In this document: one piece after another, positions 1-64,000 of the stretch
How positions within the stretch are numbered: the stretch's first letter is position 1
How the letters are laid out: each line of letters starts with the position of its first letter
Source of the DNA: an uncultured Ignavibacteriota bacterium
GTDB taxonomy: Bacteria; Bacteroidota; Ignavibacteria; UBA10030; UBA8401
Length of the DNA stretch: 64,000 nucleotides
Direction: 5' to 3'
Assembly (NCBI GenBank): GCA_903861125.1
Contig: CAIOTF010000049.1
Coordinates: forward strand, 1 to 64,000
Made by a program: the position numbers and the translations under genes
The notes under the pieces: generated by a model
What the model was told of the DNA's origin: nothing
Databases searched by the model: none
Seen by the model: the letters and a program-made list of their open reading frames with translations, nothing else

Positions 1-6
1 CCAACC

Positions 7-35
7 TTGAGCCAACTGAGTCTACTTTGAGCCAA
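7..35. repeat. 9-bp direct repeat TTGAGCCAA, two copies 20 bp apart
   Basis: TTGAGCCAA occurs at 7-15 and again at 27-35, just beyond the stop of the integrase. The 20-bp period is close to two helical turns. This could be a pair of recombinase or excisionase arm-type sites, but two short copies at the edge of the window are thin evidence. Confidence 0.4.
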
Positions 36-41
36 TGATTT

Positions 42-1091
42 TCAATTCATTGAAATTTGTAATAGGTTGACCTCTTTATGTAATTGCTCCGACCGTAAAT
101 GACTATAAACTTGGGTCGTTTTTACGTCCGCGTGTCCAAGTAATTCCTTTACAGCATAAATTGAAACACCATCTTGTACTAACCAACTTGCAAAGGTATG
201 TCTTAATGAATGGAAATGCAATCGGGCTTCACGGAAATTACATTCGTATACATACCATTTGAATTTATGGGAAAGCCAATCAGCGAATATCGGCTTATCG
301 TTGAGCGTGAATACAAGTGCCGAGAGACTTTTGTTTGCTTTGGATTGCAGAATATAAAAGGCGGTATCATTCAATGGAACGATCCTTTTCTTGCCGTTCT
401 TGGTTTTGAATGTTGGCGAAGATTGTATCGTAATGGTCTTACGCGAAAGGTCAACATCGCTCCAGTGAAGGTTTAAGATCTCACCTCGTCTTAATCCGGT
501 AAGAGTAGCGAAGATGATGATTTCCTTCAGCCAGCCCTCGGTGATCGTATTCAATAATTTTTGAAAATCTTCTTTGCTAAAGAATATTGGCGATGATTCC
601 GGCACTGGAACGAGTTTCTGTCGGGAAAAGGGGTTGCTTTGCAGTACACCCCATCGAACAGCCGTGCTGAACGCAGCCCTTAGCGTGCGAAGTTCTATGT
701 TAACGGTCACCGGCGAAACGGTTCTTGTCTCATCTCTTTCCAGATGGGAGCTCAATCGTTCCATTTTGTATTTGTCGTAATGCTGCGGAGTTATTGAAAC
801 GATAGGAATATTGCCGATGATGGAGAGAAGTTTATTGAGTGAGGCACGGTAGATATTAGCCGTTCCCTTGGAGAATGTTCCATCAGCGAAGGCAAGGAAG
901 TCCGTTGTGAACGATTGAAGCAATACTATTTTTGTTTCGGTTCGTTTTTTGTGTTCGTCGGTTTTGAATGTTTGCAGGAATTTTAGAGCGTCGGACTTGA
1001 TTGTGCATCGAGTCGTTTTACTTTTGGTCTTTCCATCACTGCCAACATAATACACATACCAAACACCATGGGTGGATTTTGAGAGAAACAT
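42..1091 (-). CDS. Tyrosine-type site-specific recombinase (integrase)
   Basis: A 349-aa phage-type integrase that would cut and rejoin DNA at attachment sites through a tyrosine intermediate. The N-terminal part (about 1-160) has the SAM-like core-binding fold, including an SPVTVNIELRTLRAAFSTAV helix pair. The catalytic part has the first arginine in TGLRRGEILNLHW, then HFHSLRHTFASWL (H-x-x-R), a histidine in LLGHADVKTT and the nucleophile tyrosine in QVYSHL. All catalytic residues look intact. The start is the ATG at 1091 with a purine-rich AAAGGGG before it. The 5' half of a tRNA-Arg gene lies about 100 bp upstream on the same strand, the usual place for an integrase beside its attachment site. 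The gene most likely belongs to an island that extends left out of the window. Confidence 0.93.
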   Translation of the reverse strand: MFLSKSTHGVWYVYYVGSDGKTKSKTTRCTIKSDALKFLQTFKTDEHKKRTETKIVLLQSFTTDFLAFADGTFSKGTANIYRASLNKLLSIIGNIPIVSITPQHYDKYKMERLSSHLERDETRTVSPVTVNIELRTLRAAFSTAVRWGVLQSNPFSRQKLVPVPESSPIFFSKEDFQKLLNTITEGWLKEIIIFATLTGLRRGEILNLHWSDVDLSRKTITIQSSPTFKTKNGKKRIVPLNDTAFYILQSKANKSLSALVFTLNDKPIFADWLSHKFKWYVYECNFREARLHFHSLRHTFASWLVQDGVSIYAVKELLGHADVKTTQVYSHLRSEQLHKEVNLLQISMN

Positions 1092-1190
1092 CGGAAGCCC
1101 CTTTCGAGAGGGACAGGGGGAATTACTAAGAAGTAACCTAAGAAGTTGAAGTGAAATTGTGAGAAAATTAGCTGATTTGAAGAAGTACGG

Positions 1191-1233
1191 CAGCTTAGAA
1201 GGCTGTTGCTCTATCCAATTGAGCTACGGGATC
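1191..1233 (-). other. Partial tRNA-Arg(TCT): 5' half only, probable att site
   Basis: Read on the minus strand from 1233 this is a tRNA 5' half. It has a 7-nt acceptor strand GATCCCG, TA, a D-stem GCTC/GAGC with loop AATTGGATA, an anticodon stem ACAGC and the loop CTTCTAA (anticodon TCT, Arg). The 3' side of the anticodon stem keeps four pairs (GCTG) and then tRNA similarity stops: there is no variable region, T-arm or 3' acceptor strand. It lies next to the integrase. An attachment-site copy left by integration fits best; a disrupted tRNA gene is the alternative. Confidence 0.75.
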
Positions 1234-2377
1234 AGTAAAATGATAACAACTTTCAAAATTTATGTTGCGGCTACATTATTTCCGGAATAACATGAAATTT
1301 CTTTGCGGTGATGGTAACTACGGGGGCAACCAGTTGCCTTTAATTGAAATCCCCCTAAACTTCGCTACAAAGATAATCAACGAATGATTGTTTACCAAAT
1401 ATAAACTGGTTTTTCGACCAAAATTGTGACGAAAAACGCATTCGCATTTAGATTATCAAAAGAAGGATCTTCCGGAAAAAGAGATTACGGCCTACATTGA
1501 ATACCGGTACAGTGATGAACTGACGCAGGAATTGGCGATGAAGTGAAGCATGCTCCGCAATCTGCAGATCAATATTGAGATCCGGCCCATTCTGTCGAGC
1601 AAAAAAGGGGGATTACATCGGCTGGCAATAATTTTGAAGAGCTGAAAAAAGCTCTCAAGATTCTTCAGATGAAAAGAAAAATTATTGGCGGCTCAGGCAG
1701 CGACTTCGGTTCACCGGAAGGACTATATGGTAACATTGTTTCGAAATGTGCTATTGATACTTTATTTTTGATTTTTGACATCTCTTTACACGATAGTAAC
1801 AAACATGAAACCAGTGGAAATTGGCATAAAATAAGTTCGATCTGCAAGTTATTTGATTTTTATACAGCATCTGTTCCCGCCTGAGGGTAGTTTTTCATTC
1901 CTAATTTCCTCATGATTTATTATCACCCGCCGTCAATTTTTTCCGGGACGAAAAATAAACGGGCGGATGACACACCGTGTAATTGCCACGAACACCGGCA
2001 ATTTTATGCTCTTGGAACTGCAAAATGCGACCAAACAATGTCCCATGCAGTGTGGTTTAGAACGTAAATATTGCTTGCGCAAACGTAATAACCACGTATT
2101 TATGGGGAAATTAAGTTACCCTGCCAGCTGTCACAGGTTGACTTCATGGACAAAAAGATTTACTTTCTATGGTGTGAACGTAGAATAGGCGGACTTCAAA
2201 AGCACTTCCATGCCGTTGGATTTAATGAAAATGCAGTTTTGTTATGCATGGTATGACGAGGAACTGTGGCGCAAACAAACGTATACACATTCGGGGAATT
2301 TTCGGGAAACAATTTCTTTTTCTCGATGAGGCGCGGGAAAAAACCAAATATTATTTCACCAGCACACTCATACGCTC
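1234..2377. other. Gene-poor, probably decayed region
   Basis: No convincing gene is visible in these 1.1 kb. On the plus strand around 1450-1750 there are short stretches with protein-like composition (for example YIEYRYSDELTQELAMK at about 1491-1544 and NNFEELKKALKILQMKRK at about 1626-1680), broken by stops and frame changes, as in a decayed coding sequence. I cannot name the parent family. Confidence 0.45.
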
Positions 2378-2404
2378 ATGACTATAAAAAAAGATGAACC
2401 GGAA

Positions 2405-3082
2405 ATGAAACGGATTCTTGTTGTTGAAGACAACAAAGATATTGCAATGCTGGTTGAAAAGCGTTTGTCGCGGCAATTTGCGGTGGATATAGCAGTGAAT
2501 GGTGAAGATGCTTCCGTCAGCATCAATGAGAATCCGTATGATCTTATCGTCCTTGATCTTTCGCTGCCAAAAAAATCCGGTTTCGATGTATTGAAAGACA
2601 TGCGAAAAAAATCCTCGTATCCGCCGGTGCTGATCCTGTCGGGACTGAATGCTGTTGAAGATAAAGTAAAAGGATTGAAACTGGGTGCCGACGATTATCT
2701 TGCTAAGCCGTTCGATATTAAAGAACTTGTTGCTCGCATCGATGCATTGATGCGGCGTGTGCCATCGGCTCAGGAAATCGTAAAGCTTGCAGCGGTGGAT
2801 CTTGAAATGGATCTCGTCTCGCGCAAAGTGATCCGCGGCGGTACCGATATTACATTGAGTCCTCGCGAATTTGCACTGCTTGAATATCTCCTCCGAAAAA
2901 AAGACAAAGTTGTTACCCGCAAGGAAATTGCCGAAGAAGTATGGGGGCATAAGTTCGATGCAGGAACAAATTTTGTCGATGTCTATATCAACTATCTTCG
3001 CAAATCCGTCGACAAGGATTTTCCGCGCAAATTGATTCACACGGTGTACGGACAGGGATTCGTTCTGAAAACAGAAGAATAA
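2405..3082 (+). CDS. OmpR/PhoB-family response regulator, orphan
   Basis: A two-component DNA-binding response regulator. Counting from the MKRILVVEDN start, the receiver domain has the acidic pair E8-D9, the phospho-acceptor D51 in LIVLDLSLP, S79 in LILSG and the conserved lysine K101 in YLAKPFD. The C-terminal winged helix (about 130-225) shows LSPREFALLEYLL, the recognition helix region TNFVDVYINYLRKS and the wing GQGFVL typical of OmpR/PhoB. I prefer the ATG at 2405 because the receiver fold starts there; an ATG at 2378 would add nine residues without a clear ribosome site. No histidine kinase lies beside it. mutY starts 9 bp after the stop, so it may head the operon running to 6749. Confidence 0.93.
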   Translation: MKRILVVEDNKDIAMLVEKRLSRQFAVDIAVNGEDASVSINENPYDLIVLDLSLPKKSGFDVLKDMRKKSSYPPVLILSGLNAVEDKVKGLKLGADDYLAKPFDIKELVARIDALMRRVPSAQEIVKLAAVDLEMDLVSRKVIRGGTDITLSPREFALLEYLLRKKDKVVTRKEIAEEVWGHKFDAGTNFVDVYINYLRKSVDKDFPRKLIHTVYGQGFVLKTEE

Positions 3083-3091
3083 CTTCTACGC

Positions 3092-3991
3092 GTGGCCACA
3101 TCAATTTCCGTATCACCATTTCACAAGAACATCCTTCTGTGGTATTCCCGTCACCGCCGTCCTTTGCCGTGGCGAAACACCCGTCAGCCGTACCGCATTC
3201 TTCTTTCCGAGATCATGTCGCAGCAGACACAGGTAAGCCGTGTTGCGCAGTATTACAGGGACTGGATAAAAATGTTCCCGTCATTTTCTTCCGTTGCGAA
3301 TGCATCCGCTGCCGATATTCTTCGCGCATGGTCCGGATTGGGATACAATAGCCGCGCACTCCGTTTTCACCGGCTATCAAAAATTGTTGCGGAAGAATAC
3401 CGGTCACGCTTGCCGGAACGTATTGATGAATTGCAGAACCTTCCCGGTATCGGCAGATATACGGCGCATGCTGTTGCATGTTTTGCATTCGGGAAAAATA
3501 TTCCCGTCGTCGATGTAAATATCAAACGGCTTCTAACACGTTGGACAAAGAAGGTCGGAACCGTATCCGAACAATTGAATGATAACAGTGCGTGGATTCT
3601 TGCAGAAAATTTTCTGCCGAAGAACAAAGCGGTTGAGTGGAATCAATCGTTAATGGATCTTGGAGCGCTTGTCTGCACTGCGCAGAAACCTTCATGCGGC
3701 GATTGCCCTGTTTCAAAATACTGTGCATCGGCCTTTTCAAAGGCTTTTCTGATGAAGAACAAGAAGAAGATTTCAACGGAACCAGTGTGGCGGGGAATTC
3801 CCCGCCGGCTGTACCGCGGGAGGATCCTGAAATTACTACATCACCACACATGTTCTGCTCCGGACGTTGCCGCGCTGCTCTGGTCCGGCCATACGGCGCG
3901 CGATATTGTGTGGACAGCATCGTTACTGAAAAAAATGGCGGACGACGGTCTTCTTTCGTCGCTCAACGGTACATACTCGATTACGCGATGA
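3092..3991 (+). CDS. mutY: A/G-specific adenine glycosylase MutY, short form
   Basis: Removes adenine mispaired with 8-oxoguanine in base excision repair. The HhH-GPD core is clear: catalytic E40 in LLSEIMSQQTQV, the helix-hairpin-helix LPGIGRYTA (118-126), catalytic D141 in VVDVNIKRLLTR, and a 4Fe-4S loop with C195, C202, C205 and C211 in the canonical C-x6-C-x2-C-x5-C spacing. At 299 aa it is shorter than usual MutY (about 350). The C-terminal 85 residues do not look like the NUDIX-like 8-oxoG reading domain; they resemble a small helical or winged-helix segment. The start is GTG. The last 4 bp overlap the next gene (ATGA), so the two glycosylases are probably translationally coupled. Confidence 0.95.
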   Translation: MATSISVSPFHKNILLWYSRHRRPLPWRNTRQPYRILLSEIMSQQTQVSRVAQYYRDWIKMFPSFSSVANASAADILRAWSGLGYNSRALRFHRLSKIVAEEYRSRLPERIDELQNLPGIGRYTAHAVACFAFGKNIPVVDVNIKRLLTRWTKKVGTVSEQLNDNSAWILAENFLPKNKAVEWNQSLMDLGALVCTAQKPSCGDCPVSKYCASAFSKAFLMKNKKKISTEPVWRGIPRRLYRGRILKLLHHHTCSAPDVAALLWSGHTARDIVWTASLLKKMADDGLLSSLNGTYSITR

Positions 3992-4620
3992 AAAATTACA
4001 GACATATAGAAGAACTGAAGGTTTCGTTTACGACGAAGAAAGATGCCATACGTGTAAGGCTTAAAGAATACGGAGAAGTCCCGCAGGAAAAGTATTTTTA
4101 TGAACTTCTCTATTGTCTGATGACGCCTCAGTCAAGCGCAGTGAATGCGGGAAAAGCGCAGAAAGATTTTGAATCACTTGATTACCGTCATACCAATGCC
4201 GATCCGGAACCGGTTCTCTTCCAAAAAGATCACTACATCCGCTTCCACAGGTCGAAGGCAAGATGGATTGAGGCAATGAAAAAGAATTATGATACGATCA
4301 TGCAGGTAACGGTCGGACCGATGTCCGCCGAAGAAAAAAGAGAATGGTTTGTGAAGAATGTTATCGGGTTGAGTTACAAAGAAGCGACTCATTTTTTGCG
4401 CAATATCGGCAAGAATGACGGATTAGCGATTCTGGACAGGCATATTGTAAAGAATCTGAAATACCACGGCGTGATCCGTTCACTACCATTGTCATTGAAT
4501 AAAAAACGGTATCTTTCCATCGAGAAGAAGTTCCAGACTTTTGCCGGGGAGATCGGGCTTTCCATTGATGAACTTGACCTTCTTTTTTGGAGCAATGAGG
4601 CGGGCGAAATTTTGAAATAG
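3988..4620 (+). CDS. ogg: Archaeal-type 8-oxoguanine DNA N-glycosylase/AP lyase (Ogg2-like)
   Basis: A 210-aa HhH-GPD glycosylase of the Ogg2 type, which excises 8-oxoguanine and nicks the abasic site. The diagnostic signature is GLSYKEATHFLRNIG with the Schiff-base lysine at K131, followed by catalytic D150 in AILDRHIVKNL. The start ATG overlaps the mutY stop by 4 bp. A longer reading frame upstream runs through mutY in another frame and is not a real extension. MutY and Ogg act on the two sides of the same lesion (A:8-oxoG and C:8-oxoG), so this pair is a co-transcribed GO repair unit. Ogg2 is best known from archaea and scattered bacteria, which suggests an old transfer. Confidence 0.92.
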   Translation: MKNYRHIEELKVSFTTKKDAIRVRLKEYGEVPQEKYFYELLYCLMTPQSSAVNAGKAQKDFESLDYRHTNADPEPVLFQKDHYIRFHRSKARWIEAMKKNYDTIMQVTVGPMSAEEKREWFVKNVIGLSYKEATHFLRNIGKNDGLAILDRHIVKNLKYHGVIRSLPLSLNKKRYLSIEKKFQTFAGEIGLSIDELDLLFWSNEAGEILK

Positions 4621-4653
4621 AGTGTAAATCGTCGTACATTAGAGAAAAACACT

Positions 4654-5151
4654 ATGGCACAGCAAAGTTCATTCGACATCGTTTCAGAAGTCAATATGCA
4701 GGAAGTAGACAACGCTCTCAATCAGGCACGCAAAGAGGTTGCCACTCGTTACGACTTCAAAGATTCCAAAACTTCGATCGATTTCGCCGATAAAGAAAAG
4801 GAGGTCACCATTCACACCGAGGATGATTTCCGGCTGAAAGCAGTGGTGGATATCCTTCAGAACAAATTTATCAAGCGCGGCATAGCGATCAAAACGCTGA
4901 AGTACGGCACCGTGGAAACAGCTTCCGGCGGCACCATCCGTCAGAAAATTACGCTGCTGGTGGGGATCGATAAAGAGAATGCCAAGAAGCTTGTTCAGAT
5001 CATAAAAGATACGAAACGAAAAGTGCAGGCATCCATCATGGAAGATCAGGTCCGTGTTACCGGAAAAGACAAGGACGATCTGCAGGCAATCATTGCATTG
5101 CTGCGCGGAACGGATTTTCCGCTTTCACTTCAATTCACCAATTACCGCTGA
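4654..5151 (+). CDS. yajQ: YajQ family nucleotide-binding protein
   Basis: A 165-aa protein that matches YajQ (UPF0234) over its whole length: it begins SSFDIVSEVNMQEVDNALNQ, continues EVATRYDFKDSKTSIDF and ends with the DFPLQF-like DFPLSLQFTNYR. YajQ folds as two ferredoxin-like domains; Xanthomonas homologues bind cyclic di-GMP and others bind nucleotides or tRNA. Whether this copy binds c-di-GMP cannot be read from the sequence. It starts 33 bp after ogg and its stop overlaps the amidase start (TGATG). Confidence 0.95.
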   Translation: MAQQSSFDIVSEVNMQEVDNALNQARKEVATRYDFKDSKTSIDFADKEKEVTIHTEDDFRLKAVVDILQNKFIKRGIAIKTLKYGTVETASGGTIRQKITLLVGIDKENAKKLVQIIKDTKRKVQASIMEDQVRVTGKDKDDLQAIIALLRGTDFPLSLQFTNYR

Positions 5152-6749
5152 TGAAACAATTCTCTATTTTCACGCAGACGCTGATTGTCACCGCGCTAAT
5201 GTTCGCTGCCTGTACCGGCGTCTTAGCGCAGGAGAATATTACTGCCGACTCTTTGCAGATGCAATCGTCGAAACAGACGGGATTTGTTCAAACTGTCCGT
5301 TCCTCTTCGGTGCTCTATATTTCCATCCGGTCCATTGCAGCGCTTGTTGAAGCCGAACTATTTGAGAACGCACCGCTGAAAAAACTGGAGATGAAATTAT
5401 CCGGCGTGAGCATAAAGTTCTCGGCCAACAATTCTTTTGTCGATATTACTGATCTAGTCACAAAACATCACCGCGTCGTTCAATTGACTGTTCCCGTTCT
5501 CTGTGAACAGGAAAACTATTTTGTTAAGAGCGACGATCTTATTCCGTTGCTCCGGTCTGCCGGTGATTTGGCCTTGCACATTGTTCCGCTTGCAGTTGCC
5601 GATTCGGCGGCGGCAATACCAATGGTAACGGGATATACAATTGAGGAAAAAAAGAATGGTACGCTGCTGCGTCTTATCCTTTCCGCCAAAGTGAAGGATG
5701 TTGCCCGCACGCAGCAGGTCGCCGAATGGATTTATGTGACGATTCCCGGTGCGCGATGCGATACTCTGAAGTTCGATACAACATTTGCGGAAGGGACCAT
5801 TCGCAGGATAAAACCGGACCAGTCGGAAACGTCGCTTCAGCTTTCGCTGCAGATACACGGAAAAGTATCGCAGTCTGAGATCGTTCAGGATCAATTGAGC
5901 AACGACATTCTTCTGACATTCATTCATCCTTCCGTTGAAGAGAAAAAAGAACAAAAGATCGATTCTGCTGCGATCCGCCGGCAGCGAGCTGAACGCGCAC
6001 ACCAGCGGGTTGTGAACTCGATTGAAAAGCAGAAGAAAAAATGGAAACTGGATGTTGTGGTGATCGATCCCGGACACGGCGGGCATGATCCCGGCGCGAT
6101 CGGCCTTATCGGCACGCGCGAAAAAGATATCACACTTGGTATCGCGCTGAAACTTGGCGAATTGATTAAACAGGAAATACCGGAACTTAAAGTTGTATAT
6201 ACACGGCGAACCGACCGTTTTATTGAATTATACCGCCGCGGACAGATCGCGAATGAGAATGAGGGAAAGATCTTCGTAAGCATTCATTGCAACTCGACTG
6301 AACGGAAACCTTCCTCCGCGAACGGATTCGAGATCTATCTGCTGCGTCCCGGGAAGACGGAAGATGCGATTCACATCGCCGAAAAAGAAAATGATGTTGT
6401 GAAACTGGAAAAAGATTTTGAGGATCGCTATCAGGAACTGACAGAAGAGAATTTTATTATTCTGACGATGGCACAAAGTGCGTACGTGAAACAGAGCGAA
6501 CGGTTTGCGGAAATGCTGGAAGAGACAATGAGCGCCCAAATGGAAGGGATGCGCCAGCCAGTGAAACAGGCAGGTTTTTACGTGCTTGTCGGCGCCTCCA
6601 TGCCGAACGTACTTGTTGAATCAGGATATCTTTCCAACGTAAAGGAAGAACGCTTTTTGCGCAGTCCCGCCGGACAAAAAAAGGTTGCGGCCGCCATTGT
6701 GAACGCACTGAAAGGATACAAGAACGAATACGAAGATGAGAATCAATAG
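5151..6749 (+). CDS. N-acetylmuramoyl-L-alanine amidase (Amidase_3) with AMIN-like N-terminus
   Basis: A periplasmic peptidoglycan amidase that splits the bond between MurNAc and the stem peptide, of the AmiA/B/C type used in cell separation. A signal peptide (about 1-27, ending VLAQ) precedes an AMIN-like beta region (about 160-260) and a lysine/arginine-rich linker. The catalytic domain follows from about residue 300: zinc ligand in VVIDPGHGGHDPGAIG, a glutamate in the ANENEGKIF segment, zinc histidine in FVSIHCNS and catalytic glutamate in NVLVESGYLSN. It overlaps yajQ by 1 bp and is followed by a clear terminator, so it closes the operon. Confidence 0.93.
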   Translation: MKQFSIFTQTLIVTALMFAACTGVLAQENITADSLQMQSSKQTGFVQTVRSSSVLYISIRSIAALVEAELFENAPLKKLEMKLSGVSIKFSANNSFVDITDLVTKHHRVVQLTVPVLCEQENYFVKSDDLIPLLRSAGDLALHIVPLAVADSAAAIPMVTGYTIEEKKNGTLLRLILSAKVKDVARTQQVAEWIYVTIPGARCDTLKFDTTFAEGTIRRIKPDQSETSLQLSLQIHGKVSQSEIVQDQLSNDILLTFIHPSVEEKKEQKIDSAAIRRQRAERAHQRVVNSIEKQKKKWKLDVVVIDPGHGGHDPGAIGLIGTREKDITLGIALKLGELIKQEIPELKVVYTRRTDRFIELYRRGQIANENEGKIFVSIHCNSTERKPSSANGFEIYLLRPGKTEDAIHIAEKENDVVKLEKDFEDRYQELTEENFIILTMAQSAYVKQSERFAEMLEETMSAQMEGMRQPVKQAGFYVLVGASMPNVLVESGYLSNVKEERFLRSPAGQKKVAAAIVNALKGYKNEYEDENQ

Positions 6750-6779
6750 ATAACTTCTATTCAATTGCGGTAGCTTTTT

Positions 6780-6811
6780 ATCTCCGGCCTGCAACCGGAG
6801 ATTTTATTTTC
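6780..6811 (+). terminator. Rho-independent terminator after the amidase gene
   Basis: CTCCGG at 6782-6787 pairs with CCGGAG at 6795-6800 around a short loop, and the right arm runs into ATTTTATTTT. It sits 30 bp after the amidase stop and before the next start. Confidence 0.8.
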
Positions 6812-6834
6812 CTAAATCCTCTTTAACAAAATTT

Positions 6835-8031
6835 ATGAAACCAAAAAAAGTCTCTCTTGCCACACGTGCTATTCATGGAAAGAAACTCTATCCGTATAAA
6901 GGGGCGGTGACGACTCCAATCTATCAGACCTCCACCTACCGTTTTGAAAACTCGAATGATGCGGTGCGGTATTCGCAGGGCGATCCTAGCGTGTATGTCT
7001 ATTCACGGTATCACAATCCATCGGTGGAGGATGTTGAAGAAAAAATTGCAGAGATGTATGATGCCGAAGCGGCGCTTCTTTTTTCTTCGGGAATGGCGGC
7101 AATTTCTACGGCGATTCTCTCCATTGTAAAAGCGGGGGACGAGATCATCAGCACGCCGGCATTGTACGGCGGAACGTACAGATTTTTCCGCGACGTGCTC
7201 CCTCTTTATAATGTGAACGTAACATATGTGAATGCAGATTCGTTATCCGATATTTCCAAACTTGTTACTGCAAAGACAAAATTATTCTTCTGCGAATCAC
7301 CGACTAATCCGACGATAGGATTGGTTGATCTGCATACAGCGATCGCTGAAGTGAAAAAAGCAGAAAGAAAGACCGGCCGGAAGATAGCAACAATCATCGA
7401 CAACACATTTGCTTCATGTCTTCACCAGGCTCCGTTCACGATCGGATTCGATTTGGTTGTTGAAAGTGCAACGAAATACATCGGCGGACACAGCGATCTG
7501 CTGGCCGGTGCGGTCATCGGCAGTAAAAAAGAGATTAAGCAGATCCGCCAGATCGCAAAATATCTCGGCGGCTGTGCCGATCCGTTTGCAGCATTCCTTC
7601 TTTCGCGGAGTCTAAAGACTTTTGAACTGCGTGTTCAGCGCCAAACGGAAAATGCAATGAAACTTGCCAAGATACTGGAGAAACACCGGAATGTTCTCCG
7701 CGTGTTTTATCCCGGACTGAAATCCCACCCGCAGCATGCGATTGCAAAGAAACAGATGAGCGGATTTGGTGCGATGGTCCTGATTGAAGTAAAGGGGGGC
7801 GTGCGTGGAGCCGCGAAAGTGTGCGATTCGCTGAATGTTGCCGTCAACGCGATGTCGCTTGGCGGAGTGGAAACACTCGTCAGTATCCCCGTCTATTCAT
7901 CCCACGTGAACATGACTGCAGCGGAATTGAAACAGCATGGTGTCACTCCCGGCATGATCCGTATTTCCGTTGGAGTTGAGGGAATTGAGGATCTCATCAG
8001 TGATTTTGAACAGGCACTGAAAAAGATTTAA
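6835..8031 (+). CDS. Cys/Met metabolism PLP-dependent enzyme (trans-sulfuration family)
   Basis: A 398-aa fold-type I PLP enzyme of the cystathionine gamma-synthase / O-acetylhomoserine sulfhydrylase / methionine gamma-lyase family. Family marks: TPIYQTSTYRFENS near the N-terminus, YSRYHNPSVEDVEEKIA, SSGMAAISTA, and the PLP lysine in ESATKYIGGHSDLLAGAV. The C-terminal MSLGGVETLVSIP and GMIRISVGVEGIEDLI are also typical. Sequence alone does not decide which reaction is catalysed. It is a single gene between a terminator and a convergent MFS gene, whose end overlaps it by 4 bp. Confidence 0.93.
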   Translation: MKPKKVSLATRAIHGKKLYPYKGAVTTPIYQTSTYRFENSNDAVRYSQGDPSVYVYSRYHNPSVEDVEEKIAEMYDAEAALLFSSGMAAISTAILSIVKAGDEIISTPALYGGTYRFFRDVLPLYNVNVTYVNADSLSDISKLVTAKTKLFFCESPTNPTIGLVDLHTAIAEVKKAERKTGRKIATIIDNTFASCLHQAPFTIGFDLVVESATKYIGGHSDLLAGAVIGSKKEIKQIRQIAKYLGGCADPFAAFLLSRSLKTFELRVQRQTENAMKLAKILEKHRNVLRVFYPGLKSHPQHAIAKKQMSGFGAMVLIEVKGGVRGAAKVCDSLNVAVNAMSLGGVETLVSIPVYSSHVNMTAAELKQHGVTPGMIRISVGVEGIEDLISDFEQALKKI

Positions 8032-9329
8032 TGTTTCTCTTTCACGAAGAAGGAGAACATCATCATAGAAATGAATGCAATGGCTGCACCTGAGCCGAAC
8101 GCTGCTGCCGCTCCAAAAGTATTGTAAATAATGCCGAATAGAATACTGGCGGGAAGTGCGGCAATACCGATTGCAAAATTAAACAATCCGAATGCGCTGC
8201 CGCGCAAATGCGGCGGCACAACATCCGCAACGAACGCTTTTTCCGCCCCTTCCGTAAAAGCATAATACACAGCATACAATGTGAAGAGAAGAAATGTCCC
8301 GGCGATCTGCCATTCTTCGGGAAGTCTGTCCAGCAATGCAAATCCGGCATACACCAGCGCATAAATTCCCCAGCCGATATTGATCACCAGTTTTCTTCCG
8401 ACGCGGTCCGAAAGTGAACCGAGAGGTGTAGAAAAAATAACCTTGATGATGTGAAAGAATGACCAGATCAGCGGAAGGAAGAGTACGTTTGCAAATTGTC
8501 TTTGTACGTGCACATCGCCGAATCGGGAGATCATAGCACCGAACAGCGGGATCGACACGATCAATGAATGCAGCGCTGCGCTGTTCTGCATTGCTTCCTG
8601 GATTCGGAAGAGCATGAATGCATCGGAAGAGTTTCCCAGTGTAAAGAGCGATGTGATGAAGAGATACCGTTTGAAGTTGCCGTCGAATGCGTTGAGCGAG
8701 AAAGAGAATTTTTTCCCGATCGCCATTCCGTCGGTATTTTCCTTGACAAAAAGAACAAGCGTCAGCACTGCCAGCGCGCCGGGTATGATCGCCAGAAGAA
8801 ATGTTGCGCGAAGGATCACGGAAAGATCGCTGAAATTGAATACAAGGATCAGCAATGCCAGAGTTCCAATGCAAAGGATTGGTCCCAGCACGGCTCCGGA
8901 ATGGTCCATCGCGCGGTGAAATCCGTATGCTTTTCCCCGGATGGATTCATCGACGGATGATGCGATAAGGGCGTCGCGCGGCGAAGTGCGGATCCCTTTA
9001 CCGACTCTGTCCATGGTGCGGATCAATGCTATCTGCCATGCGTCGCTGACAACTCCGATTAAAGGACGAGCGAGCGAAGAGATCGTGTATCCGGCTACAA
9101 CAAGCGTTTTTCGTTTTCCCAGTTTATCCGACATGATCCCGCTGACAAGTTTCAGCAGCGATGCTGTTGTTTCAGCGATCCCTTCGATGATTCCCAGCAA
9201 TATTGCACCCGAGCCGAGTGTTGCAATAAAAAGGGGGAGAAGAGGATAGATCATTTCGGTGGCCGCGTCGGTAAGAAGACTGACAAGACCAAGGAAGATT
9301 ACATTGCGGGGGATGCTGTTTTTTTTCAT
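8028..9329 (-). CDS. MFS transporter (12-TM)
   Basis: A 433-aa major facilitator with about twelve hydrophobic segments. The N-terminus IFLGLVSLLTDAATEMIYPLLPLF and the loop DRVGKGIRTSPRDALIA belong to a common bacterial MFS subfamily (the 'SLLTDxSSEM' type), usually annotated as drug or unknown-substrate exporters. A second loop motif, GSLSDRVGRKLV, marks the start of the C-terminal half. The substrate cannot be predicted. It converges on the PLP enzyme gene with a 4-bp 3' overlap and lies 61 bp downstream of rsgA on the same strand. Confidence 0.9.
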   Translation of the reverse strand: MKKNSIPRNVIFLGLVSLLTDAATEMIYPLLPLFIATLGSGAILLGIIEGIAETTASLLKLVSGIMSDKLGKRKTLVVAGYTISSLARPLIGVVSDAWQIALIRTMDRVGKGIRTSPRDALIASSVDESIRGKAYGFHRAMDHSGAVLGPILCIGTLALLILVFNFSDLSVILRATFLLAIIPGALAVLTLVLFVKENTDGMAIGKKFSFSLNAFDGNFKRYLFITSLFTLGNSSDAFMLFRIQEAMQNSAALHSLIVSIPLFGAMISRFGDVHVQRQFANVLFLPLIWSFFHIIKVIFSTPLGSLSDRVGRKLVINIGWGIYALVYAGFALLDRLPEEWQIAGTFLLFTLYAVYYAFTEGAEKAFVADVVPPHLRGSAFGLFNFAIGIAALPASILFGIIYNTFGAAAAFGSGAAIAFISMMMFSFFVKEKH

Positions 9330-9390
9330 GCGGCTGTTGTTACCATCAAGATCCTAAATTAATGTTACATTCTTGATGAAACGGTTGTGA

Positions 9391-10449
9391 TCATTTTTTA
9401 TTTTTCATTTTCAATATCACTTTTATATTTTTTCCCATCTTCTTCTCTCTCGCCTTCCGCTCCTGCTGCTTGGTAATATCGGATTTTGAGGCGATGTAAT
9501 CCGCTTCCCGTTTCAGTTTCAGAAAACTTTCATAGCGTCCCGCTTCAAGCATTCCCTCTTCGATCGCGGACTGAACAGCGCAGCCCGGTTCATGTGCATG
9601 CGTGCAGTCGGTAAATTTACACTGCAGGGCAAGTTCGGTGATGTCGGAAAACGCTTCATCAACGCTTCCGCCGACATTCCACAATCCGATCTCGCGCAAA
9701 CCGGGGGTATCAATCACGCATCCGCCCGTTGCCAGGGGGATCAGTTCGCGGTGCGTGGTGGTATGTTTTCCTCTTGAATCTTCTTCGCGTACCTCCTGCG
9801 TGTGGATTTTTTCCCGGCCAATCAAGCGGTTGATCAGCGTGGATTTACCGGCTCCCGATGAACCGATGAAACAAATGGTGGAATCTTTTGTGATAAGGTT
9901 TTTGATTTCCTGCAAATGGACGAGTGTTTTTGCACTGTACGCAATGGTTGTTGCATCCTTTGAGATCGTTTTTACCTCTTCCAGTCTTTCATTCAACTCA
10001 TCATTGGAGAGCAGATCGATCTTGCTCAGCAAAATGACCGGCTCGGCGCCGCTCTGCGTGGCAACAACAAGGAACCGTTCAAGACGGCGAAGATTGTAAT
10101 TTTTATCAAGACCCTGAACGATGAAGACAATATCCATGTTTGTGGCAATGATCTGCTCTTCCACTTCACGTCCCGATGTTTTTCGTGAAAGGATTGTCTT
10201 ACGCGGCAGAACATTTTGAATAATGGCGGGGGAATTTTCATCGTACAACTGCACGGCCACCCAGTCACCAACAGCCGGATAATCTTTCCGCGTTTCCGCA
10301 GCAAACATCATCTTTCCGGTGATCTCTGCGGTGATGGTGTTGTCGCCAAGCAGGATGGAATACCGTCCTTTGTGTTCTGCAATGACCCGGGCGATGGAGA
10401 AACCATCCTGTTCATAACGCCGGCATTCTTCGGTACAATGTGGATCCAT
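9391..10449 (-). CDS. rsgA: Ribosome small subunit-dependent GTPase A
   Basis: A circularly permuted GTPase that checks late maturation of the 30S subunit. The order of motifs is diagnostic: an N-terminal OB fold (about 15-90), then G4 as LLSKIDLL, then the G1 P-loop GSSGAGKSTLIN, then G3 DTPGLRE. A C-terminal zinc knuckle follows (CKFTDCTHAHEPGC). The length of 352 aa is normal. The C-terminal tail is lysine-rich, as often seen for rRNA contact. The RidA-like and LOG genes lie directly upstream on the same strand. Confidence 0.95.
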   Translation of the reverse strand: MDPHCTEECRRYEQDGFSIARVIAEHKGRYSILLGDNTITAEITGKMMFAAETRKDYPAVGDWVAVQLYDENSPAIIQNVLPRKTILSRKTSGREVEEQIIATNMDIVFIVQGLDKNYNLRRLERFLVVATQSGAEPVILLSKIDLLSNDELNERLEEVKTISKDATTIAYSAKTLVHLQEIKNLITKDSTICFIGSSGAGKSTLINRLIGREKIHTQEVREEDSRGKHTTTHRELIPLATGGCVIDTPGLREIGLWNVGGSVDEAFSDITELALQCKFTDCTHAHEPGCAVQSAIEEGMLEAGRYESFLKLKREADYIASKSDITKQQERKAREKKMGKNIKVILKMKNKK

Positions 10450-10519
10450 AAAGTTTATTGTTCAATCTGTGCAGGGCACAGATCTGAATATCGGGTTTAT
10501 TCTTCGGCTGGCGGATGAA

Positions 10520-10909
10520 CTATTCAAGTATTGCCGTCGCTTCAATTTCGATCAGGTAATTTGTATCGATAAGTTTCGAGATTTCGATCATGGATGTGCA
10601 CGGCTTGATCGTGCCGAAGAATTCCCTGTGTGCTTTTCCGAATTCTTCCCAGCGTCTGATGTCAGTGACGAACATGCGCGTTCGGACAACATCACTCATC
10701 GTAGCTCCGGCCTGTTTCAGCACCTGTTCGATTTTCTGCAGAACGAATTTCGTCTGTTCATACGCATTTCCCTTTCCGACAACGTTTCCGGAACTGTCAA
10801 CGGCAACGGTTCCGGTTACTTCAATGGTATTCCCGATGCGTACAGCTCTGGAATATCCAATGAGTTCTTCCCATTTCGCACCGGAGGAGATATTGATCCG
10901 TTTGCTCAT
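10520..10909 (-). CDS. RidA/YjgF-family protein lacking the catalytic arginine
   Basis: A 129-aa protein of the YjgF/YER057c/UK114 family: YSRAVRIGNTIEVTGTVAVDSSG, a YEQTKFVLQKIEQVLKQAG helix, VVRTRMFVTDIRRW and the final IEIEATAI strand. True RidA enzymes carry an arginine in the PARS motif that is needed for 2-aminoacrylate deamination. Here the same place reads PCTS, so the arginine is a threonine. This suggests one of the Rid subfamilies without RidA-type deaminase activity. The start overlaps the stop of the upstream LOG gene by 4 bp. Confidence 0.9.
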   Translation of the reverse strand: MSKRINISSGAKWEELIGYSRAVRIGNTIEVTGTVAVDSSGNVVGKGNAYEQTKFVLQKIEQVLKQAGATMSDVVRTRMFVTDIRRWEEFGKAHREFFGTIKPCTSMIEISKLIDTNYLIEIEATAILE

Positions 10910-11445
10910 GCTAATCCCATTTTCGTTAATAATTGTTTCGGATCAGCATCCACAACGATCTGATTTTTAACATGTGCCGGAACGAATTCTTCTGCTACAG
11001 CATGGTCAATAAATGCGAGCATCGAATCGTAGAAACCGTTCACATTCAATACGCCCACCAGTTTTTCATTCACGCCAAGATGCGTGAACGCAAGCACTTC
11101 GAACATTTCGTCCATCGTTCCCACGCCGCCGGGTAGCGTAATGAAGGCGTCGGCAAGTTCAATCATTTTTGTCTTCCGTTCGCTCATGGATTCAACAACG
11201 TGCAGTGTTGAGATATTGTTATGCGCAAGTTCCCTGTCGGCGATGATCGTCGGGATAACACCGATCACATTTCCGCCGTGATGCATCATGGTATCGGCGA
11301 TGATTCCCATAATGCCGTTCGTTGCTCCGCCGTAGATCATGGCAATATTATTCTTGACGAATAATTCTCCCAGTGAACGGGCATTATCGGCGTATTCTTT
11401 TCTAATTCCGCTTTTCGAACCGCAAAATATACAGACTGATTTCAT
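10906..11445 (-). CDS. LOG-family (TIGR00730) nucleotide phosphoribohydrolase-like protein
   Basis: A 179-aa Rossmann-fold protein of the LONELY GUY family, which in characterised members removes ribose 5-phosphate from (cytokinin) nucleoside monophosphates. The N-terminus SVCIFCGSKSGIRKEYADNA, the glycine-rich MIYGGATNGIMGIIAD and the signature PGGVGTMDEMFE (PGGxGTxxE) are all present. In bacteria the physiological substrate is often unclear. It is the first gene of a short minus-strand unit with the RidA-like gene and is divergent from glnS. Confidence 0.92.
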   Translation of the reverse strand: MKSVCIFCGSKSGIRKEYADNARSLGELFVKNNIAMIYGGATNGIMGIIADTMMHHGGNVIGVIPTIIADRELAHNNISTLHVVESMSERKTKMIELADAFITLPGGVGTMDEMFEVLAFTHLGVNEKLVGVLNVNGFYDSMLAFIDHAVAEEFVPAHVKNQIVVDADPKQLLTKMGLA

Positions 11446-11602
11446 GTGTTCCTTTTCAAAGTTCCATCAATATACGACTTAATTTGCATACAGAAAATTT
11501 TCACCGGTAGTCGGCAATAACTTCCTTTTGATAATCACCTCGTTTTTTGTATTTTTTGTATGAATTGTCGCTTTTCCACCGGATCAACTTGAGTGTACCG
11601 TT

Positions 11603-13282
11603 ATGGCTCTTACCGAAAAATCTGATTTCATCCGTGAAATAGTCACGGAAGACCTTGCCGCGAATAAATATCAGGGAAGGGTGCATACCCGTTTTCCTCC
11701 CGAACCGAACGGGTATCTTCATATCGGTCACGCAAAATCTATCTGCCTGAACCATGGTATTGCGCGGGATTTCAAGGGAAAATTCAATCTTCGTTTCGAC
11801 GATACGAATCCGGCAAAAGAAGAGCAGGAATATGTCGACTCTATTATAGAAGATGTGAAGTGGCTCGGCGGCAATTTTGAGGACCGCCTCTTCTATGCGT
11901 CGGACTATTTTGAAAAAATGTATGAACATGCCGTTCTTCTGATCAAAAAAGGAAAGGCATATGTTTGCGACCTTAATGCGGACGAAATGCGCCAGACGCG
12001 CGGAACATTAACGGAGTCCGGCAAGGAAAGTCCGTACCGGAACAGAAGTGCGGAAGAGAATTTTGATCTGTTTGAACGGATGAGAAAAGGGGAATTTCCG
12101 AACGGCGCGAAGACACTGCGTGCAAAGATTAACATGGCATCGCCAAACATCAACCTGCGCGATCCTGTTATGTACCGAATTGTCCACGAGGACCATCACC
12201 GCCAGGGGAATAAATGGTGCGTGTATCCCACATACGACTGGGCTCACGGCATCGAGGATTCGCTGGAAATGATCACGCATTCCATCTGCACACTTGAGTT
12301 TGAGAACCACCGTCCGTTGTATGACTGGTATTTGGAAGAATTGGGTGTCTATCATCCGAAGCAGATAGAATTTGCACGGCTCAATCTGACCTATACGGTC
12401 TTAAGCAAGCGTAAACTGCTGAAACTTGTTGCGGAGAAACATGTCTCCGGCTGGGACGATCCGCGGATGCCTACCATTGCAGGGTACCGCAGAAGAGGAT
12501 ACACGTCGGATTCCATCATCAACTTCTGCGACACGATCGGTGTGGCAAAGCGGGACAGTACGATCGACGTTGCACAGCTGGAATTTTCCATCCGTGAAGA
12601 TCTGAACAAGCATGCACGCCGTACCATGGCGGTGCTCAACCCGCTTAAAATTGTGCTCACAAATTATCCGGACGGACAGACCGAAGAATGCGAAGCGGTG
12701 AATAATCCGGAAGATGAGACAGCCGGTAAACGGATGATTCCTTTCTGCAAAGAACTGTTTATCGATCAGGATGATTTCCGCGAAGTTCCTCCGCCGAAAT
12801 ATTTCCGCCTGTCGCCCGGCACGGAAGTCCGCTTGAAGTACGGATATATTATAAAATGCGAAAAGGTTGTGAAGGATGGAGATGGAAAGATTATAGAAGT
12901 GCACTGCTCGTACGATCCCGATACAAAAAGCGGAATGGCCGGTGCAAACAGAAAAGTGAAATCGACCATACACTGGGTCTCGGCGCGTCACGCCGGTAAT
13001 GTAGAGGTGCGGTTGTACGACCGCCTGTTTGTGAAAGAGAATCCGGATGATGCGGAAGAAGGAAAGGATTTTCTTTCGAACCTGAATCCGAATTCACTGC
13101 AAATTTTGAAGCAGTGCAAAGTAGAGCCGGTGCTTGCCAATGCAAAAGCCGGGGAGCGTTTTCAGTTTGAACGGACCGGATATTTTTGTGTCGATTCAAT
13201 TGAAAGTAAAGAAGGGGCTCCGGTATTCAACAGGATTGTTACGTTGAGAGATGCCTGGGCAAAGATCGAACAGAAGCATTAA
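11603..13282 (+). CDS. glnS: Glutaminyl-tRNA synthetase
   Basis: A class I aminoacyl-tRNA synthetase of 559 aa. The HIGH signature is [13 protein letters not shown] in a [15 protein letters not shown] context specific to GlnRS/GluRS, and the KMSKS-type loop appears as [11 protein letters not shown]. The segment [19 protein letters not shown] is characteristic. The C-terminal anticodon-binding beta barrels are present (about 340-550), so this is bacterial GlnRS rather than a GluQ fragment. It is monocistronic, divergent from the LOG gene, and followed by a 630-bp gap. Confidence 0.96.
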
Positions 13283-13913
13283 TAGCGATTACTGTTTTGC
13301 GGCGGCTCCTAGGCGTTATGCATTGTCAATTAGAAGTCGCTGTTCTAATAATTATTTCAGGTAAGATTTTCTTCAACGAAGTGCGGTCCGCTCTGTTTCT
13401 ATTGAACATAGGGAGGGATCACGCAGACTGCGTATAGAAAACATTCATACCGTTCTTAATTTCCAAACTCCATGCCGGGAAATGAATATTTGGAAATTAT
13501 TTGTTCCATTTGAACTAGTGTGATTCTGCTGTTTAATTGTCAGAAAATACTTCCTCAAATTGATTCAAATCCGCTTTACAGTTGCAGGAATTGTGTACGT
13601 GAAATAGTCATTCTAATTTCATAGTGTCAACAATGGTTTACGAAGATGTGAATCAATATTGACATCATCTAAAACCCCCCTTTTTTTATTCAAATTAGCC
13701 TTAATTTTTTTGGCGCAATATTTGCGGGATTTACGTCTGTATGGAAGCACCTCGCCCCTTTCGATTGTGTTACCCGGCAGCGCCGAGTGACGGTTTCATA
13801 ATAAATAATCAAGTTCACCCAGAAAAATACTTTCATGATGGTAAGGTATTTATCGGCATACATTCTGACGGTTGTTCTTGGCATGATTACCAGTATATCC
13901 TATTATCGCATTA
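13283..13913. other. Intergenic region without a supported gene
   Basis: AT-rich stretch between glnS and the secreted endonuclease. I see one small inverted repeat (ATTAGAA ... TTCTAAT, about 13330-13350) and a C-run followed by a T-run near 13675-13688, but no gene and no clear promoter. Short open frames near 13690-13900 on either strand lack a ribosome site and recognisable features. Confidence 0.5.
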
Positions 13914-16900
13914 ATGAAATATTTTTTCCGCTTTGTTCTGCGTTTCGTTCTTCTCTTTATTCCCATCATGTTGCACGGACAAGGGACGTATTATAATTCT
14001 ATAAACCCCGCACTGTCTTCGTTTATAACAGATTTAGAGAGTAGAATTCGCACTCCCTATACACGGATAACGTATGACAATTATAAAACAACGATTGTAC
14101 CGAATTATGAATCGCGGGATACGACATTTTCCCGGAAAGTAATCACCTGCATCTATTCGGGTCTCAATTACGTTTACACGCCCCCTTTTGCCTGGATTGG
14201 CAGCGTAGGTGTAAATGCCGATTCAGGATTCAGCAGGGAACATACGTGGTGTCAAAGTTGGATGCCGACGGTCAGCGCATCCGGATTTACAAATTTACCG
14301 GAATATTCCGACCAGCATCATCTTTTTCCGATCAATCAAAATAAGGTTAACGGAGTCCGCAGCAATCATCCGCTGGGAAATGTTGTTACACTTTCATCAT
14401 CGTACCTTAGTGGAAAATTAGGGACCGATGCTAGCGGCAAAACAATCTATGAACCGCGCGCCGAACACAAAGGGGATGCTGCGCGTGCATTGCTTTATAT
14501 GTGTGTGCGGTATGACGGCGTTGGAGGATACACGTGGAACTTTAATAATTTGAATACCGTTACTCTGCCGGGTCAGTCATCTCCGGAAGGTCCGGAAGAT
14601 CTTTCTGTGTTGCTCGCTTGGCACAAACAAGATCCGCCGGATAAATGGGAAGTAGACAGGAACTCGTATATTGAGACGGTTCAAAAAAACAGGAATCCGT
14701 TTGTCGATCATCCCGAATATGTAAATTATATTGATTTTAGTAATCTTTCAAAACTCACTCCGGTGTATTCAACAGAACCAACGAACCAGCCTGCGGCGCC
14801 ATCGGTTTCAACCATCACAAATTCATCATTCACTGTTTCGTGGACGGAAGCTGTAGCCGGAGCGCAATCACCTTCCGGATATCTGATCGAGATCTATAAT
14901 ACCAATACATATTTTATTCCTATCGACGGCTCATCCTATGCAGACGATACAAACCTTTCAGACGGTAAAGGAATTAAAAATTGTGCAGCCGGAACAGCGG
15001 CAACTACTTTTACCGGGTTGACCGCCGGAACAACATATTACGTTCGTTTGTACTCGTACAATGGTGCATCCACAGCCGTCAACTATAAAATTGACGGAAC
15101 AATCGCAGCAGTAACCGGAACAACTTCCGGAGGAGTCTCTACAACCGAACCGTCAAACTATCCTACGAATTTTGCGCAAGGGGCAATAACTACAGCGTCC
15201 ATTCAATTGAACTGGACTAAATCCGATGCCGGGGCACGAGCGCCGACGGGATATGTAATGATCGCATCATCGTCTTCAAGTATCACAGCGCCTTCGGATG
15301 GAACGGTGTACGCAGACGACACAAATCTTTCCGATAACAGTGCGATTGTGAATCTCGATTCAAGTGTTTCAACGTACACCTTCTCCGGACTTCCGGCAGC
15401 GGCAACGTATTATTTTCAAATATTTTCCTTCACCGGAAACGGCATAGAACGAAATTATAAAATCGACGGATCTACCCCTACCGTCATAGCTTCTTCATTT
15501 GCCAATGAACCGACAAACTATCCGACCAGTTTGTTGCAAGGAACGAATACATCCACCTCCATACAATTAACCTGGACAAAATCAGTTGCAGGTTCACAGA
15601 AGCCGACGGGATATTTGATGGCAGCGTCATCTTCCATAGATATAGCCGCACCGGTAGACGGAACGATATATACAGACGACACCGATCTTTCCGACAATAT
15701 TGCTATCGTGAATCTCGACTCCAGTCTTTCTTCCTATACGTTTACCGGATTGCCTTCGGCAACAACATACTATTTCAGTTTGTTTCCATTTTACGGTGAC
15801 GGAGAAACACGCAACTACAAAACAGACGGAACTCCGCCTGTGCAATATGGTTTGACAACCGGTTCAGGCGTTCCGACACCGTCGGTTGTCGTTAATGAAT
15901 ATTTTAATGCTGGTTCAAAGAGTTTAGAATGGGTAGAACTTTTGGTCCTTCAAAATAATCTTGATATGCGCGGGATGATACTTCAAGACTATAGCTCGGG
16001 GGGCGGTGTGCAGACGGGTGCTTCTATTTCATTTCAAAGTCATATCATGTGGTCGCAGGTTGCCAAAGGGACTTTTATTGTGATTTTGGGTAACGGAAGT
16101 ATATCAACCGAGGACTCAGACATTTCCGATAAATTGGTCATCCTGAAATGCAGCAACACAACATTTTTTTCCGGCGGGACAGGTTTTGACATAAGCGGAA
16201 CGGCAGATGCGCTTGAGATTCTTTCCTCCGGCGGATCTCATATTCATTCGCTCAGCCACGGAAACAAGCCCGCAAGCATTGCAACAATTCCAATACCAAC
16301 AGCAAATGTTACAGGGACTTCATCGTCTAATTATGTTGTGCGATTCTTTAATATATCATCATCTGCTGATTTTGCATTAGATGCTCATGCTCAACATAGC
16401 GCGACTATTACGCAGGGAACACCAAATGATGCAACTGAAACAACATTTGTAAACAGCGTTCTCCCCGTCGAACTTGTTTCATTTATCGGCACTATAAAAA
16501 ATAATTGCGTTGAACTGCGCTGGGCCACTGCCACCGAAACAAATAACTACGGTTTTGAAATTGAAAGAGCAATTGACAATGGAAAACTGACAATGAAAAG
16601 CTGGAGCAGAATTGGTTTTGTTGAAGGGAACGGAACGATCAATGCACCTCAATCGTATTCGTTTATTGATAACGCCGCCGCCGGAAAAAATGCGTACCGT
16701 TTGAAGCAGATCGACCGGGACGGGAAATTCCATTATTCGCAGGAAATTGAAATAACGAATGCACAGATTCCATTGAGATCCATGCTGATGCAGAATTATC
16801 CCAATCCGTTCAATCCGACAACAACTATCCGCTTTGCTCTTGCGTCTGCAGAACATGTAAGCATAACGGTCTATAATATGCTGGGCCAATCGGTGAAAAT

Positions 16901-17036
16901 AATAGCGAATGGTCAGTATCAGGCCGGCACCCATGACGTTCAATTCGACGGATCATCGCTATCATCAGGAAACTACTTTTATTGTTTACATGCAGGAAAA
17001 TTCTCTGCAACAAAGAGTTTCATGCTCCTAAAGTAA
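13914..17036 (+). CDS. Secreted endonuclease I with Fn3-like repeats, lamin-tail-like domain and T9SS sorting tail
   Basis: A 1040-aa extracellular nuclease. After a signal peptide (about 1-23, ending MLHGQ) comes an endonuclease I domain (about 25-265) with the beta-beta-alpha-metal residues in SREHTWCQSWMP and YSDQHHLFPINQNKVNGVRSNHPLGNV. Three fibronectin-III-like repeats of about 120 residues follow, starting near 288, 412 and 531. Each carries a (Y/V)(A/T)DDT(N/D)LSD turn and an NYKxDG end. A lamin-tail-like region begins near 657 (VVVNEYFNAGSKSLEWVELL). The last 80 residues are a T9SS type A sorting domain ([14 protein letters not shown] ... KSFMLLK). It probably degrades extracellular DNA for nutrients or biofilm turnover. 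No good ribosome site precedes the ATG. Confidence 0.9.
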   Translation: MKYFFRFVLRFVLLFIPIMLHGQGTYYNSINPALSSFITDLESRIRTPYTRITYDNYKTTIVPNYESRDTTFSRKVITCIYSGLNYVYTPPFAWIGSVGVNADSGFSREHTWCQSWMPTVSASGFTNLPEYSDQHHLFPINQNKVNGVRSNHPLGNVVTLSSSYLSGKLGTDASGKTIYEPRAEHKGDAARALLYMCVRYDGVGGYTWNFNNLNTVTLPGQSSPEGPEDLSVLLAWHKQDPPDKWEVDRNSYIETVQKNRNPFVDHPEYVNYIDFSNLSKLTPVYSTEPTNQPAAPSVSTITNSSFTVSWTEAVAGAQSPSGYLIEIYNTNTYFIPIDGSSYADDTNLSDGKGIKNCAAGTAATTFTGLTAGTTYYVRLYSYNGASTAVNYKIDGTIAAVTGTTSGGVSTTEPSNYPTNFAQGAITTASIQLNWTKSDAGARAPTGYVMIASSSSSITAPSDGTVYADDTNLSDNSAIVNLDSSVSTYTFSGLPAAATYYFQIFSFTGNGIERNYKIDGSTPTVIASSFANEPTNYPTSLLQGTNTSTSIQLTWTKSVAGSQKPTGYLMAASSSIDIAAPVDGTIYTDDTDLSDNIAIVNLDSSLSSYTFTGLPSATTYYFSLFPFYGDGETRNYKTDGTPPVQYGLTTGSGVPTPSVVVNEYFNAGSKSLEWVELLVLQNNLDMRGMILQDYSSGGGVQTGASISFQSHIMWSQVAKGTFIVILGNGSISTEDSDISDKLVILKCSNTTFFSGGTGFDISGTADALEILSSGGSHIHSLSHGNKPASIATIPIPTANVTGTSSSNYVVRFFNISSSADFALDAHAQHSATITQGTPNDATETTFVNSVLPVELVSFIGTIKNNCVELRWATATETNNYGFEIERAIDNGKLTMKSWSRIGFVEGNGTINAPQSYSFIDNAAAGKNAYRLKQIDRDGKFHYSQEIEITNAQIPLRSMLMQNYPNPFNPTTTIRFALASAEHVSITVYNMLGQSVKIIANGQYQAGTHDVQFDGSSLSSGNYFYCLHAGKFSATKSFMLLK

Positions 17037-17121
17037 AAATAGAATAGTCCCAAACGATAAACATCTTGCCGCGCGGGTAAAATTTTCGTATTTTTAAAAA
17101 CGATCGAATTTAATGCAATAA

Positions 17122-17203
17122 GCACCGGTAGCTCAATCCCAAGGGGGTTTCGCTACCAAGATAAAAACGCACCGGTAGCTCAATCCCTAGGGGATTTCGC
17201 TAC
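17122..17203 (+). repeat. Two tandem hairpin units built from the 5' end of tRNA-Arg(ACG)
   Basis: The first 15 bases of the tRNA at 17218 (GCACCGGTAGCTCAA) also occur at 17122-17136 and 17169-17183, giving three starts spaced 47 and 49 bp apart. In both extra units the tRNA D-arm sequence is replaced by a nested hairpin: (G)GTAGC pairs with GCTAC(C), and inside it AATCCC pairs with GGGGTT or GGGATT. The spacer before each next copy is also repeated (CCAAGA followed by an A-run and CGCACC). Confidence 0.85.
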
Positions 17204-17217
17204 TTCCAAGAAAAAAC

Positions 17218-17291
17218 GCACCGGTAGCTCAACTGGATAGAGCATCAGCCTACGAAGCTGAGGGTTAGGAGTTCGACTCTCTTCCGGTGCA
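17218..17291 (+). tRNA. tRNA-Arg (anticodon ACG)
   Basis: A complete cloverleaf of 74 nt: acceptor GCACCGG/CCGGTGC with discriminator A, D-arm GCTC/GAGC, anticodon stem TCAGC/GCTGA with loop CTACGAA (anticodon ACG), variable loop and a T-arm AGGAG-TTCGACT-CTCTT (the pairs are acceptable with a wobble). CCA is not encoded. It is followed within 6 bp by a terminator hairpin. Confidence 0.95.
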
Positions 17292-17296
17292 CAAGA

Positions 17297-17324
17297 AAAC
17301 GCCCTGTGAAAACGGGGCGTTTTT
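17297..17324 (+). terminator. Rho-independent terminator after tRNA-Arg
   Basis: AAACGCCC pairs with GGGGCGTTT around a TGTGAAAAC-type loop, directly followed by a T run. It lies just downstream of the tRNA 3' end. Confidence 0.85.
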
Positions 17325-17419
17325 GATTTTAAAAACATTACCACAAAGCCGCAAGGGCAAAAAAGTATCTAAAATACCTATGGTTCCGGAGCCCCCATAT
17401 TTGTGAAGAAGGGCGACGT

Positions 17420-17466
17420 CCCGCCTCGGAATTTTTACTAAGGCGGGGGACTCTCTTCCAGTGCAC
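17420..17466 (+). repeat. Duplicate of the tRNA-Arg(ACG) 3' end next to a GC-rich hairpin
   Basis: GACTCTCTTCCAGTGCAC at 17449-17466 matches the final 18 bases or so of the tRNA (GACTCTCTTCCGGTGCAC, about 17275-17292) with a single G-to-A change. Immediately before it CCCGCCT (17420-17426) pairs with AGGCGGG across a 13-nt loop. The arrangement, an intact tRNA followed about 175 bp later by a copy of its 3' end, is what integration at a tRNA 3' end leaves behind. Confidence 0.7.
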
Positions 17467-17494
17467 CAATATCCTCAATAAATGTAGGCTCTTC

Positions 17495-17960
17495 ATGAGC
17501 CTGTGTTTGTTTCAAACCTTCCGCAAACCGCAACTGTCACAGATTTGTAACATTTCAAAACAAAAATTATTGATACCCATAATTAGCAGGACAGGAGTTA
17601 GTTCCCTTTGTTCTTCCGGGCTAATGAAAAGTTACAAGCACTTACGCTCGAAGGAATTGAACCAACGCAGAGCATTCCCATTGGATGAAGCAGGAAAGAA
17701 AAAATCAGATATGTTCAATCATCCGAAAGTATCAATTGATGCACCTGTGAATTCCGAGGATATTGATACACTCGGTGAGTTCTTGAACTCTTGTTTGATA
17801 TCCGACGGGGAAGTCCCATCTTCAGCAGCACCGAGTTGTCACTTTTCGAAATATTTCAAGATGATGAATGTGTTTCGGCTTCACAGGAATATGAATTGAG
17901 TTGCATACTTCTTGGGAAGTCAGGAAAAATCTTTGCATCGGGGTGTGCCTTGTCAATCCT
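17495..17960 (+). pseudogene. Degenerate coding remnant, possibly sigma-70-like
   Basis: An open stretch of 134 codons (to 17899) without signal, domain completeness or ribosome site. Its middle part, HPKVSIDAPVNSEDIDTLGEFL (about 17724-17789), resembles region 3 of a primary sigma factor (typically VSLDAPxxxxEDSxLGDFL). After it the reading frame appears to shift: an alternative frame gives ELSLFEIFQDDECVSASQEYEL near 17830-17895. This looks like a frameshifted fragment, not a working gene. The sigma assignment rests on one short motif and may be wrong. Confidence 0.4.
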
Positions 17961-18153
17961 ACCATGAAAAATAAATCTACTATTAAAGATTTAATGGTCT
18001 GCTATTGCATGGACATAACCATAAATATTTCGATGGAATATTATTGTGAATATTATTAATGTATTTTTCACCAAATACTTCTTATGTTACCATATTGATT
18101 CAAAAATATATTTATCATCTTTTTATCTTTTCCACTTAATCAAGGATACGTCT

Positions 18154-18945
18154 ATGGCTGATATTGAAAAACGTCTTTATATGATAGTCTTTCCGGTCAA
18201 TGCGTTGGTTGCTTCGCAATTGAATCCAGTGCAGTTTGCAGAACATTATACGACCGGCAGTTCAAAACACTTCAAAGGGAAAGTGATATTTGTTGAGATA
18301 GACAATTCATACCGCAACATGTATTTCGACATCGATCACTATTTCTCCCTCACCGTTCCGCATCCGGACGGCACGCCGAAAAAAACGAAATTCATCTCGT
18401 CCTATGCCGTGCTGGAGCATATCGACCTGAAGGCGATGAAGAACATGTACCTTGTCACTACTAACGGCAAAGCGCTTGAATTACAATCGCAGCCCTATAC
18501 CGCAGTAAATGAGTCCGGTCTTGTGCGAATTTATCAGGAAATATCGCCGTTATCCAACCTTGTTGCCTCGACACTGGATCAGCGTGAGTTCGGCAAATAT
18601 ATTACGGTCGGCACAAAATCGAAAGGTGCACCGAAAGTCTTCTTCACACAGTACGAGTTTGACGTGGAAGATTTCCATAAAAAATTTACTTCATCGCACA
18701 TTCATTATTCCCCAATCCCGGAAACAAACTCTGCGCGATTGAATGAATATCTGACCGAATTGAAATCCCATCCGGACAAGAAAACAAAGACGCTGAATTT
18801 GAATTCGACGCTGATCGCGACTTCATATTCACTGATACGTCATGGGTTCTGGTTTGCAGCGGGGAACGAACTACTCTTCTATCCAATGCCGTCCGGAGAT
18901 ATGCTGAAGAAAGACCATTACGATTGGCTGAAACATTCGCATTGA
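18154..18945 (+). CDS. Unrecognised cytoplasmic protein with internal duplication
   Basis: A 263-aa protein of unknown function starting MADIEKRLYMIVF; the ATG at 18154 has AAGGAT at a good distance and is preferred over an in-frame ATG at 18046 that would add a hydrophobic, AT-rich leader. It has no signal peptide or membrane segment from this start. The two halves are related: NALVASQLNPVQFAEHYTTG then KGKVIFVEID in the first, and SNLVASTLDQREFGKYITVG then APKVFFTQYE in the second, about 140 residues later. Such a twofold repeat suggests a pseudo-dimeric fold. It is isolated between the tRNA region and a terminator, so the context gives no function. Confidence 0.8.
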   Translation: MADIEKRLYMIVFPVNALVASQLNPVQFAEHYTTGSSKHFKGKVIFVEIDNSYRNMYFDIDHYFSLTVPHPDGTPKKTKFISSYAVLEHIDLKAMKNMYLVTTNGKALELQSQPYTAVNESGLVRIYQEISPLSNLVASTLDQREFGKYITVGTKSKGAPKVFFTQYEFDVEDFHKKFTSSHIHYSPIPETNSARLNEYLTELKSHPDKKTKTLNLNSTLIATSYSLIRHGFWFAAGNELLFYPMPSGDMLKKDHYDWLKHSH

Positions 18946-18969
18946 TGTTTTCCGCCGGTCTGAAAAATA

Positions 18970-19010
18970 AAACACCTCGCAGCAACATTGTGTGAGGTGT
19001 TTTTATTTTA
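18970..19010 (+). terminator. Rho-independent terminator after the 263-aa gene
   Basis: AACACCTC (18971-18978) pairs with GAGGTGTT (18994-19001), the stem is extended inward by a few wobble pairs, and TTTTATTTTAT follows. Confidence 0.85.
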
Positions 19011-19302
19011 TACATCGACGCTTGTTGCTTTATCAAACCCGTTAGAAATATTTTTATGACACGTCGGTCTGGGTCGAAGAACTCCTTCGGAGCAGGGCTG
19101 AGAGAGAGGAGTTAGATGCTCTTCCTGTGTGCCAGAGAATCCATGCTCATAGAGGGGTTTCTGCGTTTTATAGGTTGTGGAAACTGGCTGTAACCGGAGT
19201 GCGATAATAGTTGTACTCTTAACAAATCTATTTCGGATAGCTATTGATGCGGTCAGTGATATGTTCAACCAGATGGACTGCAGAGATTAATTATTTAAAA
19301 AT
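19011..19302. other. Intergenic region with a possible PIN-toxin-like remnant
   Basis: No intact gene. On the plus strand a 51-codon stretch without stops (19052-19207) begins FYDTSVWVEELL, reminiscent of the first strand of PIN-domain (VapC) toxins (xxxDTSVW), but it has no start codon and no later PIN acidic motifs. Treat it as a possible remnant only. Confidence 0.3.
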
Positions 19303-19327
19303 AAAAACCCCAAGATCATTGGGGTTT
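19303..19327 (-). terminator. Terminator of the membrane regulator gene (minus strand)
   Basis: AAACCCCAA (19305-19313) and TTGGGGTTT (19319-19327) form a perfect 9-bp stem with a 5-nt loop. Read on the minus strand it follows the regulator stop by about 23 bp and is followed by a T-rich stretch. Confidence 0.8.
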
Positions 19328-19349
19328 AGTTGTGCGTTGTTTTAATCTT

Positions 19350-20609
19350 TTATCGGGTTCCGCTGGAATCATTTCCATCCTGATTTTTCAGGTTAAATGT
19401 CTTCCGTTCAAAGTGGGTGATATCAGCATTGAAAATAGCCTGGCTGATTCCTTCAGATTTCACAATGAGTGTAAAATAGAATGGTTCCGATATTTTTGTC
19501 TTTAATAATTCTGTCTGGATCTTAATAAGCATCGATTTATCAACGGAAGCACGGGCGGCTTCTAATACCCCTGTGTCGGCAAAGCCGAGCATCAGCATAA
19601 TATTGCTGCCGTTCGGTCCTACTCCTTTTGTCAGTACCGAATAATCCTTTTCATATTTTCCACCCTTCATTTCTGCCGGCCGATAGACAATTGTGGAATC
19701 CTCTCCGCGAGCTTTCAAATGAAATTCGTTCGGCGACAGTTGGTATTCGATACCGAATATGTGCAGGAATTTTTGTACGGCAAAGAGATTTTTGAACGAT
19801 CCAATAAAGATGATATTGTTGGCCTTTAAGTCTTCTACGGTGAATTCGGAGGCAAGTTTTAATGAATAACCGTTTGGTGAATGTTGCAGTACAGGAAGAA
19901 TTTCGGCCAGACTCCAGCTTGCACTTGGACGTAAAAAAGTGAATTCACTTTGGACATATTTTTCAGCGAACGTTGGATTGGTTCTGATATACTGACGGTA
20001 ATCTTCCGGAGTGTTGAATCGAAGATCGCGGACAAAATTTCCCATTCTCCCTTCGGTGTTGCGTTCAAATAAAAAATAAAAATCTCCGAGTACCACCAAT
20101 GTCGGTTTTGCTCCCGGAGTAACGAACTCATGCCAGATAGGATTTTGTTCCATCGGATTTTCCCTGAAGAGGGAAGGGAATGCGCGATCGGTAATGATAA
20201 AACCGGCAAGCAAAAAAAGAAGAACAGAAAGAGAGAGAATAATTATCCGGTGCTGCTTTTTTGTGCGTACAAAATTTTCTTTCTGATCGATCTTCGTGAA
20301 TTCAACTTCGTAGTGTCCCTTGGGGATGTGAAGTTTATATACAGGAACACTATCCGTGGTCAGATAGTAATGTTCTAATTTCTTACGAAGATTGTTAAGG
20401 TAGACGCGTACGGTCGGGTCCTCTTTCGGATCAAAGCTGGAATCCTTGCTGAAGAACTGCATACCGATGGTGATCTCTTTTGGCACTTTGCCGGAAAGGG
20501 TCTCTTCTACAAGATAGGTAAGCAGTTCCTGAAACCGTTTTGAATCCTTAAATTCGGGACTTTGCAGTATTTCACCGAGGATCTGTAATGCTAGTGATCG
20601 TTCAACCAC
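19350..20609 (-). CDS. Membrane-spanning winged-helix regulator, paralogue 1
   Basis: A 419-aa one-component regulator. Residues about 1-105 form a winged-helix DNA-binding domain of the kind found at the N-terminus of many acidobacterial and planctomycete regulators: ILQSPEFKDSKRFQELLTYLVE, then SSFDPKEDPTVRVYLNNLRKKLEHYY, then the wing IPKGHYEVEF. A single transmembrane helix follows (about 120-142, IIILSLSVLLFLLAGFIIT), then about 270 residues outside the membrane with NPIWHEFV, PTLVVLGDF and NNIIFIGSFKNL. The layout is ToxR/CadC-like. It is divergent from the surface-protein gene at 20863, and a close paralogue stands at 53532-54764 in the same relation to a TonB receptor. I infer that it senses a periplasmic signal and controls glycan locus 1. 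Confidence 0.85.
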   Translation of the reverse strand: MVERSLALQILGEILQSPEFKDSKRFQELLTYLVEETLSGKVPKEITIGMQFFSKDSSFDPKEDPTVRVYLNNLRKKLEHYYLTTDSVPVYKLHIPKGHYEVEFTKIDQKENFVRTKKQHRIIILSLSVLLFLLAGFIITDRAFPSLFRENPMEQNPIWHEFVTPGAKPTLVVLGDFYFLFERNTEGRMGNFVRDLRFNTPEDYRQYIRTNPTFAEKYVQSEFTFLRPSASWSLAEILPVLQHSPNGYSLKLASEFTVEDLKANNIIFIGSFKNLFAVQKFLHIFGIEYQLSPNEFHLKARGEDSTIVYRPAEMKGGKYEKDYSVLTKGVGPNGSNIMLMLGFADTGVLEAARASVDKSMLIKIQTELLKTKISEPFYFTLIVKSEGISQAIFNADITHFERKTFNLKNQDGNDSSGTR

Positions 20610-20746
20610 ATTATTCTCCGAAAAGGAACTATATCAAGCAAAGTAATTATAAAGAAACATAACTATTCGCAAGGTTTTATGCAACAGGAATCAAGGATGG
20701 ATTTGTCCGATATTTATGAATCATTAATGATTTTGATGAAATAGCT

Positions 20747-20782
20747 GTTAATTAACCTGCCGATAACCGTAGTTATCTTGTA
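20747..20782 (+). promoter_or_regulatory. Composite promoter/operator element, copy 1
   Basis: Perfect 10-bp palindrome GTTAATTAAC (20747-20756), then 8 nt, AACCGT (20765-20770), 2 nt, TTATCTTGTA (20773-20782). The same string at identical spacing lies upstream of the TonB receptor at 29736. The TATCTTG part resembles the -7 box TAnnTTTG of Bacteroidota promoters, and the palindrome would overlap the -33 region. It is 80 bp upstream of the ATG at 20863 and in the divergent gap beside the regulator gene. Confidence 0.7.
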
Positions 20783-20862
20783 ACCCCCTTTGAGTGTGAT
20801 GTATTTTGGTGCATGACTTTTTTGAAGTACTACGTACCAAACTTATAATTTAAGGAGGATGT

Positions 20863-23800
20863 ATGAAATACGTTTCTACCGTTTTTTTTCTGTTGGTCTG
20901 TTTAGTGATTTTCTCTGTGAGTGCGTTGGGACAATCTACTGTATTTTATGATAATTTTAATCGTGCAGCCCTCTCTCCGGGCGGCGCACCGGCGATGACG
21001 TATAATACGCCGGTAAACACAAGCAATACTGGAGTGCCAATTATTGAATCTGCAAGCGCAACCGGTACTGTTCCATATTTTAAACTTGTAACATATCTCA
21101 GCGCCGGAACAACGGCAGGTCAAAGTTATATGACGGGACCTTTGGCTTCGTTTTCAAGTCAATACAAACCGACTCTGTCATCCAATACGGGCGTTGTTAC
21201 GTGGTCGTTCAATATCCGTGAAAACCAAGGGACGATGAACGGTCTCTTAAATACTCAACGGTACATCGGAGTAGTTCTGGCGGCTAGCGAGGCAGATCTC
21301 TTAAGTGCGACATGCCAGGGGTATATGATATCTCAGGGTGCAACAACAACAAGCGGACTTCAATTAGTAAAGTTTAGTGCCGGTCTCGGAAATGCCGCCA
21401 CACCAACAACGATCATTGCTGCACCAACAGTTACTTCATCGAAAGACTGGTTTAGTGTTAAAGTAACGTATGAACCTTCTACAAATACCTGGACATTGTA
21501 CCAAAGAACAGATGCGCTTAGCGCTACAGTTGGCTGGGCTGATCCATCAGTCGGTACATTTACCTCGGTAAGCACACCAACAATAGATGCTGATTATGTC
21601 GGTACAACCATGAGTGTATTTGGTTTCTTTGGCAATCATCCTGCAAGCAATACCGCGTTCAACTGTTTGTTTGACAATTTCAGAGTTCAGGTAAATGTGC
21701 CCGTGACCTGGACAACGGGTTGGCCGAAAGTTGAAAATGCAACTCCGACCGGATTTACAGCAAAGGCAAAAACTGATGTTGCCAGCACTGCATACTTTGT
21801 AGTTCTGCCAAGCGGCGCACCTGCTCCAACTTCGGCCCAGGTAAAAGCCGGACAAAATGCCGCTGGAACAGCTGTCGCCGCAAATGAAAAAGGTTCAATA
21901 GTCTGTGCTGAGGCAATGGTGGAGTACTCTTCTGCCGTTACCGGTCTCTTAGGGACAACGACCTATGATGTTTACTTTGCATCAGAAGATGCTGCGGGAC
22001 AGAATTTACAGAGTACTCCCGCAAAGGTTTCTGCAACAACAACAGCCAGCGCCACCGCGCCTCTCATTAATGAACCGACGGTAAGCGGAATAACAAACAA
22101 TTCGTCTGTACTCGGGGGTAATATCACTTCGGATGGAGGAAGTTCTCTTACGGAACGTGGCACGGTATGGAAAATTTCAACCGGTGTAACAATTACGGAC
22201 AATAAATTAGCCGAAGGGAATACCGGTACCGGTGTTTTTACTCACAGCCGTTCATCGTTGCCGACCAAAACACAGATCTACTATAAAGCATATGCATCCA
22301 ATGCTATTGGAACAACATTATCTTCCGAAGGAAATTTCTTCACGCTTGCCGATGAACCAATAAACCAGGTAACAAATTTTTCTGCTAACTCAACGTCAAG
22401 CACATCCATTGATCTTTCTTGGAGTGCCGCAGCAGGTGCAGATGGCTATATTATTCTGCAGAAGAAAGGCAGCGCGGTTGCTCCCACCGGAACACCTGTT
22501 GATGCCAATGTATATCCTGTTGGCAGTTCTCTCGGTAATGGATTTGTATCTGCATATATAACCTCTGGTTCTGTTACGTCAAAAACTATAACCGGTCTTT
22601 TGCCGACTTCTATTTATGCTTTTATAATAATGGCTTATAACTCTGACGGAGTAAACTATCAGACGTATAATTACTTGTCGACATTGGCCCCCACGGCTTC
22701 AGACACAACACTCACACCATTGGCCCCCGGAATTCTCCTTGGTAAAACGGCAATCAATTTTGGGAATGTGAAAATTTCCGATAAAAAAACCGACACGATC
22801 TCAATAACGAACAATGGGACCGATACACTCCGGGTATCAAGTATTAACGCATCGAACAGTATCTTCAATATCTCGGATACCATATTTAATTTGCCGCCAT
22901 CCGGTGTTAAGTCTCTAGTTGTTTCATTTACGGCAAAGGATACCGGGACGATGGCCGGAAAATTTATCATCTCGCATAATGCAGGCACAGGGAAAGACAC
23001 TATTCAGGTAACGGCATTCGGCGTATCGGTTAAAATATCGTTCGAAAAAACGGTAATGAATTTTGGTTCGATTGCAGTGGGTGTGCAGAAAAAAGACAGC
23101 GTTGTGGTCACCAACACCGGAACAGGAACTCTGACGGTTGATTCAGTTAAATCAGACAACGTAATATTCACTGTTACTCCTGCCAACAGCGTTATTGCGC
23201 CGGCCGGAACAGCAAAGTTCTATGTTACTTTCGGTCCCACAAGCATCGGTGCTAAGACCGCTAACATCCTACTTTATAATAATTCACCCTCAGTAAAAGA
23301 TACAGTCAAAGTAAGCGGGACAGGCGTGCAGGCGGCATTCGCACTTGCGCCAGCAACGATCTCGTTCGGCGGGAGTATGACTGGACAAACAAAAAAGGAT
23401 AGTGTCGTTGTCACCAATAACGGGACAGCGGCACTGGTCATTGATTCCGTGAAGAGCGATAACGCAATGATCACGGTTACCTCTTCAACAGGAACCACCA
23501 TTGCGCCGTCAACATCCTTCAAGTTCTATATAAATTTCACTCCGACGAGTGCCGGTCTGAAGAGTGCTAAAGTTGTATTCTATCATAAAGGACCCAGCAA
23601 GACCGATACGTTGTCTGCCAGCGGAACTGGCGTAGCCGGCGCATTCTATACTGAGGACTTTACCTCGGCGGCCAGTACTGTGTTGACATCAGCCGGATGG
23701 ACCATCAGTGAAACGTCTGTCGTCAGTCCGATTACGATCACCGCTCCTGGATTATCGATCGGGAAGTATTCCGGTTCAGGCGTAGGCAATGCAGCAACAC

Positions 23801-24648
23801 TTACCACAACCGGTCAGGACGTATTCGCTGGTTTCCCGTCCATCAATGCGGGAACAGTGTATCTTTCGTTTATGATGAATGTTACAAGCGCAGGAACAGG
23901 TGATTATTTCATAGCGCTTTCACCTGCTTCATCACAGACCAACTACTATGCACGTTTGCATATAAAGACGTCGGGAACAGGATACGTTCTTGGCATCAGC
24001 AAGAGCAACGAAGTAACCGGAGGAGCTCAGTATGGCTCTACCGTATTGAGTTTTAACAATACCGCGCTTGTCGTAGTGAAGTACACATTTACTGCGGCGG
24101 ATACAACAAACGATCCGATCAGCGTGTATGCATTCACATCAACAATACCGATAACGGAACCGGCAACAGCGGAGATTGCTTCTTATGTTGTGGCAACAAA
24201 ATCCGACGCGATCGATCTTGGAAACGTAACGCTCCGTCAGGGTTCAACAGGGGCAGCTCCGGCATTGGTCATTGACGGATTACGCGTTGGTACGACATGG
24301 GCGCTGGGTGTTCCGACAGCCGTCAACGAAATGTTATCCGGAATACCCACGGTGTATGAACTTCATAACAACTATCCGAATCCGTTCAACCCGTCAACCA
24401 CGATCCAATACGGTTTGCCGCAGCAGAGCAATGTAACGGTAAAGATATATTCGATATTGGGACAAGAGGTGAAGACGCTGGTGAATGATATTCAGAATCC
24501 GAGTTATTACCGAGTAGTATGGAACGGTACGAACAGCACCGGAAAAACGGTTGGAAGCGGAATCTATTTTGTCCGCATCACGGCTCAATCGAGTGAACCA
24601 AACAGCAAGCCGTTCATTCAAGTAAAGAAGATGTTGCTAATGAAATGA
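20863..24648 (+). CDS. Large T9SS-exported surface protein with HYDIN/ASH-like repeats
   Basis: A 1261-aa secreted protein preceded by a strong AAGGAGG. It has a signal peptide (1-24, ending SALGQ), an N-terminal jelly-roll-like region (about 25-280, YDNFNRAALSPGG ... LFDNFRVQV), Fn3-like segments (about 280-610), and three related beta-sandwich repeats of the 'choice-of-anchor D'/ASH-HYDIN type starting near 626, 727 and 828 (INFGNVKISDKKTDTISITNNG and relatives). A second jelly-roll region starts near 928 (EDFTSAASTVLTSAGW), and a T9SS sorting domain begins near 1169 ([15 protein letters not shown]). No catalytic motif is visible. It is probably a cell-surface glycan-binding or adhesive protein. 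It is the first gene to the right of the divergent regulator and carries the composite element upstream. Confidence 0.85.
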   Translation: MKYVSTVFFLLVCLVIFSVSALGQSTVFYDNFNRAALSPGGAPAMTYNTPVNTSNTGVPIIESASATGTVPYFKLVTYLSAGTTAGQSYMTGPLASFSSQYKPTLSSNTGVVTWSFNIRENQGTMNGLLNTQRYIGVVLAASEADLLSATCQGYMISQGATTTSGLQLVKFSAGLGNAATPTTIIAAPTVTSSKDWFSVKVTYEPSTNTWTLYQRTDALSATVGWADPSVGTFTSVSTPTIDADYVGTTMSVFGFFGNHPASNTAFNCLFDNFRVQVNVPVTWTTGWPKVENATPTGFTAKAKTDVASTAYFVVLPSGAPAPTSAQVKAGQNAAGTAVAANEKGSIVCAEAMVEYSSAVTGLLGTTTYDVYFASEDAAGQNLQSTPAKVSATTTASATAPLINEPTVSGITNNSSVLGGNITSDGGSSLTERGTVWKISTGVTITDNKLAEGNTGTGVFTHSRSSLPTKTQIYYKAYASNAIGTTLSSEGNFFTLADEPINQVTNFSANSTSSTSIDLSWSAAAGADGYIILQKKGSAVAPTGTPVDANVYPVGSSLGNGFVSAYITSGSVTSKTITGLLPTSIYAFIIMAYNSDGVNYQTYNYLSTLAPTASDTTLTPLAPGILLGKTAINFGNVKISDKKTDTISITNNGTDTLRVSSINASNSIFNISDTIFNLPPSGVKSLVVSFTAKDTGTMAGKFIISHNAGTGKDTIQVTAFGVSVKISFEKTVMNFGSIAVGVQKKDSVVVTNTGTGTLTVDSVKSDNVIFTVTPANSVIAPAGTAKFYVTFGPTSIGAKTANILLYNNSPSVKDTVKVSGTGVQAAFALAPATISFGGSMTGQTKKDSVVVTNNGTAALVIDSVKSDNAMITVTSSTGTTIAPSTSFKFYINFTPTSAGLKSAKVVFYHKGPSKTDTLSASGTGVAGAFYTEDFTSAASTVLTSAGWTISETSVVSPITITAPGLSIGKYSGSGVGNAATLTTTGQDVFAGFPSINAGTVYLSFMMNVTSAGTGDYFIALSPASSQTNYYARLHIKTSGTGYVLGISKSNEVTGGAQYGSTVLSFNNTALVVVKYTFTAADTTNDPISVYAFTSTIPITEPATAEIASYVVATKSDAIDLGNVTLRQGSTGAAPALVIDGLRVGTTWALGVPTAVNEMLSGIPTVYELHNNYPNPFNPSTTIQYGLPQQSNVTVKIYSILGQEVKTLVNDIQNPSYYRVVWNGTNSTGKTVGSGIYFVRITAQSSEPNSKPFIQVKKMLLMK

Positions 24649-24717
24649 CGAAGTCAATTCATTGGTAATCCCGCCGCTTTTGGTCGTGGTTGCTGATGAA
24701 GTAATTTGGTTTGAATA

Positions 24718-24796
24718 AACCCCGCTGTGTTTTAGCGGGGTTGATCATGAAGCAAAAAGTTGTAATCGATGAAAAGGGAGAGTCCTTTTTCATCGA
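24718..24796 (+). terminator. Two adjacent hairpins after the surface-protein gene
   Basis: AACCCCGCT (24718-24726) pairs with AGCGGGGTT (24734-24742), and TCGATGAAAAGG (24766-24777) pairs with CCTTTTTCATCGA (24784-24796) with one bulged A. Neither is followed by a clean T-run, though the second has one in its right arm. They probably attenuate or end the upstream transcript before the esterase gene. Confidence 0.55.
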
Positions 24797-24820
24797 ACTT
24801 ATCCTCAGCAGTGTTTAACA

Positions 24821-25741
24821 ATGGCTATCATTCGATACGCAACAGTCATTTATGTGTTGTTTAGCGTTCATAATGTAACAGCGGCACAATCAGCCCATCG
24901 TCCATTTAGTTTTCCTCTCTACACACAGTTCCGCGTTGAGAGTGATATTCAATATGGACAGAGTGTAGGAGTCAATGATTCTATCGTGAACCTGCTCCTT
25001 GATGTTTATACCGGTGAAGGCGATACGACGCAGCAGCGGCCTTTAATAATATTTATTCATGGCGGGGGATTCCGAAACGGCCACAAATCACTGAAAATGA
25101 ATGCCATGTTTTGCTCGCATTTCGCAAAGTGCGGATACGTTGCGGCTTCCATCAAATATCGTCTTACGCAAAATAAAATGAAATCAAATGACGAATATTT
25201 TCTTGCCATGCTTCGAGCAGTGCAGGATGCCAAAGCAGCAGTCCGATTCTTTAAAAAATATGGGCAGAAATACGGAATTGATACGGCAAAAATTTTTGTC
25301 ATGGGTTCGTCGGCCGGCGCGATAACTGCATTACATTTGGCATATCTTGATCAGAATGAAATTCCGCCATCGATCGATGTGAAAACAATTGGCCTCCTTG
25401 ACGGGAACAGCGGCAATTCTGGATACTCTTCCGCTATTCACGGCGTAATTAATTGCTGGGGTGCAATGGCGGATTTACGGTGGATCCAAAACGGGAATGT
25501 GCCGGTATTTAATATTCACGGAGTAAACGATTCCACCATTGCGTTCGATTCTTCCTTTTCCTATAAGGCATTTAAATACGGCAGCACCGCCATTCATGAC
25601 CGGGCATTGAAAGTGGGAATCAAATCAGGATTGCGGTTATTTTATCAAACCGGTCACACATTGGATAATGATCCGGTGAAACTGGACAGCGCAGCAAACG
25701 ATATTACGGAATGGCTTTCTACGGTCATCCTTAAAAATTGA
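24821..25741 (+). CDS. Secreted alpha/beta-hydrolase (carbohydrate esterase-like)
   Basis: A 306-aa exported esterase of the BD-FAE/acetyl-xylan-esterase-like group. A signal peptide (about 1-22) is followed by the oxyanion motif IFIHGGGF (about 75-82), the nucleophile serine in MGSSAGAITALHLAYLD (about 160-176) and the catalytic histidine in TGHTLDND (about 277). The acidic residue is likely in the NDSTIAF segment. It would remove acyl groups from a polysaccharide. The same catalytic domain, with the same AYLD and GHTLDND surroundings, is embedded in the 1046-aa protein at 36215, so the two are paralogous. The agarase-like gene starts 68 bp downstream. Confidence 0.85.
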   Translation: MAIIRYATVIYVLFSVHNVTAAQSAHRPFSFPLYTQFRVESDIQYGQSVGVNDSIVNLLLDVYTGEGDTTQQRPLIIFIHGGGFRNGHKSLKMNAMFCSHFAKCGYVAASIKYRLTQNKMKSNDEYFLAMLRAVQDAKAAVRFFKKYGQKYGIDTAKIFVMGSSAGAITALHLAYLDQNEIPPSIDVKTIGLLDGNSGNSGYSSAIHGVINCWGAMADLRWIQNGNVPVFNIHGVNDSTIAFDSSFSYKAFKYGSTAIHDRALKVGIKSGLRLFYQTGHTLDNDPVKLDSAANDITEWLSTVILKN

Positions 25742-25809
25742 TTTCAATACAGTTCCTGCATCATATTTTCTGATGGTGTTGCAGTGTTGACTGAGAGGAT
25801 TTACAGACG

Positions 25810-27246
25810 ATGAAAAAAATAAATGATATTATAGTACCGGCGATAGTTCTCCTCACGTTGTGTTCGTTCAATGCGCTGTTCGCACAGGAAGAAATTATTG
25901 TGAGAGCGAAGAAAAAGATCTACCATGCCGACGGATCACGGTCGTATAGTGATTGGAAGGAATACCGGACTCAGTTAATAGAAAACCTGAAAGGATTCAT
26001 TCCGAAGAAGGAGCCTTCCTATTCCCGGTACGGAGGAAGACTTGATACTCGTATTGAATCGACCGGATTCTTTTATACAAAAAAAATTGAAAACCGATGG
26101 TGGATTATTGATCCGGACGGCTATTTATTTATCCACAAAGCCATTGTTACCTTGAAGCCGGGTACATCATCAAATCAAAACTCCATGATCGTACATAAAT
26201 TTGGTGATACGATGAAATGGCTCGATTCAACGTCCCGTCTTTTATCATCGACCGGATTCAATGGTACCGGAAACTGGTCTGATGCAGATCTGATAAAAGA
26301 GTCGCCGATCCCGCTTGTCTATACACGCGGATTCAATTTTATGTCGGCGTATGGAAAAAAAAGGGGAGGCACGTATCAACAGCCGGGGCACACAGGTTAT
26401 CCCAACGATCTGATTTTTGTTTTCGATCCTGAATTTGCCCAGTTTTGTGATACGGAAGCTGCCGATGCTCTTGCTTATAAAAACGAAAAAAATCTTCTCG
26501 GCTATTTTTCCGATAATGAAATGCCGTTTCCCGATAACGCGCTGGACCGGTACTTAGCGCTTGATTCGAAAGATCCGGGATACCAGGAAGCATCACGATG
26601 GCTTGCATCAAAAAGAGCAGAACAACTGTCGCAGAAGGAAATTTCGAACGAAGAGAGAAGTGCATTTCTGGCCTTTATGTCGGACAGGTATTTTTCCATT
26701 GTTTCCAAAGCGATAAAAAAATATGATCCGAACCATCTCTATTTGGGTTGCCGGTTTCACGGAGACATTATCAGGAAACAACCGGTTTTCGAGAGTGCCG
26801 GTAAATATATGGATGCTGTTTCGGTGAATTATTATGATGTGTGGACACCGGAGAACGACCGCCTTCAGAAATGGGCCGAATGGTCCGGGAAACCGATCCT
26901 TATCACCGAATGGTATACCAAAGGAGAGGATTCAGGGCTGAAAAATCAGACCGGTGCAGGATGGATAGTACCGACACAAAAGGATCGCGGATATTTTTAT
27001 CAGAATTTTACACTGGCACTGCTCGAATCAAAAGTTGTGGTTGGATGGCACTGGTTCAAATATCAGGACAATGATCCGAACGATAAGAAGGCCGATCCTT
27101 CGAACGCTGATGCGAATAAAGGGATCGTTGATAATAATTTTACGCCTTACTATCCCTTACTGCTGGAGATGAAAGAAATTAACACCAACGTGTACAACAT
27201 TATCGATTACTTTGACTCAAAAAAATCAAGCGAGCATTCCCAATGA
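25810..27246 (+). CDS. Secreted clan GH-A glycoside hydrolase, agarase-like (GH50-related)
   Basis: A 478-aa exported enzyme with a signal peptide (about 1-25, ending ALFAQ). The barrel begins RWWIIDPDGYLFIHKAI. The likely acid/base glutamate is in LLGYFSDNEMPFPD (about E237) and the nucleophile in KPILITEWYTKGEDSG (about E367), followed by VGWHWFKYQDNDP. This pattern is that of beta-agarases of GH50 and related uncharacterised families. The preferred linkage cannot be read from sequence: agarose, porphyran-like or another beta-linked glycan is possible. The stop overlaps the GH3 start by 4 bp (ATGA), so the two hydrolases are probably co-translated. Confidence 0.75.
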   Translation: MKKINDIIVPAIVLLTLCSFNALFAQEEIIVRAKKKIYHADGSRSYSDWKEYRTQLIENLKGFIPKKEPSYSRYGGRLDTRIESTGFFYTKKIENRWWIIDPDGYLFIHKAIVTLKPGTSSNQNSMIVHKFGDTMKWLDSTSRLLSSTGFNGTGNWSDADLIKESPIPLVYTRGFNFMSAYGKKRGGTYQQPGHTGYPNDLIFVFDPEFAQFCDTEAADALAYKNEKNLLGYFSDNEMPFPDNALDRYLALDSKDPGYQEASRWLASKRAEQLSQKEISNEERSAFLAFMSDRYFSIVSKAIKKYDPNHLYLGCRFHGDIIRKQPVFESAGKYMDAVSVNYYDVWTPENDRLQKWAEWSGKPILITEWYTKGEDSGLKNQTGAGWIVPTQKDRGYFYQNFTLALLESKVVVGWHWFKYQDNDPNDKKADPSNADANKGIVDNNFTPYYPLLLEMKEINTNVYNIIDYFDSKKSSEHSQ

Positions 27247-29621
27247 ACAAAACAATATTCTACATGCTGCTTCTTTTAGCAGCATTTTCTGTTGCCCAGA
27301 AAAATATTCCTGCGTCAAATCTGATCTATCATGAAGGGTGGAATGATCTGAACAAGAACGGGAAAATGGACCCGTATGAGAACCCCAAACTTTCTGTTGA
27401 TCTGCGGATCAAAAACCTGCTGAGCGTGATGACGCTGAATGAAAAAACAAATCAAATGGCAACGCTGTACGGTTACGGCAGGGTATTGAAAGATGAACTT
27501 CCGACCGCAACGTGGAAGAATGAAATATGGAAAGACGGCATCGCGAATATTGATGAACATCTGAATGGACTTGACAGGCCAAATACAAAAACTGAATATT
27601 CATGGCCGCCGTCAAAACATGCCAGAGCCATAAATGAAACTCAACGGTTCTTTATTGAGGAAACTCGCCTGGGCATTCCGGTTGATTTTTCAAACGAGGG
27701 GAACAGAGGATTGTGTCAACATGGTGCAACAGCGTTCCCTTCACAGCTTGGCGTTGGCGCAACATGGGATGTCGATCTTGTTGCTCGCATTGGTGCAATT
27801 ACCGGCAAGGAAGCAAAGATTCTAGGCTATAGCAATGTGTATTCCCCCATTCTGGATCTTGCGCGCGATCCTCGGTGGGGTAGAGTGGTGGAATGCTACG
27901 GAGAAGATCCTTTTCATATTTCGCGATTAGGGGTTGCGCAGGTTAAAGGAATTCAGGATCAGCATGTTGCGGCGACCGTGAAGCACTTTGCCGTTTATAG
28001 TGTTCCAAAAGGTGGACGGGACGGAGAAGCCCGCACCGATCCTCATGTTGCCCCGCGCGAAGTTGAGACCATGTATCTTGCCCCATTCAAAGCGGCATTT
28101 GTAGAAGCGAAGGCGCTCGGAACTATGAGTTCCTATAATGATTATGACGGCGTTCCCATTACCGGCAGCAGCAATTTTTTGATCAAAAAATTGAGGAAAG
28201 AATGGGGTTTTAACGGCTATGTGGTTTCGGACAGCAAAGCGGTTGAATATCTTTATACAAAACACCATGTTGCGAAAGATCAAAAAGATGCCGTTCGTCA
28301 GTCGGTGCAAGCCGGCTTGAATGTCCGGACTGAGTTCACTCCTCCGGATGATTTCATACTGCCGCTGCGCGAACTGGTGAAGGAAGGGACCATTCCTCAA
28401 AAGATGCTGGATGAACGTGTTGCCGATGTCTTGCGGGTAAAATTTCTCTTGGGACTATTTGACCAGCCGTATGTGCAGCATCCGGAACGTGCCGATACAA
28501 TTGTTGGTTCAGCTGAAAATCAAAAAGTATCGTTAGAAGCTTCGCGCAAATCGATCGTGTTGCTGAAGAATGCCGGTCAGATCTTGCCGTTGAAAAAAAA
28601 TATCCGTTCACTTCTGGTCACCGGACCGAATGCTGCCGCAACGAAATCATCTGTGAGCCGGTATGGACCGAACAGAATTGATGTTGTTTCGATTCTTGAT
28701 GGATTGAAACGTAAAGCAGGTGATTCAATCCAAATTAAATATACAAAAGGTTGTGAGCTTGTAGATGCGAACTGGCCTCAGAGCGAAATACTTCCTTCCC
28801 CGATGTCCGTTGAAGAAAAAGAGGAGATCGAAAAAGCCAGAGCATTGGCGAAGACGGTTGATGCGGCGATTGTTGTTCTCGGCGACGATGAGCGGATTGT
28901 GGGCGAATCAAAATCAAGAACAAGTCTTGATCTTCCCGGATATCAACTTGAGCTGGTAAAAGCAGTCTACGAAACCGGCGTGCCGACGATTGTAGTTTTA
29001 ATCAATGGCCGTCCGATGACCATCAACTGGATCGACAAATATGTTCCGGCTATTGTTGAAGCATGGTTTCCGGGAAAATGGGGAGGTGATGCTGTCGCCG
29101 ATGTTCTCTTCGGTGATTATAATCCGGGCGGAAAACTTCCCATCACATTCCCGAAGACTGTTGGTCAGGTGCCGTTGAATTTTCCCTATAAGCCGGGATC
29201 TGATATCGGTGATCCGACGTCGGTCTGTGATGTGTTATATCCTTTTGGTTTTGGGTTAAGCTATACGGAGTTTAAATATTCGAATCTTTCCATTACACCG
29301 TTAAGGCAATTGATGGACGGGAATGTTGAAGTTTCGTGTGATATCGAAAACACGGGGAACATGGACGGTGAAGAGATTGCACAATTGTATGTTCATGCTG
29401 AAACAAGCAGCGTAACGACATACGTAAAAAACCTGCGCGGATTTCAGCGGATATTCGTACCGAAAGGGAAGAAGGCGCACGCTCGTTTCGTTCTTTCTCC
29501 TGCTGATTTTTCATTGCTGGATCGTACCAATACCGTTGTTTTAGAACCCGGTTTCTATACGGTTATGATAGGAAGTTCTTCAGCGGACATACGGCTTACG
29601 GAAAAAATAACCCTAAAATAG
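27243..29621 (+). CDS. GH3 family glycoside hydrolase (beta-glycosidase)
   Basis: A 792-aa exported exo-acting beta-glycosidase with a signal peptide (about 1-18). It has the full GH3 layout: an N-terminal barrel with DLARDPRWGRVVECYGEDP, VAATVKHFAVY and the nucleophile aspartate in GYVVSDSKAVEYL (about residue 328), a C-terminal alpha/beta sandwich (VLLKNAGQILPLKK; AAIVVLGDD) and a final Fn3-like domain (PFGFGLSYTEFKYS onwards). It would release single sugars from oligosaccharides made by the neighbouring endo-acting enzyme. GH3 includes glucosidases, xylosidases and others, so specificity is open. It overlaps the upstream gene by 4 bp and is followed by the second composite regulatory element. 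Confidence 0.93.
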   Translation: MNKTIFYMLLLLAAFSVAQKNIPASNLIYHEGWNDLNKNGKMDPYENPKLSVDLRIKNLLSVMTLNEKTNQMATLYGYGRVLKDELPTATWKNEIWKDGIANIDEHLNGLDRPNTKTEYSWPPSKHARAINETQRFFIEETRLGIPVDFSNEGNRGLCQHGATAFPSQLGVGATWDVDLVARIGAITGKEAKILGYSNVYSPILDLARDPRWGRVVECYGEDPFHISRLGVAQVKGIQDQHVAATVKHFAVYSVPKGGRDGEARTDPHVAPREVETMYLAPFKAAFVEAKALGTMSSYNDYDGVPITGSSNFLIKKLRKEWGFNGYVVSDSKAVEYLYTKHHVAKDQKDAVRQSVQAGLNVRTEFTPPDDFILPLRELVKEGTIPQKMLDERVADVLRVKFLLGLFDQPYVQHPERADTIVGSAENQKVSLEASRKSIVLLKNAGQILPLKKNIRSLLVTGPNAAATKSSVSRYGPNRIDVVSILDGLKRKAGDSIQIKYTKGCELVDANWPQSEILPSPMSVEEKEEIEKARALAKTVDAAIVVLGDDERIVGESKSRTSLDLPGYQLELVKAVYETGVPTIVVLINGRPMTINWIDKYVPAIVEAWFPGKWGGDAVADVLFGDYNPGGKLPITFPKTVGQVPLNFPYKPGSDIGDPTSVCDVLYPFGFGLSYTEFKYSNLSITPLRQLMDGNVEVSCDIENTGNMDGEEIAQLYVHAETSSVTTYVKNLRGFQRIFVPKGKKAHARFVLSPADFSLLDRTNTVVLEPGFYTVMIGSSSADIRLTEKITLK

Positions 29622-29651
29622 GCGAAAAACAGGCTTTTTAAGCAATTACAT

Positions 29652-29687
29652 GTTAATTAACGTTCCTGCAACCGTTCTTATCTTGTA
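29652..29687 (+). promoter_or_regulatory. Composite promoter/operator element, copy 2
   Basis: GTTAATTAAC (29652-29661), 8 nt, AACCGT (29670-29675), 2 nt, TTATCTTGTA (29678-29687), identical in its conserved blocks and spacing to the copy at 20747. It lies 48 bp before the TonB receptor start, so the receptor operon has its own regulated promoter. Confidence 0.7.
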
Positions 29688-29735
29688 TTACAGCATTAAC
29701 AGAATTATTTTAGTTTAGAAAATTATCGGGTAATT

Positions 29736-32700
29736 ATGTATTCAGATATTTGGAAAGACAAAATATCTTCAAAGAACGCCGTATTTTTTCTTTTGTTGCT
29801 GTCGAATTTCCTTAGCGGATTTCTTCTTGCCGAAAATTCAGGTAAGATCTCCGGTACGGTAAAAGATAAAATGAACGGTGAACCGCTTGTCGGAGCAACA
29901 GTTGTTCTTCAAGGAACAAAACTTGGAGGCATCACCGATGCTGCCGGTGATTATTATATATTAAATGTTCCCACCGGAAGTTACAATGTAACCGCGTCGA
30001 TCGTGGGATACGGAAAAGTAACACAAACGGAGGTTCGGGTGCGGATCGATCAGACAACAACACTCAATTTCCGGCTGGCGGAAGAGGTTGTTGAGGCAGA
30101 GGGTGTTACCATCGTGGCAGAAAAACCGAAAGTTGAACTCGATCTGACCGCCAGCAAAGCAACTGTATCGCGTGAAGAGATCTCGAACGGTTGGGTGAAG
30201 GATATCAAAGATGTCATCACCGACCAATCATCAACAAATATCAATGGAGGCATTCGAGGAAGTTTTGGCGGCGATGTTTCATACCGGGTGGACGGCCTCG
30301 ATCTTCGTGATGTCGGTTCGAATACCAATTTTTCTTCGGTGAATCTATCCACCGTTCAGGCGATCGAAGTTTTAACGGGAGGGTGGAACGCCGAATACGG
30401 ACAGGCGAACGGCGCGATCGTTAATATTGTTTCACGAAAAGCGACCGACAAGATCCATGCCGTTGCGACATATAAGTCGCGGCCGTCCGGCAAATATCAT
30501 TGGGGAAGAAACATCTACGATAAGAATGATGTGTTCCATACCGTGATGGCAACACCGGAATTTTGGGATACATCAAAAACGTGGCGGACGCAGTGGATGG
30601 CTCCGGGTGAATCGCAAAAGGGGAATCTCGGAGACGGAAAATTTGCAAAAATGACTCCGCAGGAAAAGGCAGACTGGTGGAAAAATTTCATCAATGACAG
30701 CAAACGGTTTCCGCAATTCGATTATGCCGACAGAGCTGAAAGGGAACAGGAAGTAACTATCTATGGCCCAATTCTGCCTGAACTGAATTTTTTGGTTTCC
30801 GGCCGGTATAAAGAAGGAGTTGGTATATATCCCTCCGCCTTAAAGTACAATCCCGACATGACTTTACAGGGGTCGCTGGACTGGTCGCCGGTAAGCACAA
30901 CAATGGTCAGTGTCAACGGCATGTTCACAAAATTTGAAAACTCCGGCGCTCCGCGGACCAATTACCAGTCATCCGAAACGATTGTTGCCGACAACGCATC
31001 TCAAACGCTGCCGTTCATCGACGATCCGTATAATAAATATAAATTTTGGTTTTATGGACCGTCGAATAACGGCGGAAGTTTCGGCGACGGCAGCACGATT
31101 CGGGCACCCGAACGCGCTCAGTTGATGAATGTTCAAGCAAAGCTAACACAGGTTTTTACTCCCGAAACATTCCTAAACATGGCCTTCCAGCACAGCCAAA
31201 TGCAATACAATCTTGATTTTCGTGATATTGCGCAGACAGCACAATTTGCTGCGTTTGGATTGCCTTCGCCGACGGATTCCGTTCTTTCGTACGGCGTATG
31301 GCTGACATCATTTGGAAAACCGCCTACTTCGAATTTATTCGATTCACAACGGTGGGGATATGCCGGCGATATTTGGAGGAGTGAATCGAGAACGAAGAAT
31401 TACAGCGTCAAGGCAGATCTCACAAGCCAGATCACTAAAGCGCATCTGGTAAAATCAGGTTTTATTTTTTCTTTGCAGGAGATAAAGACATTCATTCATG
31501 AAGGAAATGTTCAGTCGGCCCCCTACGTGCAGGTGAATGACATTATTCCTATTGTCGATCATCCGTACGAAGGTGCCGGATACATTCAGGATAAAATTGA
31601 GGTCGGCGGGATGGTGCTGAATGCCGGTATCCGTTTCGACTTCTTCAATGCGAATAAAAATGTTGCAGCGGATTTCTACGATCCGCTGATGATCTCGGAA
31701 TACACACTTGGCAACTCGGGAAAGACCGGACTGATCGGATACCGTCCGAGCGGAAGCGGTGCTGCGTATGTTAAGACTCCCACGAGATATGCGTTCTCGC
31801 CCCGCATCGGAATTTCACATCCCATCACCGAAACAACAGTTCTGCATTTCATGTTTGGAATTTTCAATCAGCGTCCGTCATGGGTAAAGATGCTCTCCAA
31901 TCCTGTGGTTTGGACGGATAATAGAGCCAGCGGAAATCTTGATGACCTGATCAAAGCAAATAAACTTAATTCGGACCTTGGTCTTCCCGATACGTTGTTG
32001 GTGACGTACCGATATCTTGGCGCAAAAGTCGGTAATCCTGCTTTAACATGGGAAAAAATGACGCAGTATGAAGTTGGTATCGTCCAGAATATTGAGGACC
32101 TTGTGATGATCGAAGCAACAATGTATTACAAAGAAGGGAAAGATTTAACCTCGCTTGGAATAGATCAGGGACCGGCTACGGGTGAGATAAAACAATCGGG
32201 CGGCAATGTGGATGTCCGTTTATATGGAGACCCGTTCCAGGCGGACAACCGGGACCCCGGCAAGTATATTGGCAACTTCACGACCACAGTGAACGGAGCC
32301 TGGGCAGATGTTCGCGGAATTGAAATGAAAATGAAATCTCAGTTCCGTTGTATCAATGTTGAACTTGCTTATACACTTTCCTATTTGGCAACAGGCCGGT
32401 ATCACGACAGTAAATTATTCAAACTATCCCCCATCACAGGAAAACAACTGGCCGACAATGTTTTTGCCGGTGCAAATAATACTGATGGCGGCGGTATCGG
32501 CGTGAATGATATGTTGTGGAATCCGAGTAATTCCGGAATGATAAAGCTTACGATGAACAGCCCGGAAGATTTTGGTCCATCCGTTATGGAATTTTATCCG
32601 TTTGGAAGTTGGGTAGTAAGTTCTTCTACCCGATGGGTGCGCGGAAATGAATTTACATGGTATCCCACAGATTATCAGGATATCAAACTTCCGAATAACA

Positions 32701-32969
32701 GACGGTGGGAAGACCGTTGGAATACCAATATGAATATCAGTAAAAATATTCATCTCGCTGATAATATTTCATTCAAATTATTTATTCAGGTCACGAATCT
32801 TTTCAATCAAAAACATCTTGTTCAATTCAGCGAAGGTTCAACATCGCTGAATAATTATATGGCAAATAATATTCTTCCGTTCCAATCAACAACAAAGGAG
32901 CCGACGGAATGGAATTGGTACACTAATAATCCCCGGCAGATATATTTTGGTACGACGGTCGAATTTTAA
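29736..32969 (+). CDS. TonB-dependent receptor with carboxypeptidase-like N-terminal domain (SusC-like)
   Basis: A 1077-aa outer-membrane active transporter. After a signal sequence (about 1-33) comes a carboxypeptidase-regulatory-like beta sandwich (about 35-120, GKISGTVKDKMNGEPLVGATV ... GGITDAAGDYYILNVPTGSY), then a plug domain with DVSYRVDGLDLRDVGSNTNF and EVLTGGWNAEYGQANGAIVNIVS, and a large beta-barrel ending YFGTTVEF with the C-terminal aromatic typical of outer-membrane barrels. It imports glycan fragments. There is no SusD next to it. The gene after it encodes a large extracellular protein and the third a PorV-like barrel, all closely spaced on one strand. Expression probably starts at the element at 29652. 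Confidence 0.92.
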   Translation: MYSDIWKDKISSKNAVFFLLLLSNFLSGFLLAENSGKISGTVKDKMNGEPLVGATVVLQGTKLGGITDAAGDYYILNVPTGSYNVTASIVGYGKVTQTEVRVRIDQTTTLNFRLAEEVVEAEGVTIVAEKPKVELDLTASKATVSREEISNGWVKDIKDVITDQSSTNINGGIRGSFGGDVSYRVDGLDLRDVGSNTNFSSVNLSTVQAIEVLTGGWNAEYGQANGAIVNIVSRKATDKIHAVATYKSRPSGKYHWGRNIYDKNDVFHTVMATPEFWDTSKTWRTQWMAPGESQKGNLGDGKFAKMTPQEKADWWKNFINDSKRFPQFDYADRAEREQEVTIYGPILPELNFLVSGRYKEGVGIYPSALKYNPDMTLQGSLDWSPVSTTMVSVNGMFTKFENSGAPRTNYQSSETIVADNASQTLPFIDDPYNKYKFWFYGPSNNGGSFGDGSTIRAPERAQLMNVQAKLTQVFTPETFLNMAFQHSQMQYNLDFRDIAQTAQFAAFGLPSPTDSVLSYGVWLTSFGKPPTSNLFDSQRWGYAGDIWRSESRTKNYSVKADLTSQITKAHLVKSGFIFSLQEIKTFIHEGNVQSAPYVQVNDIIPIVDHPYEGAGYIQDKIEVGGMVLNAGIRFDFFNANKNVAADFYDPLMISEYTLGNSGKTGLIGYRPSGSGAAYVKTPTRYAFSPRIGISHPITETTVLHFMFGIFNQRPSWVKMLSNPVVWTDNRASGNLDDLIKANKLNSDLGLPDTLLVTYRYLGAKVGNPALTWEKMTQYEVGIVQNIEDLVMIEATMYYKEGKDLTSLGIDQGPATGEIKQSGGNVDVRLYGDPFQADNRDPGKYIGNFTTTVNGAWADVRGIEMKMKSQFRCINVELAYTLSYLATGRYHDSKLFKLSPITGKQLADNVFAGANNTDGGGIGVNDMLWNPSNSGMIKLTMNSPEDFGPSVMEFYPFGSWVVSSSTRWVRGNEFTWYPTDYQDIKLPNNRRWEDRWNTNMNISKNIHLADNISFKLFIQVTNLFNQKHLVQFSEGSTSLNNYMANNILPFQSTTKEPTEWNWYTNNPRQIYFGTTVEF

Positions 32970-32992
32970 TCTTTCTTAACAGAGGCTGTGAA

Positions 32993-35074
32993 GTGAATAT
33001 CAATTTGAAAGAGCATGTTTGTGCAACGATAATGAAGCTAATAGTAGCCGTGATGTTTACGTCTTCTTTACTGTTTTCACAAAGTGTCAATCCCGAAAGA
33101 CTGACGCGCAGCAAATATTGGCTCAAGACCGCACCGAATGGCGCCTTGGACAGAGAAACAACGATTGGAAATAATCAGTGGCTCTCTCTCTATCCCGGCG
33201 ATTACAATGCGCAGGGCGAATCGGCCGGCGGCTGGGATGCCAATGTGATCTATAATGGTGCGATGGTGGCCGGACAACCCGTTGGCTGGTATTACAGAAG
33301 TGTGCAATATAACAGCCCCAATGTGTATGCCATAACCCAAACAGCGGTCACACAAAACTATAATCTTGTAAACCCTCTGCGTGCGGAGGAATATCTTACA
33401 GGAGAAATTGGCTCCTATCAACTTGACGGAGCGGGAAAGAGGCATATGAAATATTCGCTCTCCGGTACCGTGCGGGTGTGGAGCCAGCCGAAGTACGATG
33501 ATTTTGTGATAATGGAATGCACGCTCACCAATACCGACGATACTACGTTCAACGATTTTTATTATGCACGGCTCGTTACTCCGAACGGTCCATACCGGCC
33601 TTCGTCCGTTTCTGTTGGATGGGACAAGGAATATGAATGGGATACGGTGATGGGAGATACTCTCGGATATATTTTTTATGACGGAACATCTCTTCCGCCG
33701 ACGACAACTGCTCCTGTCTATTCCATTCCTCCCGGCGATTCAACGGGCAATGCCGGTGATCCCGGGAATATCGGCGTGCAAGGGTCCAGAAATTACAAAC
33801 TCTATTCACCGTACGTGTATGCCTATACTTTTTTCATCGACTCGCTGCCGAAAAATAAATTCGGCGAGAAAAAAATATGGCGTAAGATTGTGTCGACGGA
33901 CAGCAGGGCGGAGGCGCTGGAACTTTTGCCTCCTCGCTATGACGACGGGCTGGGCCAATACAGCACGCTGGTGAACTTTATTACCACCAATGAACAACCG
34001 AAGAAGAGCTGGAAAAACGCCGCCGATTCGGGAATTGTCGGCGCGGGCAGCAAATGGGAAAGAAATCCGCGGTATCTCTACGCGATCGGACCGTTTGACA
34101 TAAAAAAGGGTGAATCGATCCATTGGTATGAGATCTTTGCCGCCGGACAAATGGACCGTAACATTTCCATGAAAGGCGGATATGAAGCCACACGGCGATT
34201 TAAATCCGAAGGGATCGCTAATCTTAAAGAAAATTTCCGTGCCGCAAAAAGTCTGATCCGGGGAAAATTTGCGCTGCCGTTTGGCACGGTTCCTCCGCCA
34301 ACACCTGCCGATGCACCGCGCGTCGGGAATACCAATGAACTCAAAGTTATTCCTTATGCGATCAATGTTAATAATCAAAGGGTGCAGGGAGTTCAGGTAT
34401 CATGGATGGGAGTTCACAAAGGTTATAAAGATCCTCAGACCAAACAAGCGGATTTTGCTGCATATAAAATTTATAAATCGACCAACTCTATCGAAGGTCC
34501 GTGGGAGATGATCGATTCGATCCATGTTTCGCGTTTCGATTCACTGCGAACTTCCATCGACAGTGCGTATATGATTATCGATTCGGTATCGAGTACGGGG
34601 GTGTTTCCGTTCATCAAGTATTTCATAAAATCAGAACCCAATGTGCCGTACCGGTATTGTGTAACAAGCATCGACAAGACGGGAAATGAAAGCGGAATGA
34701 CCGGATATTGTTTCTATCCGGTGTCAGCAGAACCGCCGCCGACCAATCAACAAAAACAGATTCTTGTCGTTCCGAATCCGTTCCGGCAGGTGAGCGGTTA
34801 TGCCGAAAGCGCGGAGTATAAACGAATTGCATTTGTAAATATACCGGCTCTCTGCACGATAAGAATCTATACGCTTGCATTGGACCTTGTAAAAACGCTG
34901 GAGCATACGAGCGGCGGTGGAATTGAAACATGGGGTTCGCAATCCGGAAAAGATTATATGCTCACCGATTTTGCTCAAAATGTGCAGCCCGGCATCTACA
35001 TCTTTCATGTTGAGTCGCACGTTCCCGGACACGAGGGGGAAACATCGGTTGGAAAAATAGCAATCATTAAATAG
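32993..35074 (+). CDS. Large extracellular protein of the TonB receptor/PorV trio, function unknown
   Basis: A 693-aa exported protein with a signal peptide (ending LLFSQ). A GTG start at 32993 with AGAGG at good distance is likely; an ATG at 33032 is the alternative. The body is beta-rich, includes a galactose-mutarotase-like stretch (KYDDFVIMECTLTNTDDTTFNDFYYARL) and an Fn3-like region (about 470-580). The C-terminus (LVVPNPFRQVSGYAESAEYKRIAFVNIP ... GIYIFHV ... GKIAIIK) is a divergent T9SS/FlgD-like sorting domain. Position between the TonB receptor and a PorV-like protein suggests a surface partner that captures substrate in place of SusD. That role is inferred from position only. Confidence 0.75.
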   Translation: MNINLKEHVCATIMKLIVAVMFTSSLLFSQSVNPERLTRSKYWLKTAPNGALDRETTIGNNQWLSLYPGDYNAQGESAGGWDANVIYNGAMVAGQPVGWYYRSVQYNSPNVYAITQTAVTQNYNLVNPLRAEEYLTGEIGSYQLDGAGKRHMKYSLSGTVRVWSQPKYDDFVIMECTLTNTDDTTFNDFYYARLVTPNGPYRPSSVSVGWDKEYEWDTVMGDTLGYIFYDGTSLPPTTTAPVYSIPPGDSTGNAGDPGNIGVQGSRNYKLYSPYVYAYTFFIDSLPKNKFGEKKIWRKIVSTDSRAEALELLPPRYDDGLGQYSTLVNFITTNEQPKKSWKNAADSGIVGAGSKWERNPRYLYAIGPFDIKKGESIHWYEIFAAGQMDRNISMKGGYEATRRFKSEGIANLKENFRAAKSLIRGKFALPFGTVPPPTPADAPRVGNTNELKVIPYAINVNNQRVQGVQVSWMGVHKGYKDPQTKQADFAAYKIYKSTNSIEGPWEMIDSIHVSRFDSLRTSIDSAYMIIDSVSSTGVFPFIKYFIKSEPNVPYRYCVTSIDKTGNESGMTGYCFYPVSAEPPPTNQQKQILVVPNPFRQVSGYAESAEYKRIAFVNIPALCTIRIYTLALDLVKTLEHTSGGGIETWGSQSGKDYMLTDFAQNVQPGIYIFHVESHVPGHEGETSVGKIAIIK

Positions 35075-35087
35075 CGGTCAATCAAAG

Positions 35088-36167
35088 ATGCTTATACGAA
35101 AATCGGATATGATAAATCGGACGAACAGAAATTTTATCTTCCTCATTGCCGTGATTCTATTCTCCGGTCAGGCTGCAGGCCAGGTTGGAAATAATACGGT
35201 CGGATGGGGAGTAGAACCCTTGGAGATCAGCAGAGTTGCCGCGGCCGGATGGCAGTTCCTTAAATTACCGACTGACGCACGCAGTGCGGCACTTGGAGGA
35301 ATTAAATCGGCAATAGGACACGGCAACGCAAACTCGGCGTTCAATAATCCAGCTTCGGCATCGGATATTACCGGCTCGGATATTCAGCTCTCGGCAATGA
35401 ATTGGGTTGCCGATATTCAATACAACAGCATCTCCTACGTGCAGAACGCAGGTGCCTGGGGTACTTTCGGCATTAATTGTATCTATCTGAATTATGGCGA
35501 CATGGTTCGCACAAAAGTTGCGCAGGGTTTTGATGCTTTAGGGAATGATATCGGCATTGTGCCGATTACGGAAGGCTTGCCTACATTCACGGCACACGAT
35601 CTGGCAGCGGGAATTTTATATTCGCGCCGGATCACCGAGTTCCTTCAAGTAGGAGGAAGTCTGAAATATACGGAACAGCAGATCGATGATGCGAAGATGG
35701 GAAGTTGGGCATTGGATATCGGAACGCTGTACTGGACAGGTATAGGAAGTTTGCGTATCTCGATGCTCGGAAAGAATTTTGGACCGGACGGTGAATTTTT
35801 GACGTACGAAGGAAGGATCGCTCAGGCGCCGGCTATGGTAAAAATGCCGATGATCTTTATTCTTGGCGCAGCATACGATATTGTTCAGCCGAACAACGAC
35901 AGCCGGCAACGATTGACACTTGCCGCCGAGTATGTAAAACCCAATGACGGTCCGGACAAAGCCAATGTCGGTCTTGAATATTTCATGTTTTCCAATATCT
36001 ATTTCCGCGGCGGATACCGGTTCAACTACGACGAAGAAAGCTATACGTTCGGGTTCGGTGTTGAATATTCGGTGGATGACGATATCAAAGTAAAAATGGA
36101 CTATGCATATGCCAACGTCGGCAGATTCAAATACGTGAATATGCTGACATTTGGTTTTGGATTTTAA
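35088..36167 (+). CDS. PorV/PorQ-family outer-membrane beta-barrel protein
   Basis: A 359-aa barrel protein of the PorV/PorQ (UPF0164) family, related to FadL-like barrels. The N-terminus after the signal peptide has the family mark FLKLPTDARSAALGGIKSAIGHGNANSAFNNPAS, and the C-terminus ends in alternating strands up to LTFGFGF. PorV proteins shuttle T9SS cargo at the outer membrane. A dedicated copy beside a TonB receptor and an extracellular T9SS-tailed protein may anchor or export that protein. The start at 35088 follows the upstream stop by 13 bp; an internal ATG at 35109 is also possible. Confidence 0.85.
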   Translation: MLIRKSDMINRTNRNFIFLIAVILFSGQAAGQVGNNTVGWGVEPLEISRVAAAGWQFLKLPTDARSAALGGIKSAIGHGNANSAFNNPASASDITGSDIQLSAMNWVADIQYNSISYVQNAGAWGTFGINCIYLNYGDMVRTKVAQGFDALGNDIGIVPITEGLPTFTAHDLAAGILYSRRITEFLQVGGSLKYTEQQIDDAKMGSWALDIGTLYWTGIGSLRISMLGKNFGPDGEFLTYEGRIAQAPAMVKMPMIFILGAAYDIVQPNNDSRQRLTLAAEYVKPNDGPDKANVGLEYFMFSNIYFRGGYRFNYDEESYTFGFGVEYSVDDDIKVKMDYAYANVGRFKYVNMLTFGFGF

Positions 36168-36214
36168 TATCAATATTTAAATGAAATGAACATTTATTCA
36201 ATAAGGAGGTAATC

Positions 36215-39200
36215 ATGAAGAGTTATTTTCGGAGCATTCTTTTTGTTCTCATTTTTTCTTTCTCCGCACCGTTACTGCATGGGCAGATAATGATACAGGA
36301 AGATTTCAATTATACCGCGGGTACCGATCTTGTCACCAACGGATGGTCGAAAGCAGCACTCGTTTGGAATCCGGTCACCGTCGTATCACCCGGCCTTACG
36401 TATCAGGGATATATCGGTGCAGGCGTAGGGAATGCGGCATTGTTAATGGACTATACCGAACGGTATTCAAAATCCATTACGGTCCCAACAGCCGGAGATC
36501 TTTATGCAGCATTTATGGTCAGGGTTGACACAGCAACTTCCTTGGGCGGTTACGTTGTCTGTTTTTATTCAAACAACGCGGCACGCGGCAGATTTTGGAT
36601 CAAAAATGACGGATCCGGGAATTTGAAATTCGGTTTAAGCGGAAAAAGCGCATCGGCTCCCGTTACGTATGAAGCAACAAATTATCTTTTCAAAACAACA
36701 TATTTGGTGGTGTTAAAATATTCGATCGTTACTGGAACAACGAACGATTTATATTCGTTGATCGTCAATCCATTGCCCGGAAAAGCGGAGCCGGTCGCAA
36801 ATATTTTGCCGTTTACCGATGCCGGAAGTGACCTTGGGGCAAATACTTCCGGTGCAAGTCTTTCCATTCAAGGACGGGATAGCCTGGGAACGGGTGCCGT
36901 GTTTGTTGTAGATGGAATTCGCGTTGGAACTGCCTGGACTTCGGTCGTTCCGCCACCGCCGTTCTATTATCAGGGAACCGGTGCCGTTGATGATCCCAAC
37001 AGTTGGGGTGATAACACCAATGGGTCAGGGAACCATCCGGTTGATTTTGGCGTGGACAACCAGTTATATCTATTAACGAATACAACATCAGTAACTCTTT
37101 CGTCACCCTGGGTGGTATCGGGTGCTGGTTCAAAAGTTATTGTTGCCGGCGGAACAACACTGACCGTTGCAACGGGCGGAGTTCTTTCTGCCACCGTAGA
37201 TGTCGCCTCCGGCGGAGTGCTCAATTTAACCAGCGCCGATTTCCTTCCGTTGTTCGGTACGAACGGCGGTACAGTAAACTTCGATAATTCTGCCGGTATC
37301 ACTCTTACCCAGGATGTGGTACTGCCAACCAGCTCCGGTTATTATGTAATGGCAAACGGAAACCTTAATGTCGGCACATATAAACTTTCTGTAAAAGGAA
37401 GACTGCGAACCAATAATTTTAAGATGCTCGGCAGCGGAACTTTTGCATTGGATTCCGCCGGTACTTTAGCGATCTCTTCACCTGATGGAATTGTTGCCAG
37501 CGGATCAACCGGTGATATACAAACAACCGGCAGATCGTTCTCCCGGTATGCAAATTATATCTACTCCGGTACAGTCAATCAAATAACGGGCAATGCAATT
37601 CCGGATACCGTTGCAAACATAACAGTAGCAATGAACAATCGTAATTTAACAACAACGCTGTCTAAACCGATGGTCGTGACCGGTAACCTTACAATGACAA
37701 GCGGAAAATATAAATTGGGAAATAATAATCTTATTTTTTCCAATCCGAGCGGTCACTCGGATACTTCGTACGTGATTACTGATGGCACCGGTGCATTGAT
37801 CCGCACAGTTGTGAATACCGGCAAAAAAACGATGCCGATCGGATCGGCTCTTGAATACCGCCCGGCAGTATTTATTTTTGAATCAACACCGACCGGTGTG
37901 CGCAATATCGCATTCCGTTACATTACCGGAGACACCGGGTCGGTCGGTTTTCCTGTGAATATTTTTTATCGTTACAAAGGCGGGTATTGGAATGTCGCGA
38001 GCGACAGTGTAATAAATCCAACCTACCGGTTAGATATTATTTCACCGAATGGATTTGCAGATCCGTCTACACGGAGGATCATTTATCGCGCAAGCAATGC
38101 GGTGAAATGGGATACCATAGCGAACGTACTCAATACATTTAACGCGGATACGGTTACGCAAGCGGGTATCGATAAGTTTGGTCAATTCGCGATTGGAATC
38201 GGAACTCCTCAATCGCCGACAACCGGAAAACGCTATGAGAGCGAAGTATTCACATCATTCCAAATTCAGTCTGCGATTCCGTATGGTACGGATGCCAAAC
38301 AAACGCTGGATCTTTATACCGGTACAGGAGACGGCCGCACTGATCGTCCTCTGGTAGTGTTTATTCCCGGCGGCGGATTTAAAGCGGTGAACGCGCCCGG
38401 CGGATTCAGTAATATTCTCGGCGGCGGGCTGGCAAAACGCGGATATGTTGTTGCGAACATCAATTACTATCGTACGGCATCCAGTCAACCCACGGATTCT
38501 TCCTCATTCGAAATAATGCTGAAAGCACAGCAGGATGTAAAAGCGGCGATACGGTTCCTAAGAAAGAATGGAACGTCGTACGGCATTGATACGTCGCAAA
38601 TTTTCCTCACCGGTAGTTCTGCCGGTTCCATAACCGCTCTCCATATCGCATACCTGGATTCTGCAGAAGTGCCGGGCAAATATGTCAACTGGAGCAATAT
38701 AGGAGGTACCTTTGACGGACCGGACAGAGGAACACCCGGAATTTCCACACGCGTTTCCGGAGTGATCTCGAACTGGGGTGCTATCGGTGATACCGCATGG
38801 ATGAAGAACAGCAAAGTACCGGTGTATTGCGTTCATGGTCTGGCAGATTCGACCGTGTTTTATGATTCTATTCCCGCTGACGGTCCATTCCGGTTTTCAA
38901 GCAAATATATTTATGCATCTGCACAGAGATTAGGCATCACCAACGGATTAAAAACATTCGTTAACACCGGTCACACGCTGGATAACGATGCGGCTAAACA
39001 GGATGATGCATATAAATCCGCAAGCGCCTGGCTTCTGACGCTTCTCAAACCCGGTACGCTTGGTGTTCAGAATGAACAAAAGAACATTCCGACATCGATC
39101 AGTCTGATGAATAATTTTCCGAATCCATTCAATCCTTCAACAACAATACAGTATCAGCTTCCGGCGATGATGCATGCAAGAATCAGTATCTATAATATCC

Positions 39201-39355
39201 TCGGACAAGAAGTGGCGACCTTGGTGAATGAAATAAAGGATGCAGGAGAATATGCGGTTACGTTCGATGCATCCAGACTTGCTTCAGGTTTGTATCTGTA
39301 TCAACTGAAAGCAGGTTCGTTCGTTCAAACAAAGAAAATGTTGCTTATAAAGTAA
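36215..39355 (+). CDS. Multidomain secreted esterase with T9SS sorting tail
   Basis: A 1046-aa extracellular protein preceded by AAGGAGG. Order: signal peptide (1-24), a jelly-roll region (about 28-240, EDFNYTAGTDLVTNGW), a G8/beta-solenoid-like region (about 250-560), then a complete alpha/beta-hydrolase (about 680-945) with VFIPGGGFKAVNAPGG, the serine motif TGSSAGSITALHIAYLD and histidine in TGHTLDNDA, and a T9SS sorting domain (from about 966, NNFPNPFNPSTTIQY). The hydrolase domain is paralogous to the free esterase at 24821. The oxyanion HGGGF is changed to PGGGF. It probably removes acyl groups from a polymer bound at the cell surface. A terminator follows. Confidence 0.85.
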   Translation: MKSYFRSILFVLIFSFSAPLLHGQIMIQEDFNYTAGTDLVTNGWSKAALVWNPVTVVSPGLTYQGYIGAGVGNAALLMDYTERYSKSITVPTAGDLYAAFMVRVDTATSLGGYVVCFYSNNAARGRFWIKNDGSGNLKFGLSGKSASAPVTYEATNYLFKTTYLVVLKYSIVTGTTNDLYSLIVNPLPGKAEPVANILPFTDAGSDLGANTSGASLSIQGRDSLGTGAVFVVDGIRVGTAWTSVVPPPPFYYQGTGAVDDPNSWGDNTNGSGNHPVDFGVDNQLYLLTNTTSVTLSSPWVVSGAGSKVIVAGGTTLTVATGGVLSATVDVASGGVLNLTSADFLPLFGTNGGTVNFDNSAGITLTQDVVLPTSSGYYVMANGNLNVGTYKLSVKGRLRTNNFKMLGSGTFALDSAGTLAISSPDGIVASGSTGDIQTTGRSFSRYANYIYSGTVNQITGNAIPDTVANITVAMNNRNLTTTLSKPMVVTGNLTMTSGKYKLGNNNLIFSNPSGHSDTSYVITDGTGALIRTVVNTGKKTMPIGSALEYRPAVFIFESTPTGVRNIAFRYITGDTGSVGFPVNIFYRYKGGYWNVASDSVINPTYRLDIISPNGFADPSTRRIIYRASNAVKWDTIANVLNTFNADTVTQAGIDKFGQFAIGIGTPQSPTTGKRYESEVFTSFQIQSAIPYGTDAKQTLDLYTGTGDGRTDRPLVVFIPGGGFKAVNAPGGFSNILGGGLAKRGYVVANINYYRTASSQPTDSSSFEIMLKAQQDVKAAIRFLRKNGTSYGIDTSQIFLTGSSAGSITALHIAYLDSAEVPGKYVNWSNIGGTFDGPDRGTPGISTRVSGVISNWGAIGDTAWMKNSKVPVYCVHGLADSTVFYDSIPADGPFRFSSKYIYASAQRLGITNGLKTFVNTGHTLDNDAAKQDDAYKSASAWLLTLLKPGTLGVQNEQKNIPTSISLMNNFPNPFNPSTTIQYQLPAMMHARISIYNILGQEVATLVNEIKDAGEYAVTFDASRLASGLYLYQLKAGSFVQTKKMLLIK

Positions 39356-39373
39356 GATCTTCACAAAATACAG

Positions 39374-39411
39374 GAGCCATCAAAGAGATTTTGGTGGCTC
39401 TTGTCCTTTTT
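39374..39411 (+). terminator. Terminator closing the receptor/esterase operon
   Basis: GAGCCATC (39374-39381) pairs with GGTGGCTC (39393-39400), 8 bp with one wobble, followed by TTGTCCTTTTTAT. It separates the 36215 gene from the beta-helix gene. Confidence 0.75.
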
Positions 39412-39439
39412 ATCGCTTGCCCAAAAAATATCCTCGGTC

Positions 39440-41266
39440 ATGAAATATTTTCGCATCATAGTTTTTGTTTTTACTGTGCTCATCCAAACGGCGGGATCCC
39501 AATCGATCGCGTATTACGTGGATGCAACAGGCGGTAATGATACAAATACCGGAAAATCCCCGGCTGCACCCTGGAAGAACATCTCGAAAATAAACGCAAT
39601 AACATTTCAGCCAGGCGACAGCATCCTGCTGAAATCAGGATCTGTGTGGAGCGGACAGTTACTGCTTCAGGGGTCGGGCACAAAAGAAAAACCGGTAATT
39701 GTTGACGCATACGGCGGCACGCAAAAACCGAGAATTGACGGCAATGGCATAATAGGTACAGCAGCATTATTCCTCAACAACGGTAAATTCTGGGAAATCA
39801 ATAATCTTGAAATAACCAACGACTCGCCCACTGCTGCCGATCGCCGGGGAGTTCTGATCAGTGCATCTGATTTTGGCTTGGTTGAACATATCTATCTCCG
39901 GAATCTGAATATCCATGACGTGAAAGGAATTGTTGGAGGCGACGATGCATCCAAACGGACAGCCGGTATCGGAATAGAAACAACAACCGACAGAATCCTG
40001 GCAACACGTTTTGACGATATTTTGATCGAAGGATGCACGATTTGGAATATTGATAACACGGGCATCTATACGGATAATCTTATCTTTCGGAACACACCGG
40101 GTAGTGCGGATTGGACCAAACGGCGTTTCACGAATTTCATTATTCGCAAGAACACCATTCATCATATCGCAAAAAATGCGATGATTATAAGACTCTTTGA
40201 CGGCGGACTTGTAGAAAACAATGTGTGTTACGAGACAGCACTAAAAACTACCGGCAATACTATGTTCACGACCTCCAGTAATGGTACGGTGTTTCAGTAC
40301 AATGAAGGATATTTTAACCGGGCATCGCTGCAAGGAGGGGATTTTGGAGATGGCAGCATGTATGACGCTGATCTTAAAAGTTCGAACATTATTTTTCAGT
40401 ACAGCTATAGTCATGATAACAGTCATGGATTGTTCTGGACCTGTAATTCCCAATTGGATTCGGGGATTGTTTGCCGGTACAATGTCAGTCAGAACGACAA
40501 GGGGATCATCTTCTGCATCAATTATCCGGTGACATCGGTTCAGATCTATAACAATACAGTCTATATCGGTCAGGGACTTTCATCGAAGATCATTTCGGAA
40601 AGGAATGTGAACACAGGAACACGGAACTATAGTTTTAAAAACAATATCATTTATAATCTCAGCGCGAATTCAGTCTATGATTTTAGAACGACAGGCTACA
40701 CGCGCGATATTAATTATAATACATTGTACGGATTTCATCCTTCGGACGAACCGGCAGATTCCAATAAAATCACCAACGATCCGAATTTTGTCAGTCCGGG
40801 ATCGGCGGGCACAGGGATCTCAACAATACTTGGATACATGCTGCAGGCAAATTCATCCGCCATAAATAGCGGGATCATGTTTCCGAACCATCCGGTGAAG
40901 GATATTTCCGGCAACAGCGTTCCGGTTAATGGAAGCGTTGACAGGGGAGCTTTTGAGTTCCAGGGACCTGTCGGGATTCTACAAGACCATGATGCTGTGC
41001 CGCTTCAGTATGAATTAAATCAAAATTTTCCGAATCCGTTCAACCCTTCCACACGAATTACCTATTCTACCCCATCCTTGCAAAAAGTTGTACTCGAAGT
41101 ATTTAATATGCTGGGACTGAAGATTGAAACACTGGTGAACGACGTCATTCCGGCAGGAGTCCATTCGGTTGCGTTCAATGCCCTGCAACTTCCGAGCGGA
41201 GTTTACTTGTATCGTCTGCGTGCCGGCACGTATGAGTGCGTAAAGCGCATGGCATTTGTGAAGTAG
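39440..41266 (+). CDS. Secreted right-handed parallel beta-helix protein (polysaccharide lyase-like) with T9SS tail
   Basis: A 608-aa exported protein. I start at the ATG at 39440 (MKYFRIIVFVFTVLIQTAGS, a good signal peptide); a longer frame from a TTG at 39401 overlaps the terminator. The mature N-terminus YYVDATGGNDTNTGKSPAAPWK is the usual opening of pectate-lyase-type and DUF1565 beta-helix proteins, followed by repeated coil strands (FWEINNLEITND; IYLRNLNIHDVKG; FIIRKNTIHHIAKNAM). A T9SS sorting domain ends it (from about 528, NFPNPFNPSTRITY). No catalytic residues can be assigned confidently, so lyase, epimerase or hydrolase are all open. It is placed between glycan locus 1 and the hexuronate genes. 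Confidence 0.8.
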   Translation: MKYFRIIVFVFTVLIQTAGSQSIAYYVDATGGNDTNTGKSPAAPWKNISKINAITFQPGDSILLKSGSVWSGQLLLQGSGTKEKPVIVDAYGGTQKPRIDGNGIIGTAALFLNNGKFWEINNLEITNDSPTAADRRGVLISASDFGLVEHIYLRNLNIHDVKGIVGGDDASKRTAGIGIETTTDRILATRFDDILIEGCTIWNIDNTGIYTDNLIFRNTPGSADWTKRRFTNFIIRKNTIHHIAKNAMIIRLFDGGLVENNVCYETALKTTGNTMFTTSSNGTVFQYNEGYFNRASLQGGDFGDGSMYDADLKSSNIIFQYSYSHDNSHGLFWTCNSQLDSGIVCRYNVSQNDKGIIFCINYPVTSVQIYNNTVYIGQGLSSKIISERNVNTGTRNYSFKNNIIYNLSANSVYDFRTTGYTRDINYNTLYGFHPSDEPADSNKITNDPNFVSPGSAGTGISTILGYMLQANSSAINSGIMFPNHPVKDISGNSVPVNGSVDRGAFEFQGPVGILQDHDAVPLQYELNQNFPNPFNPSTRITYSTPSLQKVVLEVFNMLGLKIETLVNDVIPAGVHSVAFNALQLPSGVYLYRLRAGTYECVKRMAFVK

Positions 41267-41536
41267 ACAATCAATTTTGAACAGCCGGCAAATCTCATTG
41301 CTGCATCACTGTTATGCGTGAAAAAGAAACCAATGGTGATTGTAAGGGTTGGTAAGCGGGAAATGTCTACGCGGTTAATTCCAAATGGAAGCCGTCAAGG
41401 CTGGTTGGTAATGTTCATTTCTTGTAATTCTGGAGTGTATTGCCAGTAAAATACCGTTTAATACTGAAATCTCGAGTGAAGGTTCGCGTTATTATATTAC
41501 GAAATTAAGTTTTTCTCACTAAGAACAGGTCATAAA
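41267..41536. other. Intergenic region ahead of the hexuronate genes
   Basis: 270 bp without a gene. It should carry the promoter of the run of genes that begins at 41537. I see no copy of the composite GTTAATTAAC element and no clear terminator. Confidence 0.4.
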
Positions 41537-42382
41537 ATGAAATATTCAATGGAAGGTCTTAAAGGAAAAGTCTGCGTCATTACCGGTGGCGGCGGAGTTA
41601 TCGGAACATCGTTAGCGATCGGACTGGGTGAAGCGGGAGCTGCGATCGCTATTGTTGATTTTGTGAAAGAAAAAGCAGACGAAGTGGCAAGGATCGTTGC
41701 CGAAAAAACCGGAGCAGCCACGATCGGAGTGTTCGGCAATGTTCTGGATAAAGGAACGCTGATCGAAGCGAAGAAACTGATCAACGAACGACTTGGCAAG
41801 ATAGACATACTTGTGAATGGTGCAGGAGGAAATGCGCCGACAGCAACCACGCAGGTCGAATTCATGACCAAAGATACGTTGGGAGATCTTTCCAAAGGAT
41901 TTTTCGGACTTGATATCGAAGGATTCCGGAAAGTCTTCGATCTGAATTTTTTGGGAACAGTTCTGCCGACGATGGTCTTTGCCGAAGACATGACAGGGCG
42001 AGGTGGAAATATCATCAATATTTCTTCCATGAATTCTTTTCGCCCGTTGACAAAAATTCCGGCATATTCGGCTGCAAAGGCAAGCATCAACAATTTAACG
42101 GAATGGCTTGCCGTTCATTTTGCAAAACTTGATATCCGCGTGAACGCGATCGCTCCCGGATTTTTCCTTACCGATCAAAATCGTTTTTTATTGACCGATA
42201 AAGAAACAGGCAAACTCACTCCCCGGGGGAACAAGATCATCGACAATACGCCGATGGGAAGATTCGGCGAACCGGATGAATTGATCGGTACGCTGTTATA
42301 TCTCACGTCGGATCTTTCCAAGTTCGTCACCGGCGTGGTCATTCCGGTTGACGGCGGTTTTAATGTTTATGCAGGAGTATAG
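41537..42382 (+). CDS. SDR-family oxidoreductase, D-mannonate (fructuronate) oxidoreductase-like
   Basis: A 281-aa classical short-chain dehydrogenase. The cofactor motif is TGGGGVIGTSLA, the structural NAG motif is VNGAGGNAP, the catalytic serine is in NISSMNSF and the YxxxK pair in YSAAKASINN; the C-terminus has the usual TGVVIPVDGGF. Members of this SDR group often stand beside uronate isomerase and KDG kinase and reduce fructuronate to mannonate. That activity is inferred from context, since sequence alone does not fix the substrate. It is the first gene of the hexuronate block. Confidence 0.88.
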   Translation: MKYSMEGLKGKVCVITGGGGVIGTSLAIGLGEAGAAIAIVDFVKEKADEVARIVAEKTGAATIGVFGNVLDKGTLIEAKKLINERLGKIDILVNGAGGNAPTATTQVEFMTKDTLGDLSKGFFGLDIEGFRKVFDLNFLGTVLPTMVFAEDMTGRGGNIINISSMNSFRPLTKIPAYSAAKASINNLTEWLAVHFAKLDIRVNAIAPGFFLTDQNRFLLTDKETGKLTPRGNKIIDNTPMGRFGEPDELIGTLLYLTSDLSKFVTGVVIPVDGGFNVYAGV

Positions 42383-42487
42383 GGAATGTGTACTATGTAA
42401 TTTCCTTCATAGTGTGAGACAAGAACCGGCAGCATTAATACAACTGAAAATTATTTAATACAAAATATTTGCTTAAAGGAGTTAACA

Positions 42488-43567
42488 ATGAGCGGCTTAG
42501 TCATAAAAAAAGAAGGAGCTTTGGATCTTGTTTCACTCGGCGCATTGGTGAATCGTCTGGATCCCGGCATCATCCCGTTTCGAAAAGCTACGGAATGTAA
42601 AATTCATGTAAGCGGCGGCGAGTTCAACGTGGCCGCAAATTTATCCGATTGTTTCGGAATGAAAACCGGTATTGCAACGGCAATGGTCGATTATCCGGTT
42701 GGTGAATTGATCGCGGAACGCGTACGGGCGATGGGAGTGAAGCCGTTCTATAAACGATTCAAGCACAATGGAGTGAACGGACCCAATATGGCAACGGTGT
42801 ATAGCGATCAGGGCCACGGCGTGCGTCCGCCGGTAGTATTCTATAATCGTTCCAACGAAGCCGGCGCTCAATTGAAACCGGGCGATTTCAATTGGGATGA
42901 AATTTTTGCCGGCGGTGTTCGATGGTTCCATAGCGGAGGAATATTTTCGGCACTTTCGGAAACGACTGGACAATTGATCATTGAAGGGATGAAGGCCGCC
43001 AAGAAAGCGGGCGCAGTCACAAGCTTCGACTTGAATTATCGAGCAAAACTGTGGAATATATGGGGCGGCGAAAAAAAGGCGGCAGAAGTGATCCACGGTA
43101 TCGTTGAGAATGTTGATGTGCTGGTCGGAAACGAAGAAGATTTGCAAAAAGGACTGGGAATGCCCGGGCAGGATGTCGAATCAACGTCGGCACTCGATCC
43201 GACCGCATTCTTTAAGATGATCGAATCCGTCGTCAAAAAATATCCGAATGTCAAAGCAGTTGCAACAACGTTGCGCGAAGTGCATTCCACCAACCGGCAC
43301 AGCTGGGCGGCCGTTGCATGGATCGACGGGAAGACCTATGTTTCGCCAACCTGTGAACTGGATGTTGTTGACCGCGTGGGCGGCGGCGATGGTTATGCGT
43401 CAGGATTTTTCTACGGACTTTTATCCGGAGAATCTCCTGAAGATGCCGTAAGACTCGGCTGGGCGCACGGGGCAATGCTTACAACGACACCGGGCGATAC
43501 CACAATGGTAACGGCGGATCAGGTTCGCGCGTTTGCCAAAGGCGGATCGGCACGAATTCAGCGGTAA
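42488..43567 (+). CDS. PfkB-family sugar kinase, 2-keto-3-deoxygluconate kinase-like (copy 1)
   Basis: A 359-aa ribokinase-fold kinase with AAAGGAG before the start. The substrate glycines are in HVSGGEFNVAANLS, and the PfkB signature with the catalytic aspartate is DRVGGGDGYASGFFYGL. It probably phosphorylates 2-keto-3-deoxygluconate. A second copy at 51062 in the same block shares the whole layout, including WFHSGGIFSALSE, SFDLNYRAKLW (YDLNFRSKLW there) and AKGGSARIxR at the C-terminus. The LarA-like gene starts 79 bp downstream. Confidence 0.88.
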   Translation: MSGLVIKKEGALDLVSLGALVNRLDPGIIPFRKATECKIHVSGGEFNVAANLSDCFGMKTGIATAMVDYPVGELIAERVRAMGVKPFYKRFKHNGVNGPNMATVYSDQGHGVRPPVVFYNRSNEAGAQLKPGDFNWDEIFAGGVRWFHSGGIFSALSETTGQLIIEGMKAAKKAGAVTSFDLNYRAKLWNIWGGEKKAAEVIHGIVENVDVLVGNEEDLQKGLGMPGQDVESTSALDPTAFFKMIESVVKKYPNVKAVATTLREVHSTNRHSWAAVAWIDGKTYVSPTCELDVVDRVGGGDGYASGFFYGLLSGESPEDAVRLGWAHGAMLTTTPGDTTMVTADQVRAFAKGGSARIQR

Positions 43568-43645
43568 GTGTTTGAAATAATTTCGTGAAGGCGTTGCCAA
43601 TATTTTGTGCACTCAAAGCAGGAATGGAAGAAAGTTTAGACTCCT

Positions 43646-44917
43646 ATGTTATATTTTTCAAAAGGTTCAAGCAGCACTGTTCTTACGGATGAGGAATTAC
43701 GGAGCGCACTGCATTCCGTTTTCGAAAAATTCGGAAATGTAAAACGGGTGCTTGCCATTCCGCCCGATGCAACCAGGTTTCATTCGTATGCCGGACCGCT
43801 GACAGTTTTTACCTACCAATATTATCAGGATCGTCTTAAAGCAGTTCTTCCCGCACTCGGCACACACTCTGCAATGACCACTTCGCAGATCGATCACATG
43901 TTTCCCGCTGTTCCGCACAATCTGTTCAAAGTGCACGATTGGAGAAACGGACTGGTAACATTGGGTGAAGTTCCCGCAGAGTTTGTCAACAGTGTATCCG
44001 AACAACGGGTGAATTATTCATGGCCGGCCCAGGTGGACAAAGAACTGGTGGAGGGGAACTACGACGTGATCTATTCGTTGGGTCAGGTGGTTCCACATGA
44101 AGTTGTCGGCATGGCCAATTATAATAAAAATATTTTTGTCGGCACAGGCGGATCGGAAGGGATCAACAAGAGTCATTTTCTCGGTGCCGCTTACGGCATG
44201 GAGCGGATCATGGGCCGCGCCGATACGCCGGTCCGGCAGGTGTTGAACTATGCATCGGATCACTTCGCCAAGCATTTACCATTCATCTACATCCAGACTG
44301 TGGTAGGAAAAGATGTGTCGGGGAAATTGGTCGTCCGCGGATTATATATCGGCGACGATGTGGAATGTTTCCTGCTGGCGTCAAAGTTATCGCTTGAAGT
44401 GAATTTCGAAATGCTGGATCACGAATTGGATAAGGTCATTGTCTATCTCGATCCATCAGAATTTAAATCGACATGGCTCGGAAACAAAAGCGTGTACCGC
44501 ACGCGCATGGCAATTGCCGATGAAGGGGAGCTTGTCATCCTCGCACCGGGACTAAAAGAATTTGGAGAAGATCCGACGATCGATAAGCTGATAAGAAAAT
44601 ACGGGTATGTAAAAACCCCGCAGGTTCTGGAACATGTGAAAAAAAATGATGATCTGCGCAACAACCTTTCTGCGGCGGCTCACTTGATCCATGGTTCCTC
44701 TGAAGGACGCTTTTCCATCACGTATTGTCCTGGCATGCTCACGAAAGAAGAGATCGAATCGGTGAATTTCAAATATGCGGACCTTCATACGATGATGAAG
44801 CGTTATGATCCGGCGCAGTTGAAAGACGGCTATAACGTGATGCCCGACGGAGAAAAAATATTCTACATTTCCAATCCCGCTCTCGGGCTTTGGGCGTACA
44901 AGGAAAAATTTAAATAA
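43646..44917 (+). CDS. LarA-like (DUF2088) racemase/epimerase
   Basis: A 423-aa member of the nickel-pincer-dependent lactate racemase superfamily. Family marks: IPPDATRFHSYAGPLT (compare the DxTRP loop of LarA), LGTHSAMTTSQIDHMF (the first catalytic histidine region), KVHDWRNGLVTLGEVP and FVGTGGSEGINKSHF. Because it lies among hexuronate genes it is more likely an epimerase for a sugar acid than a lactate racemase. The pincer-cofactor genes larB, larC and larE are not in the window and would have to be elsewhere. The 6-phosphogluconate dehydrogenase gene follows after 13 bp. Confidence 0.82.
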   Translation: MLYFSKGSSSTVLTDEELRSALHSVFEKFGNVKRVLAIPPDATRFHSYAGPLTVFTYQYYQDRLKAVLPALGTHSAMTTSQIDHMFPAVPHNLFKVHDWRNGLVTLGEVPAEFVNSVSEQRVNYSWPAQVDKELVEGNYDVIYSLGQVVPHEVVGMANYNKNIFVGTGGSEGINKSHFLGAAYGMERIMGRADTPVRQVLNYASDHFAKHLPFIYIQTVVGKDVSGKLVVRGLYIGDDVECFLLASKLSLEVNFEMLDHELDKVIVYLDPSEFKSTWLGNKSVYRTRMAIADEGELVILAPGLKEFGEDPTIDKLIRKYGYVKTPQVLEHVKKNDDLRNNLSAAAHLIHGSSEGRFSITYCPGMLTKEEIESVNFKYADLHTMMKRYDPAQLKDGYNVMPDGEKIFYISNPALGLWAYKEKFK

Positions 44918-44930
44918 AAAAGGTAAATAC

Positions 44931-46385
44931 ATGAGTCAGAATAAAGCAGATATCGCGGTTATCGGCATCGGTGTAATGGGTGAGAACCTTGCCCTCAATT
45001 TTGAAAGCAAAGGATTTACCGCTGCGGTGTTCGATATCGACACCAATAAAGTAAAACACTTCGTGGAAGGAAGAGCAAAGGGAAAGAATATCATCGGTGC
45101 GTATTCCTATGCGGAATTGGCCGGAGCTATGAAACAGCCTCGGAAGATCCTGATCATGGTGCAGGCGGGCAAAGCTGTTGATGCGGTGATCGATGCCATT
45201 GTCCCTTCCCTGCAGCCGGGTGATATTCTTATCGACGGCGGAAACACACATTTTCCCGATACTACCCGGCGTGTGAAAGCGCTTGAACAAAAAGGACTGC
45301 TCTTTATCGGAACGGGCGTTTCCGGCGGAGAAGAAGGAGCGTTGTTAGGTCCGGCAATTATGCCGGGCGGATCAGTGAAAGCGTGGGAACATGTAAAAGC
45401 TCCGCTGCAGGCCATCTCGGCCAAGGTCGACGGCGTTCCGTGCTGCGACTGGCTTGGCGAAGATGGAGCCGGTCATTTTGTAAAAATGGTGCATAACGGA
45501 ATCGAATACGGCGATATGCAGCTGATCTGCGAAACATATCAAATGATGAAAACAGCGCTTGGACTTTCCAATGAAGAGATGCATGAAGCATTCAAGGATT
45601 GGAATAACGGCGAACTGAAAAGTTATTTAATCGAGATCACCCGCGACATCTTGAATTATAAGGATAGCAGCGGAACGGCTGTTGTTGATACAATATTGGA
45701 TAAAGCCGGGCAGAAGGGAACGGGTAAATGGACTGTTGTGACCGCGCTCGATACAGGCATGCCGCTTACCCTGGTCACAGAATCCGTTCTAGCGCGCTGT
45801 TTGTCCGCTCTGAAGGATGAACGTGTTGCGGCATCAAAAAAACTGCACGGACCAACATCCGCTCTCCGCACCGACAAAAAATTGTTCCTGGATGAATTGA
45901 AAAAATCATTGTATCTGGCGAAGATCATTTCCTATGCGCAGGGTTTTAATCTGATGCGCGCGGCAGCGAAGGAGTTCAAATGGAATTTGAACTTCGGCGG
46001 AATTGCATTGATCTGGCGCGGAGGATGTATTATCCGTTCGGTCTTCCTGAATAAGATCAATGAGGCATTTATTGCAAATCCTGATCTGGAAAATTTGCTG
46101 CTCGATCCGTTCTTCAATTCGATCGCAAACGAGTATCAGCAATCATTGCGCAATGTTGTGGCGGAAGCCGCACAGCGCGGCGTGTGGATACCAGCACTTT
46201 CGTCTGCGCTGATGTATTATGACGGATACCGCACGGCGACTTTGCCGCACAACCTCTTACAGGCACAGCGCGATTATTTTGGAGCGCACCAATACGAGCG
46301 TATTGACAAACCGCGTGGCGAATTTTTCCATACAAATTGGACCGGCCGCGGCGGAGAAACAACGTCATCAGTCTATACTGTATAA
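44931..46385 (+). CDS. gnd: 6-phosphogluconate dehydrogenase, decarboxylating
   Basis: A 484-aa enzyme that oxidises 6-phosphogluconate to ribulose 5-phosphate and CO2. The N-terminal Rossmann motif is IGIGVMGENLALNFES, the family signature is GVSGGEEGALLGPAIMPGG, and the catalytic lysine lies in GHFVKMVHNGIEYGDMQL. The C-terminal helical domain and tail (RIDKPRGEFFHTNWTGRGG) are complete. Length is that of the long dimeric type, usually NADP-linked. In this block it could connect sugar acid catabolism to the pentose phosphate pathway. Confidence 0.95.
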   Translation: MSQNKADIAVIGIGVMGENLALNFESKGFTAAVFDIDTNKVKHFVEGRAKGKNIIGAYSYAELAGAMKQPRKILIMVQAGKAVDAVIDAIVPSLQPGDILIDGGNTHFPDTTRRVKALEQKGLLFIGTGVSGGEEGALLGPAIMPGGSVKAWEHVKAPLQAISAKVDGVPCCDWLGEDGAGHFVKMVHNGIEYGDMQLICETYQMMKTALGLSNEEMHEAFKDWNNGELKSYLIEITRDILNYKDSSGTAVVDTILDKAGQKGTGKWTVVTALDTGMPLTLVTESVLARCLSALKDERVAASKKLHGPTSALRTDKKLFLDELKKSLYLAKIISYAQGFNLMRAAAKEFKWNLNFGGIALIWRGGCIIRSVFLNKINEAFIANPDLENLLLDPFFNSIANEYQQSLRNVVAEAAQRGVWIPALSSALMYYDGYRTATLPHNLLQAQRDYFGAHQYERIDKPRGEFFHTNWTGRGGETTSSVYTV

Positions 46386-46401
46386 ACGAAATTGAATTAT
46401 C

Positions 46402-47541
46402 ATGCGCGTTGTTGTTGATAAAAATAACCCTTGTGTTACGGAGGCATTCCGGCAATTTGGCGAAGTGCGCGCACTGACGACGGCGGAAATAACCAAAGAG
46501 ACAGTGCATGATGCCGACATACTGATCATACGATCGGAAACCAAAGTGACGAAAGATCTCCTTGACGGCAGTGCTGTAAAATTTGTCGGCAGCGCAACGA
46601 TCGGCACCGATCATGTTGATATTGAATATTTGGAGTCGACCTCAAGAGTTTTTGCCAGCGCTCCGGGCTCCAACGCCAACTCCGTTGCGGAATATGTTGT
46701 TGCGGCACTTCTGCATTTTTCTCAGAAAAGATCGTTCGCACTGCGCGGCAAGTCGATTGGTGTTGTCGGCGTCGGTAATGTAGGATCAAAAGTTGTCCGT
46801 TATGCCGAAGCTTTGGGTATGACGGTTCTGCAAAACGATCCGCCGCTTGCCAGAAGTACAGGCCATTCGCATTTCCTTCCGCTCGATTCGCTGATGGAAT
46901 GTGATTTCCTGACGATCCATGTTCCCCTGACACGAGTTGGCGATGATCCCACATACCACCTTCTTTCCCGGGAGCGAATATTGAAGATGAAAAAGGGAGC
47001 GGTGTTGATCAATACATCGCGCGGATCGGTAGCAGACGGAAATGCGATAAAGGAAGCTCGAAATTCCGGTCATCTTTCCGGGGTAATTCTTGATGTGTGG
47101 GAGCATGAACCGCTGATCGACATTGAATTGCTGCGGGTAGCGGACATCGGCACACCGCATATTGCCGGTTATTCATATGACGGAAAAGTTGCGGCGGTGA
47201 AGATGTTGTATGATGCTGCATGCCGTCATTTCGCTCAGCAACCGGTATGGTCGCCGGAATTGAATGTTAGTGGCTCTGATCGAGCGTCCATTGACGCAGA
47301 TTATACCGGGAATGAATTTGAAAAAAAGGTCCATGAAATTGTTCGCCGATGTTACAACATAGAAAAGGATGACACGGCGTTACGATTGATCGGTTCCGTT
47401 TCTGAGCAGGAACGCAGAGCGTATTTCCGCCGTTTACGGGCCGAATATCCTGTCCGCAGGGAATTTTTCAATACGTGTGTGGCCGGATCAGCGGATAAGA
47501 TAACGGAAATATTGTACCGTCTGGGATTTCAAAAACATTGA
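46402..47541 (+). CDS. pdxB: 4-phosphoerythronate dehydrogenase (PdxB-like)
   Basis: A 379-aa D-2-hydroxyacid dehydrogenase that fits PdxB in length and sequence: the start MRVVVDKNNPCVTEAFRQFG, ATIGTDHVDIEYLES, the NAD motif GVVGVGNVGSKV, the arginine in LINTSRGSVAD, the glutamate in DVWEHEPLID and the histidine in IGTPHIAGYS. A PdxB-type C-terminal dimerisation domain (about 290-379) is present. PdxB makes the vitamin B6 precursor 2-oxo-3-hydroxy-4-phosphobutanoate. Its place here, 16 bp after gnd and within sugar acid genes, is unusual and leaves room for a different hydroxyacid substrate. Confidence 0.88.
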   Translation: MRVVVDKNNPCVTEAFRQFGEVRALTTAEITKETVHDADILIIRSETKVTKDLLDGSAVKFVGSATIGTDHVDIEYLESTSRVFASAPGSNANSVAEYVVAALLHFSQKRSFALRGKSIGVVGVGNVGSKVVRYAEALGMTVLQNDPPLARSTGHSHFLPLDSLMECDFLTIHVPLTRVGDDPTYHLLSRERILKMKKGAVLINTSRGSVADGNAIKEARNSGHLSGVILDVWEHEPLIDIELLRVADIGTPHIAGYSYDGKVAAVKMLYDAACRHFAQQPVWSPELNVSGSDRASIDADYTGNEFEKKVHEIVRRCYNIEKDDTALRLIGSVSEQERRAYFRRLRAEYPVRREFFNTCVAGSADKITEILYRLGFQKH

Positions 47542-47587
47542 AAAAAAAGAGTAGGTCTTCATAACCAACAGCACTACAGGTGAGCAT

Positions 47588-48997
47588 ATGAGTCCATTTA
47601 TTACGGAAAATTTTCTTCTTTCCAACGCAACGGCCGTCAAACTGTTTCATCAGTATGCAGAACAGCAGCCGATCATTGATTATCACAATCATCTTCCTCC
47701 GCAGGAGATTGCAGAGGATACACGATGGAACAATATCTCGCAAATCTGGCTGAACGGTGACCACTACAAATGGCGGGCGATGCGCGCCAATGGAATCGAC
47801 GAAAAATATATAACCGGAAATGCCGCGGACAAAGAGAAATTTCTTGCGTGGGCAAGAACTGTTCCCAAAACATTGCGCAATCCGTTGTATCATTGGACGC
47901 ACATGGAATTGAAGAATTCATTCGGCATCACCGATGTTGTTCTTGACGGTTCAACGGCGGAGAGTGTTTGGGAGAGAACCTCAGCGCGGATCGCATCGAA
48001 AGATTTTTCCTGCAGAGCGCTCTTAAAAAATTCGAACGTTCAAGTATTGTGTACAACGGATGATCCTACAGATTCTCTTCAATATCACAGATCCATTGCT
48101 GCTTCACAGTTTACCGTACAGGTGCTCCCGACATTCCGTCCCGATAAAGCGATGGCGGTAGAACAGCCGGAAACATTCAAGGCGTGGGTAAAAAAACTTG
48201 GAGAGGTGACGAACACCGAGCTCGGGAAATATTCCGATTTCATCGGCGCCATTCGACAGCGGTATCAATATTTTCATGATGCCGGATGCCGCTTATCAGA
48301 CCATGGCATCGAAACGGCGTACGCAGAAGAATACACCGATAGTGAGATTGCAACGATCTTTGCAAATGCGTTGGCTGGTATTCCGCTTTCGCCTTTGGAT
48401 ATCCGTCAATTCAAATCGGCAATGCTGTTCGAGTTCGGATGCATGGGGTCGGAAAAGGGATGGACTCAGCAATATCACATCGGTCCGATCCGGAATGTGA
48501 ATGCGCGGATGTTCAAAACGCTCGGTCCGGACACAGGATTTGATACCATAGGCGACGCAGAAATCGCTAAGCCCCTGGCAAAGCTTCTTTCCCGTCTGGA
48601 CGAGAACAATAATCTGGCAAAGACCATCATCTATAATCTCAACCCGCGCGACAACGATATGTTTGCCGCGATGATCGGTTGTTTTCAGGATGGCAGTTCG
48701 GCCGGTAAGATCCAATACGGCAGCGCATGGTGGTTTCTCGATCAAAAAGACGGGATAGAGAAACAGATCAATTCATTGTCGAACATGGGTCTGCTTAGCC
48801 AATTCGTCGGAATGCTGACCGATTCCCGTAGTTTTCTCTCGTATTCACGTCACGAATATTTCCGGAGGATATTGTGCAACATGCTCGGCAACGATATTGA
48901 ACAAGGAACACTGCCGAATGATATCGATCTGATCGGCGGCATGGTAACGGATATCTGCTATGCAAACGCAAAAAAATATTTTGGCTTTCATGTATAA
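47588..48997 (+). CDS. uxaC: Uronate (glucuronate/galacturonate) isomerase
   Basis: A 469-aa amidohydrolase-fold isomerase that converts glucuronate to fructuronate and galacturonate to tagaturonate. The metal motif is IIDYHNHLPP near residue 33. Other UxaC marks are the IWLNGDHYKWRAMRANGI segment, LYHWTHMELKNSFGI, QYHIGPIRNVN and the final FLSYSRHEYFRRILCNMLG. The length is normal. This is the most specific pathway marker in the block and fixes hexuronates as its substrates. Confidence 0.96.
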   Translation: MSPFITENFLLSNATAVKLFHQYAEQQPIIDYHNHLPPQEIAEDTRWNNISQIWLNGDHYKWRAMRANGIDEKYITGNAADKEKFLAWARTVPKTLRNPLYHWTHMELKNSFGITDVVLDGSTAESVWERTSARIASKDFSCRALLKNSNVQVLCTTDDPTDSLQYHRSIAASQFTVQVLPTFRPDKAMAVEQPETFKAWVKKLGEVTNTELGKYSDFIGAIRQRYQYFHDAGCRLSDHGIETAYAEEYTDSEIATIFANALAGIPLSPLDIRQFKSAMLFEFGCMGSEKGWTQQYHIGPIRNVNARMFKTLGPDTGFDTIGDAEIAKPLAKLLSRLDENNNLAKTIIYNLNPRDNDMFAAMIGCFQDGSSAGKIQYGSAWWFLDQKDGIEKQINSLSNMGLLSQFVGMLTDSRSFLSYSRHEYFRRILCNMLGNDIEQGTLPNDIDLIGGMVTDICYANAKKYFGFHV

Positions 48998-49047
48998 TAT
49001 GACGCTATAATTTCAATCAGCCCACTCAACCAAAAGGAAAACAGACT

Positions 49048-49608
49048 ATGTCTCCTTCAGCAGCATTATCTCCATCATATAACAACGCCGTATTGCCGTA
49101 CCGCGGAATGCAGGCAGTATATGTTCAGGCAATATTCATTTCTATGACGATCGTTCTGCCAGTTGTAGCCCACGCCGTAAACGCGCCGATCCGATACGTT
49201 CTGCCGATGCATTGGCCGGTGCTGTTGGCAGGTCTGCTATACGGTTGGCGCGCAGGTGCAGTGACCGGTATTTTGGCACCGCTTGTGAGTTATGCCGTCT
49301 CCGGTTTTCCGCTGCCCGCAATTTTGCCTTCCATGACAGCTGAATTATTTGTTTATGGTTTTGCCGCCGGAATGCTTCGGCAAAGATTCAACGTTAACGC
49401 TTTTCTTTCCATCGGCGCATCGATTGCGGCAGGCAGAATCATTTTTATTCTTTCCGTTATCATCACCGGAAGCGCATCGGTCTCCGATACCGGATATTTC
49501 ACCGCCGCTCTCATGCCGGGACTTGTCGCGGCGTTGTTGCAAATTGTTTCGATCCCGCTGTTGTCGCATTCTATAAAGAAGAATTTTTATTCGGATGATG
49601 TGAAATAG
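49048..49608 (+). CDS. ECF transporter S component-like membrane protein
   Basis: A 186-aa protein with about five to six membrane helices. The segment LPMHWPVLLAGLLYGWRAGAVTGILAPLVSYAVSGFPLP is typical of energy-coupling factor substrate-binding (S) subunits. The substrate is not visible. Its neighbours suggest either a vitamin (it is close to a pdxB-like gene) or a sugar acid derivative. The ECF ATPases and T component are not in the window, as is normal for S components that share a module. Confidence 0.7.
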   Translation: MSPSAALSPSYNNAVLPYRGMQAVYVQAIFISMTIVLPVVAHAVNAPIRYVLPMHWPVLLAGLLYGWRAGAVTGILAPLVSYAVSGFPLPAILPSMTAELFVYGFAAGMLRQRFNVNAFLSIGASIAAGRIIFILSVIITGSASVSDTGYFTAALMPGLVAALLQIVSIPLLSHSIKKNFYSDDVK

Positions 49609-49674
49609 TGCATCGTTATGACCGGAAATTTATCGAACTGATTTTTTTCAACACTACTATAACAAAGGAACACC

Positions 49675-50937
49675 ATGGAGCAGCTTTCAGAAAAGATCGG
49701 CAAACAGCGATGGAAAATCTGCGCGTTATTATTTTTTGCAACAACAATCAATTATATGGACCGTCAGATCCTTGGTCTGCTGGCACCTGTTCTGCAGAAA
49801 GAGATCGGGTGGAGCGAAAGTGAATATGCGTGGATTGTTACCGCTTTCCAGGCGGCATATGCTTTGGGACTTGTTGGTTTTGGCTGGTTCATTGATAAGT
49901 TCGGAACAAAAATAGGGTATGCCGTATCGATCACCGGATGGAGTATTGCCGCCATGGCGCATGCTTTGGTCAGCACGGTTTTTGGTTTCGGGGCTGCCAG
50001 AGCCGGTTTAGGTTTGAGCGAAGCAGGAAATTTTCCGGCGGCGCAGAAAGCGGTTGCCGAATGGTTCCCGAAAAAGGAACGTGCCTTGACAACGGGGATC
50101 TATAATTCGGGAGCGAACATCGGAGCAGTGCTGGCACCCGCCGTTGTACCGTGGCTGACTGTGATGTACGGCTGGCAGGAAGCTTTTATCGTTGTCGGAG
50201 CGCTGGGTTTCATCTGGATCGTGTTTTGGATGGCGATGTATGATAAGCCTGAGAACAAAAAAGATGTGACGAAAGCTGAACTTGAATACATCCAACAGGA
50301 TCCGGCAGAACCTGCAATGGAAAAAATGTCGTATATGAGTCTGTTTAAATTCCGCCAGACGTGGGCATTTGTTTTGGGAAAGTTCCTTACCGATCCGATA
50401 TGGTGGTTCTATCTGTATTGGCTTCCGAAATATTTTGCAAAAGAATATAATTTAACAATCACCGGTCTTGGTTTACCGTTGATCACCATTTACATGATGA
50501 CCAGTGTAGGCAGTATAGGCGGCGGCTGGCTTTCGTCCAATTTCATCAAACGCGGCTGGACGATCAATCGGTCGAGAAAAACGGTGATGTTAATTGCTGC
50601 AGTGATGGTGCTCTCTATTATTATTGCATCGCAAGTTACCGATCTGTGGACAGCTGTATTTTTAATCGGCATCGCTGCAGCCGCACATCAGGGATGGTCT
50701 GCCAATATCTTCACCACGGCGTCCGATATGTTTCCCAAAAAAGCGGTTGGCTCGGTGACCGGTCTTGGCGGAATGGCCGGTTCGGTCGGCGGAATGCTTT
50801 TTGCTCCTTTCATCGGATATATTCTTGAATGGACAGGGAGTTATTTCATACCGTTTATGATTTCCGGATCGGCGTATTTAATTGCGCTCGGCATCTTCCA
50901 TCTGCTTGTTCCGAAGATGGAACCGGCAAAGATATAA
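49675..50937 (+). CDS. MFS transporter of the anion:cation symporter family (ExuT-like hexuronate transporter)
   Basis: A 420-aa 12-TM transporter. The N-terminus TTINYMDRQILGLLAPVLQKE, then the loop GWFIDKFGTKIGY, and RAGLGLSEAGNFPAAQKAVAEWFPKKERALTTGIYNSGANIGA are hallmark sequences of the ACS family that includes ExuT and other hexuronate permeases. It would bring glucuronate or galacturonate from the periplasm into the cytoplasm. It sits between uxaC and a KDG-kinase-like gene. Confidence 0.9.
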   Translation: MEQLSEKIGKQRWKICALLFFATTINYMDRQILGLLAPVLQKEIGWSESEYAWIVTAFQAAYALGLVGFGWFIDKFGTKIGYAVSITGWSIAAMAHALVSTVFGFGAARAGLGLSEAGNFPAAQKAVAEWFPKKERALTTGIYNSGANIGAVLAPAVVPWLTVMYGWQEAFIVVGALGFIWIVFWMAMYDKPENKKDVTKAELEYIQQDPAEPAMEKMSYMSLFKFRQTWAFVLGKFLTDPIWWFYLYWLPKYFAKEYNLTITGLGLPLITIYMMTSVGSIGGGWLSSNFIKRGWTINRSRKTVMLIAAVMVLSIIIASQVTDLWTAVFLIGIAAAAHQGWSANIFTTASDMFPKKAVGSVTGLGGMAGSVGGMLFAPFIGYILEWTGSYFIPFMISGSAYLIALGIFHLLVPKMEPAKI

Positions 50938-51061
50938 TCAATAGTGGATACGACCGGCGGTTTCAACAATATCATTTTATTGATTATTGCGGAGACCGCT
51001 TCGTGTAAAAAGAAGTAATGACGGAAACCGGAATTAACGAATTTCATCAAAGGAAATAATT

Positions 51062-52147
51062 ATGTCATTAAAAATAAAATCTGCTGCAGAAACTCACTTC
51101 GATCTCTTTTCTCTTGGCGAATGTATGATCCGTCTCTCGCCCCCGGACCATCAACGCATAGAATTTTCACCCCAATTGGAAGTATGGGTCGGCGGAGGTG
51201 AGTACAATGTCTCTTACGCACTATCCCGTTTAGGACTCCGTACCGGTTGGATCGGCGGCCTTAATGATGCACCGATGGGAGCAATTGTTAAGAACCACGC
51301 ACGGGCAGTCGGAGTGAATGTTGACTATGCCGTGATACGGAAATATGACGGGATGGGAAAAAAAGACCGGATCGGATTGAATTTCACGGAAGTCGGATTT
51401 GGTCCGCGTGCGTCGGTCACGCTCTATGATAGAGCATATTCTGCAACAGCAGGAATCAAACCGGGCGAGATCAATTGGAAGCAGCTCTTTCAGGAAAAAG
51501 GAGTGCGCTGGTTCCACACCGGTGGAATATTTTCCGCATTATCGGAATCAACGCGGCTAGTTGTAGCGGAAGCCGTGAAAGCAGCGCACGAAGCAGGAAC
51601 CATCGTGTCATATGATCTGAACTTCCGCTCAAAACTCTGGAGCAGCAAAGAAGCGATCGAAACGACAAAGCCGTTGGTCCCCTATATTGATTGTCTGATC
51701 GGGAATGAAGAAGATTTTCAAAAAGTCTTGGGATATGAAGTGGAAGGGGTGGACGTTGAAAAAGGAGAGATTGATACGGCGGCATTTAAGAATATGGTGA
51801 ACAAAGTTGTGAAGGATTTTCCGAATGTAAAAGTTGTTGGAACAACACTCCGTGGAGTGAAGACAGCAGGGATCAACGACTGGTCGGCGATTATGTGGAA
51901 CGATGGAACATTCTACGAAGGATTGTCCATGCCCGGACTGGAGATTGAAGACCGGGTTGGCGGCGGAGACGGATTTGCATCGGGATTCACATATGGTTTT
52001 CTGAATAACAAAACACCGCAGGAGTGTGTGAATCTTGGTGTTGCGCATGGTGCAATGCTGATGACCACGCGCGGTGATTCAAGCATGATCACTCTTGAAG
52101 AATTGCTGCACGTTGCCAAAGGCGGTTCTGCAAGAATAAAACGGTAA
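51062..52147 (+). CDS. PfkB-family sugar kinase, 2-keto-3-deoxygluconate kinase-like (copy 2)
   Basis: A 361-aa PfkB kinase, paralogue of the one at 42488. GGGEYNVSYALSRLG holds the substrate glycines and DRVGGGDGFASGFTYGF the catalytic aspartate. It is somewhat closer in style to ordinary KdgK than copy 1 (SLGECMIRLSPPDHQRIEF at the start). Two such kinases in one block suggest different 2-keto-3-deoxy acids or different regulation. The Gfo/Idh/MocA gene starts 6 bp after its stop. Confidence 0.9.
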   Translation: MSLKIKSAAETHFDLFSLGECMIRLSPPDHQRIEFSPQLEVWVGGGEYNVSYALSRLGLRTGWIGGLNDAPMGAIVKNHARAVGVNVDYAVIRKYDGMGKKDRIGLNFTEVGFGPRASVTLYDRAYSATAGIKPGEINWKQLFQEKGVRWFHTGGIFSALSESTRLVVAEAVKAAHEAGTIVSYDLNFRSKLWSSKEAIETTKPLVPYIDCLIGNEEDFQKVLGYEVEGVDVEKGEIDTAAFKNMVNKVVKDFPNVKVVGTTLRGVKTAGINDWSAIMWNDGTFYEGLSMPGLEIEDRVGGGDGFASGFTYGFLNNKTPQECVNLGVAHGAMLMTTRGDSSMITLEELLHVAKGGSARIKR

Positions 52148-52153
52148 GCGTTC

Positions 52154-53128
52154 ATGAAAAATATCCGCCGGGGAATAATCGGATGCGGTGAAGTAACCGA
52201 AGTAAAGAGCGGTCCGGGATTTCAAAAGGCAAACGGATCGGAGCTTGTTGCCGTGATGCGCCGCAATGGCGATCGGGCAAAAGAGTACGCTCATCGGCAC
52301 AATGTTCCCAAATGGTATACCAGCGCCGAAGCGCTGATCTATGATACCGCAGTCGATGCCGTCTATATCGCAACACCGCCGTCCACACACAAAGCCTATA
52401 CTCTTGCTGCAGCAAAGGCCGGGAAACCGGTTCTCGTTGAAAAACCGATGGGAATGAATTATGCTGAATGTCAGGAAATGATTAGTGCCTGTCGTCTCTC
52501 TGATGTTCCGTTGTTTACGGCATACTACCGCCGGGCACTTCCGCGTTTTCTAAAAATAAAATCGCTGCTGGACAGTTCGGCGATAGGCACCGTACAAAAT
52601 GTTTCTTTGCGATACTGCAGACCCCCTCTTGAGATCGACCGTGCACGAAAAAAACACTGGCGGACAGATCCGGCGATCGCCGGTGCCGGGTATTTTTTCG
52701 ATCTGGCGTGTCATACCATCGATCTGATCAACTATTTCATAGCCCCTATACAATCCGTGAACGGTTTTACCTCCAACCAGCTGCATCTCTATTCCACCGA
52801 TGATAATTTTACGGCATCGTTTCATTGTGAGAACGGAGTTCATGGGATTGGCATATGGAATTTTTCCTCTGCGCTGGAAATTGATGAGACCGAGATCATC
52901 GGTTCGAACGGAAGAATATTATTTGCTACATTCAGCAACGATCCGATCCGGGTGATTAAGAACAATGAAATTGAAGAGATCATTATTGATCATCCCGAAC
53001 ACGTTCACCAGCCGCTGATACAATCGGTGGTTGACGAATTACGTAAGACCGGAACATGTTGCAGCACCGGATTGACAGGGGCCCACACGAACTGGGTGAT
53101 GGATAAAATTCTTGGAAGGATCATATGA
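52154..53128 (+). CDS. Gfo/Idh/MocA-family oxidoreductase
   Basis: A 324-aa NAD(P)-dependent sugar dehydrogenase-type protein. The Rossmann motif is RGIIGCGEVTEVKSG, with AVYIATPPSTHKAYTLAAAKAGKPVLVEKPMGMNYAE giving the EKP signature. The second domain has GGYFFDLACH-like GAGYFFDLACHTIDLINYF with the expected histidine. It would oxidise or reduce a free sugar or sugar acid. Its exact substrate is unknown. It ends the hexuronate block; no terminator is obvious. Confidence 0.88.
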   Translation: MKNIRRGIIGCGEVTEVKSGPGFQKANGSELVAVMRRNGDRAKEYAHRHNVPKWYTSAEALIYDTAVDAVYIATPPSTHKAYTLAAAKAGKPVLVEKPMGMNYAECQEMISACRLSDVPLFTAYYRRALPRFLKIKSLLDSSAIGTVQNVSLRYCRPPLEIDRARKKHWRTDPAIAGAGYFFDLACHTIDLINYFIAPIQSVNGFTSNQLHLYSTDDNFTASFHCENGVHGIGIWNFSSALEIDETEIIGSNGRILFATFSNDPIRVIKNNEIEEIIIDHPEHVHQPLIQSVVDELRKTGTCCSTGLTGAHTNWVMDKILGRII

Positions 53129-53531
53129 AAATGAACATGGTCTCAATACGAATGACAATTCTTTTCCGTTGGCGGGTTTCTTGATGGAACTGCTTGCCGC
53201 ATAAGACTCACCATTCCGTTGAGAGAAGATACGTTTTCAAAAAGATACCAGGGAATAGAAAATGAATCTCGCTTTTATCTTGAATTTGAGGTGTGAGATT
53301 TCGAGTCCCGACACATCAGTACACGATATGACAATGCACAATTAGTTTTTCAGAAGTTACAATACGATAATAAAGGCATACTGCAGTCAATCGGCAAAAC
53401 GTCAATAAATCGATGTAAATATCCCCTATTTTGACAGCACCGGAAAACCACGGTACGATCTTTATCTTAAAGATCAACTCCGGTTTAAGGAAGAATCGTA
53501 TCGGGAATTTACGATGTTACATCGGTTTTGG
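53129..53531. other. Intergenic region between the hexuronate block and regulator 2
   Basis: 400 bp without a gene between convergent transcription units. There is a small inverted repeat (GATCTTTATCTTAAAGATC, about 53457-53475) that could act as a terminator core, but it lacks a clean T-run. Confidence 0.4.
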
Positions 53532-54764
53532 TTAACGTTTTGAGGTGTTCTTGAGAATAGTGAAGTGCTTGATTTCCGAACGGAATACGGTATGCCCGAC
53601 ACCTTCTGTTTCGGAGATCATCTCAAAAAGAAAACGATCTTGATCGACCGGTTTTTTCGTGAATGCATTTATTCGGGAGATCAGATTTCTGTCTGATGCG
53701 GCTTTAATGGATTCCATTACCCCCACCTCGCTGAAACCGGTAAGGAAGACGACGAAATTATTTTTTGAACCCAGCAGTTTAAGAATGATGCTGTAATCCT
53801 TCTGATAGTTCCCCCCCTGCCAATTAAGATTCATGGTTTGAGAAGAGTCGTTTCGGGCACCGAGAATTGTCAACGAGTTTGGATTGAGATTGTACTTCAG
53901 ATTCGTTCTCGAAAATATTGTATCAAGTTTGGCCAGAGTCTTCAACGTACCAAGATAAATGATATTATTATTGTCGAAATCGTCCCATTTCAATTGCGAT
54001 GATAGTTTTACGGAAAACGGTTTTGATGAATTTCGAATGACATTGATGATCTCCGATACGCCTAACGCCGTAGCATCCCCCACATACGTAACATCTGCAA
54101 TTTGATACTTGCTATACTGCTGGGGCTGAATTGAAACTGCTGATCGCAGTTCTTTATCGCTGTTAATTTTTGGGTCTCTCAGGAATGTTCTTCCGGCGAC
54201 AATACTTTTTTCAGTCAGCACCAGAAAATCACCGAGGACGATCAACGTGGGATGCTCATTGTTCGCCAGGAACTCATTCCAAATCGGATTGACTGCAGCC
54301 GAATTTCCACCGGTGAAGGATGTTCCATTCCCCCAAAATTCGCGAAAGAGAATCACTCCGATAAGAAGCGCAATAACTGTTAATGACGCCGCCGGCACAT
54401 AGGTCCGGATTCGCTTCGGAATAAGATTCTTCGTCCCTTTTGTGTACTTGACGAGGTATTGTCCTTTAGGTATTTCCAGTCTATAGTCGAACTGATTTTC
54501 TGTTGTCAGGTAGTAATGTTCGAGTTTCTTCCGGAGGTTGCTGATGTAGGACCTGATCAATGGGTCGGCGGCCGGATCGAAACTTGAACTTTTTCCAAAA
54601 ACATCATGGGCTATTTCTGTTTCCTTCAGGGAAGTTACTTTTGATGATTTTTCGACGAGATATCGTAATAATTCCTGATAACGAACAGAGTCATGGAATT
54701 CGGGACTTTGCAGAATTTGAGCGAGGAGAGAATTTTTTTCTAATTCACCAGGTTGAGTCATCAT
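53532..54764 (-). CDS. Membrane-spanning winged-helix regulator, paralogue 2
   Basis: A 410-aa relative of the protein at 19350-20609 over its full length. The winged helix (about 10-110) has ILQSPEFHDSVRYQELLRYLVE, SSFDPAADPLIRSYISNLRKKLEHYY and IPKGQYLVKY. One membrane helix follows (about 125-145, VPAASLTVIALLIGVILF). The outer part repeats the landmarks NPIWNEFL, PTLIVLGDF and NNIIYLGTLKTL. The N-terminal half is more conserved between the two than the outer domain, as expected if they share DNA-reading mode but sense different ligands. It is divergent from the TonB receptor at 55011, matching the arrangement in locus 1. Confidence 0.85.
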   Translation of the reverse strand: MMTQPGELEKNSLLAQILQSPEFHDSVRYQELLRYLVEKSSKVTSLKETEIAHDVFGKSSSFDPAADPLIRSYISNLRKKLEHYYLTTENQFDYRLEIPKGQYLVKYTKGTKNLIPKRIRTYVPAASLTVIALLIGVILFREFWGNGTSFTGGNSAAVNPIWNEFLANNEHPTLIVLGDFLVLTEKSIVAGRTFLRDPKINSDKELRSAVSIQPQQYSKYQIADVTYVGDATALGVSEIINVIRNSSKPFSVKLSSQLKWDDFDNNNIIYLGTLKTLAKLDTIFSRTNLKYNLNPNSLTILGARNDSSQTMNLNWQGGNYQKDYSIILKLLGSKNNFVVFLTGFSEVGVMESIKAASDRNLISRINAFTKKPVDQDRFLFEMISETEGVGHTVFRSEIKHFTILKNTSKR

Positions 54765-54854
54765 TCATTTAGTGTTCGTGATGGAAATAGAAAGAATAGA
54801 TAAATATCAATAAATCAGAAGCTTTTCCGCAATTTACTTGTGAATTGCTTGATT

Positions 54855-54878
54855 TTCACTGCCTTTTACTTCACTGCC
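54855..54878 (+). promoter_or_regulatory. 9-bp direct repeat TTCACTGCC, candidate operator
   Basis: TTCACTGCC at 54855-54863 and again at 54870-54878, a 15-bp period, in the divergent gap between regulator 2 and the TonB receptor. Direct repeats of this kind suit a winged-helix dimer. The composite element of locus 1 is absent here. Confidence 0.4.
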
Positions 54879-55010
54879 ACTCATATTAGTCCTACATTAT
54901 TAACAAAAAAAAGCGAAGAAAGCAACACGAAGACCGTTGGGAAGCGAGGTTGATATTCACAATGTTCAGTCACTAAAATATTCATTCTTCAGCACAATGG
55001 AAAAATACAC

Positions 55011-57890
55011 ATGAAAACCACCATAAGATTCTTTCTGTTATTCTGCTTTTTCCTTCCTCTTACCAACACTTATTCCCAGTCAATGTTAACCGGTGTTATC
55101 ACCGATTCTTTATCTAAGGAATACCTGATCGGGGCAAATGTGTATTTGCCGGGGACGGCATTTGGAGGAGTTGCAGATATCAATGGAAAATTCAGGATCA
55201 TGAACATACCCGATGGTTCATACACCGTTCGGGTATCCTACATCGGTTATGCGACCAAGTTCATACCTGTTTCTTTCAGCAATAAGACCGATGTGAATCT
55301 GACCGTACTGCTGCAAAGCGAAGGTGTTGTCGGCGAAGAAGTGGTCATTACTGCCCAACGCAAAGGACAAGTTGCAGCGATCAACCAGCAGATCTCCTCG
55401 CAGGTTATGGTCAATGTTGTTTCTGCCGACAGGATCAAGGAACTGCCGGATGCGAATGCAGCGGAAGCCGTCGGCCGTTTGCCGGGTATTTCTCTTATCC
55501 GCAGCGCTGGTGAAGCAAGTAAAATTGTGATCCGGGGATTAGAACCAAAAATGAATGCTATCACTGTTAACGGGATAAAGATTCCATCAACTTCCACAAC
55601 GGACCGTTCTGTCGATCTCAGCATGGTCTCTTCTGAATCTCTGGAAGGGATAGAAGTGTTTAAAGCAACCACCCCCGATATGGATGCGGAAGCAGTCGGC
55701 GGCGTTGTGAACCTGAAAATTAAGAAGGCACCGGAAGAACAGAAAATGCAATTGAAATTGAGCCCGGGATATAATCAATTGGCAAATAGTTTTGGAGATT
55801 ATAAAGTAACGGGTGAATACAGCGACCGGTTTTTCGACAATGCAATCGGCATTGTTACAACCGGTAATTATGAAAGCGTGAACCGCGGTTCCGAAAGTTA
55901 CCGCGCATCGTTTTCCGTTGGAGGTCTGCGGGACACCGTCACGGGTATCGTTCCGATCAGCGGTGAGGATGTTACAGTTGCCAACTCAGTTGAAACACGA
56001 AAGCGGTTTGGAGCAAGCGTGACCCTTGATTATGCGTTCGAAGAAGGGGCCATTTGGCTGACAAATTTTTACAGTATGACAACCCGTGATCCTTTCAGCA
56101 TTACAAAACTGTATGATCCCAAAGCGGATAAATTAACATATACAGTGCGGGATTCCCGAACATCGCTGAACGGACTATCGAATGCGCTTAATGGAGAACT
56201 GAGACTTCTGGGAACAAACATGGATTGGTCACTTTCTTCCTATAAGATCGTCAACAATAATTCCTACGATTTTTCGATGACGTTGTGGCAGGTTTCGCCG
56301 TTTGATAACGCAAAATTATCTTCAAAGGATGTGTCAACATATATTGCCGCCTCAAAGGATAATGTTCCCGAGATGCTCTTACGGGATAACTATGACAGAC
56401 CGAATAAAATGGTCCAATCGGATTATGTCGGTCAATATAATCTGAAAGTTCCTTTCAATATTGGGGATTTGTTTGCAGCCTCGATAAAAGCAGGAGGAAA
56501 GTACTCCCAGTCAAACCGCGACAATAAATCGGACGGGCATGGACTTGGACAATATTATTTGGGGGGATCGTTTATTACGGTGGCACAGCAGTTTTATAAT
56601 CACCCGCTGATAAAAACCTCTAATGGAAATATTTCCGCTCTCAATTTTACGAGGCCGTTAAACAACAGCGCAAGCGTTGTGAACGACAAATATAAACTGT
56701 TCCCACTCTTTGACCGGGATGTGCAGAAGGATTGGGCTGAACAACAGCGCCCGTCATTCCAGTTCGATAGAAATTCGCTGTCGGAAAGCTACAATTTGAA
56801 GGAAGAAGTTTCTGCCGGCTATTTGATGACGGAATTAAAGCTTGGGAATGTTCTTACGGTAATTACCGGAGCGCGATATGAACATGATGATAACCGGTAC
56901 ACTTCGGTATGGACATCAGCCTACGAAGTGTACGGCAGATCAGGTATCATGAAGGATACAACGACAACGCGTGTCTATGAAAACTGGTTTCCCCATGTTC
57001 ATGCAAAAATTCTCATTGTCGATGGTTTCGATGTTCGTCTCTCCGCAAACAAAACATTATCACGTCCCGATTATTATTGGGTTTCACCATGGACTCGGCT
57101 CGATCCTTCCAATGCGACCATCAACCGGGGCAATCCGTTGTTGAGAGCGACAAGAGTAGGAAACTACAATGCATCGATGTATTTATACAGCAACGTTGCC
57201 GGGTTTTTCTCTTTGAGCGGCTATTACAAGGATCTGCGCGACATCTTCTACCGGAAACGGTCACAAGTATTTAAGGCGGAGGATATTATTGCCCTTGGAA
57301 TTCCCGGGAAAGAAGGCGGATATGCAATGACCTCATATGAAAATGCCGACCGCGCAGAAGTACGTGGGATCGAAGTGGAATGGCAGACGCAGTTAGCATT
57401 TTACTCATGGATGCCGGAATTGATGAAGGGATTTGTCTTCAATGTCAATTACTCGCGTATATGGTCGAAGACGTACTTCCCGTTTTACAAATTCAATGCG
57501 ACGCAAATCCCCGGTTCCCGGCCCCCCAAATATTCATACGACCTGACCGATTTCAAACGCGAAGGTCCGATGCCCGGTCAGTCCGACAAGATCATCAACC
57601 TGTCACTCGGCTATGATATCGGAAAATTATCAACAAGAGTTTCTTATTCCTATCAGGGACCCAGCATCAGTGCCGTTGGAGAAATTGCCGAAAGCGATAC
57701 ATGGAACAAGGAATTCCAACGCTGGGATTCAACGATAAAATATAAATTCTTTGATTGGATGAGCTTAAACATCAATCTCGTGAATATTACCAATCAGCCG
57801 GATCAGGCGTATTACGGTGCGGCCGATTTTCCGACCAGCGAATATTATTATGGCATGACGGGCAGTGCAAGTATCGATATTATTTTTTAG
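55011..57890 (+). CDS. TonB-dependent receptor, second copy, with carboxypeptidase-like N-terminal domain
   Basis: A 959-aa outer-membrane receptor. After the signal peptide (ending NTYSQ) comes a carboxypeptidase-regulatory-like domain (about 26-110, MLTGVITDSLSKEYLIGANV), then the plug (RIKELPDANAAEAVGRLPGISLIRSAGEASKIVIRGL; EAVGGVVNLKIKKAP) and a barrel with the usual C-terminal aromatic strand (TGSASIDIIF). The plug is closer to the Xanthomonas/Caulobacter type (TIGR01782-like) than to SusC, so it may import oligosaccharides without a SusD partner; none is encoded nearby. The beta-helix gene follows after 67 bp. Confidence 0.92.
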   Translation: MKTTIRFFLLFCFFLPLTNTYSQSMLTGVITDSLSKEYLIGANVYLPGTAFGGVADINGKFRIMNIPDGSYTVRVSYIGYATKFIPVSFSNKTDVNLTVLLQSEGVVGEEVVITAQRKGQVAAINQQISSQVMVNVVSADRIKELPDANAAEAVGRLPGISLIRSAGEASKIVIRGLEPKMNAITVNGIKIPSTSTTDRSVDLSMVSSESLEGIEVFKATTPDMDAEAVGGVVNLKIKKAPEEQKMQLKLSPGYNQLANSFGDYKVTGEYSDRFFDNAIGIVTTGNYESVNRGSESYRASFSVGGLRDTVTGIVPISGEDVTVANSVETRKRFGASVTLDYAFEEGAIWLTNFYSMTTRDPFSITKLYDPKADKLTYTVRDSRTSLNGLSNALNGELRLLGTNMDWSLSSYKIVNNNSYDFSMTLWQVSPFDNAKLSSKDVSTYIAASKDNVPEMLLRDNYDRPNKMVQSDYVGQYNLKVPFNIGDLFAASIKAGGKYSQSNRDNKSDGHGLGQYYLGGSFITVAQQFYNHPLIKTSNGNISALNFTRPLNNSASVVNDKYKLFPLFDRDVQKDWAEQQRPSFQFDRNSLSESYNLKEEVSAGYLMTELKLGNVLTVITGARYEHDDNRYTSVWTSAYEVYGRSGIMKDTTTTRVYENWFPHVHAKILIVDGFDVRLSANKTLSRPDYYWVSPWTRLDPSNATINRGNPLLRATRVGNYNASMYLYSNVAGFFSLSGYYKDLRDIFYRKRSQVFKAEDIIALGIPGKEGGYAMTSYENADRAEVRGIEVEWQTQLAFYSWMPELMKGFVFNVNYSRIWSKTYFPFYKFNATQIPGSRPPKYSYDLTDFKREGPMPGQSDKIINLSLGYDIGKLSTRVSYSYQGPSISAVGEIAESDTWNKEFQRWDSTIKYKFFDWMSLNINLVNITNQPDQAYYGAADFPTSEYYYGMTGSASIDIIF

Positions 57891-57957
57891 AGAGAACATC
57901 GTTTCGCAGCAGTACTATTATTAACAGTTTTATCAATCAACAAAAGGAGCAGTTCGC

Positions 57958-59535
57958 ATGAAAAAAACTATTTACGCAATAGTGTTAATAGCGGTCCTGG
58001 TCGGTTTGGCACAAAGTCAAAGGCTGATAACAATCACCCCGGGCAAGGATGCAATCTATACAGCAATCAAGGCTGATTCGGTAGCACGAACAGCCGCTCT
58101 TCCAACACAGACAATATATATCCTGAAACGCGGAGGGGTTTATCCTTGCGTGTCACTGATCGAAAACACAAACTATTTCTTGTATATCAAAGCGGAAAGC
58201 GGCACCGGATATAAACCACTATTGATACCGGAACCAACGACCGGTACAACCTATACGTATAATATCAATTTCCGATCGAGCGGCAAACTTGAGGGGCTAA
58301 CCCTTGACGCATCACGACCGACCGGCGGCGTGAACAACCGTTATATCAATATTTATAATGGTGCCAGCGTCTGGGTGAAAGACTGCGAAGTGATGCACGA
58401 TCGCGGAAGTGCGTTTGCTCTGCAAAGCGATAGCTGCAGTATCTACATTGATGATTGCTTTATCCACAGCATTGGTCATCCAAAGACTCTGGGCGGAAAC
58501 GGGAGAGTTGTTGACATCAGACCGACAAATATTCAGGACTCCATCATTGTGCGCAATACCACGTTCTTTAATCTTACTGACCGTATTCTCAGAAATATCG
58601 GCACCACGGTCAACTATATTAAGTTCGATCATTGCACCGGTTTGACGACAGAAGGATATCACGGCGGATTGCAGGCAGGGAAAACCAAAGAACTTGTGAT
58701 CACTAATAATATTTTCATGAACACCATCGCGCTTGGTTCATTTAAGAAACGGACTTCTGTTGCCGCAACAACGCATGAACAGACGCAGCCCGAAAAGAAC
58801 CTGATGTATGTTCTGACGCTCGATACAGTTTTTACAGGATCGAAGATCACAGTGAGAAACAACAATATCTATTGGGAACAGAAATACAAAGATCTTTTTC
58901 TTAAATGGAAAGACTCCACCGATGTTCCCGGTATTATTACCTCGACCATTAATAAGCAGCTGACCGATTCGACAAAAGCATATTTTGTGGAACCGCTTAC
59001 GTTCAAAGCTCCTCCTGCATCGATCGATAAATTTATCGATTCAGCGTTGATGGCTCCGAACGCGTTGGTGCTGCCCGAAAATTGGTCGTTCCTGTATCAG
59101 GATTCCATTGCCAATGGATTCGACAATCCAGTCAATGCATCGTACGGCACTACGGCTCTATCATATACCAAAGCAGACGGCAGTTTCCCGGTGGGCGATT
59201 TGAACTGGTATCCGGCACGCAAAGCCGCATGGTTGTTAACAAGCGTAAAAGAGCAGGAAGCAGGAATTCCGGAAGCATTCTCGTTGTCACAGAATTATCC
59301 GAATCCGTTCAACCCCAGCACGAGCATTTCGTTCAGCATGACCAGAACGGGATTTGTCTCATTGACGGTGTATGATATTCTTGGCCGTGAAGTTGCTTCA
59401 ATATTGAATGAGTTAAAAGAAGCCGGAACATATCAGGTATCATGGAACGCAGCAGGAATGGGCAGCGGTGTATATTTCTATAAGATGCAATCCGGATCGT
59501 TTGCCGAAATGAAAAAAATGATCCTTCTTAAATAG
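57958..59535 (+). CDS. Secreted parallel beta-helix protein (PL6/DUF5123-like) with T9SS tail
   Basis: A 525-aa exported protein with AAAGGAG before the start and a signal peptide (about 1-20). The body is a right-handed beta-helix like that of chondroitinase B/alginate lyase-type (PL6) and DUF4957/DUF5123 proteins: GKLEGLTLDAS, VWVKDCEVMHD, CSIYIDDCFIHSI, SIIVRNTTFFNLTDR, YIKFDHCTGLTTEGYHGG. A T9SS sorting domain starts near 440 ([14 protein letters not shown]). A lyase acting on a uronate polymer would match the neighbouring sulfatase and the hexuronate genes, but no active-site set can be assigned with confidence. Confidence 0.82.
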   Translation: MKKTIYAIVLIAVLVGLAQSQRLITITPGKDAIYTAIKADSVARTAALPTQTIYILKRGGVYPCVSLIENTNYFLYIKAESGTGYKPLLIPEPTTGTTYTYNINFRSSGKLEGLTLDASRPTGGVNNRYINIYNGASVWVKDCEVMHDRGSAFALQSDSCSIYIDDCFIHSIGHPKTLGGNGRVVDIRPTNIQDSIIVRNTTFFNLTDRILRNIGTTVNYIKFDHCTGLTTEGYHGGLQAGKTKELVITNNIFMNTIALGSFKKRTSVAATTHEQTQPEKNLMYVLTLDTVFTGSKITVRNNNIYWEQKYKDLFLKWKDSTDVPGIITSTINKQLTDSTKAYFVEPLTFKAPPASIDKFIDSALMAPNALVLPENWSFLYQDSIANGFDNPVNASYGTTALSYTKADGSFPVGDLNWYPARKAAWLLTSVKEQEAGIPEAFSLSQNYPNPFNPSTSISFSMTRTGFVSLTVYDILGREVASILNELKEAGTYQVSWNAAGMGSGVYFYKMQSGSFAEMKKMILLK

Positions 59536-59565
59536 AAGTACTGTTTGGCAAAAAGTCATGAACAC

Positions 59566-59601
59566 AATTCGACCCCGCTTGATCGGGGTCGAATTTTTTT
59601 C
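59566..59601 (+). terminator. Strong Rho-independent terminator after the beta-helix gene
   Basis: AATTCGACCCCG (59566-59577) pairs perfectly with CGGGGTCGAATT (59584-59595), a 12-bp stem with a 6-nt loop, directly followed by a T-run. It lies between the beta-helix and sulfatase genes, so the sulfatase needs readthrough or its own promoter. Confidence 0.9.
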
Positions 59602-59648
59602 TCCCGAACATACAGAACAAAATTGTCTTTTGAAGAAAGAGGAACAGC

Positions 59649-61187
59649 ATGAACAACACCCGCCGAGATTTTTTATCACAATCAGCAATACTGGGGATCG
59701 GAAGCATTTTTGCGCTTTCACCCCTGGAAAAAATATTTGCAGAAAATGCAGCAGCCTTCGGTGCCATTGCTGCGAGAAAAAAGAATGTCTTATTTATTGC
59801 GGTCGATGATCTTCGGCCGGAACTCGGCTGTTATGGTCACCCCATGATCAAGTCTCCCAATATTGATGCTCTTGCCGCCTCCGGCGTGTTGTTTGAACGG
59901 ACGTACTGCCAGCAAGCGGTCTGCGGACCGACTCGCGCAAGTTTACTTACCGGTAAACGGCCCGATACTACCAAGATCTATGATTTGAAGACGCACATCC
60001 GGACGACAATGCCCGATGTTGTCACTCTTCAGCAGCATTTTAAGAACAACGGCTATTTTTCGGTTGGTATCGGAAAACTATTTCATGTCGGATTGGAAGA
60101 CGAGGCATCGTACAGCATTCCGCATACGAATGGAAAAGGTGCAAATTACGTTCTCGAATCCAATTTGAAGCTGTTAAAAGAAGGTGGAAAGCAAACAGAT
60201 GACAGCGGCAACAATGCGGAATCAACCGGTGCAAAACGGATGCGCGCTCATCCAACCGAATGCGCCGACGTACCGGATGAAGCATACCTGGATGGAAACC
60301 TTACCGCATTAGCAATTGAGTCAATAAACAAATTAGCTCCGAAGGCAAAAGTTGCATCGGAAAAAGATCGTCAGCCATTCTTCCTCGGCGTAGGTTTCCG
60401 GAAACCTCATTTACCGTTCTGCGCACCGAAAAAATACTGGGATCTGTATGACCGCACAAAGATTCCGATGCCGTATCCCAACAGGCCGAAAAATGCACCG
60501 GAAATCGCATTCTCCAATTGGGGTGAGCTCCGGTCCTATTCTGATATTCCGGATGTCGGTCCAGTAGATGAAGCCATGACAAAAGAATTGATCCACGGAT
60601 ATTATGCGTGCGTCAGTTACACCGATGCCCAAGTGGGGAAATTAATGAAAGAACTCGACCGTCTCGACCTGAGAAAAGACACCATCGTTATTATTTGGGG
60701 CGATCACGGCTGGAAATTGGGAGAATATTCTGATTGGTGTAAGCACACGAATTTCGAGCTGGATACGCATGTTCCAATGATTATTTCCGATCCCGATTAT
60801 CCGAAAGGGAAGCGGGTGAATGCTTTGACGGAGTTTGTTGACATCTATCCGACGCTGTCCGAACTGTGCGGACTTCCCGTCGCAAAAGATCTTGAAGGAA
60901 CAAGCGTTGTTCCGTTGATGAACGATCCGAAGAAACCATGGAAGAAAGCGGCGTTCAGCCAGTACCCGCGCGGCAAAAAGATTATGGGATATTCCATTCG
61001 AACGGATCAGTACCGGTATACTGAATGGATCGATGTGAAAACAAGAGAAGTGGGTGATAAAGAACTGTACGATCTGACGAACGATCCGTTATGCAAAGAA
61101 AGCATCGTGTTTAAACCGGAGAACAAAGAGCTGGTAGAAAAATTACATAATCAGCTGCTGGCCGGTTGGCAGAAGGCCAAACCGTGA
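59649..61187 (+). CDS. Sulfatase, iduronate-2-sulfatase-like (S1 family)
   Basis: A 512-aa arylsulfatase-superfamily enzyme that hydrolyses sulfate esters. The formylglycine site is C92-G-P-T-R96 (C-x-P-x-R) in VCGPTRASLLTGKRP, with metal aspartates D53-D54 in AVDDLRPELG. Further sulfatase motifs are GYFSVGIGKLFH, WGDHGWKLGEYSDWCKHTNFE and the FVDIYPTLSEL segment. The opening NNTRRDFLSQSAILGIGS is a Tat-type signal peptide, typical for formylglycine sulfatases in this group. Iduronate-2-sulfatase-like sequence fits a sulfated uronate-containing glycan, though substrate assignments in this family are loose. It needs an anaerobic or aerobic formylglycine-generating enzyme from elsewhere. Confidence 0.93.
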   Translation: MNNTRRDFLSQSAILGIGSIFALSPLEKIFAENAAAFGAIAARKKNVLFIAVDDLRPELGCYGHPMIKSPNIDALAASGVLFERTYCQQAVCGPTRASLLTGKRPDTTKIYDLKTHIRTTMPDVVTLQQHFKNNGYFSVGIGKLFHVGLEDEASYSIPHTNGKGANYVLESNLKLLKEGGKQTDDSGNNAESTGAKRMRAHPTECADVPDEAYLDGNLTALAIESINKLAPKAKVASEKDRQPFFLGVGFRKPHLPFCAPKKYWDLYDRTKIPMPYPNRPKNAPEIAFSNWGELRSYSDIPDVGPVDEAMTKELIHGYYACVSYTDAQVGKLMKELDRLDLRKDTIVIIWGDHGWKLGEYSDWCKHTNFELDTHVPMIISDPDYPKGKRVNALTEFVDIYPTLSELCGLPVAKDLEGTSVVPLMNDPKKPWKKAAFSQYPRGKKIMGYSIRTDQYRYTEWIDVKTREVGDKELYDLTNDPLCKESIVFKPENKELVEKLHNQLLAGWQKAKP

Positions 61188-61224
61188 TGGATGCGGCAAT
61201 AGCCGTAAAATCACAAAAGAATTA

Positions 61225-61261
61225 TTCACATACTGTTCGTCTTAAACGAACGGTATGTGAA
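61225..61261. repeat. 16-bp inverted repeat after the sulfatase
   Basis: TTCACATACTGTTCGT (61225-61240) and ACGAACGGTATGTGAA (61246-61261) pair over 16 positions with one G-T wobble and a 5-nt loop. There is no T-run, so it may be a Rho-assisted end, an mRNA-stabilising hairpin, or an operator for the next gene. Confidence 0.7.
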
Positions 61262-61365
61262 AACTAAAGAATAAACGGAGACGCAGTTTGCCATAGGTTC
61301 ATCGATATTGAAACATTCAATTCACAATTCAAAACATTCAATTTCAATTACAGAGGGGTTCATAT

Positions 61366-62961
61366 ATGAAACAAACATTACGGCTTTGTATCCTTGTTGC
61401 TCTAGTTATGGTGATGGCAACGGTAACAAATGCTCAGATCACATCGGCAGCATCGGGTAATTGGAGCGTAGGTGCTACGTGGGTTGGCGGTGCTGTACCA
61501 TCGGCGTCCAGTAATGTTGTGATTGCTGCAGGCCATGCTGTAACGATAGACCCGGCAACGGCGGCATGTAATAACTTAACAGTGAATGCAGGCGGCATTT
61601 TAAAATTCAGGAATGACGGAACAGCTGCCGGTATTACTGTTAATGGAAATCTCCTCGTAAATGGTAATGCAACTGCCGGGGGCGCCTATGGAAAGTTCAT
61701 CGTCGATTCACTGGCCGCACCGACCGCATTTACGGCGCATACACTGACATTGAATGGAAATCTTAATACAAGCGCAGGAGTTGATTCGTCCGGTTGCATC
61801 GTGTTCAGAATGGGATCGACCTATTCAACCACCACACCGGCTCTCAATACATCCCAGTGGTGTAATGTGACATTTGCCGGAACAGCCAATAGTGTTATTA
61901 CCCTTCAAAAAACTATTTATACTCCCTCTTTTGAATTATTCAATGGAACAACGATCAACAAAACAGGCGGAGCAAAAGTCATACTTTCCAACGGTAATTT
62001 GTTCCAGAATACCAATAGTACAATCGGTTCTGCGTATTTAATATTCGTTTCCGGAATGGTGGAGACAGGAACGAACAATATTTGGGTTGTGCTGGTTACG
62101 GCTGCTGCCGGACTAAACACTGCTACAACCACAATGTATGTGAACGGAAACCTGGGAAGAGGAATTACATCTACCGGTGGAAACCGTCATTTCGGTGTTG
62201 GTGATGCAAACGGATATCGGCCGATACAGATCTACCCTGTTGCAACAACGTATGTCAATCAACAGTATCTGGTTGTTCGCGCAGTTTCCGGAAATGCGAA
62301 TTCGGGTTCCAGTTCATTTACTGGTACCATTGATAAAGTATCGGCAGTTCGGTATTACAAAGTAACGTATTACCAGGGACAAAGTACAACACCTTCATTT
62401 TCGTATTCATACTGCTACATGTATTACGGTACTGATGATGGAGTTGCTCCCGGCAACACCAACTTGAGGGTTGCATATTCTGCTGATAATAGAGCAACAT
62501 GGAATGGAATGTTAAATACATCTCATACAACTTCTCTCACAACGCCGCCGACGGAAATAAGGGCAACCGCACTTGCCAGCGGTAACCCCGTGCTTACCGA
62601 CGGCCAATCGATGTACATAGCATTAGCACGCGCAACCGGTACAACGGAGAACACTCTTGGAACCGGAACTTTCGTTGATGATGCCGAAGGAGTTCCAACC
62701 TTCTGTGAACTTTCTCAGAATTATCCCAATCCGTTCAATCCAACTACGACCATCCGATATTCATTGCCGATGAGCAGTTACGTTACGCTGAGCGTATTTG
62801 ATGTTCTCGGAAAAGAAGTTGCAACGTTGGTGAATGGAAATAGTGAAGCCGGTGTTCATTCGGTGCAGTTCAATGGGGCGGATCTTTCTAGCGGGATCTA
62901 TTTCTATACGCTACGCGCAGGAAACGTTGTTCAACATAAAAAAATGCTGATGCTGAAATAA
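61366..62961 (+). CDS. T9SS-exported surface protein with G8-like N-terminus (copy 1)
   Basis: A 531-aa exported protein with GAGGGG before the start and a signal peptide (about 1-24, ending VTNAQ). The mature N-terminus [22 protein letters not shown] leads into a G8/beta-solenoid-like region ([29 protein letters not shown]), then beta-rich sequence and a T9SS sorting domain from about 453 ([17 protein letters not shown]). No catalytic motif is seen. It is paralogous at its N-terminus to the next gene. Probably a cell-surface adhesive or carbohydrate-binding protein. Confidence 0.82.
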
Positions 62962-62980
62962 CAAAAACCCCTATCAAAAA

Positions 62981-63044
62981 GTTGTTCAGTCTGAACAACA
63001 GCAAAAGTAACTTAGCCGTGCAGCGGTTTGCTGCTGCTGCACGG
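62981..63044. promoter_or_regulatory. 19-bp palindrome and neighbouring hairpin before the last gene
   Basis: GTTGTTCAG-T-CTGAACAAC (62981-62999) is a perfect palindrome with 9-bp arms around one base. At 63016-63044 CCGTGCAGC pairs with GCTGCACGG around an 11-nt loop, without a T-run. The first looks like an operator; the second like a terminator stem or leader structure. Confidence 0.55.
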
Positions 63045-63108
63045 TTCAGCGAAACGAAAGATCCGCAGATCGATAAAAATCCCTTAATCATTTACTAGAG
63101 GAGGTCCT

Positions 63109-64000
63109 ATGAAACATACATTACAATTTCTTTTTCTTGCCGTTCTTGTTCTGACAATGGCAGTAGTTTCTAATGCTCAGATCACATCGGCGGCATCCGG
63201 TAATTGGAGTGCTGGAGCTACGTGGGTAGGCGGCGTCGTGCCAAGCAGCGGCGATGTGGTCATCGCCAACGGTCATACGGTCACCATCGATCAAAATGTT
63301 TCCGTCACCAATCTTACGGTTGGCGGCGGCACAAGCGGCACATTAACATTTGATAAAGTTGCCCGGCGCGTTGTTACCGTTTCGGGAAATATCACCGTTG
63401 CCGCAGGAGGAACATTTATTGCACAGGATGCCATCAGCACAACGGGCGATTTAGCCGCGACTTCGACGTCAATTACCAATGTTGCCTCTACGGCAGGTGT
63501 TGTGAATGGAATGAATATCGGCACTCTTACCGGTATCGCCGCGGGCACAACGGTCGCATCATTTTCCGCAAATACGATAACGCTTTCAGTTGCATCAACA
63601 AATACCGCAGCTTTGACCGGCGCAATTCTTGCTATGGGATATGATGATACGCTCTCCATCGGCGGTAATCTGACCAATAACGGTACGTTTGATATGACGC
63701 GCGGTAATGCCGCCGGGATCTGCCATGTTATCTTTACAAAGGCAGGTGACCAAACGATCAGCGGCAGCGGAACTACCACACGATTCAGGAGTATCACATT
63801 AAATAAAACTGCAGTAACAAATAAAGTTATTGCAAGCATCAATGTGACAACATCCGGATCGAATATTATCTTTATTGCCGGTACGTGGGAACAAAATGCG
63901 GGCAGGCTCACTGCCACAAGCGGAAGTATTGCAATCGGTTCACTGACAGCAACGTCGTGTGCATTGAACATCATCGGTTCGGCCGGTGCCTCTATTGCCA
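63109..64000 (+). CDS. Surface protein with G8-like N-terminus (copy 2), cut by the window end
   Basis: An open reading frame that runs off the right edge after 297 codons. AGAGGAGG precedes the ATG at 63109. A signal peptide (about 1-24, ending VSNAQ) is followed by [22 protein letters not shown] and VVIANGHTVTIDQNVSVTNLTV, nearly the same opening as the gene at 61366. The rest is rich in Ala, Gly, Ser, Thr and Asn with strand-like periodicity (VSGNITVAAGGTF; LSIGGNLTNNGTFDM), as in beta-solenoid adhesins. A large protein with a T9SS tail beyond the window is likely. The function is unknown. Confidence 0.85.
   Translation, partial: MKHTLQFLFLAVLVLTMAVVSNAQITSAASGNWSAGATWVGGVVPSSGDVVIANGHTVTIDQNVSVTNLTVGGGTSGTLTFDKVARRVVTVSGNITVAAGGTFIAQDAISTTGDLAATSTSITNVASTAGVVNGMNIGTLTGIAAGTTVASFSANTITLSVASTNTAALTGAILAMGYDDTLSIGGNLTNNGTFDMTRGNAAGICHVIFTKAGDQTISGSGTTTRFRSITLNKTAVTNKVIASINVTTSGSNIIFIAGTWEQNAGRLTATSGSIAIGSLTATSCALNIIGSAGASIA

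Follow-up and report, generated by a model that had tools for sequence, protein, structure and literature searches.

A recurrent gene trio in Ignavibacteria that looks like a SusD-free outer-membrane nutrient importer with a T9SS-type surface partner

Introduction

In the attachment complex of the T9SS, the barrel PorQ anchors PorZ and the barrel PorV anchors PorU, and the anchored protein keeps its C-terminal tail (PMC5562754); the tails of PorZ and PorU stay uncut (PMC11285876). It has been proposed in a review that a cognate PorV-like barrel may shield such tails from sortase (PMC10202324). Barrels of the PorP/SprF family act as carrier and anchor of type B cargo, and the genes of barrel and cargo are adjacent (PMC9143113, PMC12618676, PMC12635249). 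The established importer that joins a receptor to a partner is SusCD, in which a SusC/RagA receptor has SusD as its lid. A SusCDE operon is present in M. roseus (PMC3534657).

Here we analyzed a stretch of 64,000 nucleotides (hereafter, the window) from an uncultured Ignavibacteriota bacterium, in which the gene for a TonB-dependent receptor is followed by genes for a large exported protein, called the client below, and for a PorV/PorQ-family barrel. The trio looks like an undescribed SusD-free way to build an outer-membrane nutrient importer. No description of it was found in the open-access literature, and an earlier account in subscription papers or preprints is possible.

Results

The window encodes a receptor, a client and a barrel on one strand

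The first-pass annotation had proposed a receptor, an exported 693-aa protein and a PorV-like barrel with no SusD partner. All three genes were present as proposed, on one strand and with intergenic gaps of 23 and 13 bases (Table 1). The absence of a SusD partner was borne out as well, since the client matched no Pfam or NCBIfam family and its models were beta-rich. With the SusD profiles unmatched, SusD was rejected as the identity of the client, and the host genome contained no member of the SusD families PF07980, PF14322 and PF12771.

Table 1. Features of the trio and its immediate context in the window
Feature	Position	Strand	Evidence
TonB-dependent receptor, 1077 aa	29736..32969	+	CarboxypepD_reg 3.6e-20, Plug 2.2e-06 (Pfam); not SusC family
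Client, exported protein, 693 aa	32993..35074	+	AlphaFold model m42ddbfd0ff97, fold matches; ortholog model
Client C-terminal sorting domain, PorZ/PorU-like class	34739..35071	+	Leave-one-out HMMs, fold matches
PorV/PorQ-family barrel of the outer membrane, 359 aa, putative dedicated carrier/anchor	35088..36167	+	NF033709 146.6 bits
GH3 glycosidase, upstream context	27243..29621	+	Pfam Glyco_hydro_3 1.8e-57
BD-FAE-type esterase with type A T9SS sorting domain, context	36215..39355	+	BD-FAE 2.1e-17, Por_Secre_tail 2.6e-10

The receptor contained a receptor-type Plug, conserved with 15 paralogs, and no STN transducer domain was listed for it by Pfam. It scored 50.4 bits against the SusC model TIGR04056, far below the cut-off of 368, and no protein of the host genome exceeded that cut-off. 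Within the host genome, the 17 receptors closest to the window receptor all belonged to the client-bearing loci, and the best receptor outside these loci was a weaker match (2.7e-20 versus 1.6e-25 or better within them).

The client carries a sorting domain of the PorZ/PorU-like class

In the host genome, C-terminal sorting domains (CTDs) fell into two classes, one being the type A tails of secreted enzymes and the other borne by the clients. Profiles built leave-one-out separated the 17 clients from the 22 type A proteins with zero errors, and the sorting domain of the window client scored 92.4 bits with the client HMM versus 5.0 bits with the type A HMM. The initial description of the client C-terminus as a divergent sorting type was upheld, the domain forming a T9SS-like class of its own. 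The type A models TIGR04183/PF18962 and the type B models PF13585/TIGR04131 had no match in the window client; among its paralogs, TIGR04183 matched 7 of 16 weakly and CHU_C 2 of 16 weakly. Based on these profiles and the leave-one-out separation, ordinary type A or type B cargo was rejected as a description of the client.

The sorting domain was closest to PorZ/PorU by NCBIfam, and its best sequence matches in the PDB were PorU (6za2) and PorZ (5m11). In the window model, its fold matched PorZ with a Z score of 10.7 (89 residues, 2.8 A) and PorU with a Z score of 9.5. With a predicted PorZ/PorU-fold, Ig-like CTD in a SprA-bearing genome, the client would count as T9SS cargo in the wide sense. 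The client-class CTD was also longer (89-114 residues from the PNP motif versus 78-90 in type A), and its likeness in length and hairpin to uncut CTDs is not proof: work in P. gingivalis found no function for the hairpin (PMC11285876), and in the host genome an insertion occurs at the position of the client-class hairpin in some type A domains as well.

The modeled client body resembles the noncatalytic half of a GH15/GH94/GH116-type enzyme

The client was laid out as a supersandwich-like N-terminal domain (residues ~40-430), an FN3-like domain (~433-580) and the T9SS sorting domain (~583-693). Residues 40-430 matched the beta-supersandwich domains found in GH94 and GH116 enzymes with Z scores of up to 10.8, and Foldseek alone placed the supersandwich matches lower for this model. 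Since the AlphaFold model of the window client was of low confidence (mean pLDDT 58), the fold assignment rests on a model of an ortholog, with which the window model agrees. The ortholog model, built with 78 sequences and having a mean pLDDT of 88, matched the supersandwich superfamily (GH15/GH94/GH116) with Z scores of up to 20.2 over 264 residues. It keeps the linker helix, after which come an FN3-like domain, additional beta domains and the sorting domain. The catalytic (alpha/alpha)6 barrel was absent from the ortholog model, in which nearly everything after residue 492 was strands.

Because the supersandwich and linker helix are present without the catalytic barrel, the modeled client resembles an enzyme of which the carbohydrate-handling half is present and the catalytic half missing, a likeness of fold that by itself gives no function. 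That the client might prove to be a plain enzyme had been named at the outset as a finding that would overturn the proposal; in the models it is not one.

The barrel belongs to the PorV/PorQ family and scores below the PorV and PorQ equivalog cut-offs

The window barrel exceeded the cut-off of the PorV/PorQ family model (NF033709, 146.6 bits versus 90) and fell below those of both equivalog models, PorV (NF033710, 30.3 bits versus 250) and PorQ (NF033711, 104.9 bits versus 220). The PorP/SprF model TIGR03519 (cut-off 90.55) had no match in the window barrel, and the nearest paralog reached 19.4 bits. Among solved structures, the barrel family profile matched PorV best (6h3i, 7.1e-40), with TbuX at 1.3e-04. 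The host genome contained 20 PorV/PorQ-family members above the cut-off; its core PorV is a separate gene that lies beside PorU at another locus (L074, 269.7 bits). A grouping of the trio barrels as a single clade apart from core PorV was dropped, as the tree had long branches and did not resolve it.

The trio recurs in the host genome, often beside carbohydrate-related genes

Examination of the DNA around the barrels of the host genome identified 15 complete trios, each on a single strand and in the order receptor-client-barrel (the window, L075, L076 with two, L077, L079 to L084 and L086 to L089). At L078 the client lies apart from its receptor-barrel pair, and at L092 the client has a receptor and no barrel. 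A seeming gap in a trio at L107 was an artefact of overlapping ORFs in GC-rich DNA.

The window trio is surrounded by a GH3 glycosidase, two BD-FAE esterases and a beta-helix-like protein, and downstream of it are genes for glucuronate isomerase, sugar kinases, 6-phosphogluconate dehydrogenase and an MFS transporter. Judged from these neighbors, the locus probably serves xylan- or uronate-type material. Carbohydrate-related genes adjoined 8 of the 15 host trios (a raw count). Neighbors of the other trios included a GH9 with CBM9, a GH94 with a glucoamylase-like protein, a sulfatase, pairs of GHL10, a trehalase-like glycosidase, a LacI regulator, a PfkB kinase and peptidases of families M14 and M16.

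The gene order is kept in other genomes

Searching 61 genomes of the phylum with a profile of the clients detected the family in 39. We annotated 60 client matches, strong and weak, from 12 related genomes with profiles of the three families, and the receptor-client-barrel unit, small variants included, was present at 52 of them. The order was exactly receptor-client-barrel at 48; two had one ORF between receptor and client, and two had the order receptor-barrel-client, with the receptor still first. The remaining eight clients were without the unit and lay apart from any receptor-barrel pair.

A strongly conserved client ortholog of 1030 aa, searched in named genomes, had 554 relatives. The neighborhoods of the best 79 of these, which constitute one orthologous set, were counted; they came from Ignavibacteria, Melioribacteraceae, Calditrichota, KSB1, Kryptonia (Kryptonium), Delongbacteria and Marinimicrobia (Neomarinimicrobiota). 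Among these 79, the receptor was directly upstream in 77 of the 77 with a visible upstream gene, and the barrel followed immediately in 69; the others were mostly contig ends or split or tandem clients. Among near relatives of the window client itself, that in one same-family genome had 71% identity, and the next was at ~33%. At loci with window-type clients, the barrel was directly downstream in 19 of 20.

The first-pass annotation had made its case for one machine dependent on the three families traveling together. They do so, in the host genome and at the sampled clients elsewhere, and given the 15 copies and the order kept in sampled relatives, a chance or one-off neighborhood was rejected.

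The client co-occurs with SprA and tends to be less numerous where SusD is more so

The client was detected in 39 of 47 SprA-positive genomes, the host genome among the SprA-positive ones, and in 0 of 14 SprA-negative genomes, these 61 genomes not being independent events because they are related to one another. Among SprA-positive genomes, client and SusD counts were inversely related (rho -0.46, p 0.001 by genome), the client counts saturating since at most 13 candidates were scored per genome; at family means the relation was marginal (rho -0.40, p 0.056). Some genomes contain SusD and the client family together. A strict mutual exclusion of SusD and the trio was therefore rejected, and the replacement of SusD is a tendency rather than a rule.

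The three proteins diverge together

Distance-matrix tests showed that receptor, client and barrel diverge together. Raw partial correlations favored the client body with the receptor, and this preference was largely gone within genomes at equal column numbers. At equal column numbers, the tests singled out neither the sorting domain with the barrel nor the client body with the receptor. Domain-specific co-evolution was dropped as a claim, its signal having been mostly lost under that correction.

Discussion

The trio probably imports nutrients across the outer membrane, its surface partner being a T9SS cargo, the client, in place of SusD. Sec would export the client and SprA would then move it through the outer membrane, as the sorting domain and the strict co-occurrence with SprA suggest. 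Its own PorV/PorQ-like barrel would receive the client from the translocon and retain it on the surface with its tail uncut, a retention step drawn from PorZ-PorQ and SprB-SprF. We infer that this barrel serves its client alone, as both carrier and anchor, and the presence of one barrel gene beside each client would fit the proposal of sortase shielding (PMC10202324). The client-barrel pair would be located beside the neighboring TonB receptor, where the supersandwich domain may capture glycan or peptide fragments freed by secreted enzymes and pass them on. The client would do for the receptor what SusD does for SusC, and its role as a substrate-catching stand-in for SusD is plausible. Paralogous trios may each handle a different substrate.

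Three other explanations were weighed. Client and barrel may form a surface pair of the PorZ/PorQ or SprB/SprF kind, such as an adhesin or glycan binder, with the receptor merely co-regulated for the same nutrient. We regard this as unlikely: barrel-client pairing is indeed known without a receptor (PMC5562754, PMC9143113), and no co-evolution signal between client body and receptor was found beyond linkage, but the receptor is fixed in the unit as tightly as the barrel and kept its first position in the two loci of altered order.

It is improbable that the client is an enzyme or processing factor that is secreted and freed from the cell, with the barrel as a copy of a general shuttle. Supersandwich domains do belong to enzymes of GH15, GH94 and GH116. 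However, the (alpha/alpha)6 catalytic barrel is missing from the high-confidence ortholog model, the known members of the sorting-domain class of the client stay on the cell uncut, and each client has its own barrel rather than a single general PorV.

That the barrel is a FadL-type channel importing a hydrophobic or small nutrient, with the client only its binder and the T9SS uninvolved, is very improbable. PorV does belong to the FadL-family barrels and the barrel profile weakly matches the FadL-type channels TbuX/TodX, but PorV is by far the better match among solved relatives and the client occurs strictly with SprA.

If the trio is a nutrient importer with a T9SS cargo as its surface partner, it would give the FCB superphylum a second route to high-capacity glycan import, and it would account for the many PorV/PorQ-family genes in Ignavibacteria and their relatives. 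Nutrient import would join secretion and gliding among the functions of the T9SS, and the escape of cargo tails from sortase would become testable on many natural cargo-carrier pairs.

The trio shares features with several known systems. Like SusCD, it joins a CarboxypepD_reg TonB receptor and one large surface partner in an operon, in many copies per genome and beside glycosidase genes. Unlike in SusCD, the receptor is far under the SusC cut-off, the partner, rather than being a SusD, is beta-rich and carries a T9SS sorting domain, and there is an extra third gene, that of the PorV-family barrel. The client sorting domain is closest in sequence and fold to those of the PorZ-PorQ and PorU-PorV pairs, and the barrel is of the PorV/PorQ family; in contrast to these pairs, the client and barrel of the trio form many paralogous pairs in one genome, with a TonB receptor for each, the client lacks beta-propellers and a protease domain, and the barrel is under both equivalog cut-offs. 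As in SprB-SprF, the cargo gene adjoins its own barrel gene, but the trio barrel is of the PorV/PorQ family, the sorting domain is not type B, and the unit contains a TonB receptor and no gliding adhesin. The N-terminal domain of the client shares the beta-supersandwich fold with GH94, GH15 and GH116, whereas FN3-like and sorting domains follow it in place of the catalytic helical barrel. The trio combines the idea of a dedicated carrier-anchor barrel with that of a receptor-partner importer, using different families.

Genomic surroundings of the trio

The trio of TonB receptor, client and PorV/PorQ-family barrel is surrounded by what looks like a xylan/uronate utilisation locus, containing BD-FAE esterases, GH3, a beta-helix-like protein, UxaC, PfkB kinases, 6PGD, an MFS transporter and a GFO/IDH oxidoreductase. 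A 478-aa exported protein encoded between an esterase and GH3 had no match in Pfam and is possibly an unclassified glycosidase. A second TonB receptor in the window is followed by a type A (ordinary tail class) T9SS protein and a sulfatase, with neither client nor barrel, and this is a receptor locus of a different, trio-free kind.

Variant loci

One trio of the same genome (L081) is preceded by a sulfatase and followed by a FadL/TodX-type barrel, perhaps representing a four-protein variant. At L090, from the barrel survey, two tandem PorV-like barrels adjoin a protein of 520 aa whose sorting domain is of intermediate type, and there is no receptor. The clients of L088 (a trio) and L092 (no barrel) constitute a subgroup with a short extension past the sorting domain, and one client of the family contains a CHRD domain. 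At the client-ortholog locus L168, a single receptor precedes a tandem pair of clients. L248 and L253, among 60 client loci sampled from 12 other genomes, showed the order receptor-barrel-client instead of the usual receptor-client-barrel.

Coordinates of the features described
Feature	Locus	Position
Trio surroundings	window	24821-53128
478-aa protein	window	25810-27246
Second receptor locus	window	55011-61187
Possible four-protein variant	L081	9727-11268
Tandem barrels, 520-aa protein	L090	5162-8548
Extended client	L088	5081-8842
Extended client	L092	737-4444
Receptor, paired clients	L168	4887-11334
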